From NCBI GenBank assembly GCA_018240895.1, contig JAFEEX010000018.1, positions 35,072-99,071 of the forward strand: a DNA stretch of 64,000 nt, in the 5' to 3' direction. This document shows, piece by piece, positions 1-64,000 of this stretch. Under the pieces are notes generated by a model. The model was not told the origin of the DNA. It did not search any database and saw only the letters and a list, made by a program, of their open reading frames with translations. The position numbers and the translations under genes were made by a program. Source of the DNA: Pseudomonadota bacterium. GTDB lineage: Bacteria > Pseudomonadota > Alphaproteobacteria > Sphingomonadales > Sphingomonadaceae. Positions within the stretch are counted from its first letter, which is position 1; each line of letters starts with the position of its first letter.

Positions 1-255
1 CTTGCCGATTTCCTCGGCGGAAACCGCCTCGACAATGCTGGATTCCCGCTTCTTGATGTTCAGCGAATTGGCGATCGAATAACGGATGCCCGAAACAACG
101 ATCTCCTGACCGTCGGCACCGGCATCCGCAGCGGGGGCAGCGTCCTGAGCCCAGGCCACCTGCGGCATCATCGCAGCCAGTGCCAGCAAGGATACCGAAC
201 CAGCGCCGAATCGGCTGATTCGCATTGCGCCGGCGCACTTGTCCCTCAATTTCAT
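1..255 (-). CDS. TonB-dependent receptor, N-terminal part (cut by window edge)
   Basis: Only the first 85 codons are inside the window. They read a signal peptide (hydrophobic core around residues 20-36, ending in AWAQ), an Asp/Ala-rich linker, then the TonB-box-like segment EIVVSGIR and the start of the plug domain (SAEEIGK). The same layout opens the full-length receptor at 12177-14885. The protein would be an outer-membrane gated channel for a TonB-energised substrate, probably a sugar because a LacI regulator gene lies just upstream in the same orientation. The start is the ATG at 255; no other in-frame ATG precedes the signal peptide. A LacI-type palindrome lies about 75 bases upstream. 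The substrate cannot be told. Confidence 0.88.
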   Translation of the reverse strand, partial: MKLRDKCAGAMRISRFGAGSVSLLALAAMMPQVAWAQDAAPAADAGADGQEIVVSGIRYSIANSLNIKKRESSIVEAVSAEEIGK

Positions 256-327
256 CGCATCCTCCATGAATCCGCCGATTCTTCACCGCAGATGCGGCGC
301 AATCAGGTCGGGTTACTTCCACTCTCT

Positions 328-345
328 ATTGGAAGCGCTTCCAAT
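328..345. promoter_or_regulatory. Perfect 18-bp palindrome, LacI-family operator
   Basis: ATTGGAAGCGCTTCCAAT is a perfect inverted repeat with the central GCGC typical of LacI/GalR-family operators. It lies between the start of the receptor gene (255) and the end of the LacI gene (407), so it is placed to repress the receptor. The regulator encoded at 407-1444 is the obvious candidate to bind it (inference). Confidence 0.72.
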
Positions 346-406
346 TCTGCCTCATTCGCCTCACCCGGTCAAGCGGCATCGATGGACGGACGGGGCCGGT
401 TAGGGC

Positions 407-1444
407 TCAGGCCGGTGCGATGTGGCTGGAATCCCTGATAATCAGGCTGTGCTCAACTACCTCTCGCCCGGGGGGCGGCGCGCTTTCCGTACCGGCGCGC
501 GCAACCAGAATTTCCAGCGCCCGCCCGCCCATTCGCCGCAGGGGCTGGTGGATCGTGGTCAGCGGCGGCCAGACGATTTCGGACACGGGGGTATCGTCAA
601 AACCGGCGACGGCAATGTCCTGCGGAATGTTCAATCCCGCCTTGTGCGCGGCCAGCAGCGCGCCGGCGGCCATGTCATCATTGGCGCAGACCAGCGCGGT
701 CATCCGGGGCGTGCGCGCCAGCAGATCCTGCGCGCAATCCAGTCCGGAGCGGAAAGTGAAGTTGCCGCGAACGGCGGTGACATTCCCGGCTGCGATTCCG
801 GCAGCGGCGAGCGCGGCCAGAAACCCGTCAAACCGCCCCTCTGCCGAAATATGTTCACGCCGGCCCTTGATATAACCGAAAGCGCGGTGCCCCTGCGCCG
901 CAAGATGTACGCCCACGTCATATCCCGCGCGGTACTCATCAATTCCCACGCTGGGAACTATCCGTTCCGCCTCCGCCCCGGCGGCGATGCAGGCCACGGT
1001 GACGCCGCGCCCGTGCAAATCCTTCAGCAGATCAATCATATCGGCGAACGGCGGGGTAAGGATCACGCCATCGCACAATTCATCGCGGACCCGCTCGACA
1101 ATATCGCCGGCCGCGCCCGGGTCATTCTGGTTGATCACGTGGGTAACAAGGTGCGCGCCCAGTGCAACCGCGCGGCGCGTTGCCCCCAATTCCAGTGCGG
1201 AGGCGAAGTAGGAGTTCGGCTCGGTATCAAAATCTGATGCATGGATCAGGGCCACCCGCACGGTCTTGCCCCCGGCAAGATTGCGCGCCTGTTGGTTTAC
1301 GCGGTAGCCCAGATCATCCACCGCCTTCAGCACCCGTTCGCGCACTTCGGGCCGGACGTTAGGCTGATTGTTGAGCACGCGTGACACCGTGGTCCGCGCC
1401 ACGGCGGCCAGTCCGGCCACGTCATCGATCGTTGGCCGGTTCAC
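407..1444 (-). CDS. LacI-family transcriptional regulator
   Basis: The N-terminus carries a LacI helix-turn-helix (PTIDDVAGLAAVARTTVSRV) with the hinge-region pattern that follows it. A periplasmic-binding-protein-like effector domain fills the rest, with the family signatures CANDDMAAGALLAA and VAGFDDTPVSEIVWPPLTTI. About 345 residues is normal for the family. The open frame reaches a TTG at 1492, but the GTG at 1444 sits right before the DNA-binding domain and is preferred; neither has a clear ribosome binding site. It lies upstream of the receptor gene that starts at 255, with a perfect palindrome between them, so it probably controls that receptor and whatever sugar locus lies beyond the window. 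The effector is unknown. Confidence 0.9.
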   Translation of the reverse strand: MNRPTIDDVAGLAAVARTTVSRVLNNQPNVRPEVRERVLKAVDDLGYRVNQQARNLAGGKTVRVALIHASDFDTEPNSYFASALELGATRRAVALGAHLVTHVINQNDPGAAGDIVERVRDELCDGVILTPPFADMIDLLKDLHGRGVTVACIAAGAEAERIVPSVGIDEYRAGYDVGVHLAAQGHRAFGYIKGRREHISAEGRFDGFLAALAAAGIAAGNVTAVRGNFTFRSGLDCAQDLLARTPRMTALVCANDDMAAGALLAAHKAGLNIPQDIAVAGFDDTPVSEIVWPPLTTIHQPLRRMGGRALEILVARAGTESAPPPGREVVEHSLIIRDSSHIAPA

Positions 1445-1637
1445 GGTTGCAGGAAAAGAACGGCAGAAAACATACCGGCCAGACTGTTGCAACTCAGCGC
1501 AATCTTGGCAAGCGCTGCGGGCGTAGCGGCGAATTTCCTCACGGTGGCCCCACTCAAAGAAACGCCGGCGCGGTGTGCAAATTCACTTTCACCAAAGCCG
1601 CCCTTGGGCCATGGCACATGAAAGACAGAGGGACATC

Positions 1638-2750
1638 ATGACCGAAACCGGACGAAGCGGGCAAGGCGGGCTGCGGGGCATCGATTGGGCGGACCTGCCC
1701 CATGGCGGCGATCTGTTCGGGGAAATGCACCTTTCCCAAACCGCCGCCCAGACCGGACCGTTGGCACCACTGCCAGCGCTGTGGCCGGGGCTGGCGATGT
1801 GCGGCGTGGCCTCTGCAGCGGCGGCCTGGCTTTCGGATCATTACGGTTTCCCGATCATCCTGCTGGGGCTGCTGGTCGGCCTGGCGCTCAATTTCATCTC
1901 GCAGGATTTGCGCACGCATCGCGGGCTTGATTTCGCGGCCCGCACCTGCCTGCGGATCGGCATTGTCGTGCTGGGTTTTCAGGTAACCATCGCCCAGATC
2001 GTCGCACTCGGGGTCGCGCCTTTTGCGGCTCTGGTGGTGGTCATGGGGGTGACTTTCGCCGCCGGCATGGCGGGCGCGCGGCTGGGCGGACAATCCCCCT
2101 ATGCCGGGATTCTGGCCGGCGGGGCCACGGCAATCTGTGGGGCCAGCGCCGCGCTGGCGCTTTATGGGGTGATCGGCAAGGACCGGCTCAGCCAGGCGCA
2201 ATTCGCGCTGACCCTGGTTGGCATTTCACTGGCCAGCGCCTTTGCCATGTCGGTCTATCCGATTCTGGCTGGCGATCTTGGGCTGAATCACGGCCAGGCC
2301 GGGTTCCTGATCGGCGCGTCGATTCACGATGTCGCCCAGGCGATCGGCGGCGGTTACGCCTTTTCCGATGCTGCGGGCAGCTATGCCACGATCGTCAAGC
2401 TGGCCCGGGTCGCCATGCTGGCGCCGATCGTCGCCCTGGTCAGCCTGACCATCGGTCAGGCCGGCGCGGCGCAGGACCAGCCGCTGTGGCGCCGGCTGGC
2501 CCTGCCGTGGTTCATCGTCGCCTTCCTGGCGGCTGTGGTGCTGAACAGCGTGGTCACCGTTCCCACGGTGATCAGCCATGCCGCGCTGGTTGCATCCAAG
2601 GCTTTGCTGCTGCTGGCCGTGACCGCCACTGCCATGCGCAGCCGCATGGACCTGTTGCTGCAAATGGGCTGGCGCGCCGCCGTTCCCGTGGTGACCGCAA
2701 CGCTGGCAAGTTTCGCCACCGCGCTGGGTTTCGCCCTGCTGCTGATCTGA
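1638..2750 (+). CDS. YeiH/UPF0324-family membrane transporter (putative sulfate exporter)
   Basis: The protein has about ten hydrophobic segments and the family-typical stretches GLLVGLALNFISQDLRTH, GAS-rich GGATAICGASAALA and GASIHDVAQAIGGGYAF. These match the YeiH / putative sulfate exporter family, whose real substrate is poorly established. The ATG at 1638 is chosen because AGAGGG lies just ahead of it; the open frame itself begins at 1575. This gives 370 residues, including a short cytoplasmic N-terminal extension of about 60. It is convergent with the small DUF6356 gene. In some bacteria YeiH genes sit near LysR regulators of sulfur metabolism; none is seen here. Confidence 0.82.
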   Translation: MTETGRSGQGGLRGIDWADLPHGGDLFGEMHLSQTAAQTGPLAPLPALWPGLAMCGVASAAAAWLSDHYGFPIILLGLLVGLALNFISQDLRTHRGLDFAARTCLRIGIVVLGFQVTIAQIVALGVAPFAALVVVMGVTFAAGMAGARLGGQSPYAGILAGGATAICGASAALALYGVIGKDRLSQAQFALTLVGISLASAFAMSVYPILAGDLGLNHGQAGFLIGASIHDVAQAIGGGYAFSDAAGSYATIVKLARVAMLAPIVALVSLTIGQAGAAQDQPLWRRLALPWFIVAFLAAVVLNSVVTVPTVISHAALVASKALLLLAVTATAMRSRMDLLLQMGWRAAVPVVTATLASFATALGFALLLI

Positions 2751-2757
2751 CCCGGTT

Positions 2758-3003
2758 TTAAATCACGAAATCGAGAATGCCCGGCATCGGCTGACGCCGG
2801 CGGTTCGTGACCATCCGGGTATGCAGTTCCGTCACCTGCTTGCTGCCGGTCTTGACGAACAGGAACGGCAGCAGGCCATGGATCAGGCAGGCACAGCCGC
2901 CCAGGATCATCCGAAAGCCAAAGCTGGAAGCCACGCCCAGATGCTCGACATAGGTTTCGCCAACGCTGGCAGGGTGTTCGCGAAACAGGCGGACGGGATC
3001 CAT
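2758..3003 (-). CDS. DUF6356 family small protein
   Basis: An 81-residue protein with the sequence pattern of DUF6356: an N-terminal FREHPASVGETYVEHLG-type segment, a central hydrophobic stretch at about residues 28-50 (FRMILGGCACLIHGLLPFLF) and a short polar tail. The family is common in sphingomonads and has no established function; the hydrophobic segment suggests a membrane-associated protein. It is divergent from the Lrp/AsnC regulator gene, with about 98 AT-rich bases between them, so it is a possible target of that regulator (inference). Confidence 0.75.
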   Translation of the reverse strand: MDPVRLFREHPASVGETYVEHLGVASSFGFRMILGGCACLIHGLLPFLFVKTGSKQVTELHTRMVTNRRRQPMPGILDFVI

Positions 3004-3101
3004 GATGCATTCTCCTCTGCCTTGGCATGATATTGATCACAGAAGGCAATTTCATCACCTAATTTCTAGCTATTTCTACATAATGATGATATTTTGTCCC
3101 A

Positions 3102-3581
3102 ATGATCGAGGAAATTTCGCGAATTGATTCGATAGACTGGGCGATCCTGGGTGTGTTGCAGGCCGATGCCTCGCTCGCGGTGCATGAAGTGGGGGAGCGG
3201 GTCGGCTTGTCGAGCAATGCCTGCTGGCGGCGGATCAGGCGGCTGGAAGACAATGGCGTTATCGCCCGCCGCGTCGCCCTTCTCGATCCTGAGAAACTTG
3301 GGCTTGCCACCACGGTCTTCGTTTCAATCCGCGCCCAGCGGCACGATCCGCAATGGCTTGACGCTTTCTCGCGCGGGATCGCGGGCATCGCCGAAATCAG
3401 CGAGTGTCACCGTATGGCCGGCGACGTTGACTATCTGCTCAAGATCGTTGTCAAAGACATCGCCCACTATGACCGGATCTACCGCCGGCTGATCGCCGCC
3501 GTGCCCGATCTCGCCGATGTCAGCTCAAGCTTCTCGATGGAACGGATGAAGGCAACCACCGCCCTCCCCCGGCCCATCTGA
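3102..3581 (+). CDS. Lrp/AsnC-family transcriptional regulator
   Basis: At 159 residues this is the usual Lrp/AsnC size. An N-terminal winged helix-turn-helix covers about residues 5-60 (IDWAILGVLQADASLAVHEV, then GLSSNACWRRIRRLEDNGVI). A RAM ligand-binding domain follows (ECHRMAGDVDYLLKIVVKD). Such proteins sense amino acids and act locally. It is divergent from the DUF6356 gene and convergent with the halogenase-like gene that ends at 3590, only 8 bases away. The AT-rich spacer at 3004-3101 is a natural place for autoregulation. The ligand is unknown. Confidence 0.93.
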   Translation: MIEEISRIDSIDWAILGVLQADASLAVHEVGERVGLSSNACWRRIRRLEDNGVIARRVALLDPEKLGLATTVFVSIRAQRHDPQWLDAFSRGIAGIAEISECHRMAGDVDYLLKIVVKDIAHYDRIYRRLIAAVPDLADVSSSFSMERMKATTALPRPI

Positions 3582-3589
3582 CGGAAACG

Positions 3590-5101
3590 TCATTGCAGGT
3601 GGGCCAGCAATTGATCGTGCCCCGGAAAGTTCATAACACATCCTGAAAGGAAGCGGTCGATTCTTGCCATGTCAGCCAGAGGCAAATCGGCTTCGGGCAC
3701 CCGCAACATAGCTGCGTCAGGATACTGGCCGTATCCCGCCAGCAGGCAATGCCATGATATCGCTGAATAATAGTTCTGAATACCAAGGCGGTCCACCTCT
3801 GCATCCAACTCCTCACCGCGGAACCAGGCGGTCATTACCGCTTTCAGCCTGCTCGACAGGTGCTGGTTTTCCGCGTTTGCACGCCAGTATTCACCTCCGC
3901 TGCGCCGGTTCATCCGATAGTGGCACACGATGTAGTCGCGGATGCCTTCGTAGCGCGCATGGATAGCGGCGTTGAAGTGATCGGCATGAGCGCAGCCAAA
4001 ATGATCCGCATCATAAGCTTCGATGAAGTCGACCAATGTTGCGTGGACGATATGCAACGCCGTCGCCTCCAGCGGTTCGATGAAGCCTTGAGCCAGACCT
4101 ATCGCCAAACAGTTGTGCACCCAGGTCCGCCGCACCTGCCCAACCTTCATCCTGAGGTGCCGTGCGGATATGTCCGCGTCGAGCAGGCCCAAATGGCGGC
4201 GCAGCTCGGTTTCCGCGGCGTCCGCCGAAGCAAACCCGGAAGAATAGACATAGCCATTCCCGGTGCGGTTGGTCAGGGGAATCTGCCAGACCCATCCGCT
4301 GTCAAGCGCAGTCGACACGGTTTCGCACCCGGTTGCGCCCGTCCCGCGCGGGGTGGGCATGGCGACGGCGGCATCGTTGAACAGATTATCCGCAAATGAC
4401 TCGAACGGTTCGCCCAACGCCTGCTGTATCAGCGCCGAGCGAAATCCTGATGCATCGACAAAGAAATCGCCGGCAATCTCTTCGCCTTCGTCGGTGATCA
4501 GTGCCGCGAGTTCGCCTTGGTCAGCCCGGCGAGCGGTTTCAACCTTACGGGGCAAATGGGTCACTCCCAGTTTGCCGGTGGCATGATCGCGCAGGAATTC
4601 CCCAAGCAACTGTGCATCGAAGTGATAACCGTAGCTGACATCGAAGGGAAAGTTTTCAGTGGGCTTCGGGCCGAGCCTGGCCTCAGCAAGCCGTGCGGAA
4701 AGAAAGAACCTGTCCGGATGAGCGCAAACATCGCGCCCGGTACGCCGCGCACGCGTGTGAAAAAAGAATGCGGGCGCGGTGTGAACGTCAAGATCACTTT
4801 GGAACGGGTGAAAATAGGATCCGTATCCGGGTACGTCAGACCAGTTGCGAAACCGAATCCCGTTCTTGAACGTTGCATTGCAGCGCGGCATCCATTCCGC
4901 TTCGGCAATGTCCAATGCGTCGAAGAACGCTTTGAGCTGGGGCGTTGATCCTTCACCAACTCCGACAATGCCTATCTCAGGACTTTCCACCAAGGTGACG
5001 CTGGCGATCGCTGGCCCCCACCGACGCGCGATAAGACAAGCTGCCATCCACCCCGCCGTACCGCCGCCGAGAATGACGAAACGGTGCGGCGGGCGGTTCA
5101 T
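3590..5101 (-). CDS. Flavin-dependent tryptophan-halogenase-like protein (operon-distal copy)
   Basis: At 503 residues this resembles PrnA-type FADH2-dependent halogenases. The FAD-binding GGGTAGWMAA lies at residues 12-21. A lysine sits at position 79 (NATFKNG), matching the catalytic K79 of PrnA. The family signature WxWxIP is present as WVWQIP (270-275). A glutamate at 345 in PLEAT matches the PLEST glutamate of characterised enzymes. The catalytic core therefore looks intact. It is the last gene of the maltose-type operon: its ATG overlaps the GH97 stop by four bases, so translation is coupled. No flavin reductase is encoded nearby. Related proteins beside TonB receptors are known in Caulobacterales and Xanthomonas, but their natural substrate is not established. 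Confidence 0.88.
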   Translation of the reverse strand: MNRPPHRFVILGGGTAGWMAACLIARRWGPAIASVTLVESPEIGIVGVGEGSTPQLKAFFDALDIAEAEWMPRCNATFKNGIRFRNWSDVPGYGSYFHPFQSDLDVHTAPAFFFHTRARRTGRDVCAHPDRFFLSARLAEARLGPKPTENFPFDVSYGYHFDAQLLGEFLRDHATGKLGVTHLPRKVETARRADQGELAALITDEGEEIAGDFFVDASGFRSALIQQALGEPFESFADNLFNDAAVAMPTPRGTGATGCETVSTALDSGWVWQIPLTNRTGNGYVYSSGFASADAAETELRRHLGLLDADISARHLRMKVGQVRRTWVHNCLAIGLAQGFIEPLEATALHIVHATLVDFIEAYDADHFGCAHADHFNAAIHARYEGIRDYIVCHYRMNRRSGGEYWRANAENQHLSSRLKAVMTAWFRGEELDAEVDRLGIQNYYSAISWHCLLAGYGQYPDAAMLRVPEADLPLADMARIDRFLSGCVMNFPGHDQLLAHLQ

Positions 5102-7134
5102 TTGGCTGCCTTGAAGCGGATCGCCGCGCCGCCGCCGGGGGCCAGCCGCAGGGTCAGGGTGTCGGCGCCGGTCAGTACCCGCTTTTCAATCGCGATGCTG
5201 TGGCGCTTTTCGGTGCGGTAATCGGCGTCATCGCCATCACGATAGATTTCCGCTTCATAGCGCTTTCCGGGGGTAAGAAAGCTGAGCGGAACGGTCAGCG
5301 TGTGCGCCTGTTCGTTGCCCACCGCGCCCAGATACCAGTCCTGACCGCCGCGCACCCGCCGCGCGATGGTGACGTAGTCGCCAACTTCGCCGTTAAGCAC
5401 GCGCGTTTCCTCCCAGTCAGTCGGCACGTCGCGGATGAATTTGAAGGCGTCCATGTGCTTGGCGTAGTTTTCCGGGGTATCCGCCGCCATCACCACCGGC
5501 GAATAGAGCACCACGTAAAGCGCAAGCTGCTTGGCCTCGGTCGACAGGATCGCGCTGTTGTCGCTGCCGGTCAGGCTGAGTACGCCCGGGGTGAAATCCA
5601 TCGGCCCTTCCAGCATCCGGGTGAACACCAGGTTCGCTTCGTGGTTTGGCGGGTTCTTGCCGGCCCACGAATTGTATTCCATCCCGCGCGAACCCTCACG
5701 CGCCACCCAGTTGGGATAGGTCCGCTGAAGCCCGGTGCCCTTGATCGGTTCGTGGCTGTCAAAGGCGATCTTGTATTTGGCGGCGGCTTCGGCAACGCGG
5801 ATGAAGTGATTGCTCATCCACTGGCCTTCGTGCCATTCGCGCAGTTTGGTGCCATCGGGATCAACCCGCTCGATCTGCCCGGCGTCCGTGACATAACCGG
5901 TCTTGACCACCATGTAATTGTGATCGGCGGCAAACTTGAACGCCTTGTCAAACTGCGCTTCGTAATGGCTGGCCGATCCGCCGGTTTCGTGGTGGCCGAT
6001 CAGGCGGACACCCTTCTTTTTGGCATAGGCGGTGAGCATATCTGCATCGAAATCCTCGGTCGGTTTGGCGAAGTCCATGGCATTGCCGTTGCCGAACCAG
6101 TCACCGTCCCAGCCCACATTCCAGCCTTCCACCAGCACCTGCGGAATGCCATTGGCGGCGGCGAAATCGATATATTGCTTGACGTGTTCGTTGGTTGCGC
6201 CGTGCTTGGGTCCGCGCGCCCATGACCATTCGCCCTTGATCATATTCCACCACACCCCCACGAACTTGCCGGGCTTGAACCAGCTGACATCACCAAGCTT
6301 GTTGGGCTCGTTGAGGTTCAGCATCAGGTGGCTCATGTAGATGCCCGGTGCATCATCGGCGATGATCATGGTGCGCCACGGCGTGGTCCAGGCACCCGTC
6401 TTGACCACCTTGGGCCGGCCCGCGCCGGGGGTAAGCGCGGCGCGCAGGGTGGTGCCGGTACTGCGCGCAACGGCCATGCCCGAATAGTCGGTCAGCGCCG
6501 CCTCATGCAGGGCAACGTGGGTGCCGTCCGCCAGCTTGATGGTTATCGGCGTATCGGCTGTGCCAACCGCGGACAGCGGGGTCTTTTCATAGAGATATTC
6601 CTCACGGTTCCACAGGAATGCGGGCTTCCACCAGGCGGTGCCATCGCTGGCGAAAGCGAACTCGGTCAGCTCCTCGGCAATGTTGGCGCTGCGCAGGTTC
6701 GGCTGATCGGGAACTTCATAGCGAAAGCCCAGGCCATCATCATAGATCCTGAATTTCAGGTCATAGCTGCGCGCCGGCTGATCCGCTTCCTTCAGATGGA
6801 CCGTCAATTCGCGAAAGTGATTGCGGATCGTGCGCCATTCGCCCCACGGCTGCTGCCAGGTATCATCGGAATCGCGCGTTTCCTGCCCGGTGATGGTCAT
6901 GTGCCGATCAATCTTCGGCGCGTCAGTGAACAGAAAACCAAGTCGCGACTGCGCGATGATCGGCTTGCCCTTGCGCGTGACGCTGTAAACCGCATGGCCA
7001 TCCTGAACGATGTCCACCGCCACGCCGATGGTCCCATCGGGCGAAGTCGCAGTGACCGGCCCCGCGTTCTGCGCCAGCGCTGGAACCGCAACCACCAGCG
7101 CGCACAGCGCCGTCATCATCCGACCAAAGGGCAT
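5098..7134 (-). CDS. Glycoside hydrolase family 97, alpha-glucosidase (SusB-like)
   Basis: A 678-residue protein with a signal peptide (TALCALVVAVPALAQ) followed by the GH97 N-terminal beta domain, catalytic barrel and C-terminal domain. The segments HEPIKGTGLQRTYPNW and REGSRGMEYN match the glutamate-bearing regions of the inverting SusB subgroup. The enzyme should release glucose from maltose, malto-oligosaccharides and possibly other alpha-glucosides in the periplasm. The ATG at 7134 is preferred over the adjoining GTG at 7137 because GGAGAAGG is well spaced before it. It overlaps the preceding GH13 stop by one base and the following halogenase start by four. Confidence 0.9.
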   Translation of the reverse strand: MPFGRMMTALCALVVAVPALAQNAGPVTATSPDGTIGVAVDIVQDGHAVYSVTRKGKPIIAQSRLGFLFTDAPKIDRHMTITGQETRDSDDTWQQPWGEWRTIRNHFRELTVHLKEADQPARSYDLKFRIYDDGLGFRYEVPDQPNLRSANIAEELTEFAFASDGTAWWKPAFLWNREEYLYEKTPLSAVGTADTPITIKLADGTHVALHEAALTDYSGMAVARSTGTTLRAALTPGAGRPKVVKTGAWTTPWRTMIIADDAPGIYMSHLMLNLNEPNKLGDVSWFKPGKFVGVWWNMIKGEWSWARGPKHGATNEHVKQYIDFAAANGIPQVLVEGWNVGWDGDWFGNGNAMDFAKPTEDFDADMLTAYAKKKGVRLIGHHETGGSASHYEAQFDKAFKFAADHNYMVVKTGYVTDAGQIERVDPDGTKLREWHEGQWMSNHFIRVAEAAAKYKIAFDSHEPIKGTGLQRTYPNWVAREGSRGMEYNSWAGKNPPNHEANLVFTRMLEGPMDFTPGVLSLTGSDNSAILSTEAKQLALYVVLYSPVVMAADTPENYAKHMDAFKFIRDVPTDWEETRVLNGEVGDYVTIARRVRGGQDWYLGAVGNEQAHTLTVPLSFLTPGKRYEAEIYRDGDDADYRTEKRHSIAIEKRVLTGADTLTLRLAPGGGAAIRFKAAK

Positions 7135-8771
7135 CACACCTTCTCCTCAACCATCAGCGCGCCATAGGCGGGCAGCGCTTCACCCGGCGTCGCGCCGTTT
7201 ACGGCCACCAGCACGCGGCCCTTTACCACAAGTCCGTTCGGCCAGGCCTGTTCCCGGCCAGAAAGGTTAAACAGGCACAGCACCGCCTGCCCTTCAGCCT
7301 GACGGCGCGCGACCAGCAAGGCATCGCCGGCCTCCAGCACTTCAAAACCGCCCAGTCGCAGCGCCGGATTGGCACGGCGCAGCGCGACAAGATCGCGCGT
7401 CAGGTTCAGCAGCGATGCGGGATCATCCGCTTGGCGGTCTGCGGCGCGGTCCAGATTTTCCGGCCCCAGCGGCAGCCACGGCTGGCCAGTGGTAAAGCCG
7501 CCTTCCGGTGCCTGGGCCTGCCACGGCATCGGAGTGCGGGCTCCATCGCGCGACAGGGTCAGCGGCCAGTTGGCGATCGCTTCGGGATCCTGCAGCAGAT
7601 CGAACGGGATATCGACCTGGGTAAGCCCCAGTTCCTCCCCCTGATAGATGATCGGATTGCCGCGCAGCGCCACCAGCAGCAGCATCTTGATCCGGGCAAA
7701 TGCCGGCCGGTCTTGCGGCGCGCACCACCGCGACAGGGCGCGCGGGGCATCGTGGTTTTCAAAGGCCCAGCTTGGCCACCCTTCCTGCGGGCGGGCGGGC
7801 CAATCGGCCTGGGCCGCCGCGACCAGTGCCGGGGTCAGCGCCTCTGCGTAAAGGAAGTCAAATCCATAGGCGCTGTTGAGCCGCGCGTTGCCGTGGGTGT
7901 AAAGATGCATTTCCCGCAGCGCGTCGGCCCCGCCAACCTCGGCCATGGTAAAGGCCGCGCCATACTCATCGGTAAGCGCGCGAATCCGCTCGATAAAAGC
8001 GGGAATCGCGGAATTTGACTGATTGTATTTGCGCAGCTGAAAATCAAACGGGCGCGTCCGCGGCAGGCCATCTTCAGGGGCGGGCGGATTATCCCGCAGG
8101 GCGGGATCGTGCATCGCGAAATTCAGGGCATCAAGCCGGAAACCGTCCACCCCCCGGTCCAGCCAGAACCGCGCCACATCCAGCAGCGCATCCTGCACTG
8201 CGGGCAAATGGCAATTGAGCTGCGGCTGGCTGCCCAGGAAATTGTGCAGGTAATATTGCCCGCGCCGCGCATCCCAGGTCCAGGCCGGGCCGCCGAACAC
8301 CGATTGCCAGTTGGATGGCGGCGATCCCTCTGGCTTGGGATCGGCCCAGACGTACCAGTCGGCCTTGGGATTGTCGCGGCTCTGGCGGCTTTCGGCAAAC
8401 CACGGGTGCCGATCAGAGGTGTGGGCATAGACCTGATCGATCATCACCTTCAGGCCAAGCGCATGAGCCCGCGCCACCAGCGCATCAAAATCGGCCAGCG
8501 TGCCGAAGATGGGATCGACATCGCAATAGTCAGCAACATCGTATCCGAAATCGTTCATCGGCGACGTGAAGAACGGCGACAGCCAGATCGCATCCACCCC
8601 CAGCGCGGCAATATGATCAAGCCGCCGGGTAACCCCCGGAAGATCGCCGATCCCGTCACCGTTGGTGTCCAGAAAGCTGCGCGGATAGACCTGATAGATC
8701 ACCGCGCCGCGCCACCACGGGCTGGTGCTGTGTGCCGGGCGGGCAGCGGAAACAGACGATTGGCGATTCAT
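7134..8771 (-). CDS. GH13 alpha-glucosidase (oligo-alpha-glucosidase type)
   Basis: The 545-residue protein has the GH13 regions in order: DQVYAHTSD (112-120), GFRLDALN with nucleophile D214, TMAEVGG with acid/base E278, and ENHD with D341. The DQVYAHTSDRHPWF pattern is that of the alpha-glucosidase/oligo-1,6-glucosidase group. No signal peptide is visible, so it probably works in the cytoplasm on imported maltose or isomaltose-type sugars. The ATG at 8771 is used because the longer frame runs into the preceding amylase gene; it starts 16 bases after that stop and its own stop overlaps the GH97 start. Confidence 0.93.
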   Translation of the reverse strand: MNRQSSVSAARPAHSTSPWWRGAVIYQVYPRSFLDTNGDGIGDLPGVTRRLDHIAALGVDAIWLSPFFTSPMNDFGYDVADYCDVDPIFGTLADFDALVARAHALGLKVMIDQVYAHTSDRHPWFAESRQSRDNPKADWYVWADPKPEGSPPSNWQSVFGGPAWTWDARRGQYYLHNFLGSQPQLNCHLPAVQDALLDVARFWLDRGVDGFRLDALNFAMHDPALRDNPPAPEDGLPRTRPFDFQLRKYNQSNSAIPAFIERIRALTDEYGAAFTMAEVGGADALREMHLYTHGNARLNSAYGFDFLYAEALTPALVAAAQADWPARPQEGWPSWAFENHDAPRALSRWCAPQDRPAFARIKMLLLVALRGNPIIYQGEELGLTQVDIPFDLLQDPEAIANWPLTLSRDGARTPMPWQAQAPEGGFTTGQPWLPLGPENLDRAADRQADDPASLLNLTRDLVALRRANPALRLGGFEVLEAGDALLVARRQAEGQAVLCLFNLSGREQAWPNGLVVKGRVLVAVNGATPGEALPAYGALMVEEKV

Positions 8772-8787
8772 GGGCTGGCTGGAACGA

Positions 8788-10593
8788 TCACTCTTTCGCC
8801 GCGCAGACGGCAAAACTCAGGGGAGGAAGGGTCATGGTCACGGTGCCGGGCGCCGCGGCCGCAGACGGGCACTGCCCGGCCAGCGCGGTGAAGGCAAGAC
8901 TGGCCGGATCGACTGCAATGCTATGCGTCAGCGCGGCGGTTGAGGTGTTGAAGGCCAGCAGCACCTCTCGCCCGGTGGCCGGATCGAAACGGGAAACGGC
9001 AAACAGGCCGGGCTTGTCGGATACGGCGCGGACCGTGCTGGCCCCATCGGTCAGCGCCGGGGTGGCGCGGCGTATCCGCGAAAGTTCGGCAATCAGCCGG
9101 TACAGCGGATGCGCCGGGTTGAAACTGGCCTGCGCGGTGGTTGATGATGTTCCAACCAGCGCCTCGTCATTGTATTCGGGCACCTTGCTGGCGAACATAT
9201 CCTGCCGGGCAAGCTGATCGCCGCCATGCCCAGCAAAGCCCTGCTCATCCCCGTAATAGATCACCGGCACCCCGCGCATGGTCAGCATCAGGGCATGGCC
9301 CAGCTTGTCGCGCGCCAGCAGTTCATCAGCGCCGATCCCCGGGTTGGCCTGCTTGAGGAACATCGCGAAACGCCCGGCATCGTGATTGCCCAGGAAGGTT
9401 GGCAGGCGGTTGGCGGCTCGCTTGCCCCCTTCATACAGCACATCATCATCCAGCAGGCGGGCCAGTTCCTCAGTCCCGGTCTTGCCGCTTGAAGCATCGA
9501 TCGCGGCGCGCATGAAGGCAAAATCCAGCACGGCGGGAAGCCCGGCGTTACGGGTCCAGCTTGCCAGCAGCGCCGGATCGAAATCCCCGGTCGCCACCTC
9601 GCCAAAGATGTGGAAGTTGGGGATGCCGCGCGCCTTGGCCCGCGCCAGCATGGCGGGCACGAAGGCGCGCCAGAATTCGGGATTGACGTGCTTGGCCGTA
9701 TCGATGCGGAAGCCGTCAACGCCATAGCGATCAATCCAGTCGCCATAGATTTCAATCATCCCGGCAACCACACGGGGGTTTTCGGTGGCGATGTCGTCCA
9801 GCCCAACGAAATCGCCATAGAGCGCGCTTTCGCCCTTCCAGTTCGAATTGCCGCGGTTGTGATACCAGATCGGATCGTTGAGCCAGGCCGGCGTCTTGGC
9901 CTTTTCCTCACCCCTGGGCACATACGGCGTATAGGCGAACGAGGGATCGGTCATCTTCGCCCAGTTGGCGGGCGAGGGATCGGCATCGCCGGCAAAGCCC
10001 GGATTGATCGCCGCGCCGCCCGGTCCGCCCCGGCGCGAGAACGGATAGTCGGCCTTGGAACGGTAGGAATAATCGCCGCCCTCGCGGTACTGGATCACAT
10101 CGGCGGTGTGGTTGACCACGATGTCCATATAGACCTTGATCCCGCGCGCATGGGCAGCATCGACAAAGGCCTTGAACTCGGCATTGGTGCCGAAATGCGG
10201 ATCGACCGAGGTGAAATCGGTAATCCAATACCCGTGATAGCCCGCGCTTTCATCACCCTTCGGCCCCTGCACCGGCTTGTTCCGAAAGATCGGCGCAAAC
10301 CAGATCGTCGTCGCGCCCAGCCCCTGGATGTAATCAAGCCGCTGCGTCAGCCCCTTGAGATCGCCGCCATGATAAAAACCCTTGGCCGATGGATCAAACC
10401 CGGTCTTCAACCGATCGCCCTTGATCCCGCCCGTGTCGTTCTTCGGATCGCCGTTCTCAAACCGGTCAGGCAGAACGAAATAGACCACCTCCTGTTCGGG
10501 CGTGCGGGCGCGGTAATCCTGCGCCTGCGGAATGGGCTGAGCCTGAGCAGCACAGGCCAGTAACGGCGCGAGCAAGGCGAGGGAAAAACGCAT
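8788..10593 (-). CDS. Secreted GH13 alpha-amylase / neopullulanase-like enzyme
   Basis: A signal peptide (LALLAPLLACAAQAQ) precedes a 601-residue GH13 enzyme. The four conserved regions are MDIVVNHTAD (156-165), GFRIDTAKH with nucleophile D298, FGEVATGD with E332, and LGNHD with D405. The large insertion between regions I and II and the early FYHGGDLKG segment resemble SusA/cyclomaltodextrinase-type amylases. It should cut malto-oligosaccharides or starch fragments in the periplasm or at the outer membrane. Its ATG overlaps the stop of the upstream halogenase gene by one base (TGATG), so it is translationally coupled. Confidence 0.93.
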   Translation of the reverse strand: MRFSLALLAPLLACAAQAQPIPQAQDYRARTPEQEVVYFVLPDRFENGDPKNDTGGIKGDRLKTGFDPSAKGFYHGGDLKGLTQRLDYIQGLGATTIWFAPIFRNKPVQGPKGDESAGYHGYWITDFTSVDPHFGTNAEFKAFVDAAHARGIKVYMDIVVNHTADVIQYREGGDYSYRSKADYPFSRRGGPGGAAINPGFAGDADPSPANWAKMTDPSFAYTPYVPRGEEKAKTPAWLNDPIWYHNRGNSNWKGESALYGDFVGLDDIATENPRVVAGMIEIYGDWIDRYGVDGFRIDTAKHVNPEFWRAFVPAMLARAKARGIPNFHIFGEVATGDFDPALLASWTRNAGLPAVLDFAFMRAAIDASSGKTGTEELARLLDDDVLYEGGKRAANRLPTFLGNHDAGRFAMFLKQANPGIGADELLARDKLGHALMLTMRGVPVIYYGDEQGFAGHGGDQLARQDMFASKVPEYNDEALVGTSSTTAQASFNPAHPLYRLIAELSRIRRATPALTDGASTVRAVSDKPGLFAVSRFDPATGREVLLAFNTSTAALTHSIAVDPASLAFTALAGQCPSAAAAPGTVTMTLPPLSFAVCAAKE

Positions 10594-12119
10594 CAGGCAG
10601 CTCCCTGGTCGGGGTGACCAGACAATTGGGCAACAAAGTCGGCGTGCTTAGGCAATGAGTCCGCTCTGGCTTGATAGGCCCTGCTTAGACTGTCCAGAAA
10701 CGGTCCAATATCCTGCGCGGGGACGTTATCCGCCAGCGGCGACCATCCCTGCGGCACAATGCCTTGACCGATCATCACCTGCCCCCAGCTATCATCCAGA
10801 AACAGTTCGTCGTCTTCACGCATGAACAGCCCGGCTTCGCGAAACAGAGCGATCTTGTCCGCCAGCGTCGCGGGAAGCTGCATGGACCGGCAGTGATCCC
10901 AGAATGGTTCCCCTACCCGCTGGTTGGCGGCGTAGTGCAGGACGATGAAGTCCCGGACTCTTTCCCATTCGGCAACTGACAGCCGGTTGAACGTTGACCG
11001 TGCCGTTTCCAGGTCACCCAGATCACGCGGCAACAGATTCAGCAGCCGTCCGATACCAGACTGGACCAGATGGATGCTGGTCGATTCAAGCGGTTCCATG
11101 AACCCCGCGGAGAGTCCAAGCGCCACGCAGTTGTGCGACCAGTATTCACGGCGATGGCCTGCGCCAAACCGGATTGGCCGCGGGTCGGCCAGCGGTTCGC
11201 CGTCGACATTGGCAAGCAGGATCGCGCTCGCCTCGTCAACCGACATGAATGACGAACAGAATACGTGGCCGTTGCCCGTGCGGTGCTGCAGCGGAATACG
11301 CCACTGCCAGCCCGCCTTGTGGGCGATTGATTGGGTGTAGGGACGAAAATGGCGGCCAGAGGCCGTCGGCATGGCCAGCGCGGTGTCGCATGGCAACCAA
11401 TTGGTCCAGTCGGTGTGGGGCACATCCAGCGTGTCGCCCAACAGCAGGCTACGAAAGCCCGTGCAGTCGATGAAGAAGTTTCCGGCAACGCGGCGCTCGC
11501 CCTCAAGGCGAAGCGTGGTAATGTCCCCGTTCAAACCATCGCGCTCTACCCCGACAATCCGTCCTTCAACGCGGCTTACCCCGCGTTCAGTGGCATAGTC
11601 GCGCAGCATCTGCGCAAACAGCGTCGCGTCGAGGTGATAGGCATAAGCCAGATCCGCACCTGCCAGACCCTGTGGTTGGGCAAAGGCAAAACGGTTCTGG
11701 CGCGCCGCAGCAATATTGAAACTGTAGTCGCCAAAATCACCTGCGACGCCCAGCGCCCGCCCGCGCAGCCACAACTGTCGGAACGGGATCAGCCCCACCC
11801 CGCGTCCGACGGTGCCGAAACTGTGAATGTAGCTTTCACCCGGGCGCAGCCAGTCAGCAAATTCAATGCCCAGCTTGAAACTGGCATTGGTGCGGCGCAG
11901 GAACTCCGTCTGATCCAGCCCCAACCCAATCAGCAGATTGTGAATCTGCGGAATGGTCGCTTCGCCGACACCAACCGTGCCAATCTCATCGGATTCGACA
12001 AGGGTGATTGAGGCGCAGTCGCCAAGGAACCGCGCCAGGATTGCGGCAGCAATCCACCCTGCGGTCCCCCCACCGGCAATCACGAACTCCAGGCGCGACT
12101 CTTCGCTCATGACAGTCAT
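10593..12119 (-). CDS. Flavin-dependent tryptophan-halogenase-like protein (operon-proximal copy)
   Basis: At 508 residues it carries GGGTAGWIAA at 17-26 (FAD binding), a lysine at position 82 in NASFKLG (position 79 if the ATG at 12110 is used), WQWRIP at 271-276 (WxWxIP signature) and PLEST at 343-347 with E345. All catalytic landmarks of PrnA-type halogenases are present. It is clearly paralogous to, but diverged from, the copy at 3590-5101. It lies between the TonB receptor and the amylase genes, a place where such genes recur in sphingomonads and caulobacters. The ATG at 12110 has better spacing to the AGGGG upstream than the one at 12119. Substrate and reductase partner are unknown. Confidence 0.88.
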   Translation of the reverse strand: MTVMSEESRLEFVIAGGGTAGWIAAAILARFLGDCASITLVESDEIGTVGVGEATIPQIHNLLIGLGLDQTEFLRRTNASFKLGIEFADWLRPGESYIHSFGTVGRGVGLIPFRQLWLRGRALGVAGDFGDYSFNIAAARQNRFAFAQPQGLAGADLAYAYHLDATLFAQMLRDYATERGVSRVEGRIVGVERDGLNGDITTLRLEGERRVAGNFFIDCTGFRSLLLGDTLDVPHTDWTNWLPCDTALAMPTASGRHFRPYTQSIAHKAGWQWRIPLQHRTGNGHVFCSSFMSVDEASAILLANVDGEPLADPRPIRFGAGHRREYWSHNCVALGLSAGFMEPLESTSIHLVQSGIGRLLNLLPRDLGDLETARSTFNRLSVAEWERVRDFIVLHYAANQRVGEPFWDHCRSMQLPATLADKIALFREAGLFMREDDELFLDDSWGQVMIGQGIVPQGWSPLADNVPAQDIGPFLDSLSRAYQARADSLPKHADFVAQLSGHPDQGAA

Positions 12120-12138
12120 GCCCCTTGAGAACGGGAAA

Positions 12139-12167
12139 CGGTTCCGCCGGTCATACCGACGGAACCG
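12139..12167 (-). terminator. Hairpin between receptor and downstream operon genes
   Basis: CGGTTCCG at 12139-12146 pairs with CGGAACCG at 12160-12167, with a few more inner pairs. On the transcribed minus strand it is followed by TTTCCC. It lies in the 57-base gap between the receptor stop and the halogenase start. It could partly terminate transcription or stabilise the receptor mRNA 3' end, so that the receptor is made in excess over the enzymes (inference). Confidence 0.55.
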
Positions 12168-12176
12168 CCTATGTCA

Positions 12177-14885
12177 TCAGAACTTGTAGGTGAAGCCCGC
12201 AAGGAAACGGCGGCCATAGGTCTGGTACTTGAGCCAGGCGTCCGGCACGGCCGCCCCATTGATCTGAGCCAGAGTCGCCTGGCGCTCGTCAGTCAGGTTC
12301 TGGCCCTGCAGGAACAAGGACAGCCCCTGAAGCGCAGATCCCTTCGGGAAGTCATAACCGATCTGAGCGTCGTAGACAGTCTCAGACAGGACCGCCTGAC
12401 GATCAAGGCCACCACTGAACAGCGAGAAATCGCCCAGGAAGCCGGAGCGATACCGCATCGATCCGCGCACGCTGAAGCCGTGGTCTTCATAGAACGCGGT
12501 AAGGTTGCCGACGTACTTCGAATAACCCGGAATGACTGTTGCCTTGCCTGCCGAATCGAAAGCCTTGGTTTCGGTGTAGCCGATACCGCCGGTGATACCG
12601 AAGCCGCTCAACGCCGACGTGAACACGTCAAACGGCAGAGTACCAGCCAGTTCGCCGCCGATAATCCATCCACCCTTGGTATTGACGGGTCCGCTGAAGA
12701 CGCCGATCGGCGTGCTTGGCACAATACCGGCGGGAACAGGATAACCAGAATAATTATAGTTCAAATCTATCCCGTTCGGATCAATATAATCCACCAAGTG
12801 CTTGTAGTATAGCTGCGCCGCGATGTAACCCTTGTTTCCAAAGTACTTTTCAACCGAAAGGTCCAATGCCACGGCCTTATACGGGCGCAGTTTCGGATTT
12901 CCGCCACCACCGGTGTAGATAGGAGGTGTGTAGGCAATATTTGCAGAGAATCCAACAGTATTGTTCATATCAGGCAGGCGCGGACGCATCATTTGTTCCG
13001 ATGCAGCCAGGCGGATCACCATGTCATTCGGTGTACGAATGTTCAGGTTGGCGCTAGGCAGGATCATCCAGTACTTGTCAGTCAGCGTTCCGTTGACCGC
13101 CCCGTATGAATTGACCGCAGTGTGAACGGCAGTAACGCCGAAATTGCCCGTCAGCGTATTGCCGTTGCCAAGATCCTTGTCGAGCGTGGCCATGGCATAG
13201 GGCGACCAGACATCTTCACTGATCCGATAGGCTTGCGAAGCACCATAGGGGTTCGCTTGGTAGAGGAGCACACCTGCCGGGACCAGAGTGCGCGGATCGT
13301 AGGACAGGAGCGGTCCGAAACCCCGGCTCAGATTTACCGAAGTCAGTAGCAGATTGCTGGGAACGACGACGCCATCAGCCCCGCCCGGCGGTACCAGGAA
13401 CGCCTCATCCTGCGTCAGATGCTTCTTGCGATAGGTGTGATCCACCCCGACCTTCACTGCCTTGATGAAACCGCCGATATCCTTTTCGATTTCGGCACGG
13501 ATCTCCTTCAGGTCATCGCGGCTCTTGCGGATCTTGTCATAGCCGGCCTGGTTGGTTGATCCTGACCAGCCTTGGACGTCCGTCAGAACCAGTGCCGGGT
13601 TGGCACCGTTGAAATTGCTGGTGAACAGCAGTGCATTGCTACCGGTAAGCGTCGAGCTGAAGGTTCCGCCCGGCGTGGACAGATTGCGCCCCAAACCCGC
13701 CGTGGTTTCCAGGCGATCCTGCCACCGATCGGTGCGGGACCAGCTCACATCAAGGATTGCGCGAGTGCCGGCGTCGTTATCCCACTTGAGATTGCCACCG
13801 AACGAATAGGTGTTGTTCTTGTTGTCGGTTGCGTAATTTTCGACGATCGGGCGGCCGGTCCACGTGGCAGCGGTGATAATGCCGATAGGATAGACGTTGC
13901 CACCAATGGCATAGCTGTTAACGGTGCCGGGCGTAAAGCTGGTGACGGTCGATCCACAGCACAGGATCGGCATTTCGAAGCCCTTCTGGTCAAGCTTCTC
14001 ATTGAAATGCGAATAAAAACCATCAACGGTAAAAGTCAGCTGATCGCTGAACTTTGCCTGAAAAGTGCCATTGAGACCAAGGCGCTTCAGGCGTGACGAT
14101 TCTTCCCAAGTCTTAACGCCGCTGATGCCGTACTGATTGGTGCCATAGCTGCCATAGCCCCAAGCGTTCCAGTCGTGAGTCTGATAAGGCTCGTCCGAAT
14201 AAGCGGCAGAAAGGGCGATGCCCATCGTGTCATTCGCAAACTGGTCAACATAGGTACCATAGACGCGGTACCCCTTGTTCGTCGCAGTCGGGATAACCCG
14301 CTGATCAACAACGGTGCCGCGGGCACCAACAGCCACAACACGCTTGCCCAGGTCAAGCGGACGGATTGTACGCATATTGATTGAGCCGACAAGCCCGCCA
14401 GCCGTGTGATCAGCCTGTGCGGTCTTGTAGATGTCAACACCGGCAAGAATTTCCGAGGGGAATTGGTCGAATTCCACCGCGCGGCTGTCATTGGTGGTGG
14501 TCTGCTCGCGGCCATTCAGCGTGGTGGTCGAAAAGTCCGGCCCAAAGCCGCGGATCGAGATGATGTTGGCGCGCCCATTGCTGCGCTGGGCGGCGATGCC
14601 CGGCAGACGGGCGATCGATTCGCCGATCGAATTGTCCGGCAGCTTGCCAATGTCTTCGGCACTGACCGACTCTACCACCGCTTCGGTACGCTTCTTGACC
14701 GAGGTTGCGCTCTGCAGCGCGGCGCGGAAACCGGTAACGACGATTTCGCCGCTATCGGCACCGGTATCGCTGGCGGCGGGGGCTGCGTCCTGCGCCCAGG
14801 CGGCGACCGGAAGCGCGAAAGCGGAAACTGTCAGGGCGATGGCGGATGCGCCAAGGTGGCCACGAAGACGAGTGCGAAGTGCCAA
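12177..14885 (-). CDS. TonB-dependent receptor, probable malto-oligosaccharide importer
   Basis: The 902-residue protein starts with a signal peptide ending near AWAQ (about residue 31), then EIVVTGFR, a plug domain (KLPDNSIGESIARLPGIAAQ, IISIRGFGPDFSTTTLNGRE) and a long beta-barrel ending in the aromatic FLAGFTYKF needed for outer-membrane assembly. It fits the Xanthomonas/Caulobacter receptor group (TIGR01782-like). Its operon contains two GH13 and one GH97 alpha-glucan enzymes, and a LacI regulator is divergent. Uptake of maltodextrins across the outer membrane, as by Caulobacter MalA, is therefore likely. It is the first gene of the operon. Confidence 0.93.
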   Translation of the reverse strand: MALRTRLRGHLGASAIALTVSAFALPVAAWAQDAAPAASDTGADSGEIVVTGFRAALQSATSVKKRTEAVVESVSAEDIGKLPDNSIGESIARLPGIAAQRSNGRANIISIRGFGPDFSTTTLNGREQTTTNDSRAVEFDQFPSEILAGVDIYKTAQADHTAGGLVGSINMRTIRPLDLGKRVVAVGARGTVVDQRVIPTATNKGYRVYGTYVDQFANDTMGIALSAAYSDEPYQTHDWNAWGYGSYGTNQYGISGVKTWEESSRLKRLGLNGTFQAKFSDQLTFTVDGFYSHFNEKLDQKGFEMPILCCGSTVTSFTPGTVNSYAIGGNVYPIGIITAATWTGRPIVENYATDNKNNTYSFGGNLKWDNDAGTRAILDVSWSRTDRWQDRLETTAGLGRNLSTPGGTFSSTLTGSNALLFTSNFNGANPALVLTDVQGWSGSTNQAGYDKIRKSRDDLKEIRAEIEKDIGGFIKAVKVGVDHTYRKKHLTQDEAFLVPPGGADGVVVPSNLLLTSVNLSRGFGPLLSYDPRTLVPAGVLLYQANPYGASQAYRISEDVWSPYAMATLDKDLGNGNTLTGNFGVTAVHTAVNSYGAVNGTLTDKYWMILPSANLNIRTPNDMVIRLAASEQMMRPRLPDMNNTVGFSANIAYTPPIYTGGGGNPKLRPYKAVALDLSVEKYFGNKGYIAAQLYYKHLVDYIDPNGIDLNYNYSGYPVPAGIVPSTPIGVFSGPVNTKGGWIIGGELAGTLPFDVFTSALSGFGITGGIGYTETKAFDSAGKATVIPGYSKYVGNLTAFYEDHGFSVRGSMRYRSGFLGDFSLFSGGLDRQAVLSETVYDAQIGYDFPKGSALQGLSLFLQGQNLTDERQATLAQINGAAVPDAWLKYQTYGRRFLAGFTYKF

Positions 14886-15021
14886 AGGATGTCTCCCAAA
14901 ACCTTGCCGGCAAACAGGGGCCCCGGCGATCAGCCCTGAAACTGGAACCGGGGCAATTTTTCATGAATTGGCCCCACGGGCTGCGGCTGTACGTCCGGGC
15001 CGGGACGGTCCGATAGAAGGC

Positions 15022-15035
15022 ATACGTATACGCAT
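15022..15035. promoter_or_regulatory. LacI-type operator in the receptor/regulator divergent region
   Basis: ATACGTATACGCAT is an inverted repeat around GTATAC with one mismatch. It lies in the 299-base divergent region at 14886-15184. Its extended form GCATACGTATACGCA (from 15020) matches a motif upstream of the MFS gene at 14 of 17 or better positions in the core. The same spacer also holds a GGGGC...GCCCC inverted repeat near 14950-14975, close to the receptor start; its role is unclear. No other gene is seen in the spacer. Confidence 0.6.
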
Positions 15036-15184
15036 ATTATGCAGGCGGCCCGGGTGTGGCCGTAGTGCAACGCCCCGGCAGCAGCCTGCATCATGCGGAG
15101 CCGGGCCGCATTGTGAACGATTGCAGCCGGTGCCGCGCGGGCCTAGGGAAATGGCAGCGCCTGCCAAAGGCGCGGGGAGCGGCC

Positions 15185-16219
15185 ATGGGGCGCATTCGGT
15201 CTAACAAGCCAACCAGCTTTGACATTGCCTATCTGGCGGGCGTGTCACAGCCCACTGTCAGCCGCGCGCTGCGCGGATCGCGCGCGGTAAGCCTGGCGAC
15301 CCGGCAACGGATCGAGGCGATTGCGCAGGAACTGAACTACTCGGTTGACAAGAACGCCTCATCCCTGCGCTCACAGCGGTCCAACACCATCGCGCTGCTG
15401 TTCTTTGAGGAACAGGCCCCGGAAGAATCGAAGATCAACCCGTTTTTCCTGGCGATGCTGGGGTCAATCACCCGCGCCTGTGCCAACCGCGGGTTCGATC
15501 TGCTGATCTCGTTCCAGAAGATGGAGGATGACTGGCACACCCGTTATCAGGACAGCCACCGGGCCGACGGGCTGATCCTGCTGGGCTATGGCGACTATAC
15601 CCTTTACAAGAGCCGGCTGGAAACACTGGTTGGCGCAGGCACTGATTTCGTCCGCTGGGGATCGGTGGGTGCCGATACCATTGGCGCCACGGTGGGATCA
15701 GACAATTTCGGTGCAGGCCGCGCTGCGGGGGAGCATCTGCTGTCGCTGGGCCGGCGGCGGATTGCCTTTATTGGCCAGGCTGACGAGCACTATCCCGAAT
15801 TCGCCGATCGCTATCGCGGGCTGTGCGCCGCGCTGGAAGCCGCCGGGATCGATCCCGATCCGGCCCTGCTGCGCGGCGGGGTGAGCATTGAGGAGGATGG
15901 CCGCGCGGCGGCACAAGATCTGCTGACAGCGGGAACCGGTTTTGACGCGATCTTCGCGGCCAGCGATCTGATAGCCATCGGCGCGATGCGGGCGCTTTCG
16001 GCAGCGGGACTGCGCATCCCCCATGACGTGGCGATCATGGGGTTTGATGATCAGCCCGCCGCCAGCATGACCAACCCGCCCCTGACCACCGTGATGCAGG
16101 ATTTGAAAGGCGCGGGCGAGCTGCTGGTCGAAACCCTGCTGGCCCGGATTGAGGACCGCCCGGTTCCCGATGCGGTAATCCCGGCCCGCCTGATAGCAAG
16201 GCAAAGCACAACCGGCTGA
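15185..16219 (+). CDS. LacI-family regulator of the maltose locus
   Basis: The 344-residue protein begins with a LacI DNA-binding domain (FDIAYLAGVSQPTVSRALRG, then VSLATRQRIEAIAQELNY) and continues as a periplasmic-binding-like sensor domain (FAASDLIAIGAMRALSAAGL, IMGFDDQPAASMTNPPLTTV). The ATG at 15185 is preceded by GGGGAG at good spacing; the longer frame from 15056 would add 43 residues without domain character. It is divergent from the receptor operon and followed by the MFS importer gene about 100 bases later. Operator-like repeats lie on both sides of it. It most likely represses the locus until a maltose-type inducer binds. Confidence 0.92.
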   Translation: MGRIRSNKPTSFDIAYLAGVSQPTVSRALRGSRAVSLATRQRIEAIAQELNYSVDKNASSLRSQRSNTIALLFFEEQAPEESKINPFFLAMLGSITRACANRGFDLLISFQKMEDDWHTRYQDSHRADGLILLGYGDYTLYKSRLETLVGAGTDFVRWGSVGADTIGATVGSDNFGAGRAAGEHLLSLGRRRIAFIGQADEHYPEFADRYRGLCAALEAAGIDPDPALLRGGVSIEEDGRAAAQDLLTAGTGFDAIFAASDLIAIGAMRALSAAGLRIPHDVAIMGFDDQPAASMTNPPLTTVMQDLKGAGELLVETLLARIEDRPVPDAVIPARLIARQSTTG

Positions 16220-16252
16220 AGCAGGCCGGCGCATTCCGCCGCCAAGCTTGGC

Positions 16253-16270
16253 GCTACGTATTCGTATGCG
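16253..16270. promoter_or_regulatory. Second copy of the LacI-type operator, before the MFS gene
   Basis: Read on the minus strand this is CGCATACGAATACGTAGC. Its core shares GCATACGwATACGyA with the site at 15020-15035. The site is about 55 bases upstream of the MFS start, in the gap after the LacI gene. The importer therefore probably has its own promoter under the same repressor. Confidence 0.58.
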
Positions 16271-16321
16271 TCTATTGTGACGCGGGCCAAGCCGTGCCAG
16301 CCCGGCCACAAGGGAATTGGG

Positions 16322-17851
16322 ATGGGACACGGTATGGAAAAGCCCCGCCAGGATTGGGCCGGTCTGGCCAGTATCAGCTTCGGCTTCTTTGGCATCCAGA
16401 TCGGCTTTGCGCTGCAGAACGCCAATATGAGCCGGGTGTTCCAGTCGTTGGGGTCCAGCCTGGATGATCTGCCCGCGCTGTGGGTCGCCGCGCCGCTGAC
16501 CGGGCTGCTGGTCCAGCCGGTGATCGGCTATATGTCGGATCGCACCTGGCTCGGCCGCTTTGGCCGGCGGCGGCCCTATTTCCTGGCGGGCGCGGTGCTG
16601 GCGGCGCTGTCTCTGCTGCTGATGCCGCTCAGCCACGTCTTGCTGATGGCGGCGCTGCTGCTGTGGATGCTTGATGCCAGCCTTAACGTGTCGATGGAGC
16701 CGTTCCGCGCCTTTGTTGGCGATATGCTGCGCAAGGATCAGCATACCGCCGGCTATGCGGTGCAGACCGCGTTTATCGGCGTGGGCGCGGTGGTTGGATC
16801 GCTGTTTCCCTATCTGCTCGATCATCTGGGGGTGGCCAATACCGCGCCGCAGGGGACCATTCCCGATACGGTGCGCTATTCGTTCTGGGCGGGCGGTATT
16901 GCCCTGCTGGGTGCGGTGCTGTGCACGGTGTTCACCACCCGGGAATACTCGCCGGAAGAGCTGCGAGCCTTTGGCGAAGAAAGCGAAACCCATACCGATA
17001 CCGATACCGGTGCCGCACTGGCCGAGCGCAATGGCGGTTCCTCGTTCTGGTGGATAGCGGCGGGCACCCTGCTCGCGCTGGTAACCGAGCGCTTGGGGTT
17101 CAAGAAGGAAGTCTACCTGCTCGCTGGCCTGCTCGCGGGATATGGCCTGCTCAGTTACATCGCGATCCGCCTTGCCCGCGCCGGGCGCAGCCAGGGAATG
17201 CTGGCCAGCATTGTTGGCGATTTTTCAGGGATGCCGCCAATCATGAAGCGGCTGGCGCTGGTGCAGTTCTTCAGCTGGTCGGCGCTGTTCATCATGTGGA
17301 TCAACACCACCCCGATCGTCGCACAGAACTTCTTCGGATCATCCGATCCGGCCAGCGCCGCCTATCAGGAAGGCGGCAATTGGGTGGGGGTGCTGTTTTC
17401 GGTCTATAACGGCGTCGCCGCGCTGGCGGCGCTGTTCCTGCTGCCCGCGCTGTCACGGCGGATCGGCAAGGCGCGGACGCATATGATCTGCCTGCTGGCG
17501 GGTGCGGCGGGATATGCCAGTTTCTTCGTGCTGAAAAACCCCGATCACCTGATCTTCAGCGAAGTGGGCGTTGGCATTGCCTGGGCCTCTATCCTGGCCA
17601 TGCCTTACGCGATTCTTGCCTCCAGCCTGCCGCAGGCCAAGCTAGGCATCTACATGGGGCTGTTCAACGTCTTTGTAGTTATCCCGCAACTGCTGGTGGC
17701 GACGGTGATGGGATCGATCATGAAGGCGTTCTTCCCCGGCCAGCCGATCTGGACCATGGCCTTCGCCGCCGGAACACTGGTGCTGGCGGCGCTGGCGATG
17801 ACGCGGGTCAAGGTGCCGGGGGAGGACGGTTCGGCAAGCGCCCAGGCCTGA
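16322..17851 (+). CDS. MFS/GPH-type sugar transporter, probable maltose importer (MalY-like)
   Basis: A 509-residue membrane protein with about twelve hydrophobic segments. The motifs FGFFGIQIGFALQNANMSRV, VIGYMSDRTW and LGRFGRRRPYF place it with the sucrose/maltose cation symporters of the GPH/MFS group, such as Caulobacter MalY. It should carry maltose or short maltodextrins over the inner membrane, feeding the cytoplasmic GH13 alpha-glucosidase. The ATG at 16322 is preceded by AAGGGA; the longer frame starts at 16277. A LacI-type operator lies just upstream. It is convergent with the VOC gene, with only three bases between the stops. Confidence 0.9.
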   Translation: MGHGMEKPRQDWAGLASISFGFFGIQIGFALQNANMSRVFQSLGSSLDDLPALWVAAPLTGLLVQPVIGYMSDRTWLGRFGRRRPYFLAGAVLAALSLLLMPLSHVLLMAALLLWMLDASLNVSMEPFRAFVGDMLRKDQHTAGYAVQTAFIGVGAVVGSLFPYLLDHLGVANTAPQGTIPDTVRYSFWAGGIALLGAVLCTVFTTREYSPEELRAFGEESETHTDTDTGAALAERNGGSSFWWIAAGTLLALVTERLGFKKEVYLLAGLLAGYGLLSYIAIRLARAGRSQGMLASIVGDFSGMPPIMKRLALVQFFSWSALFIMWINTTPIVAQNFFGSSDPASAAYQEGGNWVGVLFSVYNGVAALAALFLLPALSRRIGKARTHMICLLAGAAGYASFFVLKNPDHLIFSEVGVGIAWASILAMPYAILASSLPQAKLGIYMGLFNVFVVIPQLLVATVMGSIMKAFFPGQPIWTMAFAAGTLVLAALAMTRVKVPGEDGSASAQA

Positions 17852-17854
17852 AGT

Positions 17855-18412
17855 TCAGGCGTCGCCCCGTTCCGCCGGGTCCTCATGCAGCCAGGCGGCA
17901 TGGCGCGGGGCGCGTTTGGTCTGGCTCCATTCCTCAAGCATCACCGGGGCCAGCTTTTCCAGCTCGGCATATTGGTCTGCCGTGCCGATGTTGCAGGCCA
18001 ATTCCAGCCGGTGGCCGTTAGGATCAAAGAAATAGATCGAGCGGAAGATGCCGTGATAGGTCGGCCCCAGCACGTCGATCCCCTGCGCCTCGATATGGGC
18101 CTTGGCGGCCAGCAATGCGGCCTGATCCTCAACCTCAAAGGCCAGATGCTGGACCCATGCCGGGGTGTGCTCGTCACGGCCCATCGCAGGCTGCTGGGGC
18201 AGCTCGAAAAAGGCCAGGACGTTGCCCCCGCCGCAATCAAGGAAGACGTGCATATAGGGATCGAATTCCCCGGTGGACGGCACATGATCCTCAGCAAAGG
18301 CAGTGGTATAGGTCATGCCCAGCACCCGTTCGTACCAGGCCACCGTTTCCTTCGCGTCTTTGCAGCGATAGGCAACGTGGTGAATGCGCTTCAGGCTGGG
18401 TGCGCCGCTCAT
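17855..18412 (-). CDS. VOC (glyoxalase/bleomycin-resistance) superfamily protein
   Basis: A 185-residue two-module vicinal-oxygen-chelate protein. The first module starts with [12 protein letters not shown], the second with [11 protein letters not shown], and a late HRLELACN gives a typical metal-ligand glutamate. Members are dioxygenases, isomerases or glyoxalases; the reaction here cannot be told. Its ATG overlaps the hppD stop by four bases, which places it in the same operon and suggests a role in aromatic amino acid breakdown or a related ring substrate (inference). Confidence 0.85.
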
Positions 18413-19509
18413 TGCGCAGCGCCTTCCACCTGCAGCGCGCCGCGGCGCATCTGATCGCGCTCCATGCTTTCGAACAGGGCGGTGAAGTTGCCTTCGCCGA
18501 AACCTTCGTCCTTCTTGCGCTGGATGAATTCGAAGAACACCGGCCCGATCATCGTTTCCGAAAAGATTTGCAGCAACAGGCGCGGATCGCCCTTTTCGGT
18601 CGAACCATCAAGCAGAATACCGCGGCTTTGCAGGGATTCCACCGGCTCGCCGTGGCCGGGCAGACGCTCTGTCAGCATTTCGTAGTAGGTCGCCGGCGGC
18701 GCGGTCATGAACGGAGTGCCCAACGTCTTGAGCTTGTCCCACGCGCCGTAGAGATCATCGCATGAGAACGCGATGTGCTGAATCCCCTCACCGTTGTAGG
18801 CACGCAGGAATTCCTCGATCTGGCCGCCGCCGGCCTTGCCTTCCTCGTTCAGGGGAATGCGGATCTTGCCGTCGGGCGCGGTCATCGCCCGGCTGGTCAG
18901 GCCGGTATATTCGCCCTTGATGTCGAAATAGCGGATCTCGCGAAAGCCGAAGACCCGTTCATAAAAACTGCCCCAATGGGCCATCCGCCCGCCATAGACA
19001 TTGTGCGTCAGGTGATCGATCACCTGAAAGCCTGCGCCCGCCGGATGGCGATCAACGCCCGGTTCGTAAACGAAATCGATGTCATAGATTGACAGGTCAC
19101 CGCCGGCCGATCCCTCGTAACGATCAAGCAGGTAGATGATCGATCCACCGATTCCGCGAATCGCCGGCAGGTGCAATTCCATCGGCCCGGTGCGGACCTC
19201 AACCGGTTCGGCCCCGCGCTCTATCGCCAGGTCATAGGCCTTCCTCGCATCACGCACGCGCCAGCCCATGCCGCAGGCCGAAACCCCGTGTTCGGCGGCG
19301 AAATAAGCCGCGGGGCTGCGCGGTTCGTAATTGGCGATCAGGTTGATCCCGCCCTGGCGCCACAGTTCGACATCCTTGGAACGATGCCGCGCGATCCGGG
19401 TGAAACCCATCGCGGCAAAGACCGGTTCCAGCGCGCCTTTTTCCGGTGCGCAAAATTCAACAAACTCGAAACCGTCAAGGCCCAGCGGGTTGTCGAACAG
19501 ATCGGCCAT
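18409..19509 (-). CDS. hppD: 4-hydroxyphenylpyruvate dioxygenase
   Basis: The 366-residue protein converts 4-hydroxyphenylpyruvate to homogentisate with Fe(II) and O2 in tyrosine breakdown. The three iron ligands fit H166 (DHLTHNV), H245 (GIQHIAF) and E327 (FFEFIQRK), each five residues later than in the Pseudomonas enzyme. The C-terminal [16 protein letters not shown] is diagnostic. It is the first gene of a two-gene operon with the VOC protein. No homogentisate dioxygenase gene is next to it. A palindrome at 19534-19547 is placed as an operator. Confidence 0.96.
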
Positions 19510-19533
19510 GATTTCACGCTCCTGACGGTTTTG

Positions 19534-19547
19534 GTTTCATATGTAAC
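19534..19547. promoter_or_regulatory. Palindrome upstream of hppD, possible regulator site
   Basis: GTTTCATATGTAAC is a 14-bp inverted repeat with one mismatch around CATATG. It is nested in a wider pair, TTGGTT at 19531-19536 and AACCAA at 19554-19559. It sits about 25 bases before the hppD start codon, where a MarR- or Lrp-type regulator of tyrosine catabolism could bind. The regulator is not in the window. Confidence 0.45.
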
Positions 19548-19622
19548 TAAATGAACCAAGGCCGCGAGTCAAGCATCGCAGCGTCGCCGCGTGCAGGAAT
19601 GGCAATGATCGCAGTGAGCGGG

Positions 19623-20783
19623 TCAGGCCAGGGCGAGGGGGCGGGCGGCCACGCCGGCATAGTCGGCAAACAGCTTGGAAAAATGGCCGCGCATCGTTTC
19701 GCTGGGCGGCACCAGATCCAGCGGCAGGGCAGGCCCTTCGATCAGATGCCGGATCGCGGCGGCGGCGGCCTCTGCACTGCCCGCGGTATAGGTCAGGCCG
19801 GCACCGCCAGCGGCATGATCAGCCGCCCCGCCCCGATCGGGAACGATCACCGGAACCCCGCTGGCCCGTGCCTCTGCCGCGGAAAGGCAAAATGTCTCCG
19901 CCTCGCAGCCGTGGACCAGGGCATCGGCGCTGGCCAGTATCGTCGCGAAACGGATGCGGTCGCGCTCCGGTTCCAGCATCCGGATATGCGGATTGCCGAA
20001 TATCCCGCGGGCGATGCGGCTGCGCTTGTTGCCATCGCCCAGAATGACCATGCCGATCGGATGATTGTGGCTTGCCGTCGTTACTGCATCAACCACCATC
20101 GGCCAGCGCTTTTCAGCGGAAAGCCGGCCCACCCCGATCAGCAAGGTGGCGGATTCGGGCAGGCCGCACATTTCCAGCAGGCGGCGGCGCACCTGTGGAT
20201 CGCGCCGGTCGCGCGAAAACAGTCCTTCCTCAACCCCCATCGGGTGCAGCACCGTATTGGCAACCCCGCCGCTTTCCAGCCGGACCTGCAATTCGTGACT
20301 GGCGCAGACCACCCGGTCATAGGCATGACCCAGTTCGCGCAAGTGATCCCAGAACTGTTCGAACCGGCGATCGATGGTCCGGCGCGAGAACAGCGGTTCG
20401 AACCAGCGATAGGCATAGGCTGACAACGGGTCGGCGTGCATCACCAGCGCACGCGGCACATCACCCTTCCACCGCGCCACCATTGCCGGGCTGCGCCACG
20501 GCGACGATGCCTCGACGAAATCGGGCTTCAGTGCGTCAAGCTCTGCGTGAAGCGCCTCCTCATCGGCGAAATACCAATACTTGCGATCAAGCGGAAAGCG
20601 CGGGCTGGGAATGGTGACGACCCGCGCGCCCGGCCCGCGCTCCACCACCTCGCGTTTGTCGCCCGGTGCAAGAATGATGATTTCATGCCCGAGTTCGGGG
20701 CCAAGGCGCAGCTTCTGTTCGACATAGGTTTTCACCCCGCCGCCCTGCGGCGAGTAGAAAGCGCAGACATCGACTATCCGCAA
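19623..20783 (-). CDS. Glycosyltransferase family 4 protein
   Basis: A 386-residue GT-B fold transferase. The N-terminal half begins RIVDVCAFYSPQGGGVKTYVEQ, the glycine-rich acceptor-side loop common in GT4. The C-terminal donor-binding half has LIGVGRLSAEKRWPMVVDAV and HGCEAETFCLSAAEARASGVPVIVP, where the E(x7)E motif is recognisable. The start codon is a TTG at 20783, as no ATG or GTG fits. It begins the distal end of a minus-strand group with the DUF2141 and flippase-like genes, 19 bases after the former. It probably builds a surface glycan or glycolipid; donor and acceptor are unknown. Confidence 0.88.
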   Translation of the reverse strand: MRIVDVCAFYSPQGGGVKTYVEQKLRLGPELGHEIIILAPGDKREVVERGPGARVVTIPSPRFPLDRKYWYFADEEALHAELDALKPDFVEASSPWRSPAMVARWKGDVPRALVMHADPLSAYAYRWFEPLFSRRTIDRRFEQFWDHLRELGHAYDRVVCASHELQVRLESGGVANTVLHPMGVEEGLFSRDRRDPQVRRRLLEMCGLPESATLLIGVGRLSAEKRWPMVVDAVTTASHNHPIGMVILGDGNKRSRIARGIFGNPHIRMLEPERDRIRFATILASADALVHGCEAETFCLSAAEARASGVPVIVPDRGGAADHAAGGAGLTYTAGSAEAAAAAIRHLIEGPALPLDLVPPSETMRGHFSKLFADYAGVAARPLALA

Positions 20784-20802
20784 GCGCGGCCCCCGCCAGT
20801 GG

Positions 20803-21333
20803 CTATTGGTTGAGGGGGCCGAAGCTCATCAACCCCTTGCGATAGTTCATCACCACGGTCGTCTGCGAAACGCCGTTGCTGTTCACCACCAGCCGCGTTG
20901 CCGCTGCCTTTGGCTTGCGCACGCCCAGCCTGGGGTTGCCGGTGAACCCGATCCCGTCAACCGACAGGCCGAATTTGCGATTGGCGTCGCGGTCATGCAG
21001 GACCGACACGCTGTAGGCGCCCGGCCCCGGGATGCGCACGCACATCTGCACGTTTCCGCTGGCCGGAACCGGTTGCTCGACACGGCGAAAGGTCTTTCCC
21101 GCGGCGACCAGGATGTTGTCATCGGCCAGAAAATCCTCGTCGTTTGACGGATAGACTTCCAGCTTGATGTTGCCCTTACGGTCCTTCAGGCCGGTCACAT
21201 TGATCAGCAATGCCGGTCCGCCCTCCCCGGCGCGGCAACGGCCTTCAGCCTTGCCAAGATCGGGCGTCGATGGAATTGGCTGTCCGGCCGCGATAATCAG
21301 CGGCAGGGCAAGACAAAGAACGGCTTTCTTCAC
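20803..21333 (-). CDS. DUF2141 domain secreted protein
   Basis: From a GTG at 21333 the gene gives 176 residues: a signal peptide (KKAVLCLALPLIIAAGQ) and a DUF2141 domain (KGNIKLEVYPSNDEDFL, GPGAYSVSVLHDRDANRKF). The GTG is chosen because AAGGAG lies six bases ahead; a longer frame to 21648 only runs antiparallel in phase through the upstream gene. The GTG overlaps the stop of the flippase-like gene, so they are coupled. DUF2141 proteins are periplasmic or outer-membrane-associated and have no firm function. Confidence 0.82.
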   Translation of the reverse strand: MKKAVLCLALPLIIAAGQPIPSTPDLGKAEGRCRAGEGGPALLINVTGLKDRKGNIKLEVYPSNDEDFLADDNILVAAGKTFRRVEQPVPASGNVQMCVRIPGPGAYSVSVLHDRDANRKFGLSVDGIGFTGNPRLGVRKPKAAATRLVVNSNGVSQTTVVMNYRKGLMSFGPLNQ

Positions 21334-22265
21334 CTGGTACTCCTTGAATCCAGCAATCCCACTGCGCCGACGATCGCGCCGACGCACAGGTGCGTCACCA
21401 ACAGCATGGCCGCCATCAACGCCATCAGGCTGGCGACCTGAATCTCGTGCCCCAGCAGGAACACGGCCAGGCCGGCAAAGACGACGTCCTTGTTGGGCAA
21501 AAGCGGTAGGCGGGAAAGCAGCATACGGAGCGTAGCCAGAACGATCCACAAGTCGACCGAAACGTCGGGCAAAACCAGATGCCACATCACCGCCGAACAC
21601 GCGAGCACCACAAGGATACGCAGCACATGAACGATGGAGATAAACCACAACTCACGTTTCGGCAGCGTGAACAGCCGCTGGCGGAACAGCAGGATCACGA
21701 ACGAGGTGATCAGGATCACCCCCAGCGACATGAAGGTGCCCTTCATTTCCATGCCGATCTGGCCCGATGAAACCAGCGGCCAGGTGAAGATCAGCATCAC
21801 CAGGGTCATGATGTTGCCGGTCAGCGCCGAAAGGATCGTCACATCCTTGATCGCGCCGAAGGGGGTGGTTTCCATCTTCAGGTGGCTGCGCGCCCAGCCA
21901 TAGAACTGCGCCTCACCCAGATAGCCCAGCAGCAATTCGTTGCTGACCAGTTTGCGCAGCAGCGCCGCCATCCCCGAAACAAAGGGGATCGGCCACATCC
22001 GGCGATAGATGATCCATTCGCTGACCGGCAGCGCCATGTAATAGATCGCGAAGAATATCCAGAATCCGGCATGATGCGGCACCATTTCCAGCAACTGGTC
22101 AGGCTGCAGCTTGCGGAACTGGATCGCCACCACAACCAGCATGGCCAGCGATATCGCCGCGCTGAACCAGCCGGCCAGCCGGGTGCGGCTTTTTTCATCG
22201 GCGGGGGTGAGTGGCAAGGGCGGGGCTTCGGGCGGAACCGTTTCGGTTGCTGCGCTGTCAGGCAT
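21330..22265 (-). CDS. Polytopic membrane protein, flippase-like (LPG-synthase TM type)
   Basis: The 311-residue protein has an N-terminal Pro/Glu-rich cytoplasmic segment and about seven to eight hydrophobic helices (for example AISLAMLVVVAIQF, VILITSFVILLF, VVFAGLAVFLLG). The pattern resembles the transmembrane part of lysylphosphatidylglycerol synthase-type and flippase-like proteins. The ATG at 22265 has AGAGGA ahead of it. Its position between two glycosyltransferase genes suggests lipid-linked glycan handling, but the family assignment is tentative. Confidence 0.65.
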   Translation of the reverse strand: MPDSAATETVPPEAPPLPLTPADEKSRTRLAGWFSAAISLAMLVVVAIQFRKLQPDQLLEMVPHHAGFWIFFAIYYMALPVSEWIIYRRMWPIPFVSGMAALLRKLVSNELLLGYLGEAQFYGWARSHLKMETTPFGAIKDVTILSALTGNIMTLVMLIFTWPLVSSGQIGMEMKGTFMSLGVILITSFVILLFRQRLFTLPKRELWFISIVHVLRILVVLACSAVMWHLVLPDVSVDLWIVLATLRMLLSRLPLLPNKDVVFAGLAVFLLGHEIQVASLMALMAAMLLVTHLCVGAIVGAVGLLDSRSTR

Positions 22266-22477
22266 CGCGGTGGTCCTCTGGCTGGCACATGGACAAGTCC
22301 GGCGCAGCCCCGGCGCCTGATGCACGGATCGTGCGAAGAAGATGTTTTCGCGTGGTCACGTACGGGTGTTCTCGGTTTGCGCCATTGGCAGAATTCGATG
22401 TGCTTGGGAAGAGTGCGCGCCATGCCCGCCTTCTCGCCGCCCTTGCCGGTGTTGCTGGCCCCGGCTAACCCACCGCA

Positions 22478-23596
22478 ATGCCTGCGCTGCACATTCTGGT
22501 TCCGATCCACGACTTTTCAGCCGGAGGCACCGAGGTAATCGCTTTTCGGCTGGCCGAACAATGGCTTGCCGCCGGATGCCGGGTGACATTTCTTGCCGGC
22601 GCAGCGGACGGCGCGATGCGCGCCCGCGTCCCTGCCGGGGCCGCGGTGGAAATCCTTGATCCGCCGGTTGCCCGCAGCGCCCTGTCAAGGCTCCGGCTTG
22701 GCCCGGCTATGGTCCCCGCGCTGCGTCGGATCGCCCCAGACGTGGTGTTCATCCCCGGCAACTTCCATTTCATTCTGGCCGGCGCATTCAAAAAGGCGCT
22801 GCCCCGTCTGCCAATCGCGGCCAAGGTAAGCAATCCGATGCTGCCGGGCGGTGTGGCCGGGGCGCTGCTGCGCGACCCGGGCGCGGGCCTGCTCCGCCGG
22901 TATCTGGCCCCGATCGACATGGTGGTGACCATGAACCCCGGGCTGGAGGCAGAACATCGCCGGATGATGCCGGGGGGCGCGGTCCGCACCATCACTGACC
23001 CCAATGTGCCTGACGATGTGCCGGTCCTGCCAATGCGTGACCGGCGCGGCGGGGCCGGGCCGTGCCGCCTGCTGCTGATCGGCCGGCTTGAACCGCAAAA
23101 GGACGTGCCGCTGGCGCTGCGCACGTTGGCTGCGCTGCGCGGCATCGTGCCGGCACAGCTTACCATTCTGGGCGAAGGTTATCTGCGCCCCGGAATCGAG
23201 GCTGAGGTGAAGCGACTTGGGCTGGAGCAGGCGGTGAATATGCCCGGCTTCGCGGCCGACATTGCCGCCGCGCTTGATGCCGCCGATGTGCTGCTGATCA
23301 CCTCGCGCTATGAAGGCGGCCCCGCCGTCGCGGTGGAGGCGCTGGCGCGCGGCGTGCCGGTGGTCAGCACTGATTGTTCGCACTTTCTGCGCGGCCTGCT
23401 GGATGATGCGCGTTTGGGCCGGATCGTTTCCAGCCGTGATCCGGCGGTGCTGGCAGAGGCCGTTGCGGCGCAGCTTGCCACTCCGCCTGCCCCGCCAGAG
23501 CTGCTGCGGGCAGCGGTTGAGCCGAGCCGTTATGGCGCGGCGACCAGCGCCTATCTGGAACTGTTTGCGGAGCTGGCAGGCAAGAGATCGGCATAG
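22478..23596 (+). CDS. Glycosyltransferase family 4 protein
   Basis: A 372-residue GT-B transferase. The N-terminus reads LHILVPIHDFSAGGTEVIAF; the C-terminal half has LLLIGRLEPQKDVPLALRTL, LTILGEGYLRPGIEAEV and TSRYEGGPAVAVEALARGVPVV, the usual GT4 nucleotide-sugar site with E-x7-E. It is divergent from the flippase-like gene, and its 3' end overlaps the convergent deacetylase gene by 46 bases. It probably adds a sugar to a lipid or polysaccharide made by this gene group. Confidence 0.88.
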   Translation: MPALHILVPIHDFSAGGTEVIAFRLAEQWLAAGCRVTFLAGAADGAMRARVPAGAAVEILDPPVARSALSRLRLGPAMVPALRRIAPDVVFIPGNFHFILAGAFKKALPRLPIAAKVSNPMLPGGVAGALLRDPGAGLLRRYLAPIDMVVTMNPGLEAEHRRMMPGGAVRTITDPNVPDDVPVLPMRDRRGGAGPCRLLLIGRLEPQKDVPLALRTLAALRGIVPAQLTILGEGYLRPGIEAEVKRLGLEQAVNMPGFAADIAAALDAADVLLITSRYEGGPAVAVEALARGVPVVSTDCSHFLRGLLDDARLGRIVSSRDPAVLAEAVAAQLATPPAPPELLRAAVEPSRYGAATSAYLELFAELAGKRSA

Positions 23597-24309
23597 CGCC
23601 CGGCGGACCGCCGCGCGGCGAAGGCCCCATAGGTCTTTTCAATACTGCCGATCAACGCGGGAACGGTGGTATCGCCCGGATGAACCGCAACCCGCACAAC
23701 TTGCTGGGGATGCAGGGCATGACGCGCCAGCCCGGCAAAAAAACGCGATGACAATTGCCGCCCCTTGCTCCGGCTGGCCCAGGTCACCACCGGCCCCTTC
23801 GCCAGCACCTCACCATCGGCGGGACGCCAGACCCGGAAGTGATCTTCGGCCAGTGCAAAACCGCTTTCCGCCAAGGCCTGGCGCGCGCCATCGCCATAAA
23901 GCCAGGCCGGGGCGATGAAACCGGCGGCGGGGCGGCCAATGATGTCTTCCACCAAGGCTTTGCCATCGGCCATGCGCTGCGCCGCGACCTGCCGGGTCAG
24001 GCCCAGAAATTCCCCCTCGCCCGCGGTCATGTGCTTCGCCTTGAACGAGGCCGCGCCGCTGTGCTCGGCCAGATCCTTGTGGAACCAGCCATGGACGAAC
24101 ATTTCCACGCCCGCATCGGACCACGTCCGCAATTTGCTCTGGAAGGCGGGCGCCTGGGCCAGCGGAGCCTCGCCCCAGTGATCGGCCACGACCAGCATCG
24201 CAAATTTCGGCCCGCCCAGGATTCGCGAAAGCTGATCGGCCAATTGATCAACCTCCCGCTCAAAACGGGGGCCGACATCGTGGATGGATGCGATCAGCGT
24301 TTTGTTCAC
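23551..24309 (-). CDS. DUF2334-type polysaccharide deacetylase-like protein
   Basis: At 252 residues it starts TLIASIHDVGPRFEREVDQL, carrying the HD metal-site motif of the NodB-like fold. FVHGWFHKDL gives the H-x3-H metal-ligand motif and GFIAPAWLYG the later barrel strand. It matches the DUF2334 branch of carbohydrate esterase 4-like proteins, which may remove acyl groups from glycans. Its ATG overlaps the agmatine deiminase stop by four bases. The stop lies inside the end of the opposite-strand glycosyltransferase gene. Confidence 0.82.
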   Translation of the reverse strand: MNKTLIASIHDVGPRFEREVDQLADQLSRILGGPKFAMLVVADHWGEAPLAQAPAFQSKLRTWSDAGVEMFVHGWFHKDLAEHSGAASFKAKHMTAGEGEFLGLTRQVAAQRMADGKALVEDIIGRPAAGFIAPAWLYGDGARQALAESGFALAEDHFRVWRPADGEVLAKGPVVTWASRSKGRQLSSRFFAGLARHALHPQQVVRVAVHPGDTTVPALIGSIEKTYGAFAARRSAGRYADLLPASSANSSR

Positions 24310-25286
24310 AGCTGCGGCATCTGCTGGCTGGCACAGTGAAAGCTGCCGCCGCCGGCCAGCACGGCATCAGCCAGAATCCCTGTTACCGGACGATCCGGAA
24401 ACAGCGCCTGCACCGCAGCAACGCCGTCTTCGTCATGGGCCGTGCCATAGGTTGGGACCACCACCAGATTGGATGTGATCGCAAAGTTCATATAGCTCGC
24501 CGGCTCGATCCGCCCCCCCGCACTTTCGACGCGCCCCGGAGAGGGCACTTCGCGAACCGTGACGCCAAAGGCCGCGGCCCGGGCCTTTGCATCGGCATAG
24601 ATTGCGGCGTTGGGATCATCGCTGCCCGTGGCGCGCGGCAGGGCCAGCACGTTCGGCGCAATGAAACGAGCCAGATTGTCAACATGGCCATCGGTGTGAT
24701 CGTTGATCAATCCATCACCCAGCCACAGCACCCGGTCATAACCCAGATCCCGGTTCAATCGCCCCTCAATCTCAGCGCGGGAAAGGCCAGGGTTGCGATT
24801 GGGGTTGAGCAGGCATTGTTCGGTGGTCACCACCAGCCCGGTGCCGTCACCGTCCAGCGCCCCGCCCTCCAGAACCCAATCCGCCGCCGCAACCGGCAGT
24901 CCGGCGCTTTCCGCCAGCTCCGCGCCGATTTGCTGATCGCCGTCCATCAGATACTTGCCGCCCCAGCCGTTGAAGCCAAAGCGGCGGGCACTGGCATGGC
25001 CCCCATCGCGCACCACCAGCGGCCCGGTGTCGCGCAGCCACACATCGCCATAGCGCCGTGTTTCCAGCTTCACCGCTTCACCGCACAGGCTGCGCGCCCG
25101 CGCGGCATTGCCCCCATCCCTTACGATCAGCCGCACTTCCTGTCCGCTGTCGGCAACAGCATTGGCAAAGGCCGCAATCTGTTCCTGGGCAAGATCAAGA
25201 AAGCCCGGCCATTCATCCCCGTCATGCGGAAAACCGATCCAGATCCAGCGTTGCGGGTGCCATTCGGGGGGAAAGAATACCGCCAT
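24306..25286 (-). CDS. aguA: Agmatine deiminase
   Basis: The 326-residue protein belongs to the peptidyl-arginine-deiminase-like guanidino hydrolases. Recognisable parts are RYGDVWLRDTGPL, FGFNGWGGKY, VLEGGALDGDGTG, DHTDGHVDNLARF and the C-terminal GGGSFHCASQQMP with the catalytic cysteine at 318. It converts agmatine to N-carbamoylputrescine and ammonia in the cytoplasm. The usual partner, N-carbamoylputrescine amidase (aguB), is not adjacent. It lies five bases after the M28 peptidase gene and is coupled to the deacetylase gene, an unusual company. Confidence 0.93.
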   Translation of the reverse strand: MAVFFPPEWHPQRWIWIGFPHDGDEWPGFLDLAQEQIAAFANAVADSGQEVRLIVRDGGNAARARSLCGEAVKLETRRYGDVWLRDTGPLVVRDGGHASARRFGFNGWGGKYLMDGDQQIGAELAESAGLPVAAADWVLEGGALDGDGTGLVVTTEQCLLNPNRNPGLSRAEIEGRLNRDLGYDRVLWLGDGLINDHTDGHVDNLARFIAPNVLALPRATGSDDPNAAIYADAKARAAAFGVTVREVPSPGRVESAGGRIEPASYMNFAITSNLVVVPTYGTAHDEDGVAAVQALFPDRPVTGILADAVLAGGGSFHCASQQMPQL

Positions 25287-25291
25287 GCGGC

Positions 25292-26974
25292 CTATTTCAC
25301 CCCGGCGCGGCTGCGATCGCGGATCAGGCGGAATTCGTCAGTTTTGTGCCAGTTTGGCCAATCGGTGGTTTCGGCCAGGCTGCGGCCAAGGCGGTAAAGC
25401 AGCGTGGTTTCCTGCAGCGCCCCGGACCAATCCCAGTCTTCATGAAATTCATCGCTGGGCTGGTGGTAATCGTTGTTGGTATAGGCGTCCGCGGCGGCCT
25501 CACCCGCGGCCTTCCCGCCCTTCACCCAGTCGGTGCCGCGCCCGACCGAGAACATCGGCACGCCGCGCTTGGCAAAGCTGAAATGGTCCGACCGGTAATA
25601 GTGCCCGCGTTCCGGATGATCCTCTCCCACTATGGTCAGGTTCATGGTTTTGGCCACCGCCTGAAGATAGCGGGTAAGGTCAGATTTGTCTCCGCCGGTT
25701 ACCATCACGTCGCGTGACGGACTGCCCGGAGCGACCACGTCCATATTGACCCCGCCAACCGTGCGCGCCAGCGGATAGAGCGGGTTGCGGGCATAATATT
25801 CCGAACCCAGCAGGCCCGATTCCTCCAGCGTCACCGCCAGGAACACCTGGCTGCGCGGGGCCGGACCAGCCCTGCGGTTGGCCTCTGCCAGGGCAACCAG
25901 CGCGGCAACCCCGGTGGCATTGTCCATCGCACCGTTGCAGATATCATCACCCTTGGCATTGGCCTGGCAGCGGCCAAGATGATCCCAGTGCGCGGTATAA
26001 AGCACATATTCGTTCGGACGGGTCTTGCCCGGCTGGATCCCGATCACGTTATGCGAAGTCGCCCGCTCAACCGCGTTGTCGAATGACAGGCTGGCGACGG
26101 CCCCCAGCGGCACGGCCTTGAACCCCTTGTGCTTGGCCGCCTCGCTAAGCGCGGCAAAGTCCTGCCCGGCAGCCTTGAACACCGCCTCGGCCACGGGCTT
26201 TTGAATCCAGCCGTTGGCCTGGGTCTGATCCATGCCATCGTTGGCGCTTTGGACATATTTCTGCTTGCCCGACCAACTCGACTGGACAACCTGCCAGCCA
26301 TAGGCTGCGGGGAAAGTATCGTGGACAATCAGCGCGCCCGCCGCGCCTTGCCGTGCAGCCTCCTCAAACTTGTAAGTCCAGCGCCCGTAATAGGTCATCC
26401 GCCGGCCTTTGAAGAGCCCGGCCTCATCCGCCTGGGCATAGTCGGGGTCGTTGATCAGGATGACCGCGATCTTGCCCTTCATGTCCAGCCCGGCATAATC
26501 GTTCCAGCCCAGTTCCGGCGCATTGATGCCATAACCGACAAAAACCAGCGGTGCCTCTGCGATCGCGGTATGCGGCACGATCCGGTAAGAGCCGGCGACA
26601 TAGTCCTTGCCATGCGCAAAGCTCAGCACCTGTCCGCCAGCCTTGACCGTCAGGGGGGACAGATTTTGCGCTTCAACCACCACGGTTGGCACCGGCTGAG
26701 TCCAGCTTCCCTTGTTGCCCGGCTTCAGCCCCGCCGCCTTGAACCGCGAAATGATCTCGGCAACGGTCTTGTCTTCCCCGGCCGTTCCGGGACCGCGCCC
26801 TTCAAAGGCATCCGACGCCAACACGCGGGTCACGTCCTTCAGCGTATCGACCGAAATGGCCGGAACCTTGACCGCCGGAACCGGCGGCGGTGCCTTCGCC
26901 TGGGCCAGCGTGGCTGGCACGATCAGTGCCGCGGCGGCCAAAAGGGGTAGCGAGCGTCGGGAAAGTGATGACAA
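25292..26974 (-). CDS. M28-family metallopeptidase, secreted
   Basis: A 560-residue zinc aminopeptidase-type protein with a signal peptide (LPLLAAAALIVPATLAQA), a PA-domain insertion (around GYGINAPELGWNDYAGLDMK) and the M28 core: TAHWDHLGRC, GAMDNATGVAAL, TLEESGLLGSEYYA and RSDHFSFAKRGVPMFS. These carry the zinc ligands and catalytic glutamate. The start is taken as the TTG at 26974 because AGGAG lies seven bases ahead and the signal peptide follows; the open frame to 27100 adds residues of no known kind. It is divergent from glnE. Confidence 0.9.
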   Translation of the reverse strand: MSSLSRRSLPLLAAAALIVPATLAQAKAPPPVPAVKVPAISVDTLKDVTRVLASDAFEGRGPGTAGEDKTVAEIISRFKAAGLKPGNKGSWTQPVPTVVVEAQNLSPLTVKAGGQVLSFAHGKDYVAGSYRIVPHTAIAEAPLVFVGYGINAPELGWNDYAGLDMKGKIAVILINDPDYAQADEAGLFKGRRMTYYGRWTYKFEEAARQGAAGALIVHDTFPAAYGWQVVQSSWSGKQKYVQSANDGMDQTQANGWIQKPVAEAVFKAAGQDFAALSEAAKHKGFKAVPLGAVASLSFDNAVERATSHNVIGIQPGKTRPNEYVLYTAHWDHLGRCQANAKGDDICNGAMDNATGVAALVALAEANRRAGPAPRSQVFLAVTLEESGLLGSEYYARNPLYPLARTVGGVNMDVVAPGSPSRDVMVTGGDKSDLTRYLQAVAKTMNLTIVGEDHPERGHYYRSDHFSFAKRGVPMFSVGRGTDWVKGGKAAGEAAADAYTNNDYHQPSDEFHEDWDWSGALQETTLLYRLGRSLAETTDWPNWHKTDEFRLIRDRSRAGVK

Positions 26975-27106
26975 GGGGCTTCTCCTGAAACAGCGGGAAT
27001 GGCCAGCGATGTGGCAGAGCCGCCGCCCTGCGGCAAGGGCGGGTTCGACAAAGAGCAGAGTCCAACCGCTTGATTGCGCGCGCGCATCAGGGCATCGCAA
27101 TCTGCG

Positions 27107-29818
27107 ATGACTGCCGACTGGACCGGCGCGCTTGAACGCGCACGCAGCTATGCCCCCTACCTTGCCCAGGGGCTTGATCGTTTGCCCGCGCTTGAAGGCT
27201 TGCTTGCGGCGGGCGACTGCACCGCGGCGGTGTCCTTGGCCAGGGCAGCGGGCGATGGGGCGGACAGCGTCGGATCAGCGCTGCGGCGCGAAAAGCTGGC
27301 TCTGGCCGTGGTCCTGGCAATCGGCGATCTGGCCGGGGAATTATCGCTGCTGACCGTTACGGGTGAACTTTCCGCCTTCGCCGACCGCGCGCTGGATGCG
27401 GCGATTGCCGATGCGATCCGCGCGCGGGTGCCCGATGCCGAGCCTGCGGGTTTCCTGGCGCTGGCGCTGGGCAAGCATGGCGCGATGGAGCTGAACTACA
27501 GCTCTGACATTGATCCGATCCTGCTTTACGATCCCGCGCTTTTGCCGCGCCGGTCGCGCGACGAGCCGGGCGAGGCAGCACAGCGCGTGGCGCGCACGCT
27601 GATGCAGACGATGAGCCACGTCGATGCCGAGGGGTATGTCTTCCGGGTCGATCTGCGGCTGCGCCCGGCCTCTGAGGTCAGCCCGCTGGCGATCCCGATC
27701 GAGGCGGCCCTGACGCATTACGAAAGTTCGGCCCTTGCGTGGGAGCGCGCCGCCTTCATCCGCGCCCGCGCCTGCGCCGGGGACGTGGCGGCGGGCGAGG
27801 CCTTCCTGGCCGCGATCCGCCCCTTCGTGTGGCGCAAGAGCCTGGACTTTGGCGCGATAACCGAGATCGGGCGGCTGACTCACCGCATCCGCGCCAGCCA
27901 GGCCGGCCCCACACGCCCCGGCCCCGGCTTTGACCTGAAGAAGGGGCGCGGCGGCATCCGCGAGGTGGAATTCTACGCCCAGACTCACCAGCTGATTCAC
28001 GGCGGACGCAACCCGGCGCTGCGCCTGCGCGGCACCCGCGCCAGTCTGGACGCATTGGCCGCCGCCGGAATCATCGCCGCCGATGACGCACAAGTGCTGG
28101 GCGCCAGCTATGACCGGCTGCGCCAGATCGAGCACCGCTTGCAGATGGTGGCGGACCAGCAGACTCACCGCCTGCCGCTGGATCCCGCCGCGCTTGACGC
28201 CGTCGCCCGGCTTGACGGGCTGGACAGCGGGGCAGACCTGCTGGCCGAACTCGATTTGGTGACCGAGGCCGTTGGGCGGCGCTATGACCGGCTGATTGCC
28301 GAACATGGCAGCGATCCGGGTACGGCTATCGTGGTAGCCGCGCCGCGGGGCGATGCCCTGACCGGGGAACTGGGCCGGCTGGGCTTTGCCGATCCGGCTG
28401 CGCTTGCCGCGCGCATTCAGGGCTGGCGGTCCGGCAAGCTACGGGCGCTGCGCAGCGAAGCCGCGCGCGCCGCGTTCGATGCCATTCAGGTGCCGCTGCT
28501 GACCGCGCTTGCCGCCGCTCCCGAGCCTGAGCGCGCGCTGCTGCGCTGGGAACAGCTTCTCACCAATCTGCCCAGCGCGGTCAACCTGTTCCGGCTGCTG
28601 GAGGCGCGGCCCGCGCTCCTTGAACTGCTTGGCCGGATATTGAGCGTGGCCCCGCCGCTGGCCGATGCGCTGGCCCGGCGCGCCGATCTGCTCGATCCGC
28701 TGATCGATGCCAGCGCCTTCGACTTGCCGCCTGACGTGCCGACACTGGCGCGGGCGCTGGTTCGCGGGGAAAGCGATGACGATTATGAGCGCCTGCTTGA
28801 CCGGGTGCGGCGCAAGGTGGGCGAACTGCGCTTTGCACTGGGCGTCCAGCTGATTGAAGGCGCGCGCGATCCGCTGGAGATTGGCCAGGCACTGGGCCGG
28901 GTCGCGGAAGCGGCGCTGATCGCGCTGGCCGATGCGGCGCGCGGCGAATTCGCCCGTGCCCACGGTCACATCCCCGGCAGCGCCCTGCTGATCATGGGCT
29001 ATGGCCGGCTGGGCGGCGGGGTGCTGACCCACGCTTCTGATCTTGATCTGGTGTTCCTGTTCAGCGGCGAGCATGGCGCGGAAAGTGATGGAGCCCGCCC
29101 GCTGGGCGCGACGCTGTATTACAACCGCCTGGCTCAGCGGGTCAGCGGTGCCTTGTCGGTGCCGACGGCGGAAGGTGCGCTTTACGAGGTTGATACCCGC
29201 TTGCGGCCATCCGGCGCGCAGGGGCCGCTGGCGGTCAGCCTTGACAGTTTCGCGCGCTATCAGCGCGAATCGGCCTGGACGTGGGAACACATGGCGCTCA
29301 CCCGCGCGCGGGTGCTCTATGGTCCGCAGGCTGATCGCCAGGATCTGGAAGCGATCGTTCATTCGGTGCTGACCATGGCGCGCGATCCGGAAAAATTGCG
29401 CGCGGACGTGCTGCACATGCGCGGCGAAATGGCCCGCCACAAACCGGCCAAGGGGCCGCTCGACGTCAAGCTGGCGCGGGGCGGGCTGGTCGACGTTGAA
29501 TTCATCACGCACTATCTGCAACTGCGCGAAAGCATCGGGCTTTCCCCGCAGATGAGCGAGGCGCTGGCCGAGCTGGCCGCGGCCGGGCTGGTCCCGGAAG
29601 CAGTCCGCCCCGCCCACGCCATGCTGGCCCGCTTCCTGATTGCGGCGCGGTTGCTGGCCCCCGATGGGCAAGAGCCGCTGCCGGCGGCCCGCGCGGTGCT
29701 TGCCAAGGCGTGCCAATGCGGCGATTGGAACGGTCTGACCGATGCGCTGGACCAGGCCCGCGCCGCCGTTGCGGCGTGCTGGGCGCAGACCTTTGGCGAA
29801 ACCCTGGAGCTGAACTGA
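27107..29818 (+). CDS. glnE: Bifunctional glutamine synthetase adenylyltransferase/deadenylase
   Basis: The 903-residue protein has the duplicated nucleotidyltransferase layout of GlnE. The first half contains LGKHGAMELNYSSDIDPIL and LRLRPASEVSPLAIP; the second contains GYGRLGGGVLTHASDLDLVF and TRLRPSGAQGPLAVS. It adds and removes AMP on glutamine synthetase in response to PII and glutamine. The ATG at 27107 is preferred to the TTG at 27074, though neither has a strong ribosome binding site. Its stop overlaps the peroxiredoxin start by one base (TGATG). Confidence 0.96.
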   Translation: MTADWTGALERARSYAPYLAQGLDRLPALEGLLAAGDCTAAVSLARAAGDGADSVGSALRREKLALAVVLAIGDLAGELSLLTVTGELSAFADRALDAAIADAIRARVPDAEPAGFLALALGKHGAMELNYSSDIDPILLYDPALLPRRSRDEPGEAAQRVARTLMQTMSHVDAEGYVFRVDLRLRPASEVSPLAIPIEAALTHYESSALAWERAAFIRARACAGDVAAGEAFLAAIRPFVWRKSLDFGAITEIGRLTHRIRASQAGPTRPGPGFDLKKGRGGIREVEFYAQTHQLIHGGRNPALRLRGTRASLDALAAAGIIAADDAQVLGASYDRLRQIEHRLQMVADQQTHRLPLDPAALDAVARLDGLDSGADLLAELDLVTEAVGRRYDRLIAEHGSDPGTAIVVAAPRGDALTGELGRLGFADPAALAARIQGWRSGKLRALRSEAARAAFDAIQVPLLTALAAAPEPERALLRWEQLLTNLPSAVNLFRLLEARPALLELLGRILSVAPPLADALARRADLLDPLIDASAFDLPPDVPTLARALVRGESDDDYERLLDRVRRKVGELRFALGVQLIEGARDPLEIGQALGRVAEAALIALADAARGEFARAHGHIPGSALLIMGYGRLGGGVLTHASDLDLVFLFSGEHGAESDGARPLGATLYYNRLAQRVSGALSVPTAEGALYEVDTRLRPSGAQGPLAVSLDSFARYQRESAWTWEHMALTRARVLYGPQADRQDLEAIVHSVLTMARDPEKLRADVLHMRGEMARHKPAKGPLDVKLARGGLVDVEFITHYLQLRESIGLSPQMSEALAELAAAGLVPEAVRPAHAMLARFLIAARLLAPDGQEPLPAARAVLAKACQCGDWNGLTDALDQARAAVAACWAQTFGETLELN

Positions 29819-30291
29819 TGAACGCATTTCCTGCCGTGGGCGATCCCTTTCCCGATCTGCCGCTGACCACGCCCGATGGCGGCACCATCAAGCCGTCCGA
29901 CTTTGCCGGCAAAAAGCTGGTGGTGTTCTTCTATCCCAAGGACGACACCCCCGGCTGCACGACCGAGAATCTGGATTTTACCGCGCTGGCGGGCGATTTT
30001 GCCAAGGCCGGGGCAGCCTTGCTGGGGGTGAGCAAGGATCCGCCGGCGAAGCACCAGAAATTCATCGCCAGGCATGATCTGAAGGCTCCGCTGGCCAGCG
30101 ACGCGGCTGAGGGTGGCCTGTCTGACGCGCTGGGGATCTGGACCGAGAAGCAGAATTACGGCCGCACCTATCTGGGCATGGTCCGCTCCACCTATCTGGT
30201 CGATCGCGATGGCAAGATCGCCCGGATCTGGAACAAGGTGAAGGTCAAGGGCCACGCCGCCGAGGTGCTGGAGGCAGTGAAGGCCCTGTGA
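29818..30291 (+). CDS. bcp: Bcp/PrxQ-type peroxiredoxin, apparently 1-Cys
   Basis: A 157-residue thioredoxin-fold peroxidase with the active-site stretch YPKDDTPGCTTENLDF and peroxidatic cysteine at 47. The resolving cysteine five residues later, present in E. coli Bcp, is replaced (TENLD), and there is no other cysteine in the protein, so it should work as a 1-Cys enzyme with an external thiol. It is coupled to glnE in front and to the DUF455 gene behind (GTGA overlap). It reduces organic and hydrogen peroxides in the cytoplasm. Confidence 0.92.
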   Translation: MNAFPAVGDPFPDLPLTTPDGGTIKPSDFAGKKLVVFFYPKDDTPGCTTENLDFTALAGDFAKAGAALLGVSKDPPAKHQKFIARHDLKAPLASDAAEGGLSDALGIWTEKQNYGRTYLGMVRSTYLVDRDGKIARIWNKVKVKGHAAEVLEAVKAL

Positions 30292-31076
30292 CCTCTGTGG
30301 CAGCGGCCATCCGCGCCGCGCTTCTTGAAAATGATCCGCGCGCCAAGGCTTTTGCAGCGCGCGCTGTGGCCCGCGATTTTGCGGCTGGCCGGCTGCCTTT
30401 CGTTTTTGATGTGACCATGCCTGACGAGCCGGGCCGCCCCGCCCTGCCCGAACTGCTGGCCCCAAACCGGATGCCCCGGCGGGGCAAGGGCGGGTCCGAA
30501 CGCGGGCGAATCGCGCTGTGGCACGCGCTGGCACATATCGAATTCGTCGCGATTGATCTCGCGCTCGACATGGCGGGGCGATTCGGCGCGGAACGCGGGC
30601 CCGGCTTTGTCCGCGACTTTCTGGGCGTGGCCGCTGACGAGGCGATGCATTTTGAACTGATCGCCCGGCGGCTGCGGGCACTGGGCAGCGGGTATGGCGC
30701 GCTGCCGGCGCACAGCGGACTGTGGGACGCGGCCCGCGAAACCGCGCATGACTGCGCTGCACGGCTGGCCGTGGTGCCAATGGTGCTTGAAGCGCGCGGA
30801 CTGGATGTTACCCCGCACACCCTGGCGCGGGTCCGCGCCGGCGGCGATGAAACCGGCGCGCGCATTCTGGAACGAATCCTTGACGATGAAATCCGTCACG
30901 TCCGTGTCGGCGCAATGCATTTCGCCGCAGTCTGCGCTGATCGCGGCGAATCCCCTGAAACCCTATGGAAAACCTTGGTTACGCGCCACTTTCGCGGGTC
31001 CGTTAAGCCACCGTTCAACGACTCGGCGCGCCTCTCTGCCGGTTTGTCGCGCGAATGGTACGCCGGGGTTGCCTAG
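30288..31076 (+). CDS. DUF455 family ferritin-like protein
   Basis: A 262-residue protein starting with a GTG that overlaps the peroxiredoxin stop. Helical segments carry the acidic/histidine pattern of a ferritin-like di-metal site: ALAHIEFVAIDLALDM, DEAMHFELIARRL and DDEIRHVRVGAMHF. DUF455 proteins (MiaE-related ferritin-like superfamily) are widespread in alphaproteobacteria and have no assigned reaction. The coupling with a peroxiredoxin gene is compatible with an oxygen-linked role (inference). Confidence 0.85.
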   Translation: MTSVAAAIRAALLENDPRAKAFAARAVARDFAAGRLPFVFDVTMPDEPGRPALPELLAPNRMPRRGKGGSERGRIALWHALAHIEFVAIDLALDMAGRFGAERGPGFVRDFLGVAADEAMHFELIARRLRALGSGYGALPAHSGLWDAARETAHDCAARLAVVPMVLEARGLDVTPHTLARVRAGGDETGARILERILDDEIRHVRVGAMHFAAVCADRGESPETLWKTLVTRHFRGSVKPPFNDSARLSAGLSREWYAGVA

Positions 31077-31086
31077 TTAAGGATTA

Positions 31087-31126
31087 GGGGTCAGACCCCG
31101 GTGGCAAGAGACGGCGGGGGGTCCGA
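31087..31126. repeat. GGGGTCAGACCCC palindrome with a partial second copy
   Basis: A 13-bp palindrome GGGGTCAGACCCC at 31087-31099 is followed by a similar GGGGTCCGACC starting near 31117. Short elements of this form occur next to genes or mobile elements in many proteobacteria. Here they lie between the DUF455 gene and the M23 peptidase gene, with no transposase. Function unknown. Confidence 0.4.
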
Positions 31127-31217
31127 CCATCTCAAAAATACAATCGGCTGATGCGCTTTGCGGCGGATCGGCGCGGGAGGCCTCGCGGCCTTTCGGGCGC
31201 AGAACAAGGTAGATTTA

Positions 31218-31961
31218 GTGGTCGCGTTCACGATTATTGCCAAGGCTCGCACATTTGTTGGCGCTTCCGCTGCGGTTGCCAGCCTTGTTTTCACTACGCC
31301 TGCCATGGCCAACAGCAGCGCCGCTGCTGCCGATGTGACCGCTCCGCTGCGCGCGGCCCAGGCCACCAAGAATACTGGCGGCGATGAAGAATTCCGCCGG
31401 CTGTTCTCCAATTGGAAATCGCTCGACAAGGCCGGCATCGTTACCGCCAGCACCGGCACCACTGCGGCGACTGCCATTGGCGGGTTCCGCCCGCACGGCG
31501 TTTCGATCCCGTCACGGATGCCGGTAAACGGCGCGGCGCTGACCAGCGGTTACGGCATGCGCTGGCACCCGGTTCTGGGTGGCCGCCGCAATCACAAGGG
31601 CGTTGACCTGGCCGAGCCGGTTGGCACCCCGGTCTATGCAACGGCTGACGGCGTGGTCAGCCGCGCTGACTGGTTTTCCAGCTATGGCCTGTTCATCAGC
31701 CTGGAACATGGCGCGGAAATCCAGACCCGCTATGGCCACCTTTCGCGCCTTAACGTCGCGGCCGGCCAGGCCGTGCACAAGGGCGACCTGATCGGTTATG
31801 TCGGATCGACCGGGCGTTCTACCGGCCCGCACCTGCATTATGAAGTCCGGATTGCCGGCAACGCCGTCAATCCCATCCCCTACCTGCAGGGTCAGGGCCA
31901 GCCCCAGGCGCAGCTTGCTGCGGTGAGCGGCGGCGCGACCGGCGGCGGCGAGGAAGAATAA
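31218..31961 (+). CDS. M23-family murein endopeptidase-like protein, exported
   Basis: From a GTG at 31218 the protein has 247 residues: a signal peptide (SAAVASLVFTTPAMA), a linker and an M23 LytM domain. The zinc motifs are NHKGVDLAEP (H-x3-D) and HLHYE, and RYGHLSRL provides the second conserved histidine. The GTG is chosen over a TTG at 31158 because the signal peptide follows directly and AAGG lies ahead. It probably cuts peptidoglycan peptides, or regulates amidases, in the periplasm. A strong hairpin terminator follows. Confidence 0.88.
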   Translation: MVAFTIIAKARTFVGASAAVASLVFTTPAMANSSAAAADVTAPLRAAQATKNTGGDEEFRRLFSNWKSLDKAGIVTASTGTTAATAIGGFRPHGVSIPSRMPVNGAALTSGYGMRWHPVLGGRRNHKGVDLAEPVGTPVYATADGVVSRADWFSSYGLFISLEHGAEIQTRYGHLSRLNVAAGQAVHKGDLIGYVGSTGRSTGPHLHYEVRIAGNAVNPIPYLQGQGQPQAQLAAVSGGATGGGEEE

Positions 31962-32028
31962 GCCAAAAACCACGGCACCGGACAATAGCCGGGCCGATAT
32001 TCAGCTTTGGAGAGGAAGCTGAAAGGAA

Positions 32029-32055
32029 GGGCGGCGCGCAAGCGCCGCCCTTTCC
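32029..32055 (+). terminator. Hairpin terminator after the M23 gene
   Basis: GGGCGGCGC at 32029-32037 pairs perfectly with GCGCCGCCC at 32042-32050 over a GCAA loop, followed by TTT. It is 68 bases after the M23 stop and closes that transcription unit. Confidence 0.8.
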
Positions 32056-32191
32056 ATATGCGCGCGTGTTTCGTCGGGATTTTGCCCTGCCCGATGGTCG
32101 GCGCAAAATTCCCTTTGCCGTGATTTAATCGTTCGGTTAAACCGCTTTCAAGGGCAGTGGCGGAAAGCCGCGCCGGGAAAGCGAGAGGCCC

Positions 32192-33739
32192 ATGCATCCT
32201 TCGATTCATGCCAGAACCAATCCAGACAAGCCCGCCGTGATAATGGGCGCAAGCGGCGAAACGATTACCTTTGGCGAGCTGGACCGGCGCTCAAACCGGG
32301 TGGCCCAGCTTATCCGCGCGCGCGGGATCGGCACGGGCGACACTGTGGCGATCTGCATGGAAAACCACCCCTGGTATCACGGCCTGGCCTGGGGCGCGCA
32401 GCGCGCCGGGGTTCACTATGTCTGCATTTCCAGCCGCCTGACCGCACCGGAAATCGCCTACATCCTGCAGGACAGCGGCGCGCGCCTGCTGTTCGGGTCC
32501 GGCTATCTTGCACCGGTGCTGGATGAGGTTGCCCGGCAACTGCCCGATCTGCCGCAATTACGCTTTGGCGCGGACGGCGATGCCGAGGCGGCGCTGGCCG
32601 CGCAGCCGGACACGCCGATTGCGGACGAGCGTGCCGGGGTTGATATGCTCTATTCCTCCGGCACCACCGGCCGGCCCAAGGGCGTCAAGATTCCGCTGCC
32701 GGAAGATCCCGACATCGCCCAGGCCAATGCACTGGTCGGCCTGGCCAACATGGCGTTCGGGATCACCGCCGATTCCATCTATCTTTCGCCCGCGCCGCTT
32801 TATCACGCCGCGCCGCTGCGCTGGTCAATGACGGTGCAGAAGCTGGGCGGAACCGTGGTGGTGATGGAAAAGTTCGATCCCGAAGCCGCGCTGACGCTGA
32901 TCGAGAAATACCGGGTCACCGACAGCCAATGGGTGCCCACTCATTTCGTGCGGATGCTCAAGCTGCCGGATGAGGCGCGCACGCGCTTCGACACCTCCAC
33001 GCTCAAATGCGCGATCCACGCTGCCGCCCCCTGCCCGGTGCCGGTCAAGCGGGCGATGATCGACTGGTGGGGACCGGTCCTCTATGAATATTACGCCGGG
33101 ACAGAGGGCAATGGTTTCACCTTCATCACCAGTCAGGAATGGCTGGAGCGCCCCGGTTCGGTCGGCCGCGCGCTGACCGGGGTGGTCAGGGTCTGCAACG
33201 AAAGCGGGGACGAGGTTCCGCGCGGGACAGAGGGCCAGATCTTCTTCGAACCGGCGGCTGACGCCGTGCCGTTTGAATATCACAACGATCCGGTCAAAAC
33301 CGCGGAAAGCCGCAACAAGCATGGCTGGACCAGCCTGGGCGATGTCGGTTACGAGGATGAGGAAGGCTATGTCTTCCTGACTGACCGCAAGAGCTTCATG
33401 ATCATTTCCGGCGGGGTCAACATCTATCCGCAGGAGATTGAGAACCTGCTGGTGTTGCATCCCAAGGTTATCGACGCGGCGGTGATCGGCGCGCCTGATC
33501 CCGACATGGGGGAAAAGGTGGTTGCGGTTATCCAGCCCGCCGACATGGCAGAGGCTGGCCCCGCGCTTGCCGAGGAACTGACCGCCTGGCTCGCCCCGCA
33601 GCTGAGCAAGGTAAAGATGCCGCGCCAGATCGATTTTCGTGAGCAGCTTCCCCGTGAACAGACCGGCAAGCTTTATAAGCGGCTGCTTCGTGATGAATAC
33701 AAGGCGGCCTATGACAAGGCCGAGGCCGAAGGAGTATGA
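32192..33739 (+). CDS. Acyl-CoA synthetase (AMP-forming)
   Basis: A 515-residue ANL-superfamily enzyme. The P-loop-like motif is YSSGTTGRPKGVK, followed by YEYYAGTEGNG (A5), and HGWTSLGDVGYEDEEGYVFL with TDRKSFMIISGGVNIYPQEIE (A7-A8). The C-terminal lysine motif is present as REQTGKLYKRLLRDEY. It activates a carboxylic acid to its CoA thioester. AGCGAGAGG precedes the ATG. The stop overlaps the P450 start (ATGA), so the two act together, possibly in breakdown of a fatty, terpenoid or steroid side chain; the acid is unknown. Confidence 0.93.
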   Translation: MHPSIHARTNPDKPAVIMGASGETITFGELDRRSNRVAQLIRARGIGTGDTVAICMENHPWYHGLAWGAQRAGVHYVCISSRLTAPEIAYILQDSGARLLFGSGYLAPVLDEVARQLPDLPQLRFGADGDAEAALAAQPDTPIADERAGVDMLYSSGTTGRPKGVKIPLPEDPDIAQANALVGLANMAFGITADSIYLSPAPLYHAAPLRWSMTVQKLGGTVVVMEKFDPEAALTLIEKYRVTDSQWVPTHFVRMLKLPDEARTRFDTSTLKCAIHAAAPCPVPVKRAMIDWWGPVLYEYYAGTEGNGFTFITSQEWLERPGSVGRALTGVVRVCNESGDEVPRGTEGQIFFEPAADAVPFEYHNDPVKTAESRNKHGWTSLGDVGYEDEEGYVFLTDRKSFMIISGGVNIYPQEIENLLVLHPKVIDAAVIGAPDPDMGEKVVAVIQPADMAEAGPALAEELTAWLAPQLSKVKMPRQIDFREQLPREQTGKLYKRLLRDEYKAAYDKAEAEGV

Positions 33740-35067
33740 ATGCGATGAACGCCCCCGTCGCCCCGCCCGCCGTCGCCGAAGCGGTTATCGATCCCAGAAG
33801 CTACGCCGAATGGACCCCCGCGCTTGACCTGTTCGACCGGCTGCGCGCTGAAGGGCCGGTTACCCGGATCGAAAGCCCCACCGGTGAGCATGAACCGTTC
33901 TGGCTGGTCACCAGCTATGACGAGGTGATGCGGATCAGCAAGGACAACGCCACCTTTCTGAATGCCCCGCGCGCCACGGTCTTTACCAACAAGCAGGGCG
34001 AAGCCTTTGCCCGTCAGGTCACCAAGAGCCAGGGTGAGGAAAGCCCCAATCTGGTCAGTTCGCTGGTGGTGCTTGACGCGCCCAAGCACCCCAAGCTGCG
34101 GCGGCTGACCCAGGAATGGTTCATGCCCAAGAACCTGCGATCGATCGAGGAATCGATTCGCGAACTGGCCGCCAGGACGGTCGATCGGCTGGTTGCCGCC
34201 GCGACCGGGCCGGATGGCCAGCCGGCGGTGGTTGATTTCGTCCCGCTGGTTGCAGCGCCCTATCCCCTGCACGTCGTGATGCAGATTCTGGGCGTTCCAG
34301 AAGAGGACGAGCCACGGATGCTGTTCCTGACCCAGCAGATGTTCGGCGGGCAGGACGAAGAGCTGAACAAATCGGGTCTGGCCGCCATGACCCCCGATCA
34401 GATCCTGCAGATCGTTACCGGTGCGGTGGCGGATTTCGAAGCCTATTTTGAAGGAATGGCCGCGCAGCGCCGCGCCAACCCGACCGGCGATGTAGCGACG
34501 ATCCTGGCCAATGCGACGGTTGATGGCGAGCCGATCAGCGCGCGTGACCGGGCCGGCTATTACATCATCGTTGCCGCCGCCGGGCATGATACCACCAGCG
34601 CATCGACCGCAGGCGCGATGCTGGCGCTGGCCCGCGACCCGGAACAGTTCGCCCGCGCCAAGGCTGACCGCAGCCTGATCCCCGGCATCGTGGAGGAGGC
34701 GATCCGCTGGACCACGCCGGTCCAGCACTTCATGCGCACCGCCGCCTGCGATGTGGAGGTGGGCGGGGTCCAGATCAAAGCGGGCGATTGGCTGATGATC
34801 AACTATGTCGCGGCCAACCATGACCCGGCCCAGTTTCCCGATCCGCGCCGTTTTGATGCCAGTCGCCCGGCCAACCGCCACGCCGCTTTCGGCGCCGGGG
34901 CGCATCAGTGCCTGGGCCTGCATCTGGCCCGTCTGGAAATGCGGCTGTTGTTTGAGGCGCTGCTTGACCGGATCGACAGCATCGAACTGGCCGGTGAACC
35001 ACGGCGCGCCAAGAGCACCTTTGTTGGCGGGCTGAAGACCCTGCCGCTGCGCATTACCGCACACTGA
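33736..35067 (+). CDS. Cytochrome P450
   Basis: A 443-residue soluble bacterial P450. The I-helix oxygen-activation motif is AAGHDTTSAS, the K-helix ExxR is EEAIR, and the haem-binding loop FGAGAHQCLG has the axial cysteine at 392. GAAGGAG precedes the ATG, which overlaps the stop of the acyl-CoA synthetase gene. No ferredoxin or ferredoxin reductase is next to it. The coupling suggests hydroxylation of the same lipid-like substrate that the synthetase activates (inference). Confidence 0.95.
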   Translation: MNAMNAPVAPPAVAEAVIDPRSYAEWTPALDLFDRLRAEGPVTRIESPTGEHEPFWLVTSYDEVMRISKDNATFLNAPRATVFTNKQGEAFARQVTKSQGEESPNLVSSLVVLDAPKHPKLRRLTQEWFMPKNLRSIEESIRELAARTVDRLVAAATGPDGQPAVVDFVPLVAAPYPLHVVMQILGVPEEDEPRMLFLTQQMFGGQDEELNKSGLAAMTPDQILQIVTGAVADFEAYFEGMAAQRRANPTGDVATILANATVDGEPISARDRAGYYIIVAAAGHDTTSASTAGAMLALARDPEQFARAKADRSLIPGIVEEAIRWTTPVQHFMRTAACDVEVGGVQIKAGDWLMINYVAANHDPAQFPDPRRFDASRPANRHAAFGAGAHQCLGLHLARLEMRLLFEALLDRIDSIELAGEPRRAKSTFVGGLKTLPLRITAH

Positions 35068-35077
35068 CTACAAAACA

Positions 35078-35112
35078 GAGGCGGTCCGAACAGGGGGTTG
35101 TCGGACCGCCTC
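35078..35112 (+). terminator. Hairpin terminator after the P450 gene
   Basis: GAGGCGGTCCGA at 35078-35089 pairs without mismatch with TCGGACCGCCTC at 35101-35112 over an 11-base loop. It lies between the P450 gene and the convergent basic-protein gene and could serve both strands, although a T-run is lacking. Confidence 0.72.
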
Positions 35113-35180
35113 TCAATCAGGCTTGCATTCGCTTGCCGCCCCGATGCGCTAAGGCAGCGTGCCGGGGCGGCAACCTTTCG

Positions 35181-35555
35181 TCAGCGCTTGCAGGCCTGCT
35201 TGTTCTGGTTACCGGCAAGGCTGCAGTTATAGGTCACGACCTTTCCGTTGCTGAGCCGGGTCTGGACCATGCGGCCAGTGGCGGCGGGACGTGCGGCCGG
35301 GCGCGCAGCGACGCGGGTCGGCGCCGGGCGGGCCGGGGCAGCCTGAACCGGAGCAGCGGCAGGCCTGGCTGCGGGAGCTTTGGCGACGGTGGTTTTGGTG
35401 ACGGTCTTGGCGGCAGCCGGCTTTGCCTTGGCGGCGGTCTTTGCGGCGGTCGTCTTGGCAGCAGCCGGAGCATTGGCGGCAATGGCCGGAGCAGCGAAGC
35501 CAAGCGAGGCCGCCGCGACGAAACCGACCAGACGGGTGAGCGAACGTGAATTCAT
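35181..35555 (-). CDS. Ala/Lys/Pro-rich exported protein, function unknown
   Basis: From the ATG at 35555 (AAAGGA ahead) the protein has 124 residues. It has a signal peptide (LVGFVAAASLGFAAPAIAA), a long low-complexity stretch of Ala, Lys, Thr and Pro (about residues 28-90), and a short C-terminal module with two cysteines (VVTYNCSLAGNQNKQACKR) that could form a disulfide. The repetitive lysine-alanine part resembles histone H1-like or cell-wall-binding tails. No specific function is recognisable. It is divergent from the response regulator gene. Confidence 0.7.
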   Translation of the reverse strand: MNSRSLTRLVGFVAAASLGFAAPAIAANAPAAAKTTAAKTAAKAKPAAAKTVTKTTVAKAPAARPAAAPVQAAPARPAPTRVAARPAARPAATGRMVQTRLSNGKVVTYNCSLAGNQNKQACKR

Positions 35556-35812
35556 GGCAGATCGTCCTTTTGCGTCATTGAAACTGAAAACCGGCGGATA
35601 GTGCCGGTTGTCAATGCGCCTTGCCCGCAAGCAAATGGGCAACGCATCGGCCTGCTGCAAATGGACGGGTCGGGGAAACCGGGCGGTGTCCGGCGGATTA
35701 CAACACCGTCATTTGCACCAGCCGGGGTGATGACCGATTTTTCATCTTGCCGTCAGTCCCGGGGTACGCATTGATGGTAGGACAGGCCGCGCGAAACCAG
35801 GGCACCCAATCC

Positions 35813-36502
35813 ATGTCACAAAAGATTCTTGTTATCGAAGATGATCGGCGCACCGCCGATTTCCTCACCAAGGGGCTGAGCGACGCCGGCTTCGTTGCAG
35901 ACCGCGCCGATGACGGGCGTGATGGTTTGTTTCTGGCGACAGACGGCAGCTATGACGCGATCGTGCTGGACCGGATGCTGCCCGGCATGGACGGGATGGC
36001 GGTGCTGGCCGCCCTGCGCGCGGCAAAGGTGCAAACCCCGGTGCTGATCCTTTCGTCACTCGGCACAGTCGATGCGCGGGTTGAAGGACTTACATCGGGC
36101 GCGGACGATTACCTGTCAAAGCCGTTCGCCTTTTCCGAATTGCTGGCGCGGCTCAAGCTGCTGATGGCGCGATCGGTTCAGGCTGCCCCTTCGGTTGAAA
36201 CCGTCCTGGCCTGCGATGATCTGGAAATGAACCTGCTTAACCGCCGCGTGACCCGGGCCGGCAAGAGGATTGAATTGCAGCCGCGCGAATTTCGCCTGCT
36301 GGAATATCTGCTGCGCCACAAGGACCAGGTGGTGACCCGCACCATGATGCTGGAAGGGGTGTGGGAATACCATTTCGATCCCGGCACCAATGTCGTGGAT
36401 GTTCACGTCAGCCGCCTGCGTCGCAAGGTGGATGATGGCTTTGGGCGGCCGCTGGTCCACACCGTGCGAGGCGCGGGCTATATGCTGGGCATTGGCGAGT
36501 GA
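35813..36502 (+). CDS. OmpR/PhoB-family response regulator
   Basis: A 229-residue regulator: receiver domain at 1-115 with acidic pocket EDD (9-11), phosphoacceptor D53 (VLDRMLPGMDG) and KPFAFSEL near 105, then a winged-helix DNA-binding domain (LQPREFRLLEYLLRHKDQVV, VVDVHVSRLRRKVDDGF, TVRGAGYML). The ATG at 35813 begins right before the receiver domain; the open frame goes back to 35621. Its stop overlaps the sensor kinase GTG start by three bases. Targets are unknown. Confidence 0.94.
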   Translation: MSQKILVIEDDRRTADFLTKGLSDAGFVADRADDGRDGLFLATDGSYDAIVLDRMLPGMDGMAVLAALRAAKVQTPVLILSSLGTVDARVEGLTSGADDYLSKPFAFSELLARLKLLMARSVQAAPSVETVLACDDLEMNLLNRRVTRAGKRIELQPREFRLLEYLLRHKDQVVTRTMMLEGVWEYHFDPGTNVVDVHVSRLRRKVDDGFGRPLVHTVRGAGYMLGIGE

Positions 36503-37890
36503 GTGAAGCGGCGCGGGGCAGACGGGCGCTTGGTTCCACCACGGTCCGCCTTGCCTTTGCCCTGGCGCTGACCCAGATCGTGACCCTAGCGCTGGGCCTG
36601 GCGATCATGTCAGGATTGACTCAGCGCACCCTGGACAATGAGGCGCGGGCTGCGGCGGAAGTGGCGCGGGACGATCTGCTGGCGGATCACCGCACCGTGG
36701 GTGAGGCCGGGATGCAGCGCGCGCTCAACGAACGGCTGGCATCATCTGACGATATCAATTTCGTGGCCTATCTGCGCGGAGCCGATGGCCGGCGGATCGC
36801 GGGAAACCTTGCCGCCTGGCCGCAAGGCGCCGGCACCAAGGCACGCTGGACGGTGGCAATGCTGACCCGCACCGATGCGCAGCGGCCCGATCCGGTCGGC
36901 TATGTCATCCAGCCACTTCCGGGCGGAGAGGCGCTGCTGACCGGGCAGGTGCTGGAGGCGCAAAGCCAGATCACCCGCGCGCGTGAGCAATCGTTCATCT
37001 ATGCCCTGCTGGCCGGGCTGGGCATCGCCGCCTTCGCCTCGTGGATGATCCTGCGGGTGCTGGAACGGCGGATCAACCAGTTCAACCAGACCGCCGACGA
37101 TTTTGCCGCCGGACAGCTTACCAGCCGCGTCGCGCTGTCACGCTCTGGCGATGCCTTTGACCGGCTGGGCGAAGCGATCAACGCCATGCTGGACCGGATC
37201 GCCACCCTGGTTGGCGAGCTGCGCGCGGTAACCGATTCGATGGCGCATGATCTTCGATCACCGGTCGCGCGAATCCGCTCTTCACTGGAACGCTCGCTGG
37301 GTGAAACTCACGATCCTGCCGCGCGCAACGCCCTGGCCGACGCCATTGACGAGGCTGACGGATTGCAGCGCCTGCTCGATTCCGCGCTGGAGATCAGCCG
37401 GGCAGAGGCCGGGATCGGCCGCAACCAGTTCGTCGCCTTCGACCTGTCGGAAATGGTCCGCGATCTGGCTGAGGTCTATGGCCCGCTGGCCGAGGATGAA
37501 GGCTTTGCCATCGTGGTCGATGCGCCTGACACAATGGCCGTTGTCGCTCACCGCGAACTGCTGTTCCGGGCGCTGTCCAACCTGATCGACAACGCGCTGA
37601 AATATGCCGGGGGCGGATCGCGCATCACCATGGCGCTGGCTGACGGCGGCACCGGCGGCATCCGGCTGAGCGTTGCCGATGATGGCCCGGGAATTCCGCC
37701 TGAGGACCGGGAAGAGGCCATGCGCCGCTTTGGCCGGCTTGACCCCGCCCGCACCCGTTCCGGTGCAGGCCTGGGCATGGCCTTGGTCGGCACCATCGCC
37801 ACCCTGCACGGCGGCAAGATGGAACTGGATCAGGCCAAGCCGCACGGCCTGGCGGTGAACCTTGACCTGCCGATTGGGGCGGCGGAGTGA
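36499..37890 (+). CDS. Two-component sensor histidine kinase
   Basis: A 463-residue kinase starting at a GTG that overlaps the response-regulator stop. Membrane helices lie at about 17-40 and 163-185, with a periplasmic loop of about 120 residues between them. A HAMP domain follows, then HisKA with the phosphorylated H250 (MAHDLRSPVARI), and an ATPase domain (NLIDNALKYA, DDGPGIPPEDRE, GAGLGMALV). It phosphorylates the adjacent OmpR-type regulator. The signal is unknown. Confidence 0.94.
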   Translation: MSEAARGRRALGSTTVRLAFALALTQIVTLALGLAIMSGLTQRTLDNEARAAAEVARDDLLADHRTVGEAGMQRALNERLASSDDINFVAYLRGADGRRIAGNLAAWPQGAGTKARWTVAMLTRTDAQRPDPVGYVIQPLPGGEALLTGQVLEAQSQITRAREQSFIYALLAGLGIAAFASWMILRVLERRINQFNQTADDFAAGQLTSRVALSRSGDAFDRLGEAINAMLDRIATLVGELRAVTDSMAHDLRSPVARIRSSLERSLGETHDPAARNALADAIDEADGLQRLLDSALEISRAEAGIGRNQFVAFDLSEMVRDLAEVYGPLAEDEGFAIVVDAPDTMAVVAHRELLFRALSNLIDNALKYAGGGSRITMALADGGTGGIRLSVADDGPGIPPEDREEAMRRFGRLDPARTRSGAGLGMALVGTIATLHGGKMELDQAKPHGLAVNLDLPIGAAE

Positions 37891-37926
37891 AATGCGCGGT
37901 TGGGCGGGATCGGGGCTGCGCAAAAA

Positions 37927-38568
37927 TCACCAACTGCTCCGAAAATACTCAAAAGTTATAAAAATTGCTTCATTGAAATATCTATTTTTAAATATTGGTT
38001 TTATCAGAAAAATTACAGGAACAAAATGTTCTTCATCGTATGATTTATTTTGAAAATTGGAATCTAAATGACCACCCAATATGTATTCAATGTATTCATT
38101 TTTAGATTTATTTTTGCAATTTGACTGATGCCAGTGACGTACAATCTTTTTGATAAGATCGATTTGTATCGGACCGTCAACGCAATATTCTTTATGATCA
38201 ACGAAATAAATACTGCCCCTTGTGAAACGAGCCGGTAGGTCCAGTATGTCCGGAGCGCTAACGTTAAGCCCCTCCAGATGCAAGTAAACCAGAATGCAGG
38301 TGCCACGCTTTGCATCACATTGGATTGAGACGGGAACGCCGTCCATCGGCTCCTTGTTGTCCGTCCGTTTCCAGAAGCCGGTGGCCACGGTGCGGTCACC
38401 ATCTTGCAAAATTTCGTAGCCAACCTCGGGCGTTGCCTTCCAGTCAAGCTGCAGAACGATGATTTCGCGGCATATCTCGAAAATGAACAGCATGAAAAAG
38501 AAGCCAATCTTCCACCAGTTCAGGCGGCGCCATCGCCGCTTCGGTTTTGGTATGGCTGCGTCTTCCAT
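37927..38568 (-). CDS. Orphan single-pass membrane protein in an AT-rich island
   Basis: From the ATG at 38568 the protein has 213 residues: a short basic N-terminus (KPKRRWRRLNWWK), one membrane helix (IGFFFMLFIFEICREIIVLQL, about residues 22-42) and a soluble part rich in Lys, Ile, Tyr and Asn. I do not recognise a family. The gene is far richer in A+T than everything around it and uses codons such as AAA, ATA and TTT that its neighbours avoid, which points to recent transfer. The longer frame to 38712 is possible but its added part is GC-richer and lacks a start signal. Confidence 0.6.
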   Translation of the reverse strand: MEDAAIPKPKRRWRRLNWWKIGFFFMLFIFEICREIIVLQLDWKATPEVGYEILQDGDRTVATGFWKRTDNKEPMDGVPVSIQCDAKRGTCILVYLHLEGLNVSAPDILDLPARFTRGSIYFVDHKEYCVDGPIQIDLIKKIVRHWHQSNCKNKSKNEYIEYILGGHLDSNFQNKSYDEEHFVPVIFLIKPIFKNRYFNEAIFITFEYFRSSW

Positions 38569-38780
38569 ACTACTTCTATAGGATAGTTTATTTTCCAATT
38601 TGTTATCTTGAACGCATCGAATAGAGATATCGCAACTATGATCTGCTCCCAGCGGCGAGTAGCGTCGACACGGAGTGCCACAGTTGGACCGCCTCCCGAT
38701 CGTCCGTTTCAATCAAAACCGCACACTGAGCGAGGACACTTCCCTTCGCGCCCATCCGTCCCGGCAAATGCCGCCGTCCC

Positions 38781-39683
38781 CTATTCGCCCAGCAGTCGCC
38801 GTGCCATTGCGCGGACTTCGGCGCCCATGTCTTCGCGCTCCAGCGCCATGGCGAGGGTCGCTTCGACGAAGCCGGTCTTTGAGCCGCAGTCATAGCGTTT
38901 GCCGGCAAAGGTGACGGCGTGGAAGGGCTGGGTGCCGATCATCTTGGCCATCGCATCGGTAAGCTGGATTTCCCCGCCCGCGCCCTTTTCCTGCGCTTCA
39001 AGCACCCGCATGACTTCGGGCTGAAGGATATAGCGGCCTGAAATGATCAGGTTGCTTGGCGCTGCATCTTTCGGCGGTTTTTCAACCAGCCCTTTCACCT
39101 CTGTCAAAGATCCGTTGCGCGCGCCCGGCGCGATCACGCCGTAAGAGGACACTTCATCCTCTGGCACTTCAAGCACGGAAATCAGGTTGCCGCCCACCGC
39201 ATCATAAGCCTCGACCATCTGCTTCATGCAGCCCGGCGATCCGATCATCAGTTCATCGGGCAGGAATATCGCGAAGGGTTCATCGCCCACGATTGCCCGC
39301 GCGCACCAGATGGCGTGGCCCAGCCCCAGCGGCACTTGCTGGCGCACCGCCACCAGATTGCCCGGCTGGATCCGCGTCGGTTCAAGAATTTCCAGCGACT
39401 TGGCCCGTCCGGCCATGGTCGTTTCCAGCTCGAAAGCATGGTCGAAATGTTCGACAATCGCGGTCTTGCCGCGCCCGGTAACGAAGATCAGCTGATCGAT
39501 CCCCGCCTCTCTCGCCTCGTCCACCGCGTACTGGATCAGCGGCCGGTCGATTACCGGCAGCATCTCCTTGGGGATGGCCTTGGTTGCGGGAAGGAAGCGC
39601 GTACCCATCCCGGCCACGGGGAATACGGCTTTGCGGATCGGCTTTTTCGGCAAGGATTGGGTCACGGCGGCAGTATTAACCAT
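38781..39683 (-). CDS. galU: UTP-glucose-1-phosphate uridylyltransferase
   Basis: A 300-residue nucleotidyltransferase making UDP-glucose for surface polysaccharides. Typical segments are KAVFPVAGMGTRFLPATKAIPKEM cut here by its first part GMGTRFLPATKA, then DRPLIQYAVDEA, FVTGRGK, LGLGHAIWCA, FLPDELM and VEKPPKDAAPSNL. The C-terminal KRYDCGSKTGFVEATLAMAL is standard for GalU. It is divergent from murA with about 100 bases between them. Confidence 0.96.
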   Translation of the reverse strand: MVNTAAVTQSLPKKPIRKAVFPVAGMGTRFLPATKAIPKEMLPVIDRPLIQYAVDEAREAGIDQLIFVTGRGKTAIVEHFDHAFELETTMAGRAKSLEILEPTRIQPGNLVAVRQQVPLGLGHAIWCARAIVGDEPFAIFLPDELMIGSPGCMKQMVEAYDAVGGNLISVLEVPEDEVSSYGVIAPGARNGSLTEVKGLVEKPPKDAAPSNLIISGRYILQPEVMRVLEAQEKGAGGEIQLTDAMAKMIGTQPFHAVTFAGKRYDCGSKTGFVEATLAMALEREDMGAEVRAMARRLLGE

Positions 39684-39784
39684 GATGTTGTTGCAGCAAG
39701 GTTAAAGCGGTTTCGCACAGCTTGCGCAAGGCCGGGACACGGGCCGATCTTGCCGCCATCGCATTTCACGCTACACGGGCATGA

Positions 39785-41068
39785 ATGGACAAGATCATCA
39801 TTGAGGGCGGTAAACGCCTTTCCGGCACGATTCCCATTTCCGGCGCAAAGAATGCGGCGTTGACCCTGCTGCCCTGCGCGCTGTTGACCGACGAGCCGCT
39901 GACGCTGCGCAATCTGCCGCGGCTAGCCGACATCGACGGGTTCCAGCACCTGATGAACCAGTTCGGCATATCCACCACCATCGCCGGCAGCCGGCCGGAA
40001 GATTTTGGCCGGGTGATGACGCTGGAAGCAACGCGGATCACCAGCTCGGTTGCGCCCTATGAACTGGTGCGCAAGATGCGAGCATCGATCCTGGTGCTGG
40101 GACCGATGCTGGCGCGGATGGGTGAAGCGACCGTGTCGCTGCCCGGCGGCTGCGCGATCGGCAATCGCCCGATCGACCTTCACCTGAAGGCGCTGGAGGC
40201 GCTGGGTGCGAAGATCGAACTGGCCGCGGGTTACGTCAAGGCTGTCGCGCCCGATGGCGGGTTGCCCGGCGGGCGCTATTCCTTCCCGGTGGTGTCAGTG
40301 GGCGCAACCGAGAACGCGCTGATGGCGGCGGTGCTATGCAGCGGCAAATCGGTGCTGCACAATGCCGCGCGCGAGCCTGAGATCGTCGATCTGTGCAACC
40401 TGCTGGTGGCAATGGGCGCGCAGATTGAGGGGATCGGCACCAGCGACCTGACGATCCACGGGGTTCAGCGCCTGCATGGCGCAACATACCGGGTGATGAG
40501 CGACCGGATCGAGGCGGGTTCCTATGCCTGCGCGGCGGCAATCACCGGGGGCGAGGTGTTCCTGAAGCACGCGGTGATCGATGAAATGGACGCCACCGTC
40601 CAGGCGCTGCGCGATGCGGGGGTTCAGGTTGACCCCCGGCCGGGCGGCATCCAGATTGCGGCGGAGGGCAAGCTGAAAGCGGTGACGCTATCGACCGCAC
40701 CCTATCCCGGCTTTGCCACCGATATGCAGGCGCAATTGATGGCCATGCTGTGCCTGGCCGAAGGAACATCGGTGCTGACCGAAACGATCTTTGAAAACCG
40801 CTATATGCACGTGCCCGAGCTTAGCCGGATGGGCGCGCATATCGAAACGTCGGGCCGCACCGCGATCGTCCACGGGGTGAACAAGCTGACCGGCGCCGAG
40901 GTTATGGCGACTGACCTGCGCGCATCGATGAGCCTGGTCATCGCCGGGCTGGCGGCAGAGGGTGAAACCCAGGTTCACCGCCTCTACCACCTGGACCGCG
41001 GTTATGAGCGGCTGGAAGAAAAGCTGGCGCTGGTCGGCGCGCAGATCGAGCGGGTCGGCGGGGATTGA
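39785..41068 (+). CDS. murA: UDP-N-acetylglucosamine 1-carboxyvinyltransferase
   Basis: The 427-residue enzyme performs the first committed step of peptidoglycan synthesis, transferring enolpyruvate from PEP to UDP-GlcNAc. SGAKNAAL at 19-26 holds the substrate lysine K22, [16 protein letters not shown] the loop before the active site, and [13 protein letters not shown] the catalytic cysteine at 123 (C115 in E. coli), which means normal fosfomycin-sensitive chemistry. Length is normal. A hairpin follows the stop. Confidence 0.97.
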
Positions 41069-41069
41069 T

Positions 41070-41095
41070 GCCGGGTGCGCCGATGCACACCCGGC
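41070..41095. terminator. Hairpin between murA and the OmpA-family gene
   Basis: GCCGGGTG at 41070-41077 pairs with CACCCGGC at 41088-41095, directly after the murA stop and just before the convergent OmpA-family stop. It probably serves both genes. There is no T-run. Confidence 0.62.
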
Positions 41096-41102
41096 GCATC
41101 AC

Positions 41103-41978
41103 TTACAGGCCATCAACGCTCTTGCTGACCAGGATGTTCACCGAAACGCGGCGGTTCTGCGCCTTGCCTTCGGGGGTGTTGTTGTCAGCCAGCGGATCGG
41201 CCTCCGCCATGCCGGTGGGGGTCAGCATCCGGTAGGGTTTCCAGTGGCAGACCTGCTGCAGGTAATTGATCACCCGGGCCGCGCGCTTTTCGCTCAGCAC
41301 CTGGTTGTATTCCTCGCTGCCGACCGAATCGGTATAACCAACCACCAGCATCAGCGCATTGTTGGTCCCTTCGGCCTGGGTCGCCGCCGAACACAGATCG
41401 GCCTTGCCCTGTTCTGACAGAACCGCCTTGCCGGTATCGAAGAACACGTTGGTCGTGCCCTTGATGTTGTAATTGTCGATATCGGCCATGCGTCCGCGCA
41501 GCGCCTGGGTGGCGGCGGTCTGTTCGGCAAAGCCCTGCGCGGTACCGTTGCGGATCATGGTTGCGGTCTTCAGGTCACCGCTTTTGAAAGTTACCTGGCT
41601 GGCCAGCAGCGCAGCGCCCGCGTGCATCGTCTTGACCGTCACCGGGATGCCGTTGAGCAGCGCCTGCGTACCCAGCTTGCTATTGCCGCCGCCAAACAGG
41701 CCGCCACCGGATTTGATCCTAGTAGTTTCGTTGACGAAGATTACCGTGCTGGTGCCATCGGCCGCCGTCACCTTGATCTTGTCTCCGCTGCGCGCGGTGA
41801 TGACGCCCTTGATTTCAGGGCCGGTGGTCATCGCCGACATATCGGGCACCACCTCACCATTGACGATGATCCCCGGGTTGGGGGCTTCTGGCTGCTGGGC
41901 GGAAAGGCTGCCTGATGCCGGAATGGCAAGCAAGGCAAGCACCGCAGCAGCACCCTGCCGCTTGGAAATGACACGCAT
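41103..41978 (-). CDS. OmpA-family envelope protein
   Basis: A 291-residue protein with a signal peptide (AVLALLAIPASGSLSAQ), a middle part of about 150 residues with a small beta-rich domain (VITARSGDKIKVTAADGTST), and a C-terminal OmpA peptidoglycan-binding domain (VFFDTGKAVLSEQGKADL, VGYTDSVGSEEYNQVLSEKR, PEGKAQNRRVSVNILV). It probably links the outer membrane or periplasm to the cell wall. It is a monocistronic gene convergent with murA. Confidence 0.9.
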   Translation of the reverse strand: MRVISKRQGAAAVLALLAIPASGSLSAQQPEAPNPGIIVNGEVVPDMSAMTTGPEIKGVITARSGDKIKVTAADGTSTVIFVNETTRIKSGGGLFGGGNSKLGTQALLNGIPVTVKTMHAGAALLASQVTFKSGDLKTATMIRNGTAQGFAEQTAATQALRGRMADIDNYNIKGTTNVFFDTGKAVLSEQGKADLCSAATQAEGTNNALMLVVGYTDSVGSEEYNQVLSEKRAARVINYLQQVCHWKPYRMLTPTGMAEADPLADNNTPEGKAQNRRVSVNILVSKSVDGL

Positions 41979-42372
41979 CAGGTACTCCTCTCAAGGTATT
42001 TGGCAAATTGTATCAGGCTGTATCAGTCGCGCTTGTGCCTGTTCAGATTTACCTTGCTGGCAGATGAACGAACTCACCCTACCCCAGGGTTGTGCCGGTC
42101 ATTTGAGTGCTTCCTGCGGCGAATCGAAGCGGGCTGCGACGCCGATCGGGCGGCAAACGCCGTTCCGGAGAATCAGCCGATGCTGCTCTGCCCTGAACAG
42201 AATATTGTATCATCTTGGGTGTGATCAACGCATTCACCGATTGCCTTGACCACGGAATCTGTGCGAAACTGGCTCAAATCGGGGACCGAGCAACCTCCCC
42301 TCCAGGTGTCACCACCCAAGCGTTGCCTTTTCAGCCCGTTCGCGCGGGCGCTGAGGCATTGGGGCAAGCACC
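41979..42372. other. 394-base intergenic region, no gene seen
   Basis: No frame here shows domain character or a ribosome binding site, and no tRNA fold was seen. A short direct repeat TGTATCAG occurs twice around 42009-42026, near the OmpA-family start, and could be part of its promoter region. Base composition is somewhat AT-richer than the surrounding genes. Confidence 0.5.
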
Positions 42373-43671
42373 GTGACCACTTCGACAAGCACACCCACCT
42401 TCGCAGAGGCTGTCCGGGTTTTCGCCCGTATCGGCCTGCTCAGCTTTGGCGGCCCGGCCGGGCAAATTGCGCTGATGCACCGCGAACTGGTTGATGAGCG
42501 CGGCTGGATCAGCGAGGACCGGTTTCTTCACGCGCTCAATTTCTGCCATCTGTTGCCGGGGCCAGAAGCGCAACAGCTTGCCACCTGGATCGGCTGGAAG
42601 CTGCACGGAACCAAGGGTGGACTGGCGGCGGGGCTGCTGTTCGTTCTGCCCGGCGCGCTGGTGATGCTGGCGCTGTCTGCCCTTTATGGCTTTGCCGCGC
42701 ACCTCACATGGTTTGCCGCGCTGTTCCTGGGGATCAAGGCGGCGGTGCTGGCGATCGTCATTCAGGCGCTGATCCGCATCGCCGGGCGCGCGCTCAACAC
42801 CGGGTTCAAGCGCGCGCTTGCCGTGGCTGCCTTTGCCGCGCTGTTCCTGTTCAACCTGCCCTTCCCGCTGGTGGTACTGGGGGCCGGAGCGCTGGGCATG
42901 GCCGTGGCGGCCTGGCGGCCAGACCTGCTGGCGATCAAGCCGGGCACCGCCGCCCCGCCCGCCTCTGCGCGCCCCTGGCGGCAGAGTCTGCACGCGGTGG
43001 CAATCTGGGGCGTGCTGTGGGCCGCACCGCTGCTGGCGGTTCTGATCATGCTTGGCCCCGATCATGTGCTGTGGAAGATCGGGCTGTTCTTTTCAAAGCT
43101 TGCCGTGGTCACCTTTGGCGGGGCCTATGCCGTGCTTGCCTATATGGCGCAGCAGGCGGTGCAGGGTTTTGGCTGGCTCAGCCCCGGCGAAATGGCCGAT
43201 GGCCTGGGCCTGGCCGAAACCACCCCCGGACCGCTGATCATGGTCACCCAGTTCGTCGGCTATCTGGCCGCGTTTCGCGCGCCTGCGCCGTTCAGCCCGC
43301 TTGCCGCCGGAATTCTTGGTGCCACCCTGACCACCTGGGTAACCTTCGTTCCATGCTTCCTGTGGATCTTCACCTTCGCGCCGTGGATTGAACGGCTGGA
43401 ACACGCCGTCCGGCTGAAGGGCGGGCTGGCGGCGCTGACGGCGGCGGTGGTTGGGGTGATCGCCAATCTGGCGGTGTGGTTTGCCGGCCATGTGCTGTTT
43501 TCACGCTGGGATACGTCCGGCTTCATAAACCTGCCGGTATGGGCCAGTCTGGACTGGCGTGCAGCCGTGCTCGCGGCGCTGTCGCTGGTTCTGGTGTTCC
43601 GGCTGAAGTGGAATGTGATCCGGGTGCTGGGCGTGGCCGCGGCGGGCGGATTGCTATTGTCCCTGATGTGA
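42373..43671 (+). CDS. chrA: Chromate transporter family protein
   Basis: A 432-residue two-module ChrA protein starting at a GTG. The first module has FARIGLLSFGGPAGQIALMH, LNFCHLLPGPEAQQLATWIG and GLLFVLPGALVM. The second repeats the same plan: FSKLAVVTFGGAYAVLAYMA, GLAETTPGPLIMVTQFVGYL. Such proteins export chromate by antiport with other anions. No chrB regulator is adjacent. The 3' end overlaps the convergent DUF1905 gene by 18 bases. Confidence 0.94.
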   Translation: MTTSTSTPTFAEAVRVFARIGLLSFGGPAGQIALMHRELVDERGWISEDRFLHALNFCHLLPGPEAQQLATWIGWKLHGTKGGLAAGLLFVLPGALVMLALSALYGFAAHLTWFAALFLGIKAAVLAIVIQALIRIAGRALNTGFKRALAVAAFAALFLFNLPFPLVVLGAGALGMAVAAWRPDLLAIKPGTAAPPASARPWRQSLHAVAIWGVLWAAPLLAVLIMLGPDHVLWKIGLFFSKLAVVTFGGAYAVLAYMAQQAVQGFGWLSPGEMADGLGLAETTPGPLIMVTQFVGYLAAFRAPAPFSPLAAGILGATLTTWVTFVPCFLWIFTFAPWIERLEHAVRLKGGLAALTAAVVGVIANLAVWFAGHVLFSRWDTSGFINLPVWASLDWRAAVLAALSLVLVFRLKWNVIRVLGVAAAGGLLLSLM

Positions 43672-43989
43672 CCGGGCAGCGCGCGAAACGATCGTTACCA
43701 CTGACTTGATGCGCGCGCCCACACCGATCGTTTCGGCGCGTTGAACCGCCAGCTTGATCGGCAGCAGGAAGCGCCCATCGCGCGGGATAAGCGAGGTGGT
43801 GAAAGCCGTCTGCCCAATCACCGCCGCAACCGGCACCACGCCCCAGCCATAGCTGGCAGTCCGCGCGGCAAACAGGATCTCTCCGGTCAGCTCCTCTGGC
43901 AAAGGGGCGAACAGGAACGGTGCCGGGCCGCGCCATTCGATGATCCGCGCGGCAAATGCGATCCGGGCAAGCGGCTCGTCCCGGTTCAT
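43654..43989 (-). CDS. DUF1905 domain protein
   Basis: A 111-residue protein with the DUF1905 pattern: an early FAARIIEWRGPAPFLFAPLP, then YGWGVVPVAAVIGQTAFTTS and a final KSVVTIVSR. The family folds as a small beta-barrel with no known reaction. The ATG at 43989 overlaps the stop of the preceding RHH gene by four bases (ATGA), so I prefer it over the longer frame. The pair may form one functional unit. Confidence 0.82.
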   Translation of the reverse strand: MNRDEPLARIAFAARIIEWRGPAPFLFAPLPEELTGEILFAARTASYGWGVVPVAAVIGQTAFTTSLIPRDGRFLLPIKLAVQRAETIGVGARIKSVVTIVSRAARSHQGQ

Positions 43990-44231
43990 GGAGACAGCCG
44001 CGCCGCCATCCAGCCGACCAGCCACAGCCGCACTGCCCCCGCCAGGCCCGGCGGGACCGGCGCCTTGATCCGCTCCGCATCGATCCGCGCGACCAGGGCA
44101 TTGATCGGAATGCCTTCCGCGTCCGCCGCCTGCTTGAGCAATTCCCAGAACAGCGGTTCAAGGCTGATCGAGGTCTTGTGCCCGGCGATCTCGACAGAGC
44201 GTTTGCGCGGGGGGTGGTAAGGCGTGGTCAT
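43986..44231 (-). CDS. Ribbon-helix-helix domain protein (RHH_4 type)
   Basis: An 81-residue protein. KRSVEIAGHKTSISLEPLFW is the beta-strand and first helix of an RHH fold, and the following helices are LLKQAADAEGIPINALVARI. This matches the RHH_4 family, common in alphaproteobacteria as small putative DNA-binding proteins. It is translationally coupled to the DUF1905 gene and divergent from the HTH-DUF4019 gene at 44318, which has an 86-base spacer that it could regulate (inference). Confidence 0.82.
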   Translation of the reverse strand: MTTPYHPPRKRSVEIAGHKTSISLEPLFWELLKQAADAEGIPINALVARIDAERIKAPVPPGLAGAVRLWLVGWMAARLSP

Positions 44232-44317
44232 ATTCGCAGCTTAAGCTCCCCGCATCGCACCGGGATACGAAAAATTGGGGGTAGCCGGCAAATCAGGCCA
44301 CTCTTACCATTCCGGCG

Positions 44318-45082
44318 ATGCACAGCGGTTATCAGACCCTGACCGAAAAGGAGAAGCAAACCCTGCGTCTGCTGGTCAACGGCTATGACGCCAAGAGCAT
44401 GGCCCGGCACCTTGGGCTGTCGGTCCACACCATCAACGAACGCCTTCGCGATGCCCGCCGCAAGATGGACACCTCAAGCAGCCGCGAAGCTGCGCGGCTG
44501 CTCCGCGCGGCGGAGGGCGGTGCCCCCGAATTGCTGGGGGACAAGGATTTGGGGGATGCCGGCACGCCCGGCGCGGCGCAATTGTTGCCGCAGCCAGCCC
44601 AGGGTGACGGCATCCGCCGCCGCACCGGCTGGATTGTTGGAGGAATCGTCATGGCATTCAGCCTCGCCCTACTGGCCCTTTTGGCCAACCCCGGAACGCC
44701 TCAAACGCCCGCCCCCACGTCGCCCGTCGCCGCGGTATCTTCCACCCCGGCGACCGAGAAAGCGGCCATAGAGGCCGCGTCCCGGTTTTTGGCACTGCTC
44801 GATCGGGATGACTGGGCTGCGAGTTGGCAAACTACGCATAAATCGTTCAAGCTGCTCAACACGGTCGAGTGGTGGAGTCAGGCTTCGAGCGGCGTGCGCA
44901 GCAAGTTTGGCGCGATCAGATCGCGCGCACTTATGGCGACCGATTTCACGCCCGCGCCGCCTGATGGCTATTGGACCATCAGGTTCCGGGCCAACTATGC
45001 CAACAAGGCAGACACGGTCGAGACCGTCTCGCTGGCTTCTGAAGATGGCATCTGGAAAGTAGCCGGCATCACGCTGGAGTGA
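44318..45082 (+). CDS. Membrane-anchored LuxR-type HTH protein with DUF4019 sensor domain
   Basis: A 254-residue protein with three parts. Residues 5-65 form a LuxR/sigma-region-4-like helix-turn-helix (LTEKEKQTLRLLVNGYDAKS, HLGLSVHTINERLRDARRKM). A single membrane helix lies near 108-127 (GWIVGGIVMAFSLALLALLA), preceded by RRR. Residues about 150-254 form a DUF4019 domain (FLALLDRDDWAASW, VETVSLASEDGIWKVAGITL). The order gives a cytoplasmic DNA-binding head and a periplasmic domain, the plan of a one-component membrane regulator such as ToxR or CadC. Ligand and targets are unknown. Confidence 0.8.
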   Translation: MHSGYQTLTEKEKQTLRLLVNGYDAKSMARHLGLSVHTINERLRDARRKMDTSSSREAARLLRAAEGGAPELLGDKDLGDAGTPGAAQLLPQPAQGDGIRRRTGWIVGGIVMAFSLALLALLANPGTPQTPAPTSPVAAVSSTPATEKAAIEAASRFLALLDRDDWAASWQTTHKSFKLLNTVEWWSQASSGVRSKFGAIRSRALMATDFTPAPPDGYWTIRFRANYANKADTVETVSLASEDGIWKVAGITLE

Positions 45083-45154
45083 GGCAACGCACCCGCCGTG
45101 CCCGGTTCGGCTGACTCTGCGAACCGGGCCAAGTCCAAACGCGTTGTTCCACCC

Positions 45155-45877
45155 TCAATACATATGCTGGCCGCCGTTGATGCTCATGGTCGATCCGGTG
45201 ACGAAGCCGCCGTTGTCACTGGTGAGGAAGGCTACACCGCGGGCGATTTCCTCGGCCTGGCCAAGCCGGCCGACCGGGATCTTGGCAACGATCTTTTCCA
45301 GCACCGCCGGGGGTACGGCAGCGACCATGTCGGTATCGATATAGCCCGGCGCGATGGCATTGACGGTGACGCCGTATTTGGCCCCTTCCTGAGCCAGCGC
45401 CTTGGTAAAGCCATGGATGCCCGATTTGGCGGCAGCATAGTTGACCTGGCCATATTGCCCGGCCTGGCCATTGATCGATCCGATGTTGACGATCCGGCCC
45501 CAGCCGCGCTCGCGCATTCCCGGAAAGGTCGCCTTGGCCATGTTGAAGCACCCGCCAAGGTTGATCCGCATCACCTCGTTCCAGTCATCAAAGCTCATCT
45601 TGTGAAGCACACCGTCGCGGGTCACGCCGGCGTTGTTGATCACAATGTCGATTGCCCCGTGCTGCGCGGTGATGTCGTTGCAGTTGTGGATGCAGGCTTC
45701 ATGGTCGCCAACGTCCCAGCGATAAGAGGCAATGCCGGTGCGCGCGGTGAAGGCCTTGGCCTTTTCGTCATTGCCGCCGTAATTGGCAATCACGGTATGC
45801 CCCTGCTTCTGCAACCGCAGGCAGATCGCCTCGCCAATCCCTCTGGTGCCGCCGGTTACGATCGCCACACGCGCCAT
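45155..45877 (-). CDS. phaB: Acetoacetyl-CoA reductase
   Basis: A 240-residue short-chain dehydrogenase. TGGTRGIGEAI binds NADP(H), NNAGVTRD is the SDR structural motif, YAAAKSG carries the catalytic Tyr and Lys, and DTDMVAAVPP with GGQHMY at the end is typical of PhaB rather than FabG. It reduces acetoacetyl-CoA to (R)-3-hydroxybutyryl-CoA for polyhydroxybutyrate. The ATG at 45877 has AAGG in front; a longer frame to 45898 adds seven residues. phaA and phaC are not nearby. Confidence 0.92.
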   Translation of the reverse strand: MARVAIVTGGTRGIGEAICLRLQKQGHTVIANYGGNDEKAKAFTARTGIASYRWDVGDHEACIHNCNDITAQHGAIDIVINNAGVTRDGVLHKMSFDDWNEVMRINLGGCFNMAKATFPGMRERGWGRIVNIGSINGQAGQYGQVNYAAAKSGIHGFTKALAQEGAKYGVTVNAIAPGYIDTDMVAAVPPAVLEKIVAKIPVGRLGQAEEIARGVAFLTSDNGGFVTGSTMSINGGQHMY

Positions 45878-46007
45878 GCCTTCATCCTTTCCCGTCACGG
45901 ACTGATTCCGTTACGTCATGCTTAGGCAGCAGCCGATGCGCGGGCAAGCGTGACGCATACGTAAATCCATAAGGATTGGGGCAGGCGGCGGCGATCAACC
46001 GTCAGAA

Positions 46008-46784
46008 TCAGAAGCGGAACTGTGTGCCCACATAGACCGCCTGGGTATCCTGCTTGCCTTCGGCCAGCGGATCGATACGGTTGCGCTCAGACGAATAGCG
46101 CACCCCGGCGGTAACATTGAGGTTGCCGGTTATCCGGTAACTGCCGCCAAGGTCGACGGTCTGGTCCCCCTGCCCTTCCAGCGTCCGTGGGCTGCGCCCG
46201 GCACGGGCGCGTTCATCCAGCTCGATTCGCGGGCTGAAGCGCGAGGGGTCTGAATGGGAACTCTGCGCCAGGCTATAGGCAGAAATGTTCGGTGAATAGG
46301 ACTTGCGCCCTTCAGCAGCTCCGCCCTGGGCCGAGCTTTTGGCCCCACGCGTTGCCCCCAGGCTGTAGGCAGTTGGGGCAATCTTGATGCCAGACACCGG
46401 AGCGGCGGCGGCCAAGGCCGGTCCGCGCACCACGATCTGGCGGGTGGCCGGCGTATCGAGCCGGACCGCAACGGTGACTGACCGGTCCATCCGGCTGGGC
46501 GTGGCAGCGGGGGTGAACTGAAAAGTCCGCCCCTTTGACAAGGCACGCACGGTAATCGACCGGGCCAGACGCGGGTCCACTTCGGCCGGACGAAAACCGG
46601 CGGAATGGACGCCATCATCCTGTGCCACCGGTTGCAGATCAAAGCGGCTGGAAAGGGCAAGCACCGCGCTGGGCAGCGCCAGCAGGGCCACGGTGCTGGC
46701 CAGCAGCACGGCCGCCGCGCTATTGCGCAGCTTGTCCGTCTGCCCAGTTCCAGAGGGGCCTGCCAGGGCCGTTGCCGCAACCAT
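46008..46784 (-). CDS. Unknown envelope protein with a beta-strand-like C-terminus
   Basis: A 258-residue protein of unrecognised family. A hydrophobic helix at about residues 26-44 (AVLLASTVALLALPSAVLAL) is a signal anchor or a signal peptide. A Ser/Ala/Arg-rich middle follows, and the C-terminus alternates polar and hydrophobic residues (GNLNVTAGVRYSSERNRI) and ends YVGTQFRF, with a terminal Phe like outer-membrane barrel proteins. With so few possible strands, a full barrel is unlikely unless it oligomerises. Divergent from the DUF3576 lipoprotein gene, with about 290 bases between the starts in which no gene is seen. Confidence 0.65.
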   Translation of the reverse strand: MVAATALAGPSGTGQTDKLRNSAAAVLLASTVALLALPSAVLALSSRFDLQPVAQDDGVHSAGFRPAEVDPRLARSITVRALSKGRTFQFTPAATPSRMDRSVTVAVRLDTPATRQIVVRGPALAAAAPVSGIKIAPTAYSLGATRGAKSSAQGGAAEGRKSYSPNISAYSLAQSSHSDPSRFSPRIELDERARAGRSPRTLEGQGDQTVDLGGSYRITGNLNVTAGVRYSSERNRIDPLAEGKQDTQAVYVGTQFRF

Positions 46785-47070
46785 CCGCTTGTTTCGAATC
46801 CCTTTGCCGATTTTGCATGTACCGGCGACTCTGCCCGATCATTCACGGACTTTCGCGCCGGACGCGCCGGAAACCAAGCGTTATCTGCAACTGGTCGGCT
46901 TAATTCGCCGTGAACCGTATGGCGATATTCAGCCCGGGTTCACGCCGCGACCGGGCAAAAGCGGGCCACAGCGGGCTTGCCGCCCTCGCCGCCTCGGTTA
47001 TAGAGGCTGCGCAGCGCGGGGTCTGCCCGTGCCCGGCTTGACCGCCCCATTTACAGGATCTGGAACAACG

Positions 47071-47529
47071 ATGACTGGCAGCACCCATACCGGCTCCACC
47101 ACTTTCACCCGGCTGGGCCGCGCCGGCCTTGTCGCGATGACCGCACTGGCGCTGGTTGGCTGTGGCCACAAGAGCCGGCCCAAGGCCGACCTTGCCGCAT
47201 CGAAAATCACCACGATCGGCGTCAATTCCTATCTGTGGCGCGCCAGCCTTGAAGCGCTCAGCTTCATGCCGCTGGTCCAGACCGACAGCAACGGCGGCGT
47301 GATCGTGACCGATTGGTACACCAACCCCAACAATCCGGGCGAACGGATGAAGCTGACCGTTACCATCCTGGATCAGGATCTGCGCGCCGATGCGCTGCGC
47401 ATTGCCGCCAGCCGCCAGATCAGCCAGAGCGGAACCTGGGTGGATGCCCCGGTTCAGGCAGCCACCATCCAGAAGCTGGAAGACGTAATCCTGACCAAGG
47501 CCCGCGACCTGCGCCGCAGCGGGGTGTGA
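47071..47529 (+). CDS. DUF3576 lipoprotein
   Basis: From the ATG at 47071 the protein has 152 residues: a lipoprotein signal (LVAMTALALVGCGHKSRP, with the lipobox cysteine near residue 31) and a DUF3576 domain (TIGVNSYLWRASLEALSFMP, DWYTNPNNPGERMKLTVTIL, ARDLRRSGV at the end). The family is alphaproteobacterial and usually lies next to leuS and lptE, suggesting a role in outer-membrane assembly, not proven. Here a UxaA-type gene separates it from leuS. A terminator follows. Confidence 0.88.
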   Translation: MTGSTHTGSTTFTRLGRAGLVAMTALALVGCGHKSRPKADLAASKITTIGVNSYLWRASLEALSFMPLVQTDSNGGVIVTDWYTNPNNPGERMKLTVTILDQDLRADALRIAASRQISQSGTWVDAPVQAATIQKLEDVILTKARDLRRSGV

Positions 47530-47550
47530 CGGGCGATTTCTGAAATGTGC

Positions 47551-47577
47551 GGACAGGTCAGCCGGCCTGTCCTTTTT
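47551..47577 (+). terminator. Rho-independent terminator after the DUF3576 gene
   Basis: GGACAGG at 47551-47557 pairs with CCTGTCC at 47566-47572 over an eight-base loop and is followed by TTTTT. This is the clearest intrinsic terminator in the window and separates the DUF3576 gene from the UxaA-type gene. Confidence 0.88.
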
Positions 47578-47979
47578 GCTGCGCCTACCCGGCGTTGCTG
47601 AGGTGCCTGGACAAGTTCGCGGGGTTGGACGAACGGCGGTGAACGCCCGTTTTGTCCAAAAGCTGCCTGGCCGGTCACCAGAGTGACTTGGCGACACCCG
47701 GTCGCTCCAGTCGGTCTGCGCCGAGGTCGGCAACGCGACTCCGTCAGGGCGTTTTGGCTTGGAACCGTATTTCCTTTTGTGTCGCTCTTCCGAGTCAAGC
47801 TATGTGAAGCAAGGGAATCCCGCCTTTGCAAAGCGATCTGGCACCTACCGATCTGTTTGACTTATTGCGATCCGCAAAACACCCTCAATCAATTGGCGAT
47901 CGCGTAACCTGCTAGATGAGCGTGGCATATTTTTGCGCTGGGGCTGTGATTGCCCTGACAGGAAATGGGATAGGCGGAA
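47578..47979. other. 402-base intergenic region, no gene seen
   Basis: No supported coding frame or RNA gene. The second half is AT-richer than the flanking genes and probably holds the promoter of the UxaA-type gene. GGCGG lies just before that gene's ATG. Confidence 0.5.
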
Positions 47980-49482
47980 ATGACAACCATGACACGCCAA
48001 GCTGTCCGGCTTCATCAAAATGATGATGTGCTGGTCGCACTGACCGACATTCCCGCAGGCTTTTCGATCGAAAGCGGCATCGTCGCACTCGATCCAATTC
48101 CGAATGGCCACAAAGTCGCCAGCCATGCGCTGGCCAAGGGTGCAGAGGTTCACCGCTACAACCAGATCATCGGCACAATGACGGAAGCCGTTGCCGCCGG
48201 AGGACATATCCATACACACAACATGGCGATGGCGATGCTGGAGCCAGACTATGCCTTTGGCCGCGACGTTCACCCGGTGGCGCTCGATGCCGATCAGCGC
48301 GTCTTCATGGGCTATCGCAGGCCCGATGGCCAGGTTGCGACCCGAAACTATGTCGCAGTTATTTCCAGCGTGAATTGTTCTGCAACCGTTGCAAAGATGG
48401 TCGCAGATCATTTTCGCGGCAAGCTTGATGCCTATCAAAACGTCGATGGCGTTGTCGCGCTCACCCACAAGAGCGGCTGCGGCCTCGACGCGCCGGTGGA
48501 AGGTGTCGAGACGCTGAAGCGTGCCTTGGCCGGCTATGCCCGCCAACCCAACTTCGCCCATGTCATCGTCGTTGGCCTGGGGTGCGAGATTGCCAATCTG
48601 GGTGATGTGCTTGGCGGTGCTCCTGGCGATTCGTGGTCGATCCAGGCCGAGGGCGGAACGCAGAAGCTGGTCGAGAAAACGATTAAGCGGATCGAAGCCC
48701 TGTTGCCTGAACTCAATGCCGCGAAGCGCGAACCGATCCGGGTAGCAGAACTGAAGCTGGCCATGCAATGTGGCGGCTCGTCCGGCGTTTCCGGGATCAG
48801 TTGCAACCCTGCGCTGGGCTATGCTGCGGATCTTTTGGTGCGGCAGGGCGCTACTGTGATCCTTTCAGAAACGACCGAATGTTACGGCGCGGAACACATC
48901 CTGACCGCCCGCGCAGCCAGCGAGGAGATCGGTCGCAAGCTGATCGACCGGATCAAATGGTGGGAAGACTTCGCCGGGAAGAACGGCATGGTCATCAACA
49001 ACAACCCTTCGCCCGGCAACAAGGCTGGTGGTCTGACGACGATCATCGAAAAGTCGCTAGGTTCGATTGCCAAAGGGGGCACGACACCCTTGAACGAAGT
49101 GTATGGTTATGCCGAACAGGTTGAGGCGGGCAAAGGCTTGGTGTTCATGGACGCGCCCGCGTTTGATCCGGTTGGGGCGACCGCGCAGGTCGCTGGCGGG
49201 GCGAACATTATGGTATTCACGACCGATCGCGGTTCGGCCTTCGGCTGCAAACCAGTGCCATCAATCAAGCTTGCCGGAAGCACGCAGCTTTATCGGCGGA
49301 TGCCCGATGACATGGACATCAACACCGGAACGATCCTTGATGGGGTCGAGACGATCGAACAGGTTGGGACGCAGATTTTCGAGCGGATCATTGCGGTAGC
49401 ATCGGGCGAAAAGACCGCCAGCGAAACGCTTGGTTACGGCGAGGAAGAATTCTGCCCCTGGGACATGGGAATTATGCTGTAG
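47980..49482 (+). CDS. UxaA-family altronate dehydratase-like hydrolyase
   Basis: A 500-residue protein with an N-terminal SAF domain (HQNDDVLVALTDIPAGFSIE to about residue 85) and the large UxaA/GarD catalytic part: GYRRPDGQVATRNYVAVISS, THKSGCGLDAP, GLGCEIANLGD, MQCGGSSGVSGISCNPALGY and ETTECYGAEHIL, with the conserved cysteines of the iron-binding site. It should dehydrate a sugar acid such as altronate or galactarate. No other hexuronate gene is near. It stands alone between the DUF3576 gene and leuS, with its own promoter region and slightly lower GC, so it may be an insertion into a conserved order. Confidence 0.9.
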   Translation: MTTMTRQAVRLHQNDDVLVALTDIPAGFSIESGIVALDPIPNGHKVASHALAKGAEVHRYNQIIGTMTEAVAAGGHIHTHNMAMAMLEPDYAFGRDVHPVALDADQRVFMGYRRPDGQVATRNYVAVISSVNCSATVAKMVADHFRGKLDAYQNVDGVVALTHKSGCGLDAPVEGVETLKRALAGYARQPNFAHVIVVGLGCEIANLGDVLGGAPGDSWSIQAEGGTQKLVEKTIKRIEALLPELNAAKREPIRVAELKLAMQCGGSSGVSGISCNPALGYAADLLVRQGATVILSETTECYGAEHILTARAASEEIGRKLIDRIKWWEDFAGKNGMVINNNPSPGNKAGGLTTIIEKSLGSIAKGGTTPLNEVYGYAEQVEAGKGLVFMDAPAFDPVGATAQVAGGANIMVFTTDRGSAFGCKPVPSIKLAGSTQLYRRMPDDMDINTGTILDGVETIEQVGTQIFERIIAVASGEKTASETLGYGEEEFCPWDMGIML

Positions 49483-49692
49483 ATTTCAGGCGAAACATCT
49501 GAGCGCTCAAGCCGCGAGGGAGCGTCCGTTCCCCCCTCCCCTCCCGCTATTTAACGGATCGTCAACCCGTCCCGAAGGCGGTCGTTCGGTCAGGCCCGGA
49601 TTTGTCCTCACGTCCCACCGATCGCAGGGGCGATTGGCGCGCGAGGCAAAACCTCTCTCGACAAGCCGTCGCCAAGGGCTAGAGCGGCACCC

Positions 49693-52239
49693 ATGACCGA
49701 CAGCCCTTCCGATCCCGTCCGTTTTGATCCCGCCGCCGCCGATCCGCGCTGGCAGGCGGTGTGGGACGAGCGGCAATCATTCCGCGCCGATGATGCCAGT
49801 GCCAAGCCGCGCAGCTATGTGCTTGAAATGTTTCCCTATCCATCGGGGCGCATCCACATCGGCCATGTCCGCAACTATACCATGGGCGATGTGCTGGCCC
49901 GCTATAAGCGGATGAAGGGTTTTGAGGTGCTGCATCCGATGGGCTGGGACGCCTTCGGGATGCCGGCTGAAAACGCGGCGATGGAAAAGGGCGTCCACCC
50001 CGGCGGCTGGACCCGGGCGAACATCGCAACGATGAAGGCGCAGCTCAAACGGCTGGGTTTCGCGCTGGACTGGAGCCGTGAACTGGCAACCTGCGAGCCG
50101 GATTATTACGGCCACGAACAGGCGCTGTTCCTTGACCTGTATGAGGCCGGCCTGGTCTATCGGAAGGAATCCGCGGTCAACTGGGATCCGGTCGACATGA
50201 CCGTGCTGGCCAACGAACAGGTGATCGACGGACGCGGCTGGCGATCGGGCGCGCTGGTTGAGCGGCGCAAGCTCAGCCAGTGGTTCCTGGGCATCACCCA
50301 ATTTGCCGGGGAACTGCTCGACGGTCTGGACGAATTGAAGGACTGGCCGGAAAAGGTCCGGCTGATGCAGGAAAACTGGATCGGCAAGAGCCAGGGACTG
50401 CAATGTTCTTTCCGTCTGGTCGGCGGCGATCGGGGGATAGAGGTGTTCACCACCCGCCCCGACACAATGTTCGGTGCCAGTTTCGTGGCGATTGCGCCGG
50501 ATCACCCGCTTGCCCAGCAACTGGCCGAAACATCGCCCGAACTGGCCGGGTTCATCGCCGAATGCAAGCAGGGCGGCACCACCGCGGCAGAACTGGAAAC
50601 CGCCGAGAAGAAGGGTTTCAACACCGGCCTGTCGGTTGAGCATCCGCTGAAACAGGCATGGCACCTGCCCGTCTATGTCGCCAACTTCGTGCTGATGGAC
50701 TATGGCACCGGTGCGGTGTTCGGCTGCCCGGCGCACGATCAGCGCGATCTGGATTTCGCCCGCAAATATGATCTGCCGGTTACCCGCGTGGTTGCCGATG
50801 GCGATGAAACCGGCGCGGCCTTCCCCGGCAATGAGGCCTATACCGGCCCCGGCCGGATCGTGAATTCTGACTGGCTGGACGGCATGGACGTGGAAGCGGC
50901 CAAGGCCGCCGTAATCGCCAAGGCGCACCACGAAGGCTGGGGCCAGGGCACCACGGTATGGCGGCTGCGCGATTGGGGCGTCAGCCGGCAGCGATATTGG
51001 GGCACGCCGATTCCCTTCATCCACTGCGAAAGCTGCGGCGTGGTTCCCGTGCCCAAAAGCCAGCTTCCCGTGGTTCTGCCCGAGGATGTCGATTTCAAGA
51101 CGCCCGGCAACCCGCTCGATCGGCACCCGAGCTGGAAGCACGTCGCCTGCCCGCAATGCGGCAAGCCCGCGCTGCGCGAGACTGACACGCTGGATACCTT
51201 CGTCGATTCCTCATGGTATTTCCTGCGCTTCGCCAGTCAGCCGGCGGACCGGCCATTCAATCCCAATGCCATCGCCCAGTGGCTGCCGGTTGAACAATAT
51301 ATCGGCGGGATAGAGCACGCGATCCTGCACCTGCTCTATGCCCGGTTCTGGACCCGCGCGCTCGCTCACATCGGGCTGATTTCGGTCAAGGAACCCTTCG
51401 CCAGCCTGTTCACGCAAGGCATGGTGACGCACGAAACCTATTCGCGGACAGACCCGGCAAATGGTGCGCCGGTCTATTTCAGCCCGGACGAAATCGTCCG
51501 GACAGCGGACAGCGCCGCGCTGAAAGCCGATGGTGATCCGGTGGATGTCGGCCGGGTCATCAAGATGTCGAAATCGAAGAAGAACGTGGTCGATCCTGAC
51601 GACATCATCGCCCATTACGGCGCCGATGCGGTGCGCTGGTTCATGCTGTCTGACAGCCCGCCCGAGCGCGATCTGCCCTGGTCAGAAGCCGGAATTGAGG
51701 GCTGCGCGCGTTTCGTCCAGCGGCTGTGGCGGCTGTTTGGACAGTATGATGCAGCCGCGACCGGTGAGGACAAGGCGCTTGACCGCAAGCGGGATCAGGC
51801 GGTGGCCGCGGTGGCGCAGGACATCGAATCGCTGGGCTTCAACAAGGCGGTGGCGCGAATCTATGAACTGACCAGCGCTGCGGAAAAGGCCGCGCCTTCT
51901 GCCAGCCGCTCCGCCGCGATTCGCACGCTGCTGCTGCTGGCCGCACCGATGATGCCGCATCTTGCCGAAGAAGCCTGGGCCGGCATCGGCGGTCAGGGCC
52001 TGATCGCCGATGCCGCCTGGCCGCCGGTCGATCCTGCCCTGCTGGTTGAGGATGAGGTGACGATCGCGATCCAGGTGCTGGGCAAGCTGCGCGACACGGT
52101 AACCGTGGCCAAGGGAACGGCGAAGGACGAGCTTGAGGCGCTTGCGCTGGCCAGCGAGAAAGTCCAGCGTGCGCTGGATGGCAAGCCGGTGAAAAAGGTG
52201 ATCGTGGTGCCCGACCGTCTGGTAAACCTGGTGGCATGA
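49693..52239 (+). CDS. leuS: Leucyl-tRNA synthetase
   Basis: An 848-residue class Ia synthetase. [20 protein letters not shown] holds the HIGH motif at 55-58 and [13 protein letters not shown] the KMSKS loop near 624. The CP1 editing domain ([20 protein letters not shown]) and GLSVEHPL segment are present, as is the anticodon-binding C-terminus. It charges tRNA-Leu. Its stop overlaps the lptE ATG by four bases, making leuS-lptE-holA one operon. Confidence 0.98.
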
Positions 52240-52736
52240 AGCCGATAGCCGCCTTGTTGCTGCCGCTGACGCTTGCCGCCTGCGGGCTGAAACCGATGTA
52301 CGCGGGTGGCGGGTCCGGCGCGGTGGCGCAGGGCCTGGCCGGGGTGGAAGTTTCCCCGATTGAAGGCAAGGCGGGGTGGCTGATGCGCAATGCCCTGAAT
52401 GACCGGCTTCATGCTGTGCCGGGCGCATCGGCGCGCTATCGCCTGGACGTGCGGCTTGATGACAAGCTGGAAGGGCTGGGCCTGCTGTCCAACGATACCG
52501 TCGCGCGCGAGCGGCGCACCCTGCGCGCGCGGTATCAACTGGTCGACATCGGCAGCGGGCACATCGTGCTGGACGCCACCGCCGGGTCCGACGCCGGGAT
52601 CGACGTGGTCAGCAGCGAATATGCCACCATCGCCGCCGAACAGACCGCGCTGGAAAACCTGTCGCGCGAGGTGGCCGACCGGATCGTTTCGCGAATCTCG
52701 CTCCAACTGCGCGGAGCGCCGGCCGCGGCCAAGTGA
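52236..52736 (+). CDS. lptE: LptE-type LPS-assembly lipoprotein
   Basis: A 166-residue lipoprotein: signal peptide with lipobox [13 protein letters not shown] (cysteine at 16), then the LptE fold ([55 protein letters not shown]). It plugs the LptD barrel that inserts LPS into the outer membrane. It is coupled to leuS (ATGA) and to holA (GTGA), the usual alphaproteobacterial arrangement. Confidence 0.9.
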
Positions 52737-53785
52737 AAGCCACCCAGAAAGATTTCAAGGGCCTTGCAGCCCGCGCCGCGCGCGATGCGCGGGTGTTTTT
52801 CTTCTGCGGCCCTGACGATGCCGGGGCGCAGGACGCCGCCGAACTGATCGTCAGCCATCTGGCCAATCCGGGCGAACGGGTTGAGCTGAACGGCAGCGAT
52901 TTGCGCCGCGATCCGGTGCGGCTGGGTGACGAGGCGCGATCGACATCGCTGTTTGGCGATGCCCGCCACATCTGGGTCCGCGCCAGCGGTGACGAGGTTC
53001 ATGACGCGGTGGAAAACCTGATCGGCGGAGAGGCAGAAGCCTGCCCAGTGCTGATCGTGGCAACGTCCGCCACAGACAAATCGCGCACCGCCAAGCTGCT
53101 CGCCCCGCGCAGCGATGCGCTGGTGGCGATGTTCTATCCGCCGGACCTGCGGGCGATGACCGGCACCGTGCGCGACATGGCCGATGCAGCCGGGGTGCGG
53201 CTGTCAGGCGACATGGCCGAACGGATCGCCCGCGCCGCCGCGCTGGACAGCCGCCTGGCCCAGTCCGAACTGACCAAGCTGGCGCTCTATCTCGACGCAT
53301 CGCCAGAAGCGCCGCGCACCGCCGATCCCGCCGCGCTTGACGCAATCGGCGCGCGCAGTGACGATGATGGTTTCATGTCGCTGGTCAATGCCGTGCTATC
53401 GGGCGAAACCGCCAAGCTGGCCGAGGAATTCAACCGGATGCATGACCTGGCGCTCAATCCGGTGGGGCTGCTGCTGGCTTTTGAGCGGCGCGCGGCCCAG
53501 CTTGTCCAGCTTGCCGGCAAGCTTGGTCCGCGCGGCAATCCGGTTGAACTGGTTGAGGCAGAGGCCGCCGCCCGGCGGGTATTCTGGAAGGACAAGCGCG
53601 ATCTGATCACCCAGTTGAAGGTCTGGCGCGGGCGCAAGCTGTCCCGGCTGGTCGAGCGGCTGATGGCGCTGCACCGCCAGCTTATGACCAACAGCCAGAA
53701 CGCCGAATTGCTGCTGACCCACGGCCTGGCCGAAATCGCCCGGGCCGCAGCCGCGCGCGGGTCCGGCGCAGCCCGCCGGGGGTAG
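52733..53785 (+). CDS. holA: DNA polymerase III subunit delta
   Basis: A 350-residue clamp-loader subunit starting with a GTG that overlaps the lptE stop. VFFFCGPDDAGAQDAAELIV is the N-terminal pseudo-Walker region; VELNGSDLRRDPVRLGDEAR and the helical C-terminal part (LTKLALYL, LIGEGR-like replaced by HRQLMTNSQNAELLLTHGLA) fit HolA. It opens the beta clamp in the replication clamp loader. Confidence 0.92.
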   Translation: MKATQKDFKGLAARAARDARVFFFCGPDDAGAQDAAELIVSHLANPGERVELNGSDLRRDPVRLGDEARSTSLFGDARHIWVRASGDEVHDAVENLIGGEAEACPVLIVATSATDKSRTAKLLAPRSDALVAMFYPPDLRAMTGTVRDMADAAGVRLSGDMAERIARAAALDSRLAQSELTKLALYLDASPEAPRTADPAALDAIGARSDDDGFMSLVNAVLSGETAKLAEEFNRMHDLALNPVGLLLAFERRAAQLVQLAGKLGPRGNPVELVEAEAAARRVFWKDKRDLITQLKVWRGRKLSRLVERLMALHRQLMTNSQNAELLLTHGLAEIARAAAARGSGAARRG

Positions 53786-53801
53786 CGAAACGAGCCCCGG
53801 G

Positions 53802-54671
53802 TTACCGCGTGGGAACCGGCACCTCGCCCGAATAGTCATAGAAGCCGCGGCCGGTCTTGCGGCCCAGCCACCCCGCCTCGACATATTTGGTCAGCAGCGG
53901 CGCAGGGCGATATTTGCTGTCACCAGTGGTGTTGTACAGCACCCGGACGATATCAAGGCAGGTATCAAGTCCGACGAAATCGGCGAGTTCCAGCGGCCCC
54001 ATCGGATGGTTGAGGCCAAGCCGGCAACCCTTGTCGATATCGGCGATGCTGGCCGTACCCTGGCCCAGCACGAACGCCGCCTCGTTGATCATCGGCAGCA
54101 GGATGCGGTTGACGACAAAGCCCGGCTCGTCCTCTGCCCGGACCACCTGTTTGCCCAAACTTTCGGCAAAGGCACAGGTCCGCGCCACGGTATCCGCGCT
54201 GGTGGCAAGGCCGGGGATCACCTCGATCAGCGCCATCACCGGAACCGGGTTGAAGAAATGCAGCCCGATAAAGCGCGCCGGATCCGGCGATGAGGTGGCC
54301 ATGCGGGTGATCGGGATCGAGCTGGTGTTGGACGCCATGATCGCATCGCCGCGCAGCACCTTGCCCGCCGCTTCGAAGATCTTGCGCTTGATTTCCTCGC
54401 GCTCGGTCGCCGCCTCGATGATCAGGTCGGCATCGGCCATCGGCGCATAGTCCGCCACCGGCACGATCCGGGCCAGCGCGGCTTCTGCCTCTGCCGGGGT
54501 CAGCTTGTCGCGGGAAACCATGCGGGCCAACCCCTTGTCGATTCCCGCCAGGGCCTTTTCCGCCAGAGCAATATCGACATCGGACAGCAGCACCTTCATC
54601 CCGTGCTGGGCGATGGTCTGGGCGATGCCCGAACCCATCTGGCCTGCCCCGATTACCCCGACTGTCCGCAT
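53802..54671 (-). CDS. 3-hydroxybutyryl-CoA dehydrogenase
   Basis: A 289-residue enzyme of the 3-hydroxyacyl-CoA dehydrogenase family. [14 protein letters not shown] binds [16 protein letters not shown] and [17 protein letters not shown] surround the catalytic His, and [16 protein letters not shown] with [16 protein letters not shown] form the C-terminal domain. It oxidises (S)-3-hydroxybutyryl-CoA, or the reverse. It is a short operon by itself, followed at some distance by the cobalamin adenosyltransferase gene on the same strand upstream. Confidence 0.94.
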
Positions 54672-54744
54672 CGATCATTCCTTCGCAAGTGCAGCAAAGG
54701 CGGCTGGTTAGCGGCGATTTGGCACAGTGGCCAGAGGTTTGTGA

Positions 54745-55317
54745 CTAGCGGTTTTGCCCCGGAACCCACAGGACATCGCCCGCCCCCGCGGCATTGATTG
54801 CGCGGGCCAGGACAAACAGGTGGTCCGACAAGCGGTTGATGTAAGACAGCGCAGCGGGGTTGACCGCTTCCTGCGCGGCCAGCGCGGTCATGGTGCGTTC
54901 GGCCCGGCGAACCGAGGCGCGGGCAATGTGGACGCGGGCCGCCGCCTCGCTGCCGCCCGGCAGGATGAAACTGGTCAGCGGCGGCACGCCTTCGTTAAGC
55001 GCATCAATCTGCGCCTCAAGCCAGGAAACCTGCGCCGGCACGATCCGCAGGACCATCTCGGACGGGGCAAAATCCTCCCCCGGGGTGGCAAGATCGGCCC
55101 CCAGATCGAACAGGTCATTCTGCACGCGCTGAAGCGCGTCCAGATGAGGCGCAACGGCACTGAACGCGGCCACTGCGTGTCCGATCGCGCTGTTCGCCTC
55201 ATCCACCGCGCCAATCGCTTCCATCCGAGCCGCGTGCTTGGGGCAGCGCGATCCATCGACCAGCCCGGTGGTGCCGCCATCACCCGTCCGGGTGTAGATC
55301 TTGTTGAGCTTGACCAT
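54745..55317 (-). CDS. PduO-type ATP:cob(I)alamin adenosyltransferase
   Basis: A 190-residue protein starting KLNKIYTRTGDGGTTGLVDG, the ATP-binding N-terminus of the PduO group. GAVDEANSAIGHA, FILPGGSEAAARVHIARASV and RRAERTMTALAAQEAVN complete the family pattern. It makes adenosylcobalamin, needed for methylmalonyl-CoA mutase. It follows the HIG1 gene by 22 bases on the same strand. Confidence 0.95.
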   Translation of the reverse strand: MVKLNKIYTRTGDGGTTGLVDGSRCPKHAARMEAIGAVDEANSAIGHAVAAFSAVAPHLDALQRVQNDLFDLGADLATPGEDFAPSEMVLRIVPAQVSWLEAQIDALNEGVPPLTSFILPGGSEAAARVHIARASVRRAERTMTALAAQEAVNPAALSYINRLSDHLFVLARAINAAGAGDVLWVPGQNR

Positions 55318-55339
55318 GCGAAATTTGCTGCCGGCAGGA

Positions 55340-55570
55340 TCAGCGCGCAGCGAACAGCAGGATCGCCACGACCAGAATCGCCGCCGCCTGGAACATCACC
55401 CGGTTCATCATCATCTTGTTCTGGCGAAGCTGCATCGGACTGGGTCCGCTGTCCGGCGCGCGGTCCAGATCCTCTCGCGTGCTTTGCAGGAAAGCGGCGA
55501 TGCCGCGCACCAAGCTATAGACCACGCCGCCAAGCAGGACGACCAGAACAAGGCTGAGAAATACCGTCAT
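55340..55570 (-). CDS. HIG1-domain small membrane protein
   Basis: From the ATG at 55570 the protein has 76 residues with two membrane helices (FLSLVLVVLLGGVVYSLVRG and VMFQAAAILVVAILLF) joined by a polar loop. LRQNKMMMNRVMFQA matches the conserved second part of HIG1 domains, which in some bacteria associate with cytochrome oxidase. The ATG overlaps the gluQRS stop by four bases. Confidence 0.8.
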   Translation of the reverse strand: MTVFLSLVLVVLLGGVVYSLVRGIAAFLQSTREDLDRAPDSGPSPMQLRQNKMMMNRVMFQAAAILVVAILLFAAR

Positions 55571-56415
55571 GTCCCGCTCTCTACGCCCGGCCCGAGGGAA
55601 ATGCCAGCGGGGAAGCACGCGGCGCGCAGGGCATCCACCAGCGCGCGCCCGTCCTCGCCCGAGCGCCGCCGGTCCGCCAGCGATGGCGATCCGCGCCGCT
55701 TGGCCAGCTTGCGCCCGTCGGGCTCAACCAGCAGGCCATGGTGATGCCACACCGGCACCGGCAGACCCAGCAGCGCCTGCAGCAAGCGGTGGACGTGGCT
55801 GGCCGCGAACAGATCACGCCCCCGCGTCACCAGCGTCACTCCATCGGCGGCATCGTCAAGCGTTGCGGCAAGGTGATAGCTGGCCGGCGCCTCCTTGCGC
55901 AGCAGCACCGCATCGCCAAACGGTGCGGGATCGGCGCGCTGAATGCCGGCAATCTCGTCCTCCCATTCCAGCGGCCCGGCCAGCCTGATCGCCGCCGCCA
56001 TGTCGAGCCGCCAGGCTGCGCCATCGGGATCGACCGCGCGATTCCTGCAAGTACCGGGATAGACCGGCCCGTCCGGCCCGATCTCTCGCGCGGCGGCCAG
56101 CACCTCGGCCCGGGTGCAGCGGCACGGGTAAAGCAGCCCCATGGCCCGCAGCCGGTCCCCAGCCGCGGCATAGCTGGCCAGCCGCTCCGACTGGAACACC
56201 ACCGGCCCATGCCATTCCAGCCCCAGCCACGCCAGATCGGCCAGGATTTCCTCCACCAGATCAGCCCGGCTGCGCGCCGCATCGATATCCTCGATCCGCA
56301 GCAGAAACTCCCCGCCCCGCGCCCGCGCCAGATCATGCGCGATCACCGCGGCATAGGCGTGGCCAAGGTGCAGCGGGCCATTGGGGCTGGGGGCAAAGCG
56401 TGTCCGAACAGTCAC
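55567..56415 (-). CDS. gluQ: Glutamyl-Q tRNA(Asp) synthetase
   Basis: From the GTG at 56415 the protein has 282 residues. RTRFAPSPNGPLHLGHAYAA contains the class I HxGH motif, FLLRIEDIDAARSR the glutamyl-AMP site, and LVEPDGRKLAKRRGSPSL the KMSKS-like loop. CRCTRAEV and later cysteines form a zinc site. The length fits GluQRS, which lacks the anticodon-binding domain of GltX and glutamylates queuosine in tRNA(Asp). The GTG is preferred because the extra residues back to 56451 precede the fold. It heads the gluQ-HIG1 pair. Confidence 0.92.
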   Translation of the reverse strand: MTVRTRFAPSPNGPLHLGHAYAAVIAHDLARARGGEFLLRIEDIDAARSRADLVEEILADLAWLGLEWHGPVVFQSERLASYAAAGDRLRAMGLLYPCRCTRAEVLAAAREIGPDGPVYPGTCRNRAVDPDGAAWRLDMAAAIRLAGPLEWEDEIAGIQRADPAPFGDAVLLRKEAPASYHLAATLDDAADGVTLVTRGRDLFAASHVHRLLQALLGLPVPVWHHHGLLVEPDGRKLAKRRGSPSLADRRRSGEDGRALVDALRAACFPAGISLGPGVESGT

Positions 56416-56533
56416 ACCGGCGCTTGTCCTGTGGATTGGTCCCCCGCGCAAGCCTTGACGGCGCGAGTCGCGTCCTGTTCACTATGATCATGCGCTGTAA
56501 CCGTACCGTCATCGCGGCCAGTTACCGGGGGCC

Positions 56534-57142
56534 ATGCTCAAGTCGGAGCTGATCGAGCGCGCGGCCCGGTTCCGCAGCGCAGAGGGCGATCCCGCCCGGC
56601 ATCTGAGCGATTGCCCCGCCCTGGTCCTCAATGCCGACTATACCCCGCTCAGCTATTATCCGCTCAGCCTGTGGCCGTGGCAGACCGCGATCAAGGCGGT
56701 GTTCCTTGAACGGGTCGACATTGTCGCCAGCTATGCGCGAGAGGTTCACTCACCCACATGGGCCATGGCGATCCCCAGCGTGATCGCGCTGCGGCAATAC
56801 GTGAAACCCAGCGAGTTTCCCGCCTTCACCCGTTTCAACCTGTTCCTGCGTGACCGGTTTACCTGCCAGTATTGCGGCAGCCCGCACCAGCTGACCTTTG
56901 ATCATGTCGTCCCCCGGCGGCTGGGCGGGCGGACAAGCTGGGAAAACGTCGCCACCGCCTGCGCGCCGTGCAACCTGCGCAAGGGCGGCCGCACCCCGCA
57001 GCAGGCGCATATGCCCCTGCTGGTCCCGCCGATCCGTCCGACCAGCTGGCAATTGCAGGAACGCGGCCGCGGCTTTCCGCCCAATTACCTCCACGAAACC
57101 TGGCGCGACTGGCTCTATTGGGACATCGAGCTGGAGAGTTAG
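56534..57142 (+). CDS. HNH endonuclease family protein
   Basis: A 202-residue protein of the type found throughout alphaproteobacteria. An N-terminal region (ALVLNADYTPLSYYPLSLWP) is followed by an HNH module with zinc cysteines: RFTCQYCGSPHQLTFDHVVP and TACAPCNLRKGGRTPQQA. The cellular role is not established. The last 134 bases are repeated, with two changes, at 58118-58251. Confidence 0.9.
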   Translation: MLKSELIERAARFRSAEGDPARHLSDCPALVLNADYTPLSYYPLSLWPWQTAIKAVFLERVDIVASYAREVHSPTWAMAIPSVIALRQYVKPSEFPAFTRFNLFLRDRFTCQYCGSPHQLTFDHVVPRRLGGRTSWENVATACAPCNLRKGGRTPQQAHMPLLVPPIRPTSWQLQERGRGFPPNYLHETWRDWLYWDIELES

Positions 57143-57171
57143 GGCCGGGTGCGTTTACATACACCCGGCCC
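57142..57171. terminator. Hairpin between HNH and MerR genes
   Basis: GGGCCGGGTG at 57142-57151 pairs fully with CACCCGGCCC at 57162-57171 over a ten-base loop. It lies between the two convergent genes and can serve both; there is no strong T-run. Confidence 0.72.
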
Positions 57172-57184
57172 GCACAAGTTCTCC

Positions 57185-57949
57185 TCAACCTTGCGCCCGG
57201 CTCACCTCCTGGATGAACAGGAACACCTTGTGCGAAAAGCCGGGATCGGCCTGGCCTTCCCACTCACCCATGTTCTGGTACATCCGGGTGCTCGCGGCCT
57301 GCATCGCCGGCGTGGCGACACGAGTGAAAGGTTCAAGCAGCACTTTCCATTCGGCAAGGAAGCCGCGCGCCTGTTCGCTGGCGGGATCGAGTGGCAGTGC
57401 AGCTTCGATCCGGCTGCCCAGGTCTTTCCATCTGACGGCGTAGTCCTGCTGATTGAAATCCGCCGCCATCTGCGGATAGGAAGCCGCGAAATCGGCCTTT
57501 TCCGCTTCACTCATATAGCGGTCGGAGATCGCCTTCCACTTGTCCTGCTCCTCATGTTCCATGACATTTCCTCTTCGAATCAGCGAGCAGAGCGTCGCGA
57601 CGTCGATCGGCTCGCGGCGATCGATGCGGGACTGGATTGACCGGAGCAGAAGGCGCGTCTCGGCGAGCTCGGCTGCGCGGGCGTCTAGATCTTCGATCTG
57701 TGCAGCGACCAGCCGGGCGAAATCGGTGCGGCGCTGTTCGAGCATTCCGCCGATCGCCGCCAGGCTGAACCCGGCCCGCTTGAGTGCAAGGATCGCGTTG
57801 ATCCGCTCCAGTTCCGCCGGGCCGTAAGCGCGTCGCCCTGACCAGGCGCGGAGCGGTCGCAGCAACCCGCGCGCCTCGTAGAAACGCAAGGCGCGGCTGG
57901 TCAGCCCGGTGCGGCGGACAACTTCGGTGATGTCGAGCAACTGATCCAT
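57185..57949 (-). CDS. MerR-family regulator with TipAS-like effector domain
   Basis: From the ATG at 57949 the protein has 254 residues. The N-terminal MerR winged helix reads LLDITEVVRRTGLTSRALRF and YEARGLLRP, followed by a coiled-coil dimerisation helix. The C-terminal half (KWKAISDRYMSEAEKADFAA to the end) has the helical plan of TipAS domains, which bind thiopeptide-like or other hydrophobic antibiotics. The longer frame to 58198 is an artefact: it reads antisense through the duplicated HNH fragment. Targets may be the neighbouring genes or itself. Confidence 0.86.
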   Translation of the reverse strand: MDQLLDITEVVRRTGLTSRALRFYEARGLLRPLRAWSGRRAYGPAELERINAILALKRAGFSLAAIGGMLEQRRTDFARLVAAQIEDLDARAAELAETRLLLRSIQSRIDRREPIDVATLCSLIRRGNVMEHEEQDKWKAISDRYMSEAEKADFAASYPQMAADFNQQDYAVRWKDLGSRIEAALPLDPASEQARGFLAEWKVLLEPFTRVATPAMQAASTRMYQNMGEWEGQADPGFSHKVFLFIQEVSRAQG

Positions 57950-58030
57950 GCTGCCGGGTGTAGCACTTGACGTTGGGTCAAGTTCAACACCGCAATTGGC
58001 AATTTTCCGAAGCGCGGCTAATCTGCGACC

Positions 58031-58114
58031 GTGTACCGCATCCACAGTATCAATCTGGGCAGGTCCGTTCCTTTTCGCGATGAGGAAACCAGCGTCATTG
58101 CCAAGCGCGCCGCA
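58031..58114 (+). pseudogene. 5' fragment of a MOSC-domain gene
   Basis: From a GTG the reading is YRIHSINLGRSVPFRDEETS followed by VIAKRAAAG. This matches the first 30 or so residues of the intact MOSC protein at 59727 (SVNLGTAQPFRGEETSAIAK) but with many differences, so it comes from a different MOSC gene. It stops where the HNH copy begins. Confidence 0.68.
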
Positions 58115-58256
58115 GCCGGCGCATGTGCCCCTGCCGGTCCCGCCGATCCGTCCGACCAGCTGGCAATTGCAGGAACGCGGCCGCGGCTTTCCGCCCAATT
58201 ACCTCCACGAAACCTGGCGCGACTGGCTCTATTGGGACATCGAGCTGGAGACGTGA
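58115..58256 (+). pseudogene. Duplicated 3' end of the HNH endonuclease gene
   Basis: Positions 58118-58251 repeat 57004-57137 with only two base changes, encoding the same PPIRPTSWQLQERGRGF and WRDWLYWDIELE end and then TGA instead of TAG after one differing residue. The fragment has no start of its own and is out of frame with the MOSC fragment before it. It is joined to that fragment at a GCCGCAGC/GCCGGCGC junction. With the MOSC piece it marks an old deletion or recombination event. Confidence 0.85.
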
Positions 58257-58271
58257 ACCGTCGGCACGCAG

Positions 58272-58904
58272 TCACCCGATGTGCAGACCATCGGGGCAAG
58301 CGGCACGGGGTGTTCCGCCACGCCCGATCAGCCGAACCGCAAGCGCCGCGAAAGCCAGTAACACCGCGATGATGTAGCTGGGGTGCGCCGGGACGCGCTT
58401 GCCGAAATTGATCACGAACATCAGCCACAGGAACCAGATCCCGAAAGTGTGCAGGCGCTGCCACGCTTGCGGACCGATCGCCCGCGCCGGGCCATCGAAC
58501 GAGGTCACCAGCATGGCGATGATCACACCATAGGCCGCGCCCCCGAAGATGAAGCTTGCCGGACTGGTCAGCGCATCGAACAGCACGGGATCTTGCCGTG
58601 CGAAGGCTATCACCGCCGCGCCGTGTAGCAGGTGTGACAAGGCGAAGCTGACGCCGATCTGGCGGCGGTTGCGCAGCAACCACCGCGCAAACCCGGCACC
58701 GGTCAACCGCGCCAATCCAGAGGCGCAGAAGGTGAGCAGAAACAGCACAAGCGACGCGCGCGCCGTGGCGTGAACGACTGAGCGGATCGCTTCGGCCCTG
58801 CCCGGCACGTACAACATCACGATGCCGATCATTGCGACCAGCGCGACGAAAATCACCTGTGTTACAAACCACCGGTTTCCCTGGGCTGCCGATTGTCCGT
58901 TCAT
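58272..58904 (-). CDS. Ferric-reductase-like / MsrQ-like membrane protein
   Basis: A 210-residue membrane protein with about six helices (VTQVIFVALVAMIGIVMLYV, ASLVLFLLTFCASGLARL, FGGAAYGVIIAMLV, IIAVLLAFAALAVRL). Conserved histidines in ALSHLLHGAAV and WQRLHTFGIWFLW fit the haem-ligand pattern of the ferric-reductase-like transmembrane domain. No MsrP partner is next to it. It is divergent from a TetR regulator gene, with operator-like repeats between, so it is the likely target of that regulator. Confidence 0.8.
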   Translation of the reverse strand: MNGQSAAQGNRWFVTQVIFVALVAMIGIVMLYVPGRAEAIRSVVHATARASLVLFLLTFCASGLARLTGAGFARWLLRNRRQIGVSFALSHLLHGAAVIAFARQDPVLFDALTSPASFIFGGAAYGVIIAMLVTSFDGPARAIGPQAWQRLHTFGIWFLWLMFVINFGKRVPAHPSYIIAVLLAFAALAVRLIGRGGTPRAACPDGLHIG

Positions 58905-58925
58905 GATCGCTCCTTATCACGCCAA

Positions 58926-58985
58926 GTAATCGCTGATTACATAACGTGAGGCGGCGGCCGTGCAAGTAAATTGATCACTGCTTAC
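58926..58985. promoter_or_regulatory. Paired TetR-type operator repeats
   Basis: GTAATCGCTGATTAC at 58926-58940 is a 15-base inverted repeat (six-base arms, three-base centre). TTGATCACTGCTTAC at 58971-58985, read on the other strand, is GTAAGCAGTGATCAA and matches the reverse of the first site at 11 of 15 positions. The two sites lie 45 bases apart, each near one of the divergent starts (58904 and 59016). They probably bind the TetR protein. Confidence 0.68.
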
Positions 58986-59015
58986 ATCCGCCGGATGATG
59001 TGATAAGCCCACCCG

Positions 59016-59660
59016 ATGGAAAGTGCCGCCATTCCGCAGTCTTCTGCCCGCAAGGGGTATCATCATGGCAACCTGACAGAAGCGCTGGTTGCCGCTGCCG
59101 TGGCCCTGATCGAGGAATCGGGTGTCGAGGCCCTGTCCGTGCGCGAGGTGGCGAAGCGCGCGGGGGTTTCACCGGGCGCGCCGTTCCGTCATTTCGAATC
59201 CCGCACCGCCCTGCTGACCGCCGTTGCCGAGCAGGCGATGGACCGGTTCGCGGCCGCCGTGGAACAGGCCCTTGACCATTGGCCGGAAAATGATCCCGTC
59301 GGCGCTCTTCGCGCGATGGGCCGGGCCTATCTGCGCTGGGCCACGGACAACCCGGTGCATTTCCGCGTCATCAGTTCCCGCCAGTTGATCGATTTTTCAG
59401 GGTCCGCCCGCATGGCCGGGCAAAATGCCGCCTTGCAGGAAACCATGCGGTTGTGGATCGAACGCGCCCGGTCCGGAAATGCATTCCGCAGCGGGCTCGA
59501 CACCGAGTTGATTCTGCTGTCGAGCCGCGCCTTTGTTTACGGTCTGGCCCGGATGTGGTGCGATGACCACTTGCGTGACTGGCACGGCAACAGGGATCCG
59601 AAGGACGCGCTGACCGCCAGCCTTGATGCTTTCATTGAAGGATTGCTCCGCGCCGCATGA
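59016..59660 (+). CDS. TetR/AcrR-family transcriptional regulator
   Basis: A 214-residue repressor with the N-terminal helix-turn-helix (LVAAAVALIEESGVEALSVR, EVAKRAGVSPGAPFRHFESR) and a helical ligand-binding part with a WHG-type C-terminus (GLARMWCDDHLRDWHGN). It is divergent from the ferric-reductase-like gene and shares with it a spacer holding two matching repeats, so it most likely controls that gene and itself. The ligand is unknown. Confidence 0.93.
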   Translation: MESAAIPQSSARKGYHHGNLTEALVAAAVALIEESGVEALSVREVAKRAGVSPGAPFRHFESRTALLTAVAEQAMDRFAAAVEQALDHWPENDPVGALRAMGRAYLRWATDNPVHFRVISSRQLIDFSGSARMAGQNAALQETMRLWIERARSGNAFRSGLDTELILLSSRAFVYGLARMWCDDHLRDWHGNRDPKDALTASLDAFIEGLLRAA

Positions 59661-59726
59661 ATTGGCGGGTCTGCTCGCCGCCGTCGCCACCGCCCGATTT
59701 GTGAGGATCGCCGACAAGAGATGGCC

Positions 59727-60389
59727 ATGCCCCTGTCCTACCCCATTCTTTCGGTCAACCTTGGCACCGCGCAGCCTTTTCGCGGTGAGGAAACCAGCGC
59801 CATCGCCAAGCACACCGCCGCTGGCCCGGTTGCGGTCGGTCTGCTCGGGCTGGCGGGTGACGAGCAGGCGGACCGCACGGTCCACGGCGGGCCGGACAAG
59901 GCGATCCATCACTATCCGCGCGATCACTATCCGCACTGGGCTGGCTTTCTGGGTGCGCACCCGCTGCTGGAGGGCGAGGGTGCCTTTGGCGAAAATGTGT
60001 CAACGCTGGGGCTGGTGGAGGCGGAGGCCTGCATCGGCGATCACTTCCGCCTTGGCACCGCGCTGATCGCGATCAGCCAGGGCCGCCAGCCATGCTGGAA
60101 GCTCGATCACCGCTTTGGCCGCAAGGGCGTGCTGGGCGAAGTGGTGCGCAGCGGCAAGTCAGGCTGGTATTACCGGGTGATCGAAGACGGCACTGTTGCT
60201 GCCGGCGACAGCCTGACGCTGGTTGACCGGCCCCGGCCCGAATGGACCGTGGCGCGGGTGTTCACCCTGTTGGTGGCGGGCGGACACAAGGGCGATCCGG
60301 CGGCGGTGCGGGCGCTGGCGGATGAACCGCTGCTGGCCGCCAACTGGCGCTCCCGCGCAGAACGGTTGGCGGATAATCAGGGCGCGTGA
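59727..60389 (+). CDS. MOSC-domain protein (YiiM-like)
   Basis: A 220-residue protein with the MOSC fold: SVNLGTAQPFRGEETSAIAK, LAGDEQADRTVHGGPDKAIH, YPRDHYPHW, FGENVSTLGL, and ISQGRQPCWKLDHRFG with the conserved cysteine that can bind a molybdenum cofactor. A C-terminal extension of about 70 residues follows as in YiiM. YiiM reduces N-hydroxylated bases; the same role is possible. The ATG at 59727 fits the AAGAGA spacing better than the one at 59721. Confidence 0.9.
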   Translation: MPLSYPILSVNLGTAQPFRGEETSAIAKHTAAGPVAVGLLGLAGDEQADRTVHGGPDKAIHHYPRDHYPHWAGFLGAHPLLEGEGAFGENVSTLGLVEAEACIGDHFRLGTALIAISQGRQPCWKLDHRFGRKGVLGEVVRSGKSGWYYRVIEDGTVAAGDSLTLVDRPRPEWTVARVFTLLVAGGHKGDPAAVRALADEPLLAANWRSRAERLADNQGA

Positions 60390-60640
60390 ACACAAAGCAA
60401 CCGCGGTCCGGGGCTGGCTGGCAAGCCGTTGGATGGCGGGAAAGTTAACGACGCGGACATCACCTTCGCACGAAATAGCGATCTGAATTGGATCGGAAGG
60501 CGACCGAGTAGAAACTTGTGCAGGTCGGTGCCCAGGTTCGTTCATTCGCGCCGAGTCAGCCGGTCCCTTCATGACGAACCTTGGCTTGCCCGTTGCAATT
60601 GGTGGCCGAGGAATCCCAGAAACAGCCCTTTCAGCCATTA
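60390..60640. other. Intergenic region, no gene seen
   Basis: The stretch between the MOSC gene and the CPBP operon's repeats carries no supported frame or RNA gene. Base composition falls from GC-rich to AT-rich along it, which marks the edge of the compositionally different CPBP operon. Confidence 0.5.
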
Positions 60641-60707
60641 TTTTCCAAAGTGAAAATTATGGCTTGCCTATATGGAAAATCATGGCATTAACTTTCCAAG
60701 TTGGAAA
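60641..60707. promoter_or_regulatory. TTTCCAA-type inverted repeats before the CPBP operon
   Basis: TTTCCAAGTTGGAAA at 60693-60707 is a perfect 15-base palindrome with a single central base. A degenerate copy, TTTTCCAAAGTGAAAA, lies at 60641-60656 and a half-site TATGGAAAAT at 60671-60680. The tract is AT-rich and ends 19 bases before the CPBP start codon. The winged-helix protein encoded by the third gene is the natural candidate to bind here (inference). Confidence 0.7.
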
Positions 60708-60726
60708 ATCAAAAGGCGCTGATTCG

Positions 60727-61494
60727 ATGTCCCTTCAGGTCGTTCCAAGCATCGTACTCACAGCCATGGTCATCGGCCTCGCCTGGGCAACGAACCGAAG
60801 CCGCCAGTCGGCCGAGGCTTTCAAACTCATAGACGACAGCGCACGACGAAGGGCGGCGCTGCGGCGCAGGGGCCTTCGCAGTTTCCTGATGTTCTTCATC
60901 GGTGGAGTCGCCGTCCTGCTGGCGTTGGGCAGATTGAGCAACATCTTTGCTCTACCGCCAGAGTTCTCGCATCTGCGGACCCAGCTGGGTATCGAACCGG
61001 ATGATCTCGCCAGCAATCCTGACCGGCTTGCAGGAATGCTGCTGGGATTGACTATGGCAGGGGTATTGGTCTTGCTTGTCTGGCGCTATGTATTTCGCAA
61101 GCGTTCCCAACCAATCATCGGCGATGTGACGGCCCTGATGCCACGCAATCGAGCCGAAGTTTGGACTATGGTTCCATTGGCCTTGAACGCTGGTATTGGC
61201 GAAGAGTTGTTTTTCCGCCTCGCGTTGCCATTGACCGCGACACTTGCAACCGAGTCCGCGCATTTCGGTACGCGATTCGCTTGCGTCGCCTTCGGCTTGT
61301 CTCACTGGTATCAAGGCTGGAAGGGGGTGGCGCTAACCATGTTAGCCGCGCTGTTTTTCATGAGACTCTATCTGGCAACAGGCTCATTGCTGGTCCCGAT
61401 GATGATCCACGCGGCAATCGACCTGCTGGGTCTGGTAGTACGACCCGCAATTTCGCTCTGGCTGGATCGAAAAGGGGAGGCCTTGGCTGCGTGA
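60727..61494 (+). CDS. CPBP-family intramembrane metalloprotease
   Basis: From the ATG at 60727 (AAAAGG ahead) the protein has 255 residues and about seven hydrophobic helices. The CPBP/Abi motifs are GIGEELFFRLALP (EExxxR), FGLSHWYQGWKG (second histidine) and MMIHAAIDLLG (third motif). Such proteases act in membrane protein processing, bacteriocin immunity or stress signalling. An earlier ATG at 60682 would put the palindrome inside the gene and is less likely. Its stop overlaps the next gene's GTG. Confidence 0.88.
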   Translation: MSLQVVPSIVLTAMVIGLAWATNRSRQSAEAFKLIDDSARRRAALRRRGLRSFLMFFIGGVAVLLALGRLSNIFALPPEFSHLRTQLGIEPDDLASNPDRLAGMLLGLTMAGVLVLLVWRYVFRKRSQPIIGDVTALMPRNRAEVWTMVPLALNAGIGEELFFRLALPLTATLATESAHFGTRFACVAFGLSHWYQGWKGVALTMLAALFFMRLYLATGSLLVPMMIHAAIDLLGLVVRPAISLWLDRKGEALAA

Positions 61495-61940
61495 ATGAGA
61501 ATGAAGCCGTTGCGGCATTGACCGCCGTCGAAGAAGCCAACCGCGAATTGGCCAATGTTATGACTCATGCTCCGTGGCGACATGCGCTGTTCGGTCTGCT
61601 TGAAGGCACGGTAGTGTTGGGAATGGGATTGGCAGAGCCGTATTGCTGGATAGCATATGCCTTGGCTTTGGCGGTTGCAGTGACACTTTTTCTTCGTGAA
61701 CGTGCTATCAGAGGCGTCCTCGCCACAGTATTGATTCATCGTTCACGGACCGAAATTCTGATCGCGATGGTCGCGGTCCTGATCGTCGCGGGTTGGATTA
61801 ACAGCAACCTTGCAGAAGCGCATGCCTCTCTGGCTGTTCGTTGCGGTGTAGCTATCGTGGCAAGCCTCCTTTTGGCTGGTGCCAGCGTGCTGGTAAACCG
61901 CCGATTTGTAGCCGATTTGCAGGACTTTGACTTCCCGTGA
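61491..61940 (+). CDS. Small polytopic membrane protein, family unknown
   Basis: From a GTG overlapping the CPBP stop the protein has 149 residues. A charged N-terminus (NENEAVAALTAVEEANREL) is followed by HAPWRHALFGLLEGTVVLGM and about four membrane helices (YCWIAYALALAVAVTLFL, EILIAMVAVLIVAGWI, CGVAIVASLLLAGASVLV). The sequence suggests the small membrane proteins that often accompany winged-helix regulators. The long frame upstream to 61161 is a shadow of the CPBP gene. The function is unknown; coupling on both sides makes it part of the operon. Confidence 0.72.
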   Translation: MNENEAVAALTAVEEANRELANVMTHAPWRHALFGLLEGTVVLGMGLAEPYCWIAYALALAVAVTLFLRERAIRGVLATVLIHRSRTEILIAMVAVLIVAGWINSNLAEAHASLAVRCGVAIVASLLLAGASVLVNRRFVADLQDFDFP

Positions 61941-62266
61941 TCAGCCGCGACCCCCTTCCTGAACTTGATCTCGTGCTTCATCCCCCGGCGAGGCTGCAAA
62001 TCGCTTCGGTGCTGTCGAAAGTCAACGAGGTCGAGTTTGAGCGACTTCGAGCGATTGCCCGGATCAGCGATTCGGTCCTTTCAAAGCACCTGTCTGCGCT
62101 TGTCGAGGCGGGATATGTTGATCTGCGCCGCGGTGCGCGTGATGGACGAGCCAGAGGCTGGGCATCCCTGACGAAACAGGGGGATCGAGCCTTGAAAAAC
62201 CATGTTGCCGCCTTGCACGCGATCATCGCCGGAACTTTACCGGATCACCCGTCGCAAGTCCCTTGA
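61937..62266 (+). CDS. Winged-helix transcriptional regulator (HTH_34-like)
   Basis: A 109-residue protein starting with a GTG that overlaps the preceding stop. LHPPARLQIASVLSKVNEVE, LRAIARISDSVLSKHLSALV and GYVDLRRGARDGRARGWASL give the full winged helix of the HTH_34/MarR-like type, with a short C-terminal helix. Proteins of this sort usually repress their own operon. The palindromes at 60641-60707 fit this role. Confidence 0.85.
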   Translation: MISRDPLPELDLVLHPPARLQIASVLSKVNEVEFERLRAIARISDSVLSKHLSALVEAGYVDLRRGARDGRARGWASLTKQGDRALKNHVAALHAIIAGTLPDHPSQVP

Positions 62267-62438
62267 ATCGGCAGTGCGGAATGTTCGTCGATGCACTCTG
62301 CTGCCTGCTATGGAGCATTTCCAGGTCGACCGGGAATGCAGCCGCTCCGAGCCGTCAAGTCAAAGTCCGCTTTCGGGCGTCGAGCCTTCCAACCCCTCCC
62401 CGCCGGGAAGAGGAAATTCAACCTCAACCGGCCAGAAG

Positions 62439-63926
62439 CTACCGCACCCCCGCCAAAGCCTTTTGCCGCCGGCGTTGCACCGAGGAGCCCAGCCCGATTG
62501 CCTCGCGGTATTTGGCGACGGTGCGCCGGGCGAGTTCGAAGCCCTTGTCCTTCAGCAGATCGACCAGCGTGTCGTCAGACAGGATCGCCTTGGGGTCCTC
62601 CGCATCGATCAGCTGCCGGATCACCGCCTTGACCGCCTCGGCCGAGGCGCCGCCCTCTCCCTCGGTCGAGCCGACGCCGGAGGTGAAGAAGTATTTGAGT
62701 TCAAAGGTGCCGCGTTCGCAGTGCAGGTACTTGTTGCTGGTCACCCGGCTGACCGTGCTTTCATGCATCGCAATCGCCTCTGCCACGGTGCGCAGCGTCA
62801 GGGGTTTCAGCTGCGAAACCCCGTGGCGGAAAAAGCCGTCCTGCTGCCGGACCAGTTCGCTTGCCACCTTGAGGATGGTCTTGGCCCGCTGATCGAGCGC
62901 CTTGAGCAGCCAGTTGGCATCGGCCAGCTTGTCTGAAAGCCAGGCCCGCGCCGCCTTGTCATCGCAGGCCCCGCGCATTTCGACATAATAACTGCGGTTG
63001 ACGATCAACTGCGGCAGGGTGGCCTGGTTAAGCTGCACGTCCCAGCCCCCCTCTGCCCCCGGGGTGATCAGGATATCGGGCGTCACCGCCTCTCCCCCGC
63101 TGCTGCCAAAGCGCAGGCCGGGCTTGGGATCATAGCCGCGCAGTTCGGCCATCATCTCGGCAAAATCCTCATCATCAACGCCGCAGATCCGCTTCAGCCG
63201 GGCCAGTTCGCCGCGCGCCAGCAGATCAAGGTTTTCAAGCAGACGGGCCATGCAGGGATCGTGGCGGTCCGCCTCCCTGGCCTGAAGCGCCAGGCATTCG
63301 CCCAGGCTGCGCGCACCAACCCCGGTGGGATCGAGCGACTGGAGCAGCGCCAGCCCAGCTTCTGCCAGCGCCTGATCCACCCCCAGGTCCGCGGCGACTT
63401 CAGCCAGGGTGATGGGCAGATAGCCGGCCTCATCCAGCAGACCGACCAGATGGCGGGCGACGAAGGCCGCAGCCGGATCGCGCGTGGCCGGGCCAATCTG
63501 CGCGTGAAGGTGTTCGGCCAGCGATGCCTCGCCTTCCCCGCGCTCGTCAATTCCCGGGCCAGCCTCGCCCGGCGCGCTTCGAAACTCGGTGCCCCAGTCG
63601 GCATCGCCGGGGTCACGATCACGGTCAAGCGCGGCAGCGTCAATATCAAGCGGGCGGTCATCCTCGGCCCGACCTTCACCGATCAACTGATCAACCGGAG
63701 AGCTTTCCAGCGTGGTGCGGCGCAGGTCCTGATCATCGCCCGGCGCATCGGCAGCTGGCGGCGCGCCGTCCCCCACCTCCAGCAGCGGATTGGCGTCCAG
63801 CGCATCGCCAATGAAGGTCTCAATCTCAAGGTTCGACAGCGCCAGCAGCTTGATCGCCTGCTGAAGCTGCGGGGTCATCACCAGCGATTGCGACTGGCGA
63901 ATATCAAGGCGGGGACCAAGGGCCAT
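62439..63926 (-). CDS. rpoN: RNA polymerase sigma-54 factor
   Basis: A 495-residue sigma factor. The activator-contact region I is at the start (RQSQSLVMTPQLQQAIKLLA LS-type glutamine-rich helix, cut to its first 20 residues here), followed by an acidic linker (about 50-130), the core-binding domain, the DNA-binding HTH (LTLRTVAEAIAMHESTVSRV) and the RpoN box ARRTVAKYRE at 466-475. It directs transcription from -24/-12 promoters with enhancer proteins. Nothing can be assigned to the 74 bases upstream, to the window end. Confidence 0.97.
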   Translation of the reverse strand: MALGPRLDIRQSQSLVMTPQLQQAIKLLALSNLEIETFIGDALDANPLLEVGDGAPPAADAPGDDQDLRRTTLESSPVDQLIGEGRAEDDRPLDIDAAALDRDRDPGDADWGTEFRSAPGEAGPGIDERGEGEASLAEHLHAQIGPATRDPAAAFVARHLVGLLDEAGYLPITLAEVAADLGVDQALAEAGLALLQSLDPTGVGARSLGECLALQAREADRHDPCMARLLENLDLLARGELARLKRICGVDDEDFAEMMAELRGYDPKPGLRFGSSGGEAVTPDILITPGAEGGWDVQLNQATLPQLIVNRSYYVEMRGACDDKAARAWLSDKLADANWLLKALDQRAKTILKVASELVRQQDGFFRHGVSQLKPLTLRTVAEAIAMHESTVSRVTSNKYLHCERGTFELKYFFTSGVGSTEGEGGASAEAVKAVIRQLIDAEDPKAILSDDTLVDLLKDKGFELARRTVAKYREAIGLGSSVQRRRQKALAGVR

Positions 63927-64000
63927 TGGATGCGTTGTCCGGTCTCAGCTTATCGCCGAGACCTCGCGCAACACCGGCCCGCTCCCCCGGCCCGACCACC

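What the first reader, a model, noticed from the sequence alone, without database searches (positions are those of the whole stretch)
3590..12119. Two tryptophan-halogenase-like genes inside one malto-oligosaccharide operon
Two diverged halogenase-like proteins, each with GGGTAGW, a lysine matching PrnA K79, WxWxIP and the PLE(S/A)T glutamate, are joined by 1- and 4-base overlaps to GH13 and GH97 genes. One follows the TonB receptor directly; the other ends the operon. Halogenases of this group next to TonB receptors are known, but two intact copies bracketing a full set of alpha-glucan enzymes suggests a real link between sugar uptake and halogenation, or a reaction other than halogenation. 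No flavin reductase is present.
Basis: partly seen in the sequence, partly recalled or inferred. Interest (0 to 1): 0.72.

Follow-up and report, generated by a model that had tools for sequence, protein, structure and literature searches.

The report
Halogenase pair in sugar-uptake operon
A starch-sugar uptake operon of an environmental bacterium carries two different halogenase-like enzymes; relatives share the arrangement, and one of the two enzymes is inherited together with the outer-membrane sugar receptor rather than with the sugar-cutting enzymes, which points to an unknown job linked to that receptor.

Summary
In detail: one operon reads TBDR-HalB-GH13-GH13-GH97-HalA. Both halogenase-like proteins (35% identical) are PF04820 with intact FAD, Lys and Glu motifs. 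It is not unique: 26 public genome records from a HalA-seeded scan, plus a Qipengyuania plasmid, carry TBDR-HalB, two GH13 genes and HalA. Of 39 such operons found in the genus (Novosphingobium), 28 have HalB and 4 HalA; HalB presence changed at least four times, so other such operons do without it. HalB belongs to the BrvH/Xcc4156 branch; HalA lies on the side of the free-Trp halogenases but lacks their RebH-type clamp. New result: HalB divergence tracks the receptor (partial r 0.77 and 0.66 in two samples sharing three operons; 0 of 1000 permutations each), hardly the hydrolases. Where the receptor was swapped, HalB was too (7 of 7 operon pairs, about three events; 0 of 39 otherwise). HalA does not track the receptor (-0.05). 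Against: rank-based correlations are weaker (0.33), and no receptor residue tracks HalB. Most likely these are halogenases for something other than free tryptophan, HalB's role being tied to its receptor. Substrate unknown; receptor modification is the boldest testable reading.

The parts
12177..14885 (-). TonB-dependent receptor (TIGR01782 TonB-Xanth-Caul), first gene of the operon
10593..12119 (-). HalB: PF04820 halogenase-like protein of the BrvH/Xcc4156 branch, directly after the receptor; K82, W271/W273, E345
8788..10593 (-). GH13 enzyme (first)
7134..8813 (-). GH13 enzyme (second; start uncertain)
5098..7137 (-). GH97 enzyme
3590..5101 (-). HalA: PF04820 halogenase-like protein of a different branch, last gene of the operon; K79, W270/W272, E345, PLEAT instead of PLEST
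15056..16219 (+). divergent LacI-family regulator
   Evidence: a divergent LacI beside the receptor recurs in many of the mal operons drawn
16277..17851 (+). MFS transporter

Best explanation
HalA and HalB are two long-separated flavin-dependent halogenase paralogues used as accessory enzymes of an alpha-glucan uptake operon, probably under LacI control. Both should use FADH2 from a reductase encoded elsewhere, O2 and a halide to make hypohalous acid that passes to the conserved Lys and attacks an electron-rich aromatic ring (inferred from family knowledge). Neither is built like a RebH-type enzyme for free tryptophan. HalB's function is tied to the receptor it sits behind: it diverges and is swapped with the TBDR, while its overlapping downstream neighbour GH13 does not follow it (shown as correlation). 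So its substrate, or the setting in which it is needed, goes with the receptor: a peptide or protein (the receptor itself being the simplest candidate) or something specific to that receptor's ligand (inferred). HalA is a separate module found in mal and sucrose-type operons whose divergence is independent of the receptor's (shown as correlation) and which probably acts on a different substrate (inferred). Other mal operons lack one or both enzymes, so neither is essential to such an operon.
For: Intact motifs: catalytic Lys, Glu and the second Trp of WxWxIP all present in 161 of 165 sequences (164 from the genus, one, L034, from another family). Folds: HalB model pLDDT 85, best match Xcc4156 (TM 0.93); HalA model pLDDT 77, best match BorH (TM 0.78). 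Tree: HalB in the branch with Xcc4156, 9luq and BrvH; HalA on the free-Trp side, SH-aLRT 100, short search without bootstrap. TBDR in the same run for 137 of 164. Receptor tracking: genus set of 24 complete operons, HalB-TBDR r 0.88, partial 0.77 given five other genes, 0 of 1000 permutations; HalB-GH13a partial 0.01; 0.78-0.84 when outlying operons are left out, 0.58 with 12 dereplicated operons. Second set of 29 operons (26 from the scan; three operons shared with the first set): HalB-TBDR partial 0.66 (0 of 1000), HalA-TBDR -0.05 (731 of 1000). Swap test within the 24: of 46 operon pairs with GH13a, GH13b and LacI all at least 74% identical, 7 have TBDR under 60% and all 7 have HalB under 60%; of the 39 with TBDR at or above 60%, none has HalB under 60%. 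The window's best TBDR and HalB matches among the loci lie together in one Sphingomonas record (L199: 60% and 75%, HalB cut by the contig end), whose LacI (62%) and MFS (60%) are no closer than those of other loci (best 63% and 73%).
Against: HalB is absent from 11 of 39 mal operons, with at least 4 changes on the receptor tree; L126 and L164 receptors are 88.7% identical with and without HalB. No aromatic receptor position tracks HalB. Rank-based partial is only 0.33, and 0.26 after dereplication (not computed for the second set), so much of the signal comes from a few large swaps. HalB also keeps some partial correlation with GH13b (0.35 and 0.24) and GH97 (0.23). TBDR and HalB are adjacent, so block transfer could give the pattern. 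Of four more distant alphaproteobacterial loci one had a TBDR near the halogenase, on the other strand. No activity was measured.
Confidence: 0.5

Rival explanations
1. Hitch-hiking: receptors are swapped by recombination (for example under phage pressure) and HalB, the next gene, rides along; HalB's real substrate is a small indole or phenol unrelated to the receptor.
For: TBDR and HalB are adjacent; 11 of 39 operons lack HalB; BrvH and Xcc4156 accept indole; the operon is a mosaic in other genes too, GH97 falling into a class 68-82% and a class 50-55% identical to the window's.
Against: GH13a overlaps HalB by one base yet does not follow it (partial 0.01); LacI on the other side of the receptor follows it weakly (0.35; -0.19 to 0.43 depending on the operons left out); in 7 of 7 pairs with a swapped receptor HalB was swapped too.
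Confidence: 0.3
2. Receptor maturation: HalB halogenates or otherwise oxidises an aromatic side chain of its cognate TBDR before export, a new modification of an outer-membrane protein.
For: Receptor tracking; no RebH-type free-Trp clamp; a peptide substrate already proposed for BrvH and Xcc4156 by analogy with MibH (PMC7336383, passages); QhpG, whose structure resembles FAD-dependent halogenases, modifies a Trp residue inside a protein (PMC7876137, abstract and passages); other copies sit with Cupin_8 and 2OG-Fe(II) oxygenases.
Against: No receptor aromatic residue is gained or lost with HalB; a receptor persists nearly unchanged without HalB (L164 against L126). The FAD motif begins within the first 18 residues, which leaves little room for a signal peptide (no prediction was run), so HalB would have to act on the precursor in the cytoplasm.
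Confidence: 0.17
3. Divergent flavin monooxygenase or oxidase that no longer halogenates.
For: All 13 mal and sucrose-type HalA copies carry Ala for Ser347 and Ala for Gly349 (PrnA numbering, recalled).
Against: Lys, Glu and WxWxIP are invariant in those 13; the nearest characterised relatives of HalB halogenate.
Confidence: 0.1
4. Ordinary free-tryptophan halogenases serving a secondary metabolite.
For: PF04820 and PDB best matches are named tryptophan halogenase.
Against: RebH-type Tyr-Tyr-Glu loop missing in both; the other operon genes are a receptor and glycoside hydrolases; HalB groups with enzymes that reject Trp.
Confidence: 0.04

Closest known systems
BrvH (6frl) and Xcc4156 (6y1w), indole-accepting flavin-dependent halogenases
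   Same: HalB: same branch, fold TM 0.90-0.93, same catalytic residues, no RebH-type backbone clamp; brvH also lies beside a second halogenase gene, 42.7% identical (PMC5945002)
   Different: an operon link to a receptor is not mentioned in what I read of these papers ('TonB' occurs in neither main text); native substrates 'remain unknown' (PMC7336383)
9luq, halogenase of Pseudoalteromonas sp. L11 (released 2026)
   Same: best sequence match of HalB in the PDB (491 bits), TM 0.92
   Different: no paper on it was found (listing of four unrelated papers)
BorH, LooH, RebH, PrnA, free-Trp halogenases
   Same: HalA: same side of the tree as BorH (6ul2) and LooH, fold TM 0.77-0.81
   Different: HalA lacks the Tyr-Tyr-Glu loop and has Ala at the Ser347 and Gly349 positions
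Maltose/maltodextrin CUT locus of Xanthomonas (XCC2469) and mal locus of Caulobacter
   Same: TBDR, alpha-glucosidases, sugar transporter, repressor (PMC1790865, passages)
   Different: the word halogenase does not occur in that paper's main text; GH97 and two halogenases here
Qipengyuania citrea plasmid plas1, NCF85_RS15890-RS15915
   Same: the same six genes in the same order, both annotated 'tryptophan halogenase family protein'
   Different: HalA 53% identical; annotation only
QhpG, peptidyl-Trp dihydroxylase
   Same: flavoprotein of similar fold that modifies a Trp residue in a protein
   Different: HalA and HalB are far below the family cut-off (32 and 36 bits against 240)

Membership tests
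PF04820 flavin-dependent halogenase family | profile score over the curated cut-off along most of the protein | tested here: met
   406 and 592 bits, cut-off 21
PF04820 flavin-dependent halogenase family | GxGxxG FAD motif, catalytic Lys, catalytic Glu, WxWxIP | tested here: met
PF04820 flavin-dependent halogenase family | halide incorporation with FADH2 and O2 | not testable with these tools
   needs purified protein
Free L-tryptophan halogenase | RebH/PrnA-type loop with Tyr-Tyr and Glu holding the amino-acid backbone (residue roles recalled) | tested here: not met
   loop absent in both, aligned to LooH and 6ul2
Free L-tryptophan halogenase | PyrH/Th-Hal-type alternative pocket | tested here: inconclusive
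   Th-Hal also lacks the loop in this alignment, and my 8fov copy ends before it
BrvH/Xcc4156 branch (HalB) | groups with these enzymes in a tree | tested here: met
BrvH/Xcc4156 branch (HalA) | groups with these enzymes in a tree | tested here: not met
   other side of a branch with SH-aLRT 100
BrvH/Xcc4156 branch (HalB) | brominates indole, rejects Trp | not testable with these tools
   literature only
Maltodextrin uptake (mal/CUT) locus | TBDR, GH13 enzymes, LacI regulator, MFS transporter together | tested here: met
Maltodextrin uptake (mal/CUT) locus | receptor transports maltodextrin; maltose induction | not testable with these tools
   inferred from the enzymes
QhpG peptidyl-Trp oxygenase | NF049967 score over cut-off | tested here: not met
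   32.3 and 36 bits against 240

The most novel reading that the evidence does not exclude
HalB-type 'tryptophan halogenases', present in several copies per genome in receptor-rich Proteobacteria, are receptor-specific maturation enzymes: each halogenates or oxidises an aromatic residue of the TonB-dependent receptor encoded beside it, a post-translational modification of outer-membrane transporters that I know of from no report, and HalA is a second, receptor-independent enzyme of the same uptake programme.
Probability: 0.15. Interest if true: 0.88.

Novelty: new variant of a known kind. Interest (0 to 1): 0.56.

Why it matters
The native substrates of the BrvH/Xcc4156 halogenases are stated to be unknown (PMC7336383). 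Showing that one such enzyme in a mal operon diverges and is swapped with one particular partner gene, the TonB-dependent receptor, narrows where to look and makes the question testable: compare receptor peptides and imported ligands with and without HalB. If the receptor is the substrate, it would be a new kind of membrane-protein modification in common environmental bacteria; if not, it still separates HalB from HalA and from sugar hydrolysis.

Tried and rejected
Receptor-site search: aromatic columns of 39 mal TBDRs compared with and without HalB; none tracks. Free-Trp halogenase (RebH type) and QhpG membership: not met. Alpha-glucan-specific role: rejected because only 48 of 164 halogenase copies have GH13 in the run. 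'Two copies by chance': rejected, since 23 of 28 multi-halogenase runs combine one A-side and one B-side gene and none two A; these fall into three operon types, so they are not independent. Literature for a halogenase-TBDR link: among the rows shown by searches (0 papers; 20 of 270; 3 of 3; 20 of 69; 25 of 65; 25 of 253; 15 of 61; 10 of 163) I recognised none that describes it; listings only, with passages or sections of a few papers; most subscription papers are not held. The structure predictions gave no substrate clue.

Rows dropped before counts: L034 (another family) and halogenase pieces of 380 aa or less, three short pieces (L118 twice, L082), L114 (same genome as L178), operons lacking any of seven genes (24 of 39 kept; 28 of the 39 have HalB). 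Of the places without a listed halogenase, 20 were fetched, 11 of them TBDR-GH13-GH13 operons; several further GH13 matches (64-69% identical) were not fetched, so 39 is not every such operon. One search listed 150 matches and withheld the weaker rest. The scan returned the best 80 (79 loci) of at least 546 relatives, chosen by likeness to HalA.
Full report
WHAT IS THERE. The window (G000:C14:35072-99071) holds, on the minus strand, TBDR 12177-14885, HalB 10593-12119, GH13 8788-10593, GH13 7134-8813, GH97 5098-7137 and HalA 3590-5101, with a LacI regulator (15056-16219) and an MFS transporter (16277-17851) divergent from the receptor. The genus is Novosphingobium: genome G074 of the same genus has a contig of the same length and a hit starting at the same base as Novosphingobium sp. 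RL4 NZ_CP141945.1. Both halogenase-like genes are intact; they are 35% identical.

WHAT THE TWO PROTEINS ARE. HalB's nearest solved relatives are 9luq (492 bits), Xcc4156 (470) and BrvH (403); its model (pLDDT 85, pTM 0.86) matches Xcc4156 at TM 0.93. HalA scores highest with Th-Hal, BorH and LooH (303-304 bits) and lower with BrvH (242); its model (pLDDT 77, pTM 0.81, weak around 251-281 and 336-345) matches BorH at TM 0.78. A tree of 57 sequences (short search, SH-aLRT only) puts HalA and the free-Trp halogenases on one side and HalB with BrvH, Xcc4156 and 9luq on the other, support 100. Of 165 sequences (164 from the genus, one from another family) the Lys, Glu and second Trp of WxWxIP are all present in 161; four (L132, L152, L043, L065) have lost them. 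All 13 mal and sucrose-type HalA copies have Ala where PrnA has Ser347 and Gly349. The loop that carries Tyr-Tyr and Glu in RebH-type enzymes is absent from both proteins; Th-Hal lacks it as well in this alignment, so a PyrH-like pocket is not excluded for HalA. These residue roles in PrnA and RebH are recalled.

HOW COMMON IT IS. Of 59 genomes of the genus 48 have a PF04820 match over the cut-off. I annotated 131 fetched loci (one, L034, of another family) plus the first 20 kb of the window. Of 164 halogenase genes counted, 137 lie in a same-strand run with a TBDR, 95 directly behind one, 48 with GH13, 28 with GH97. With a median of 38 loose TBDR candidates per genome and an assumed 4000 genes, about 1% would be expected directly behind a TBDR. 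Companions in the loci I scanned with Pfam: GH3, GH30 and MFS (L025), GH68 (L028), GH16, SapC and Cupin_8 (L104), ROK (L055), TPR and 2OG-Fe(II) oxygenases (L026, L029, L080, L148). So the family goes with sugar-type TBDR operons in general. There are 28 same-strand runs with two or more halogenases; 23 combine an A-side and a B-side gene, 3 are B+B, 2 include a degenerate copy, none is A+A. By gene order the 23 fall into three operon types: mal (4: window, L027, L030, L114), sucrose-like TBDR-B-A-GH13 (8: L028, L029, L032, L033, L038, L039, L106, L150; GH68 checked in L028 only; L106 shows no TBDR), and TBDR-A-SapC-Cupin_8-B (11: L104 and relatives; Pfam checked in L104 only).

THE MAL OPERON WITH AND WITHOUT HALOGENASES. 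I found 39 operons with TBDR followed by two GH13 genes: HalB is present in 28, HalA in 4; not every GH13 match was fetched, so there may be more. On the receptor tree the presence of HalB needs 5 changes, at least 4 forced by well-supported branches. Two receptors that are 88.7% identical (L126, L164) differ in having HalB. HalB is therefore not essential to such operons. A genome scan seeded with HalA gave 79 loci from public records (the best 80 of at least 546 relatives); of the 60 longer than 20 kb, 50 have a TBDR, 42 GH13, 22 GH97, 35 a B-type halogenase and 38 at least two halogenases. In 26 of the 79, TBDR-HalB is followed on the same strand by two GH13 genes and HalA (in L250 HalA comes before the GH13 genes; GH97 is detected in 21 of the 26), among them Novosphingobium sediminis, Sphingomonas, Sphingopyxis, Sphingomicrobium and Alteraurantiacibacter records, several of them metagenome assemblies; one, L178, is the same genome as L114. 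Seven Pseudoalteromonas loci have TBDR-HalA-GH13-MFS without HalB (L214, L220, L233, L241, L242, L243, L251); Pseudoalteromonas sp. THAF3 has TBDR-halogenase (42% identical)-MFS-ROK-GH20. Qipengyuania citrea plasmid plas1 has the same six genes in the same order as the window, publicly annotated.

HALB FOLLOWS THE RECEPTOR. In 24 operons with all seven genes, pairwise distances of HalB and TBDR correlate at 0.88; the partial correlation given GH13a, GH13b, GH97, LacI and MFS is 0.77, and none of 1000 relabelled receptors reaches it. HalB and its overlapping neighbour GH13a have a partial correlation of 0.01; HalB keeps 0.35 with GH13b and 0.23 with GH97. Leaving out outlying operons gives 0.78-0.84; twelve dereplicated operons give 0.58. 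In a second set of 29 operons (26 from the scan, plus window, L027, L030; window, L027 and L178/L114 are also in the first set) the value is 0.66 with 0 of 1000, while HalA and TBDR give -0.05 with 731 of 1000, and HalA goes best with GH13b (0.41). The plainest form: among the 24, 46 operon pairs have GH13a, GH13b and LacI all at least 74% identical; in 7 the TBDR is under 60% and HalB is under 60% in all 7; in the other 39 HalB is never under 60%. The 7 pairs reflect, by my reading, about three events. One concerns the window lineage itself: against L053 the other genes are 78-87% identical (LacI 85, MFS 87, GH13 80 and 78, GH97 81) but TBDR is 49 and HalB 53. The window's best TBDR and HalB among the loci are both in one Sphingomonas record (L199: 60% over 873 aa, 75% over 284 aa), whose LacI (62%) and MFS (60%) are no closer than those of other loci (best 63% and 73%). 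Against this: rank-based partial correlations are lower (0.33; 0.26 with 12 dereplicated operons; not computed for the second set), adjacency and block transfer could contribute, and no aromatic receptor residue tracks HalB.

MECHANISM. Shown: intact catalytic residues, operon structure, receptor tracking of HalB, independence of HalA from the receptor, mal operons without either enzyme. Inferred: FADH2 comes from elsewhere (one PF01613 gene, on contig C26); hypohalous acid chemistry; a substrate other than free Trp; expression under LacI. If HalB acted on the sugar or its products it should follow the hydrolases and transporter at least as well as the receptor, which it does not. That leaves the receptor protein, a receptor-specific ligand, or hitch-hiking. 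The peptide idea is in print for BrvH and Xcc4156 (PMC7336383, passages), and QhpG shows that a flavoprotein of similar fold can work on a Trp inside a protein (PMC7876137, abstract and passages).

LIMITS. No activity data. Gene calls in the genus loci are by a simple codon score; TBDR calls by a profile built here, which may miss distant receptors. Counts of loci are not independent of descent. Outside the receptor-rich groups the link weakens: a BrvH query matched 11 of 114 class genomes, and of four distant loci fetched one had a TBDR nearby, on the other strand.

LITERATURE. Among the rows shown by searches (capped listings; counts in Tried and rejected) I recognised no paper that describes halogenase genes in TBDR sugar operons; 3 papers hold both 'tryptophan halogenase' and 'TonB-dependent', and the one I looked into (PMC11337851, passages) does not link the genes. 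The library lacks most subscription papers, so this is not proof of novelty.

Noticed in passing
window 1-1492 and L025 (G000:C14:20000-38000): The window's left edge is the start of a neighbouring operon (TBDR-GH3-halogenase-GH30-MFS with LacI 407-1492), so three halogenase genes lie within about 18 kb in two adjacent sugar operons.
   Followed up: partly
L042, L084, L092, L104, L112, L113, L116, L125, L142, L147, L149: Recurrent run TBDR-halogenase(A)-SapC-Cupin_8-halogenase(B), often followed by GH16 and LacI; Pfam checked on L104 only, the others by gene order and length.
   Followed up: partly
L026, L029, L080, L148: Class-B halogenases beside TPR and 2OG-Fe(II) oxygenase (PF13759) genes, hinting at other oxidative enzymes in receptor operons.
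   Followed up: no
L043, L065, L132, L152: Halogenase-like proteins that have lost the catalytic Lys, Glu and second Trp, in L043 and L065 within clusters of four halogenase genes.
   Followed up: partly
L118 (G028:C13): A halogenase gene that appears split into two pieces in a TBDR gene run; a broken copy or a gene-call artefact.
   Followed up: no
L214, L220, L233, L241, L242, L243, L251: In Pseudoalteromonas HalA takes the place directly behind the receptor (TBDR-HalA-GH13-MFS) with no HalB.
   Followed up: no
window 5098-7137: GH97 is mosaic: 68-82% identical to some mal operons (for example L027, L053, L117, L134, L135, L182, L187) and 50-55% to others.
   Followed up: partly
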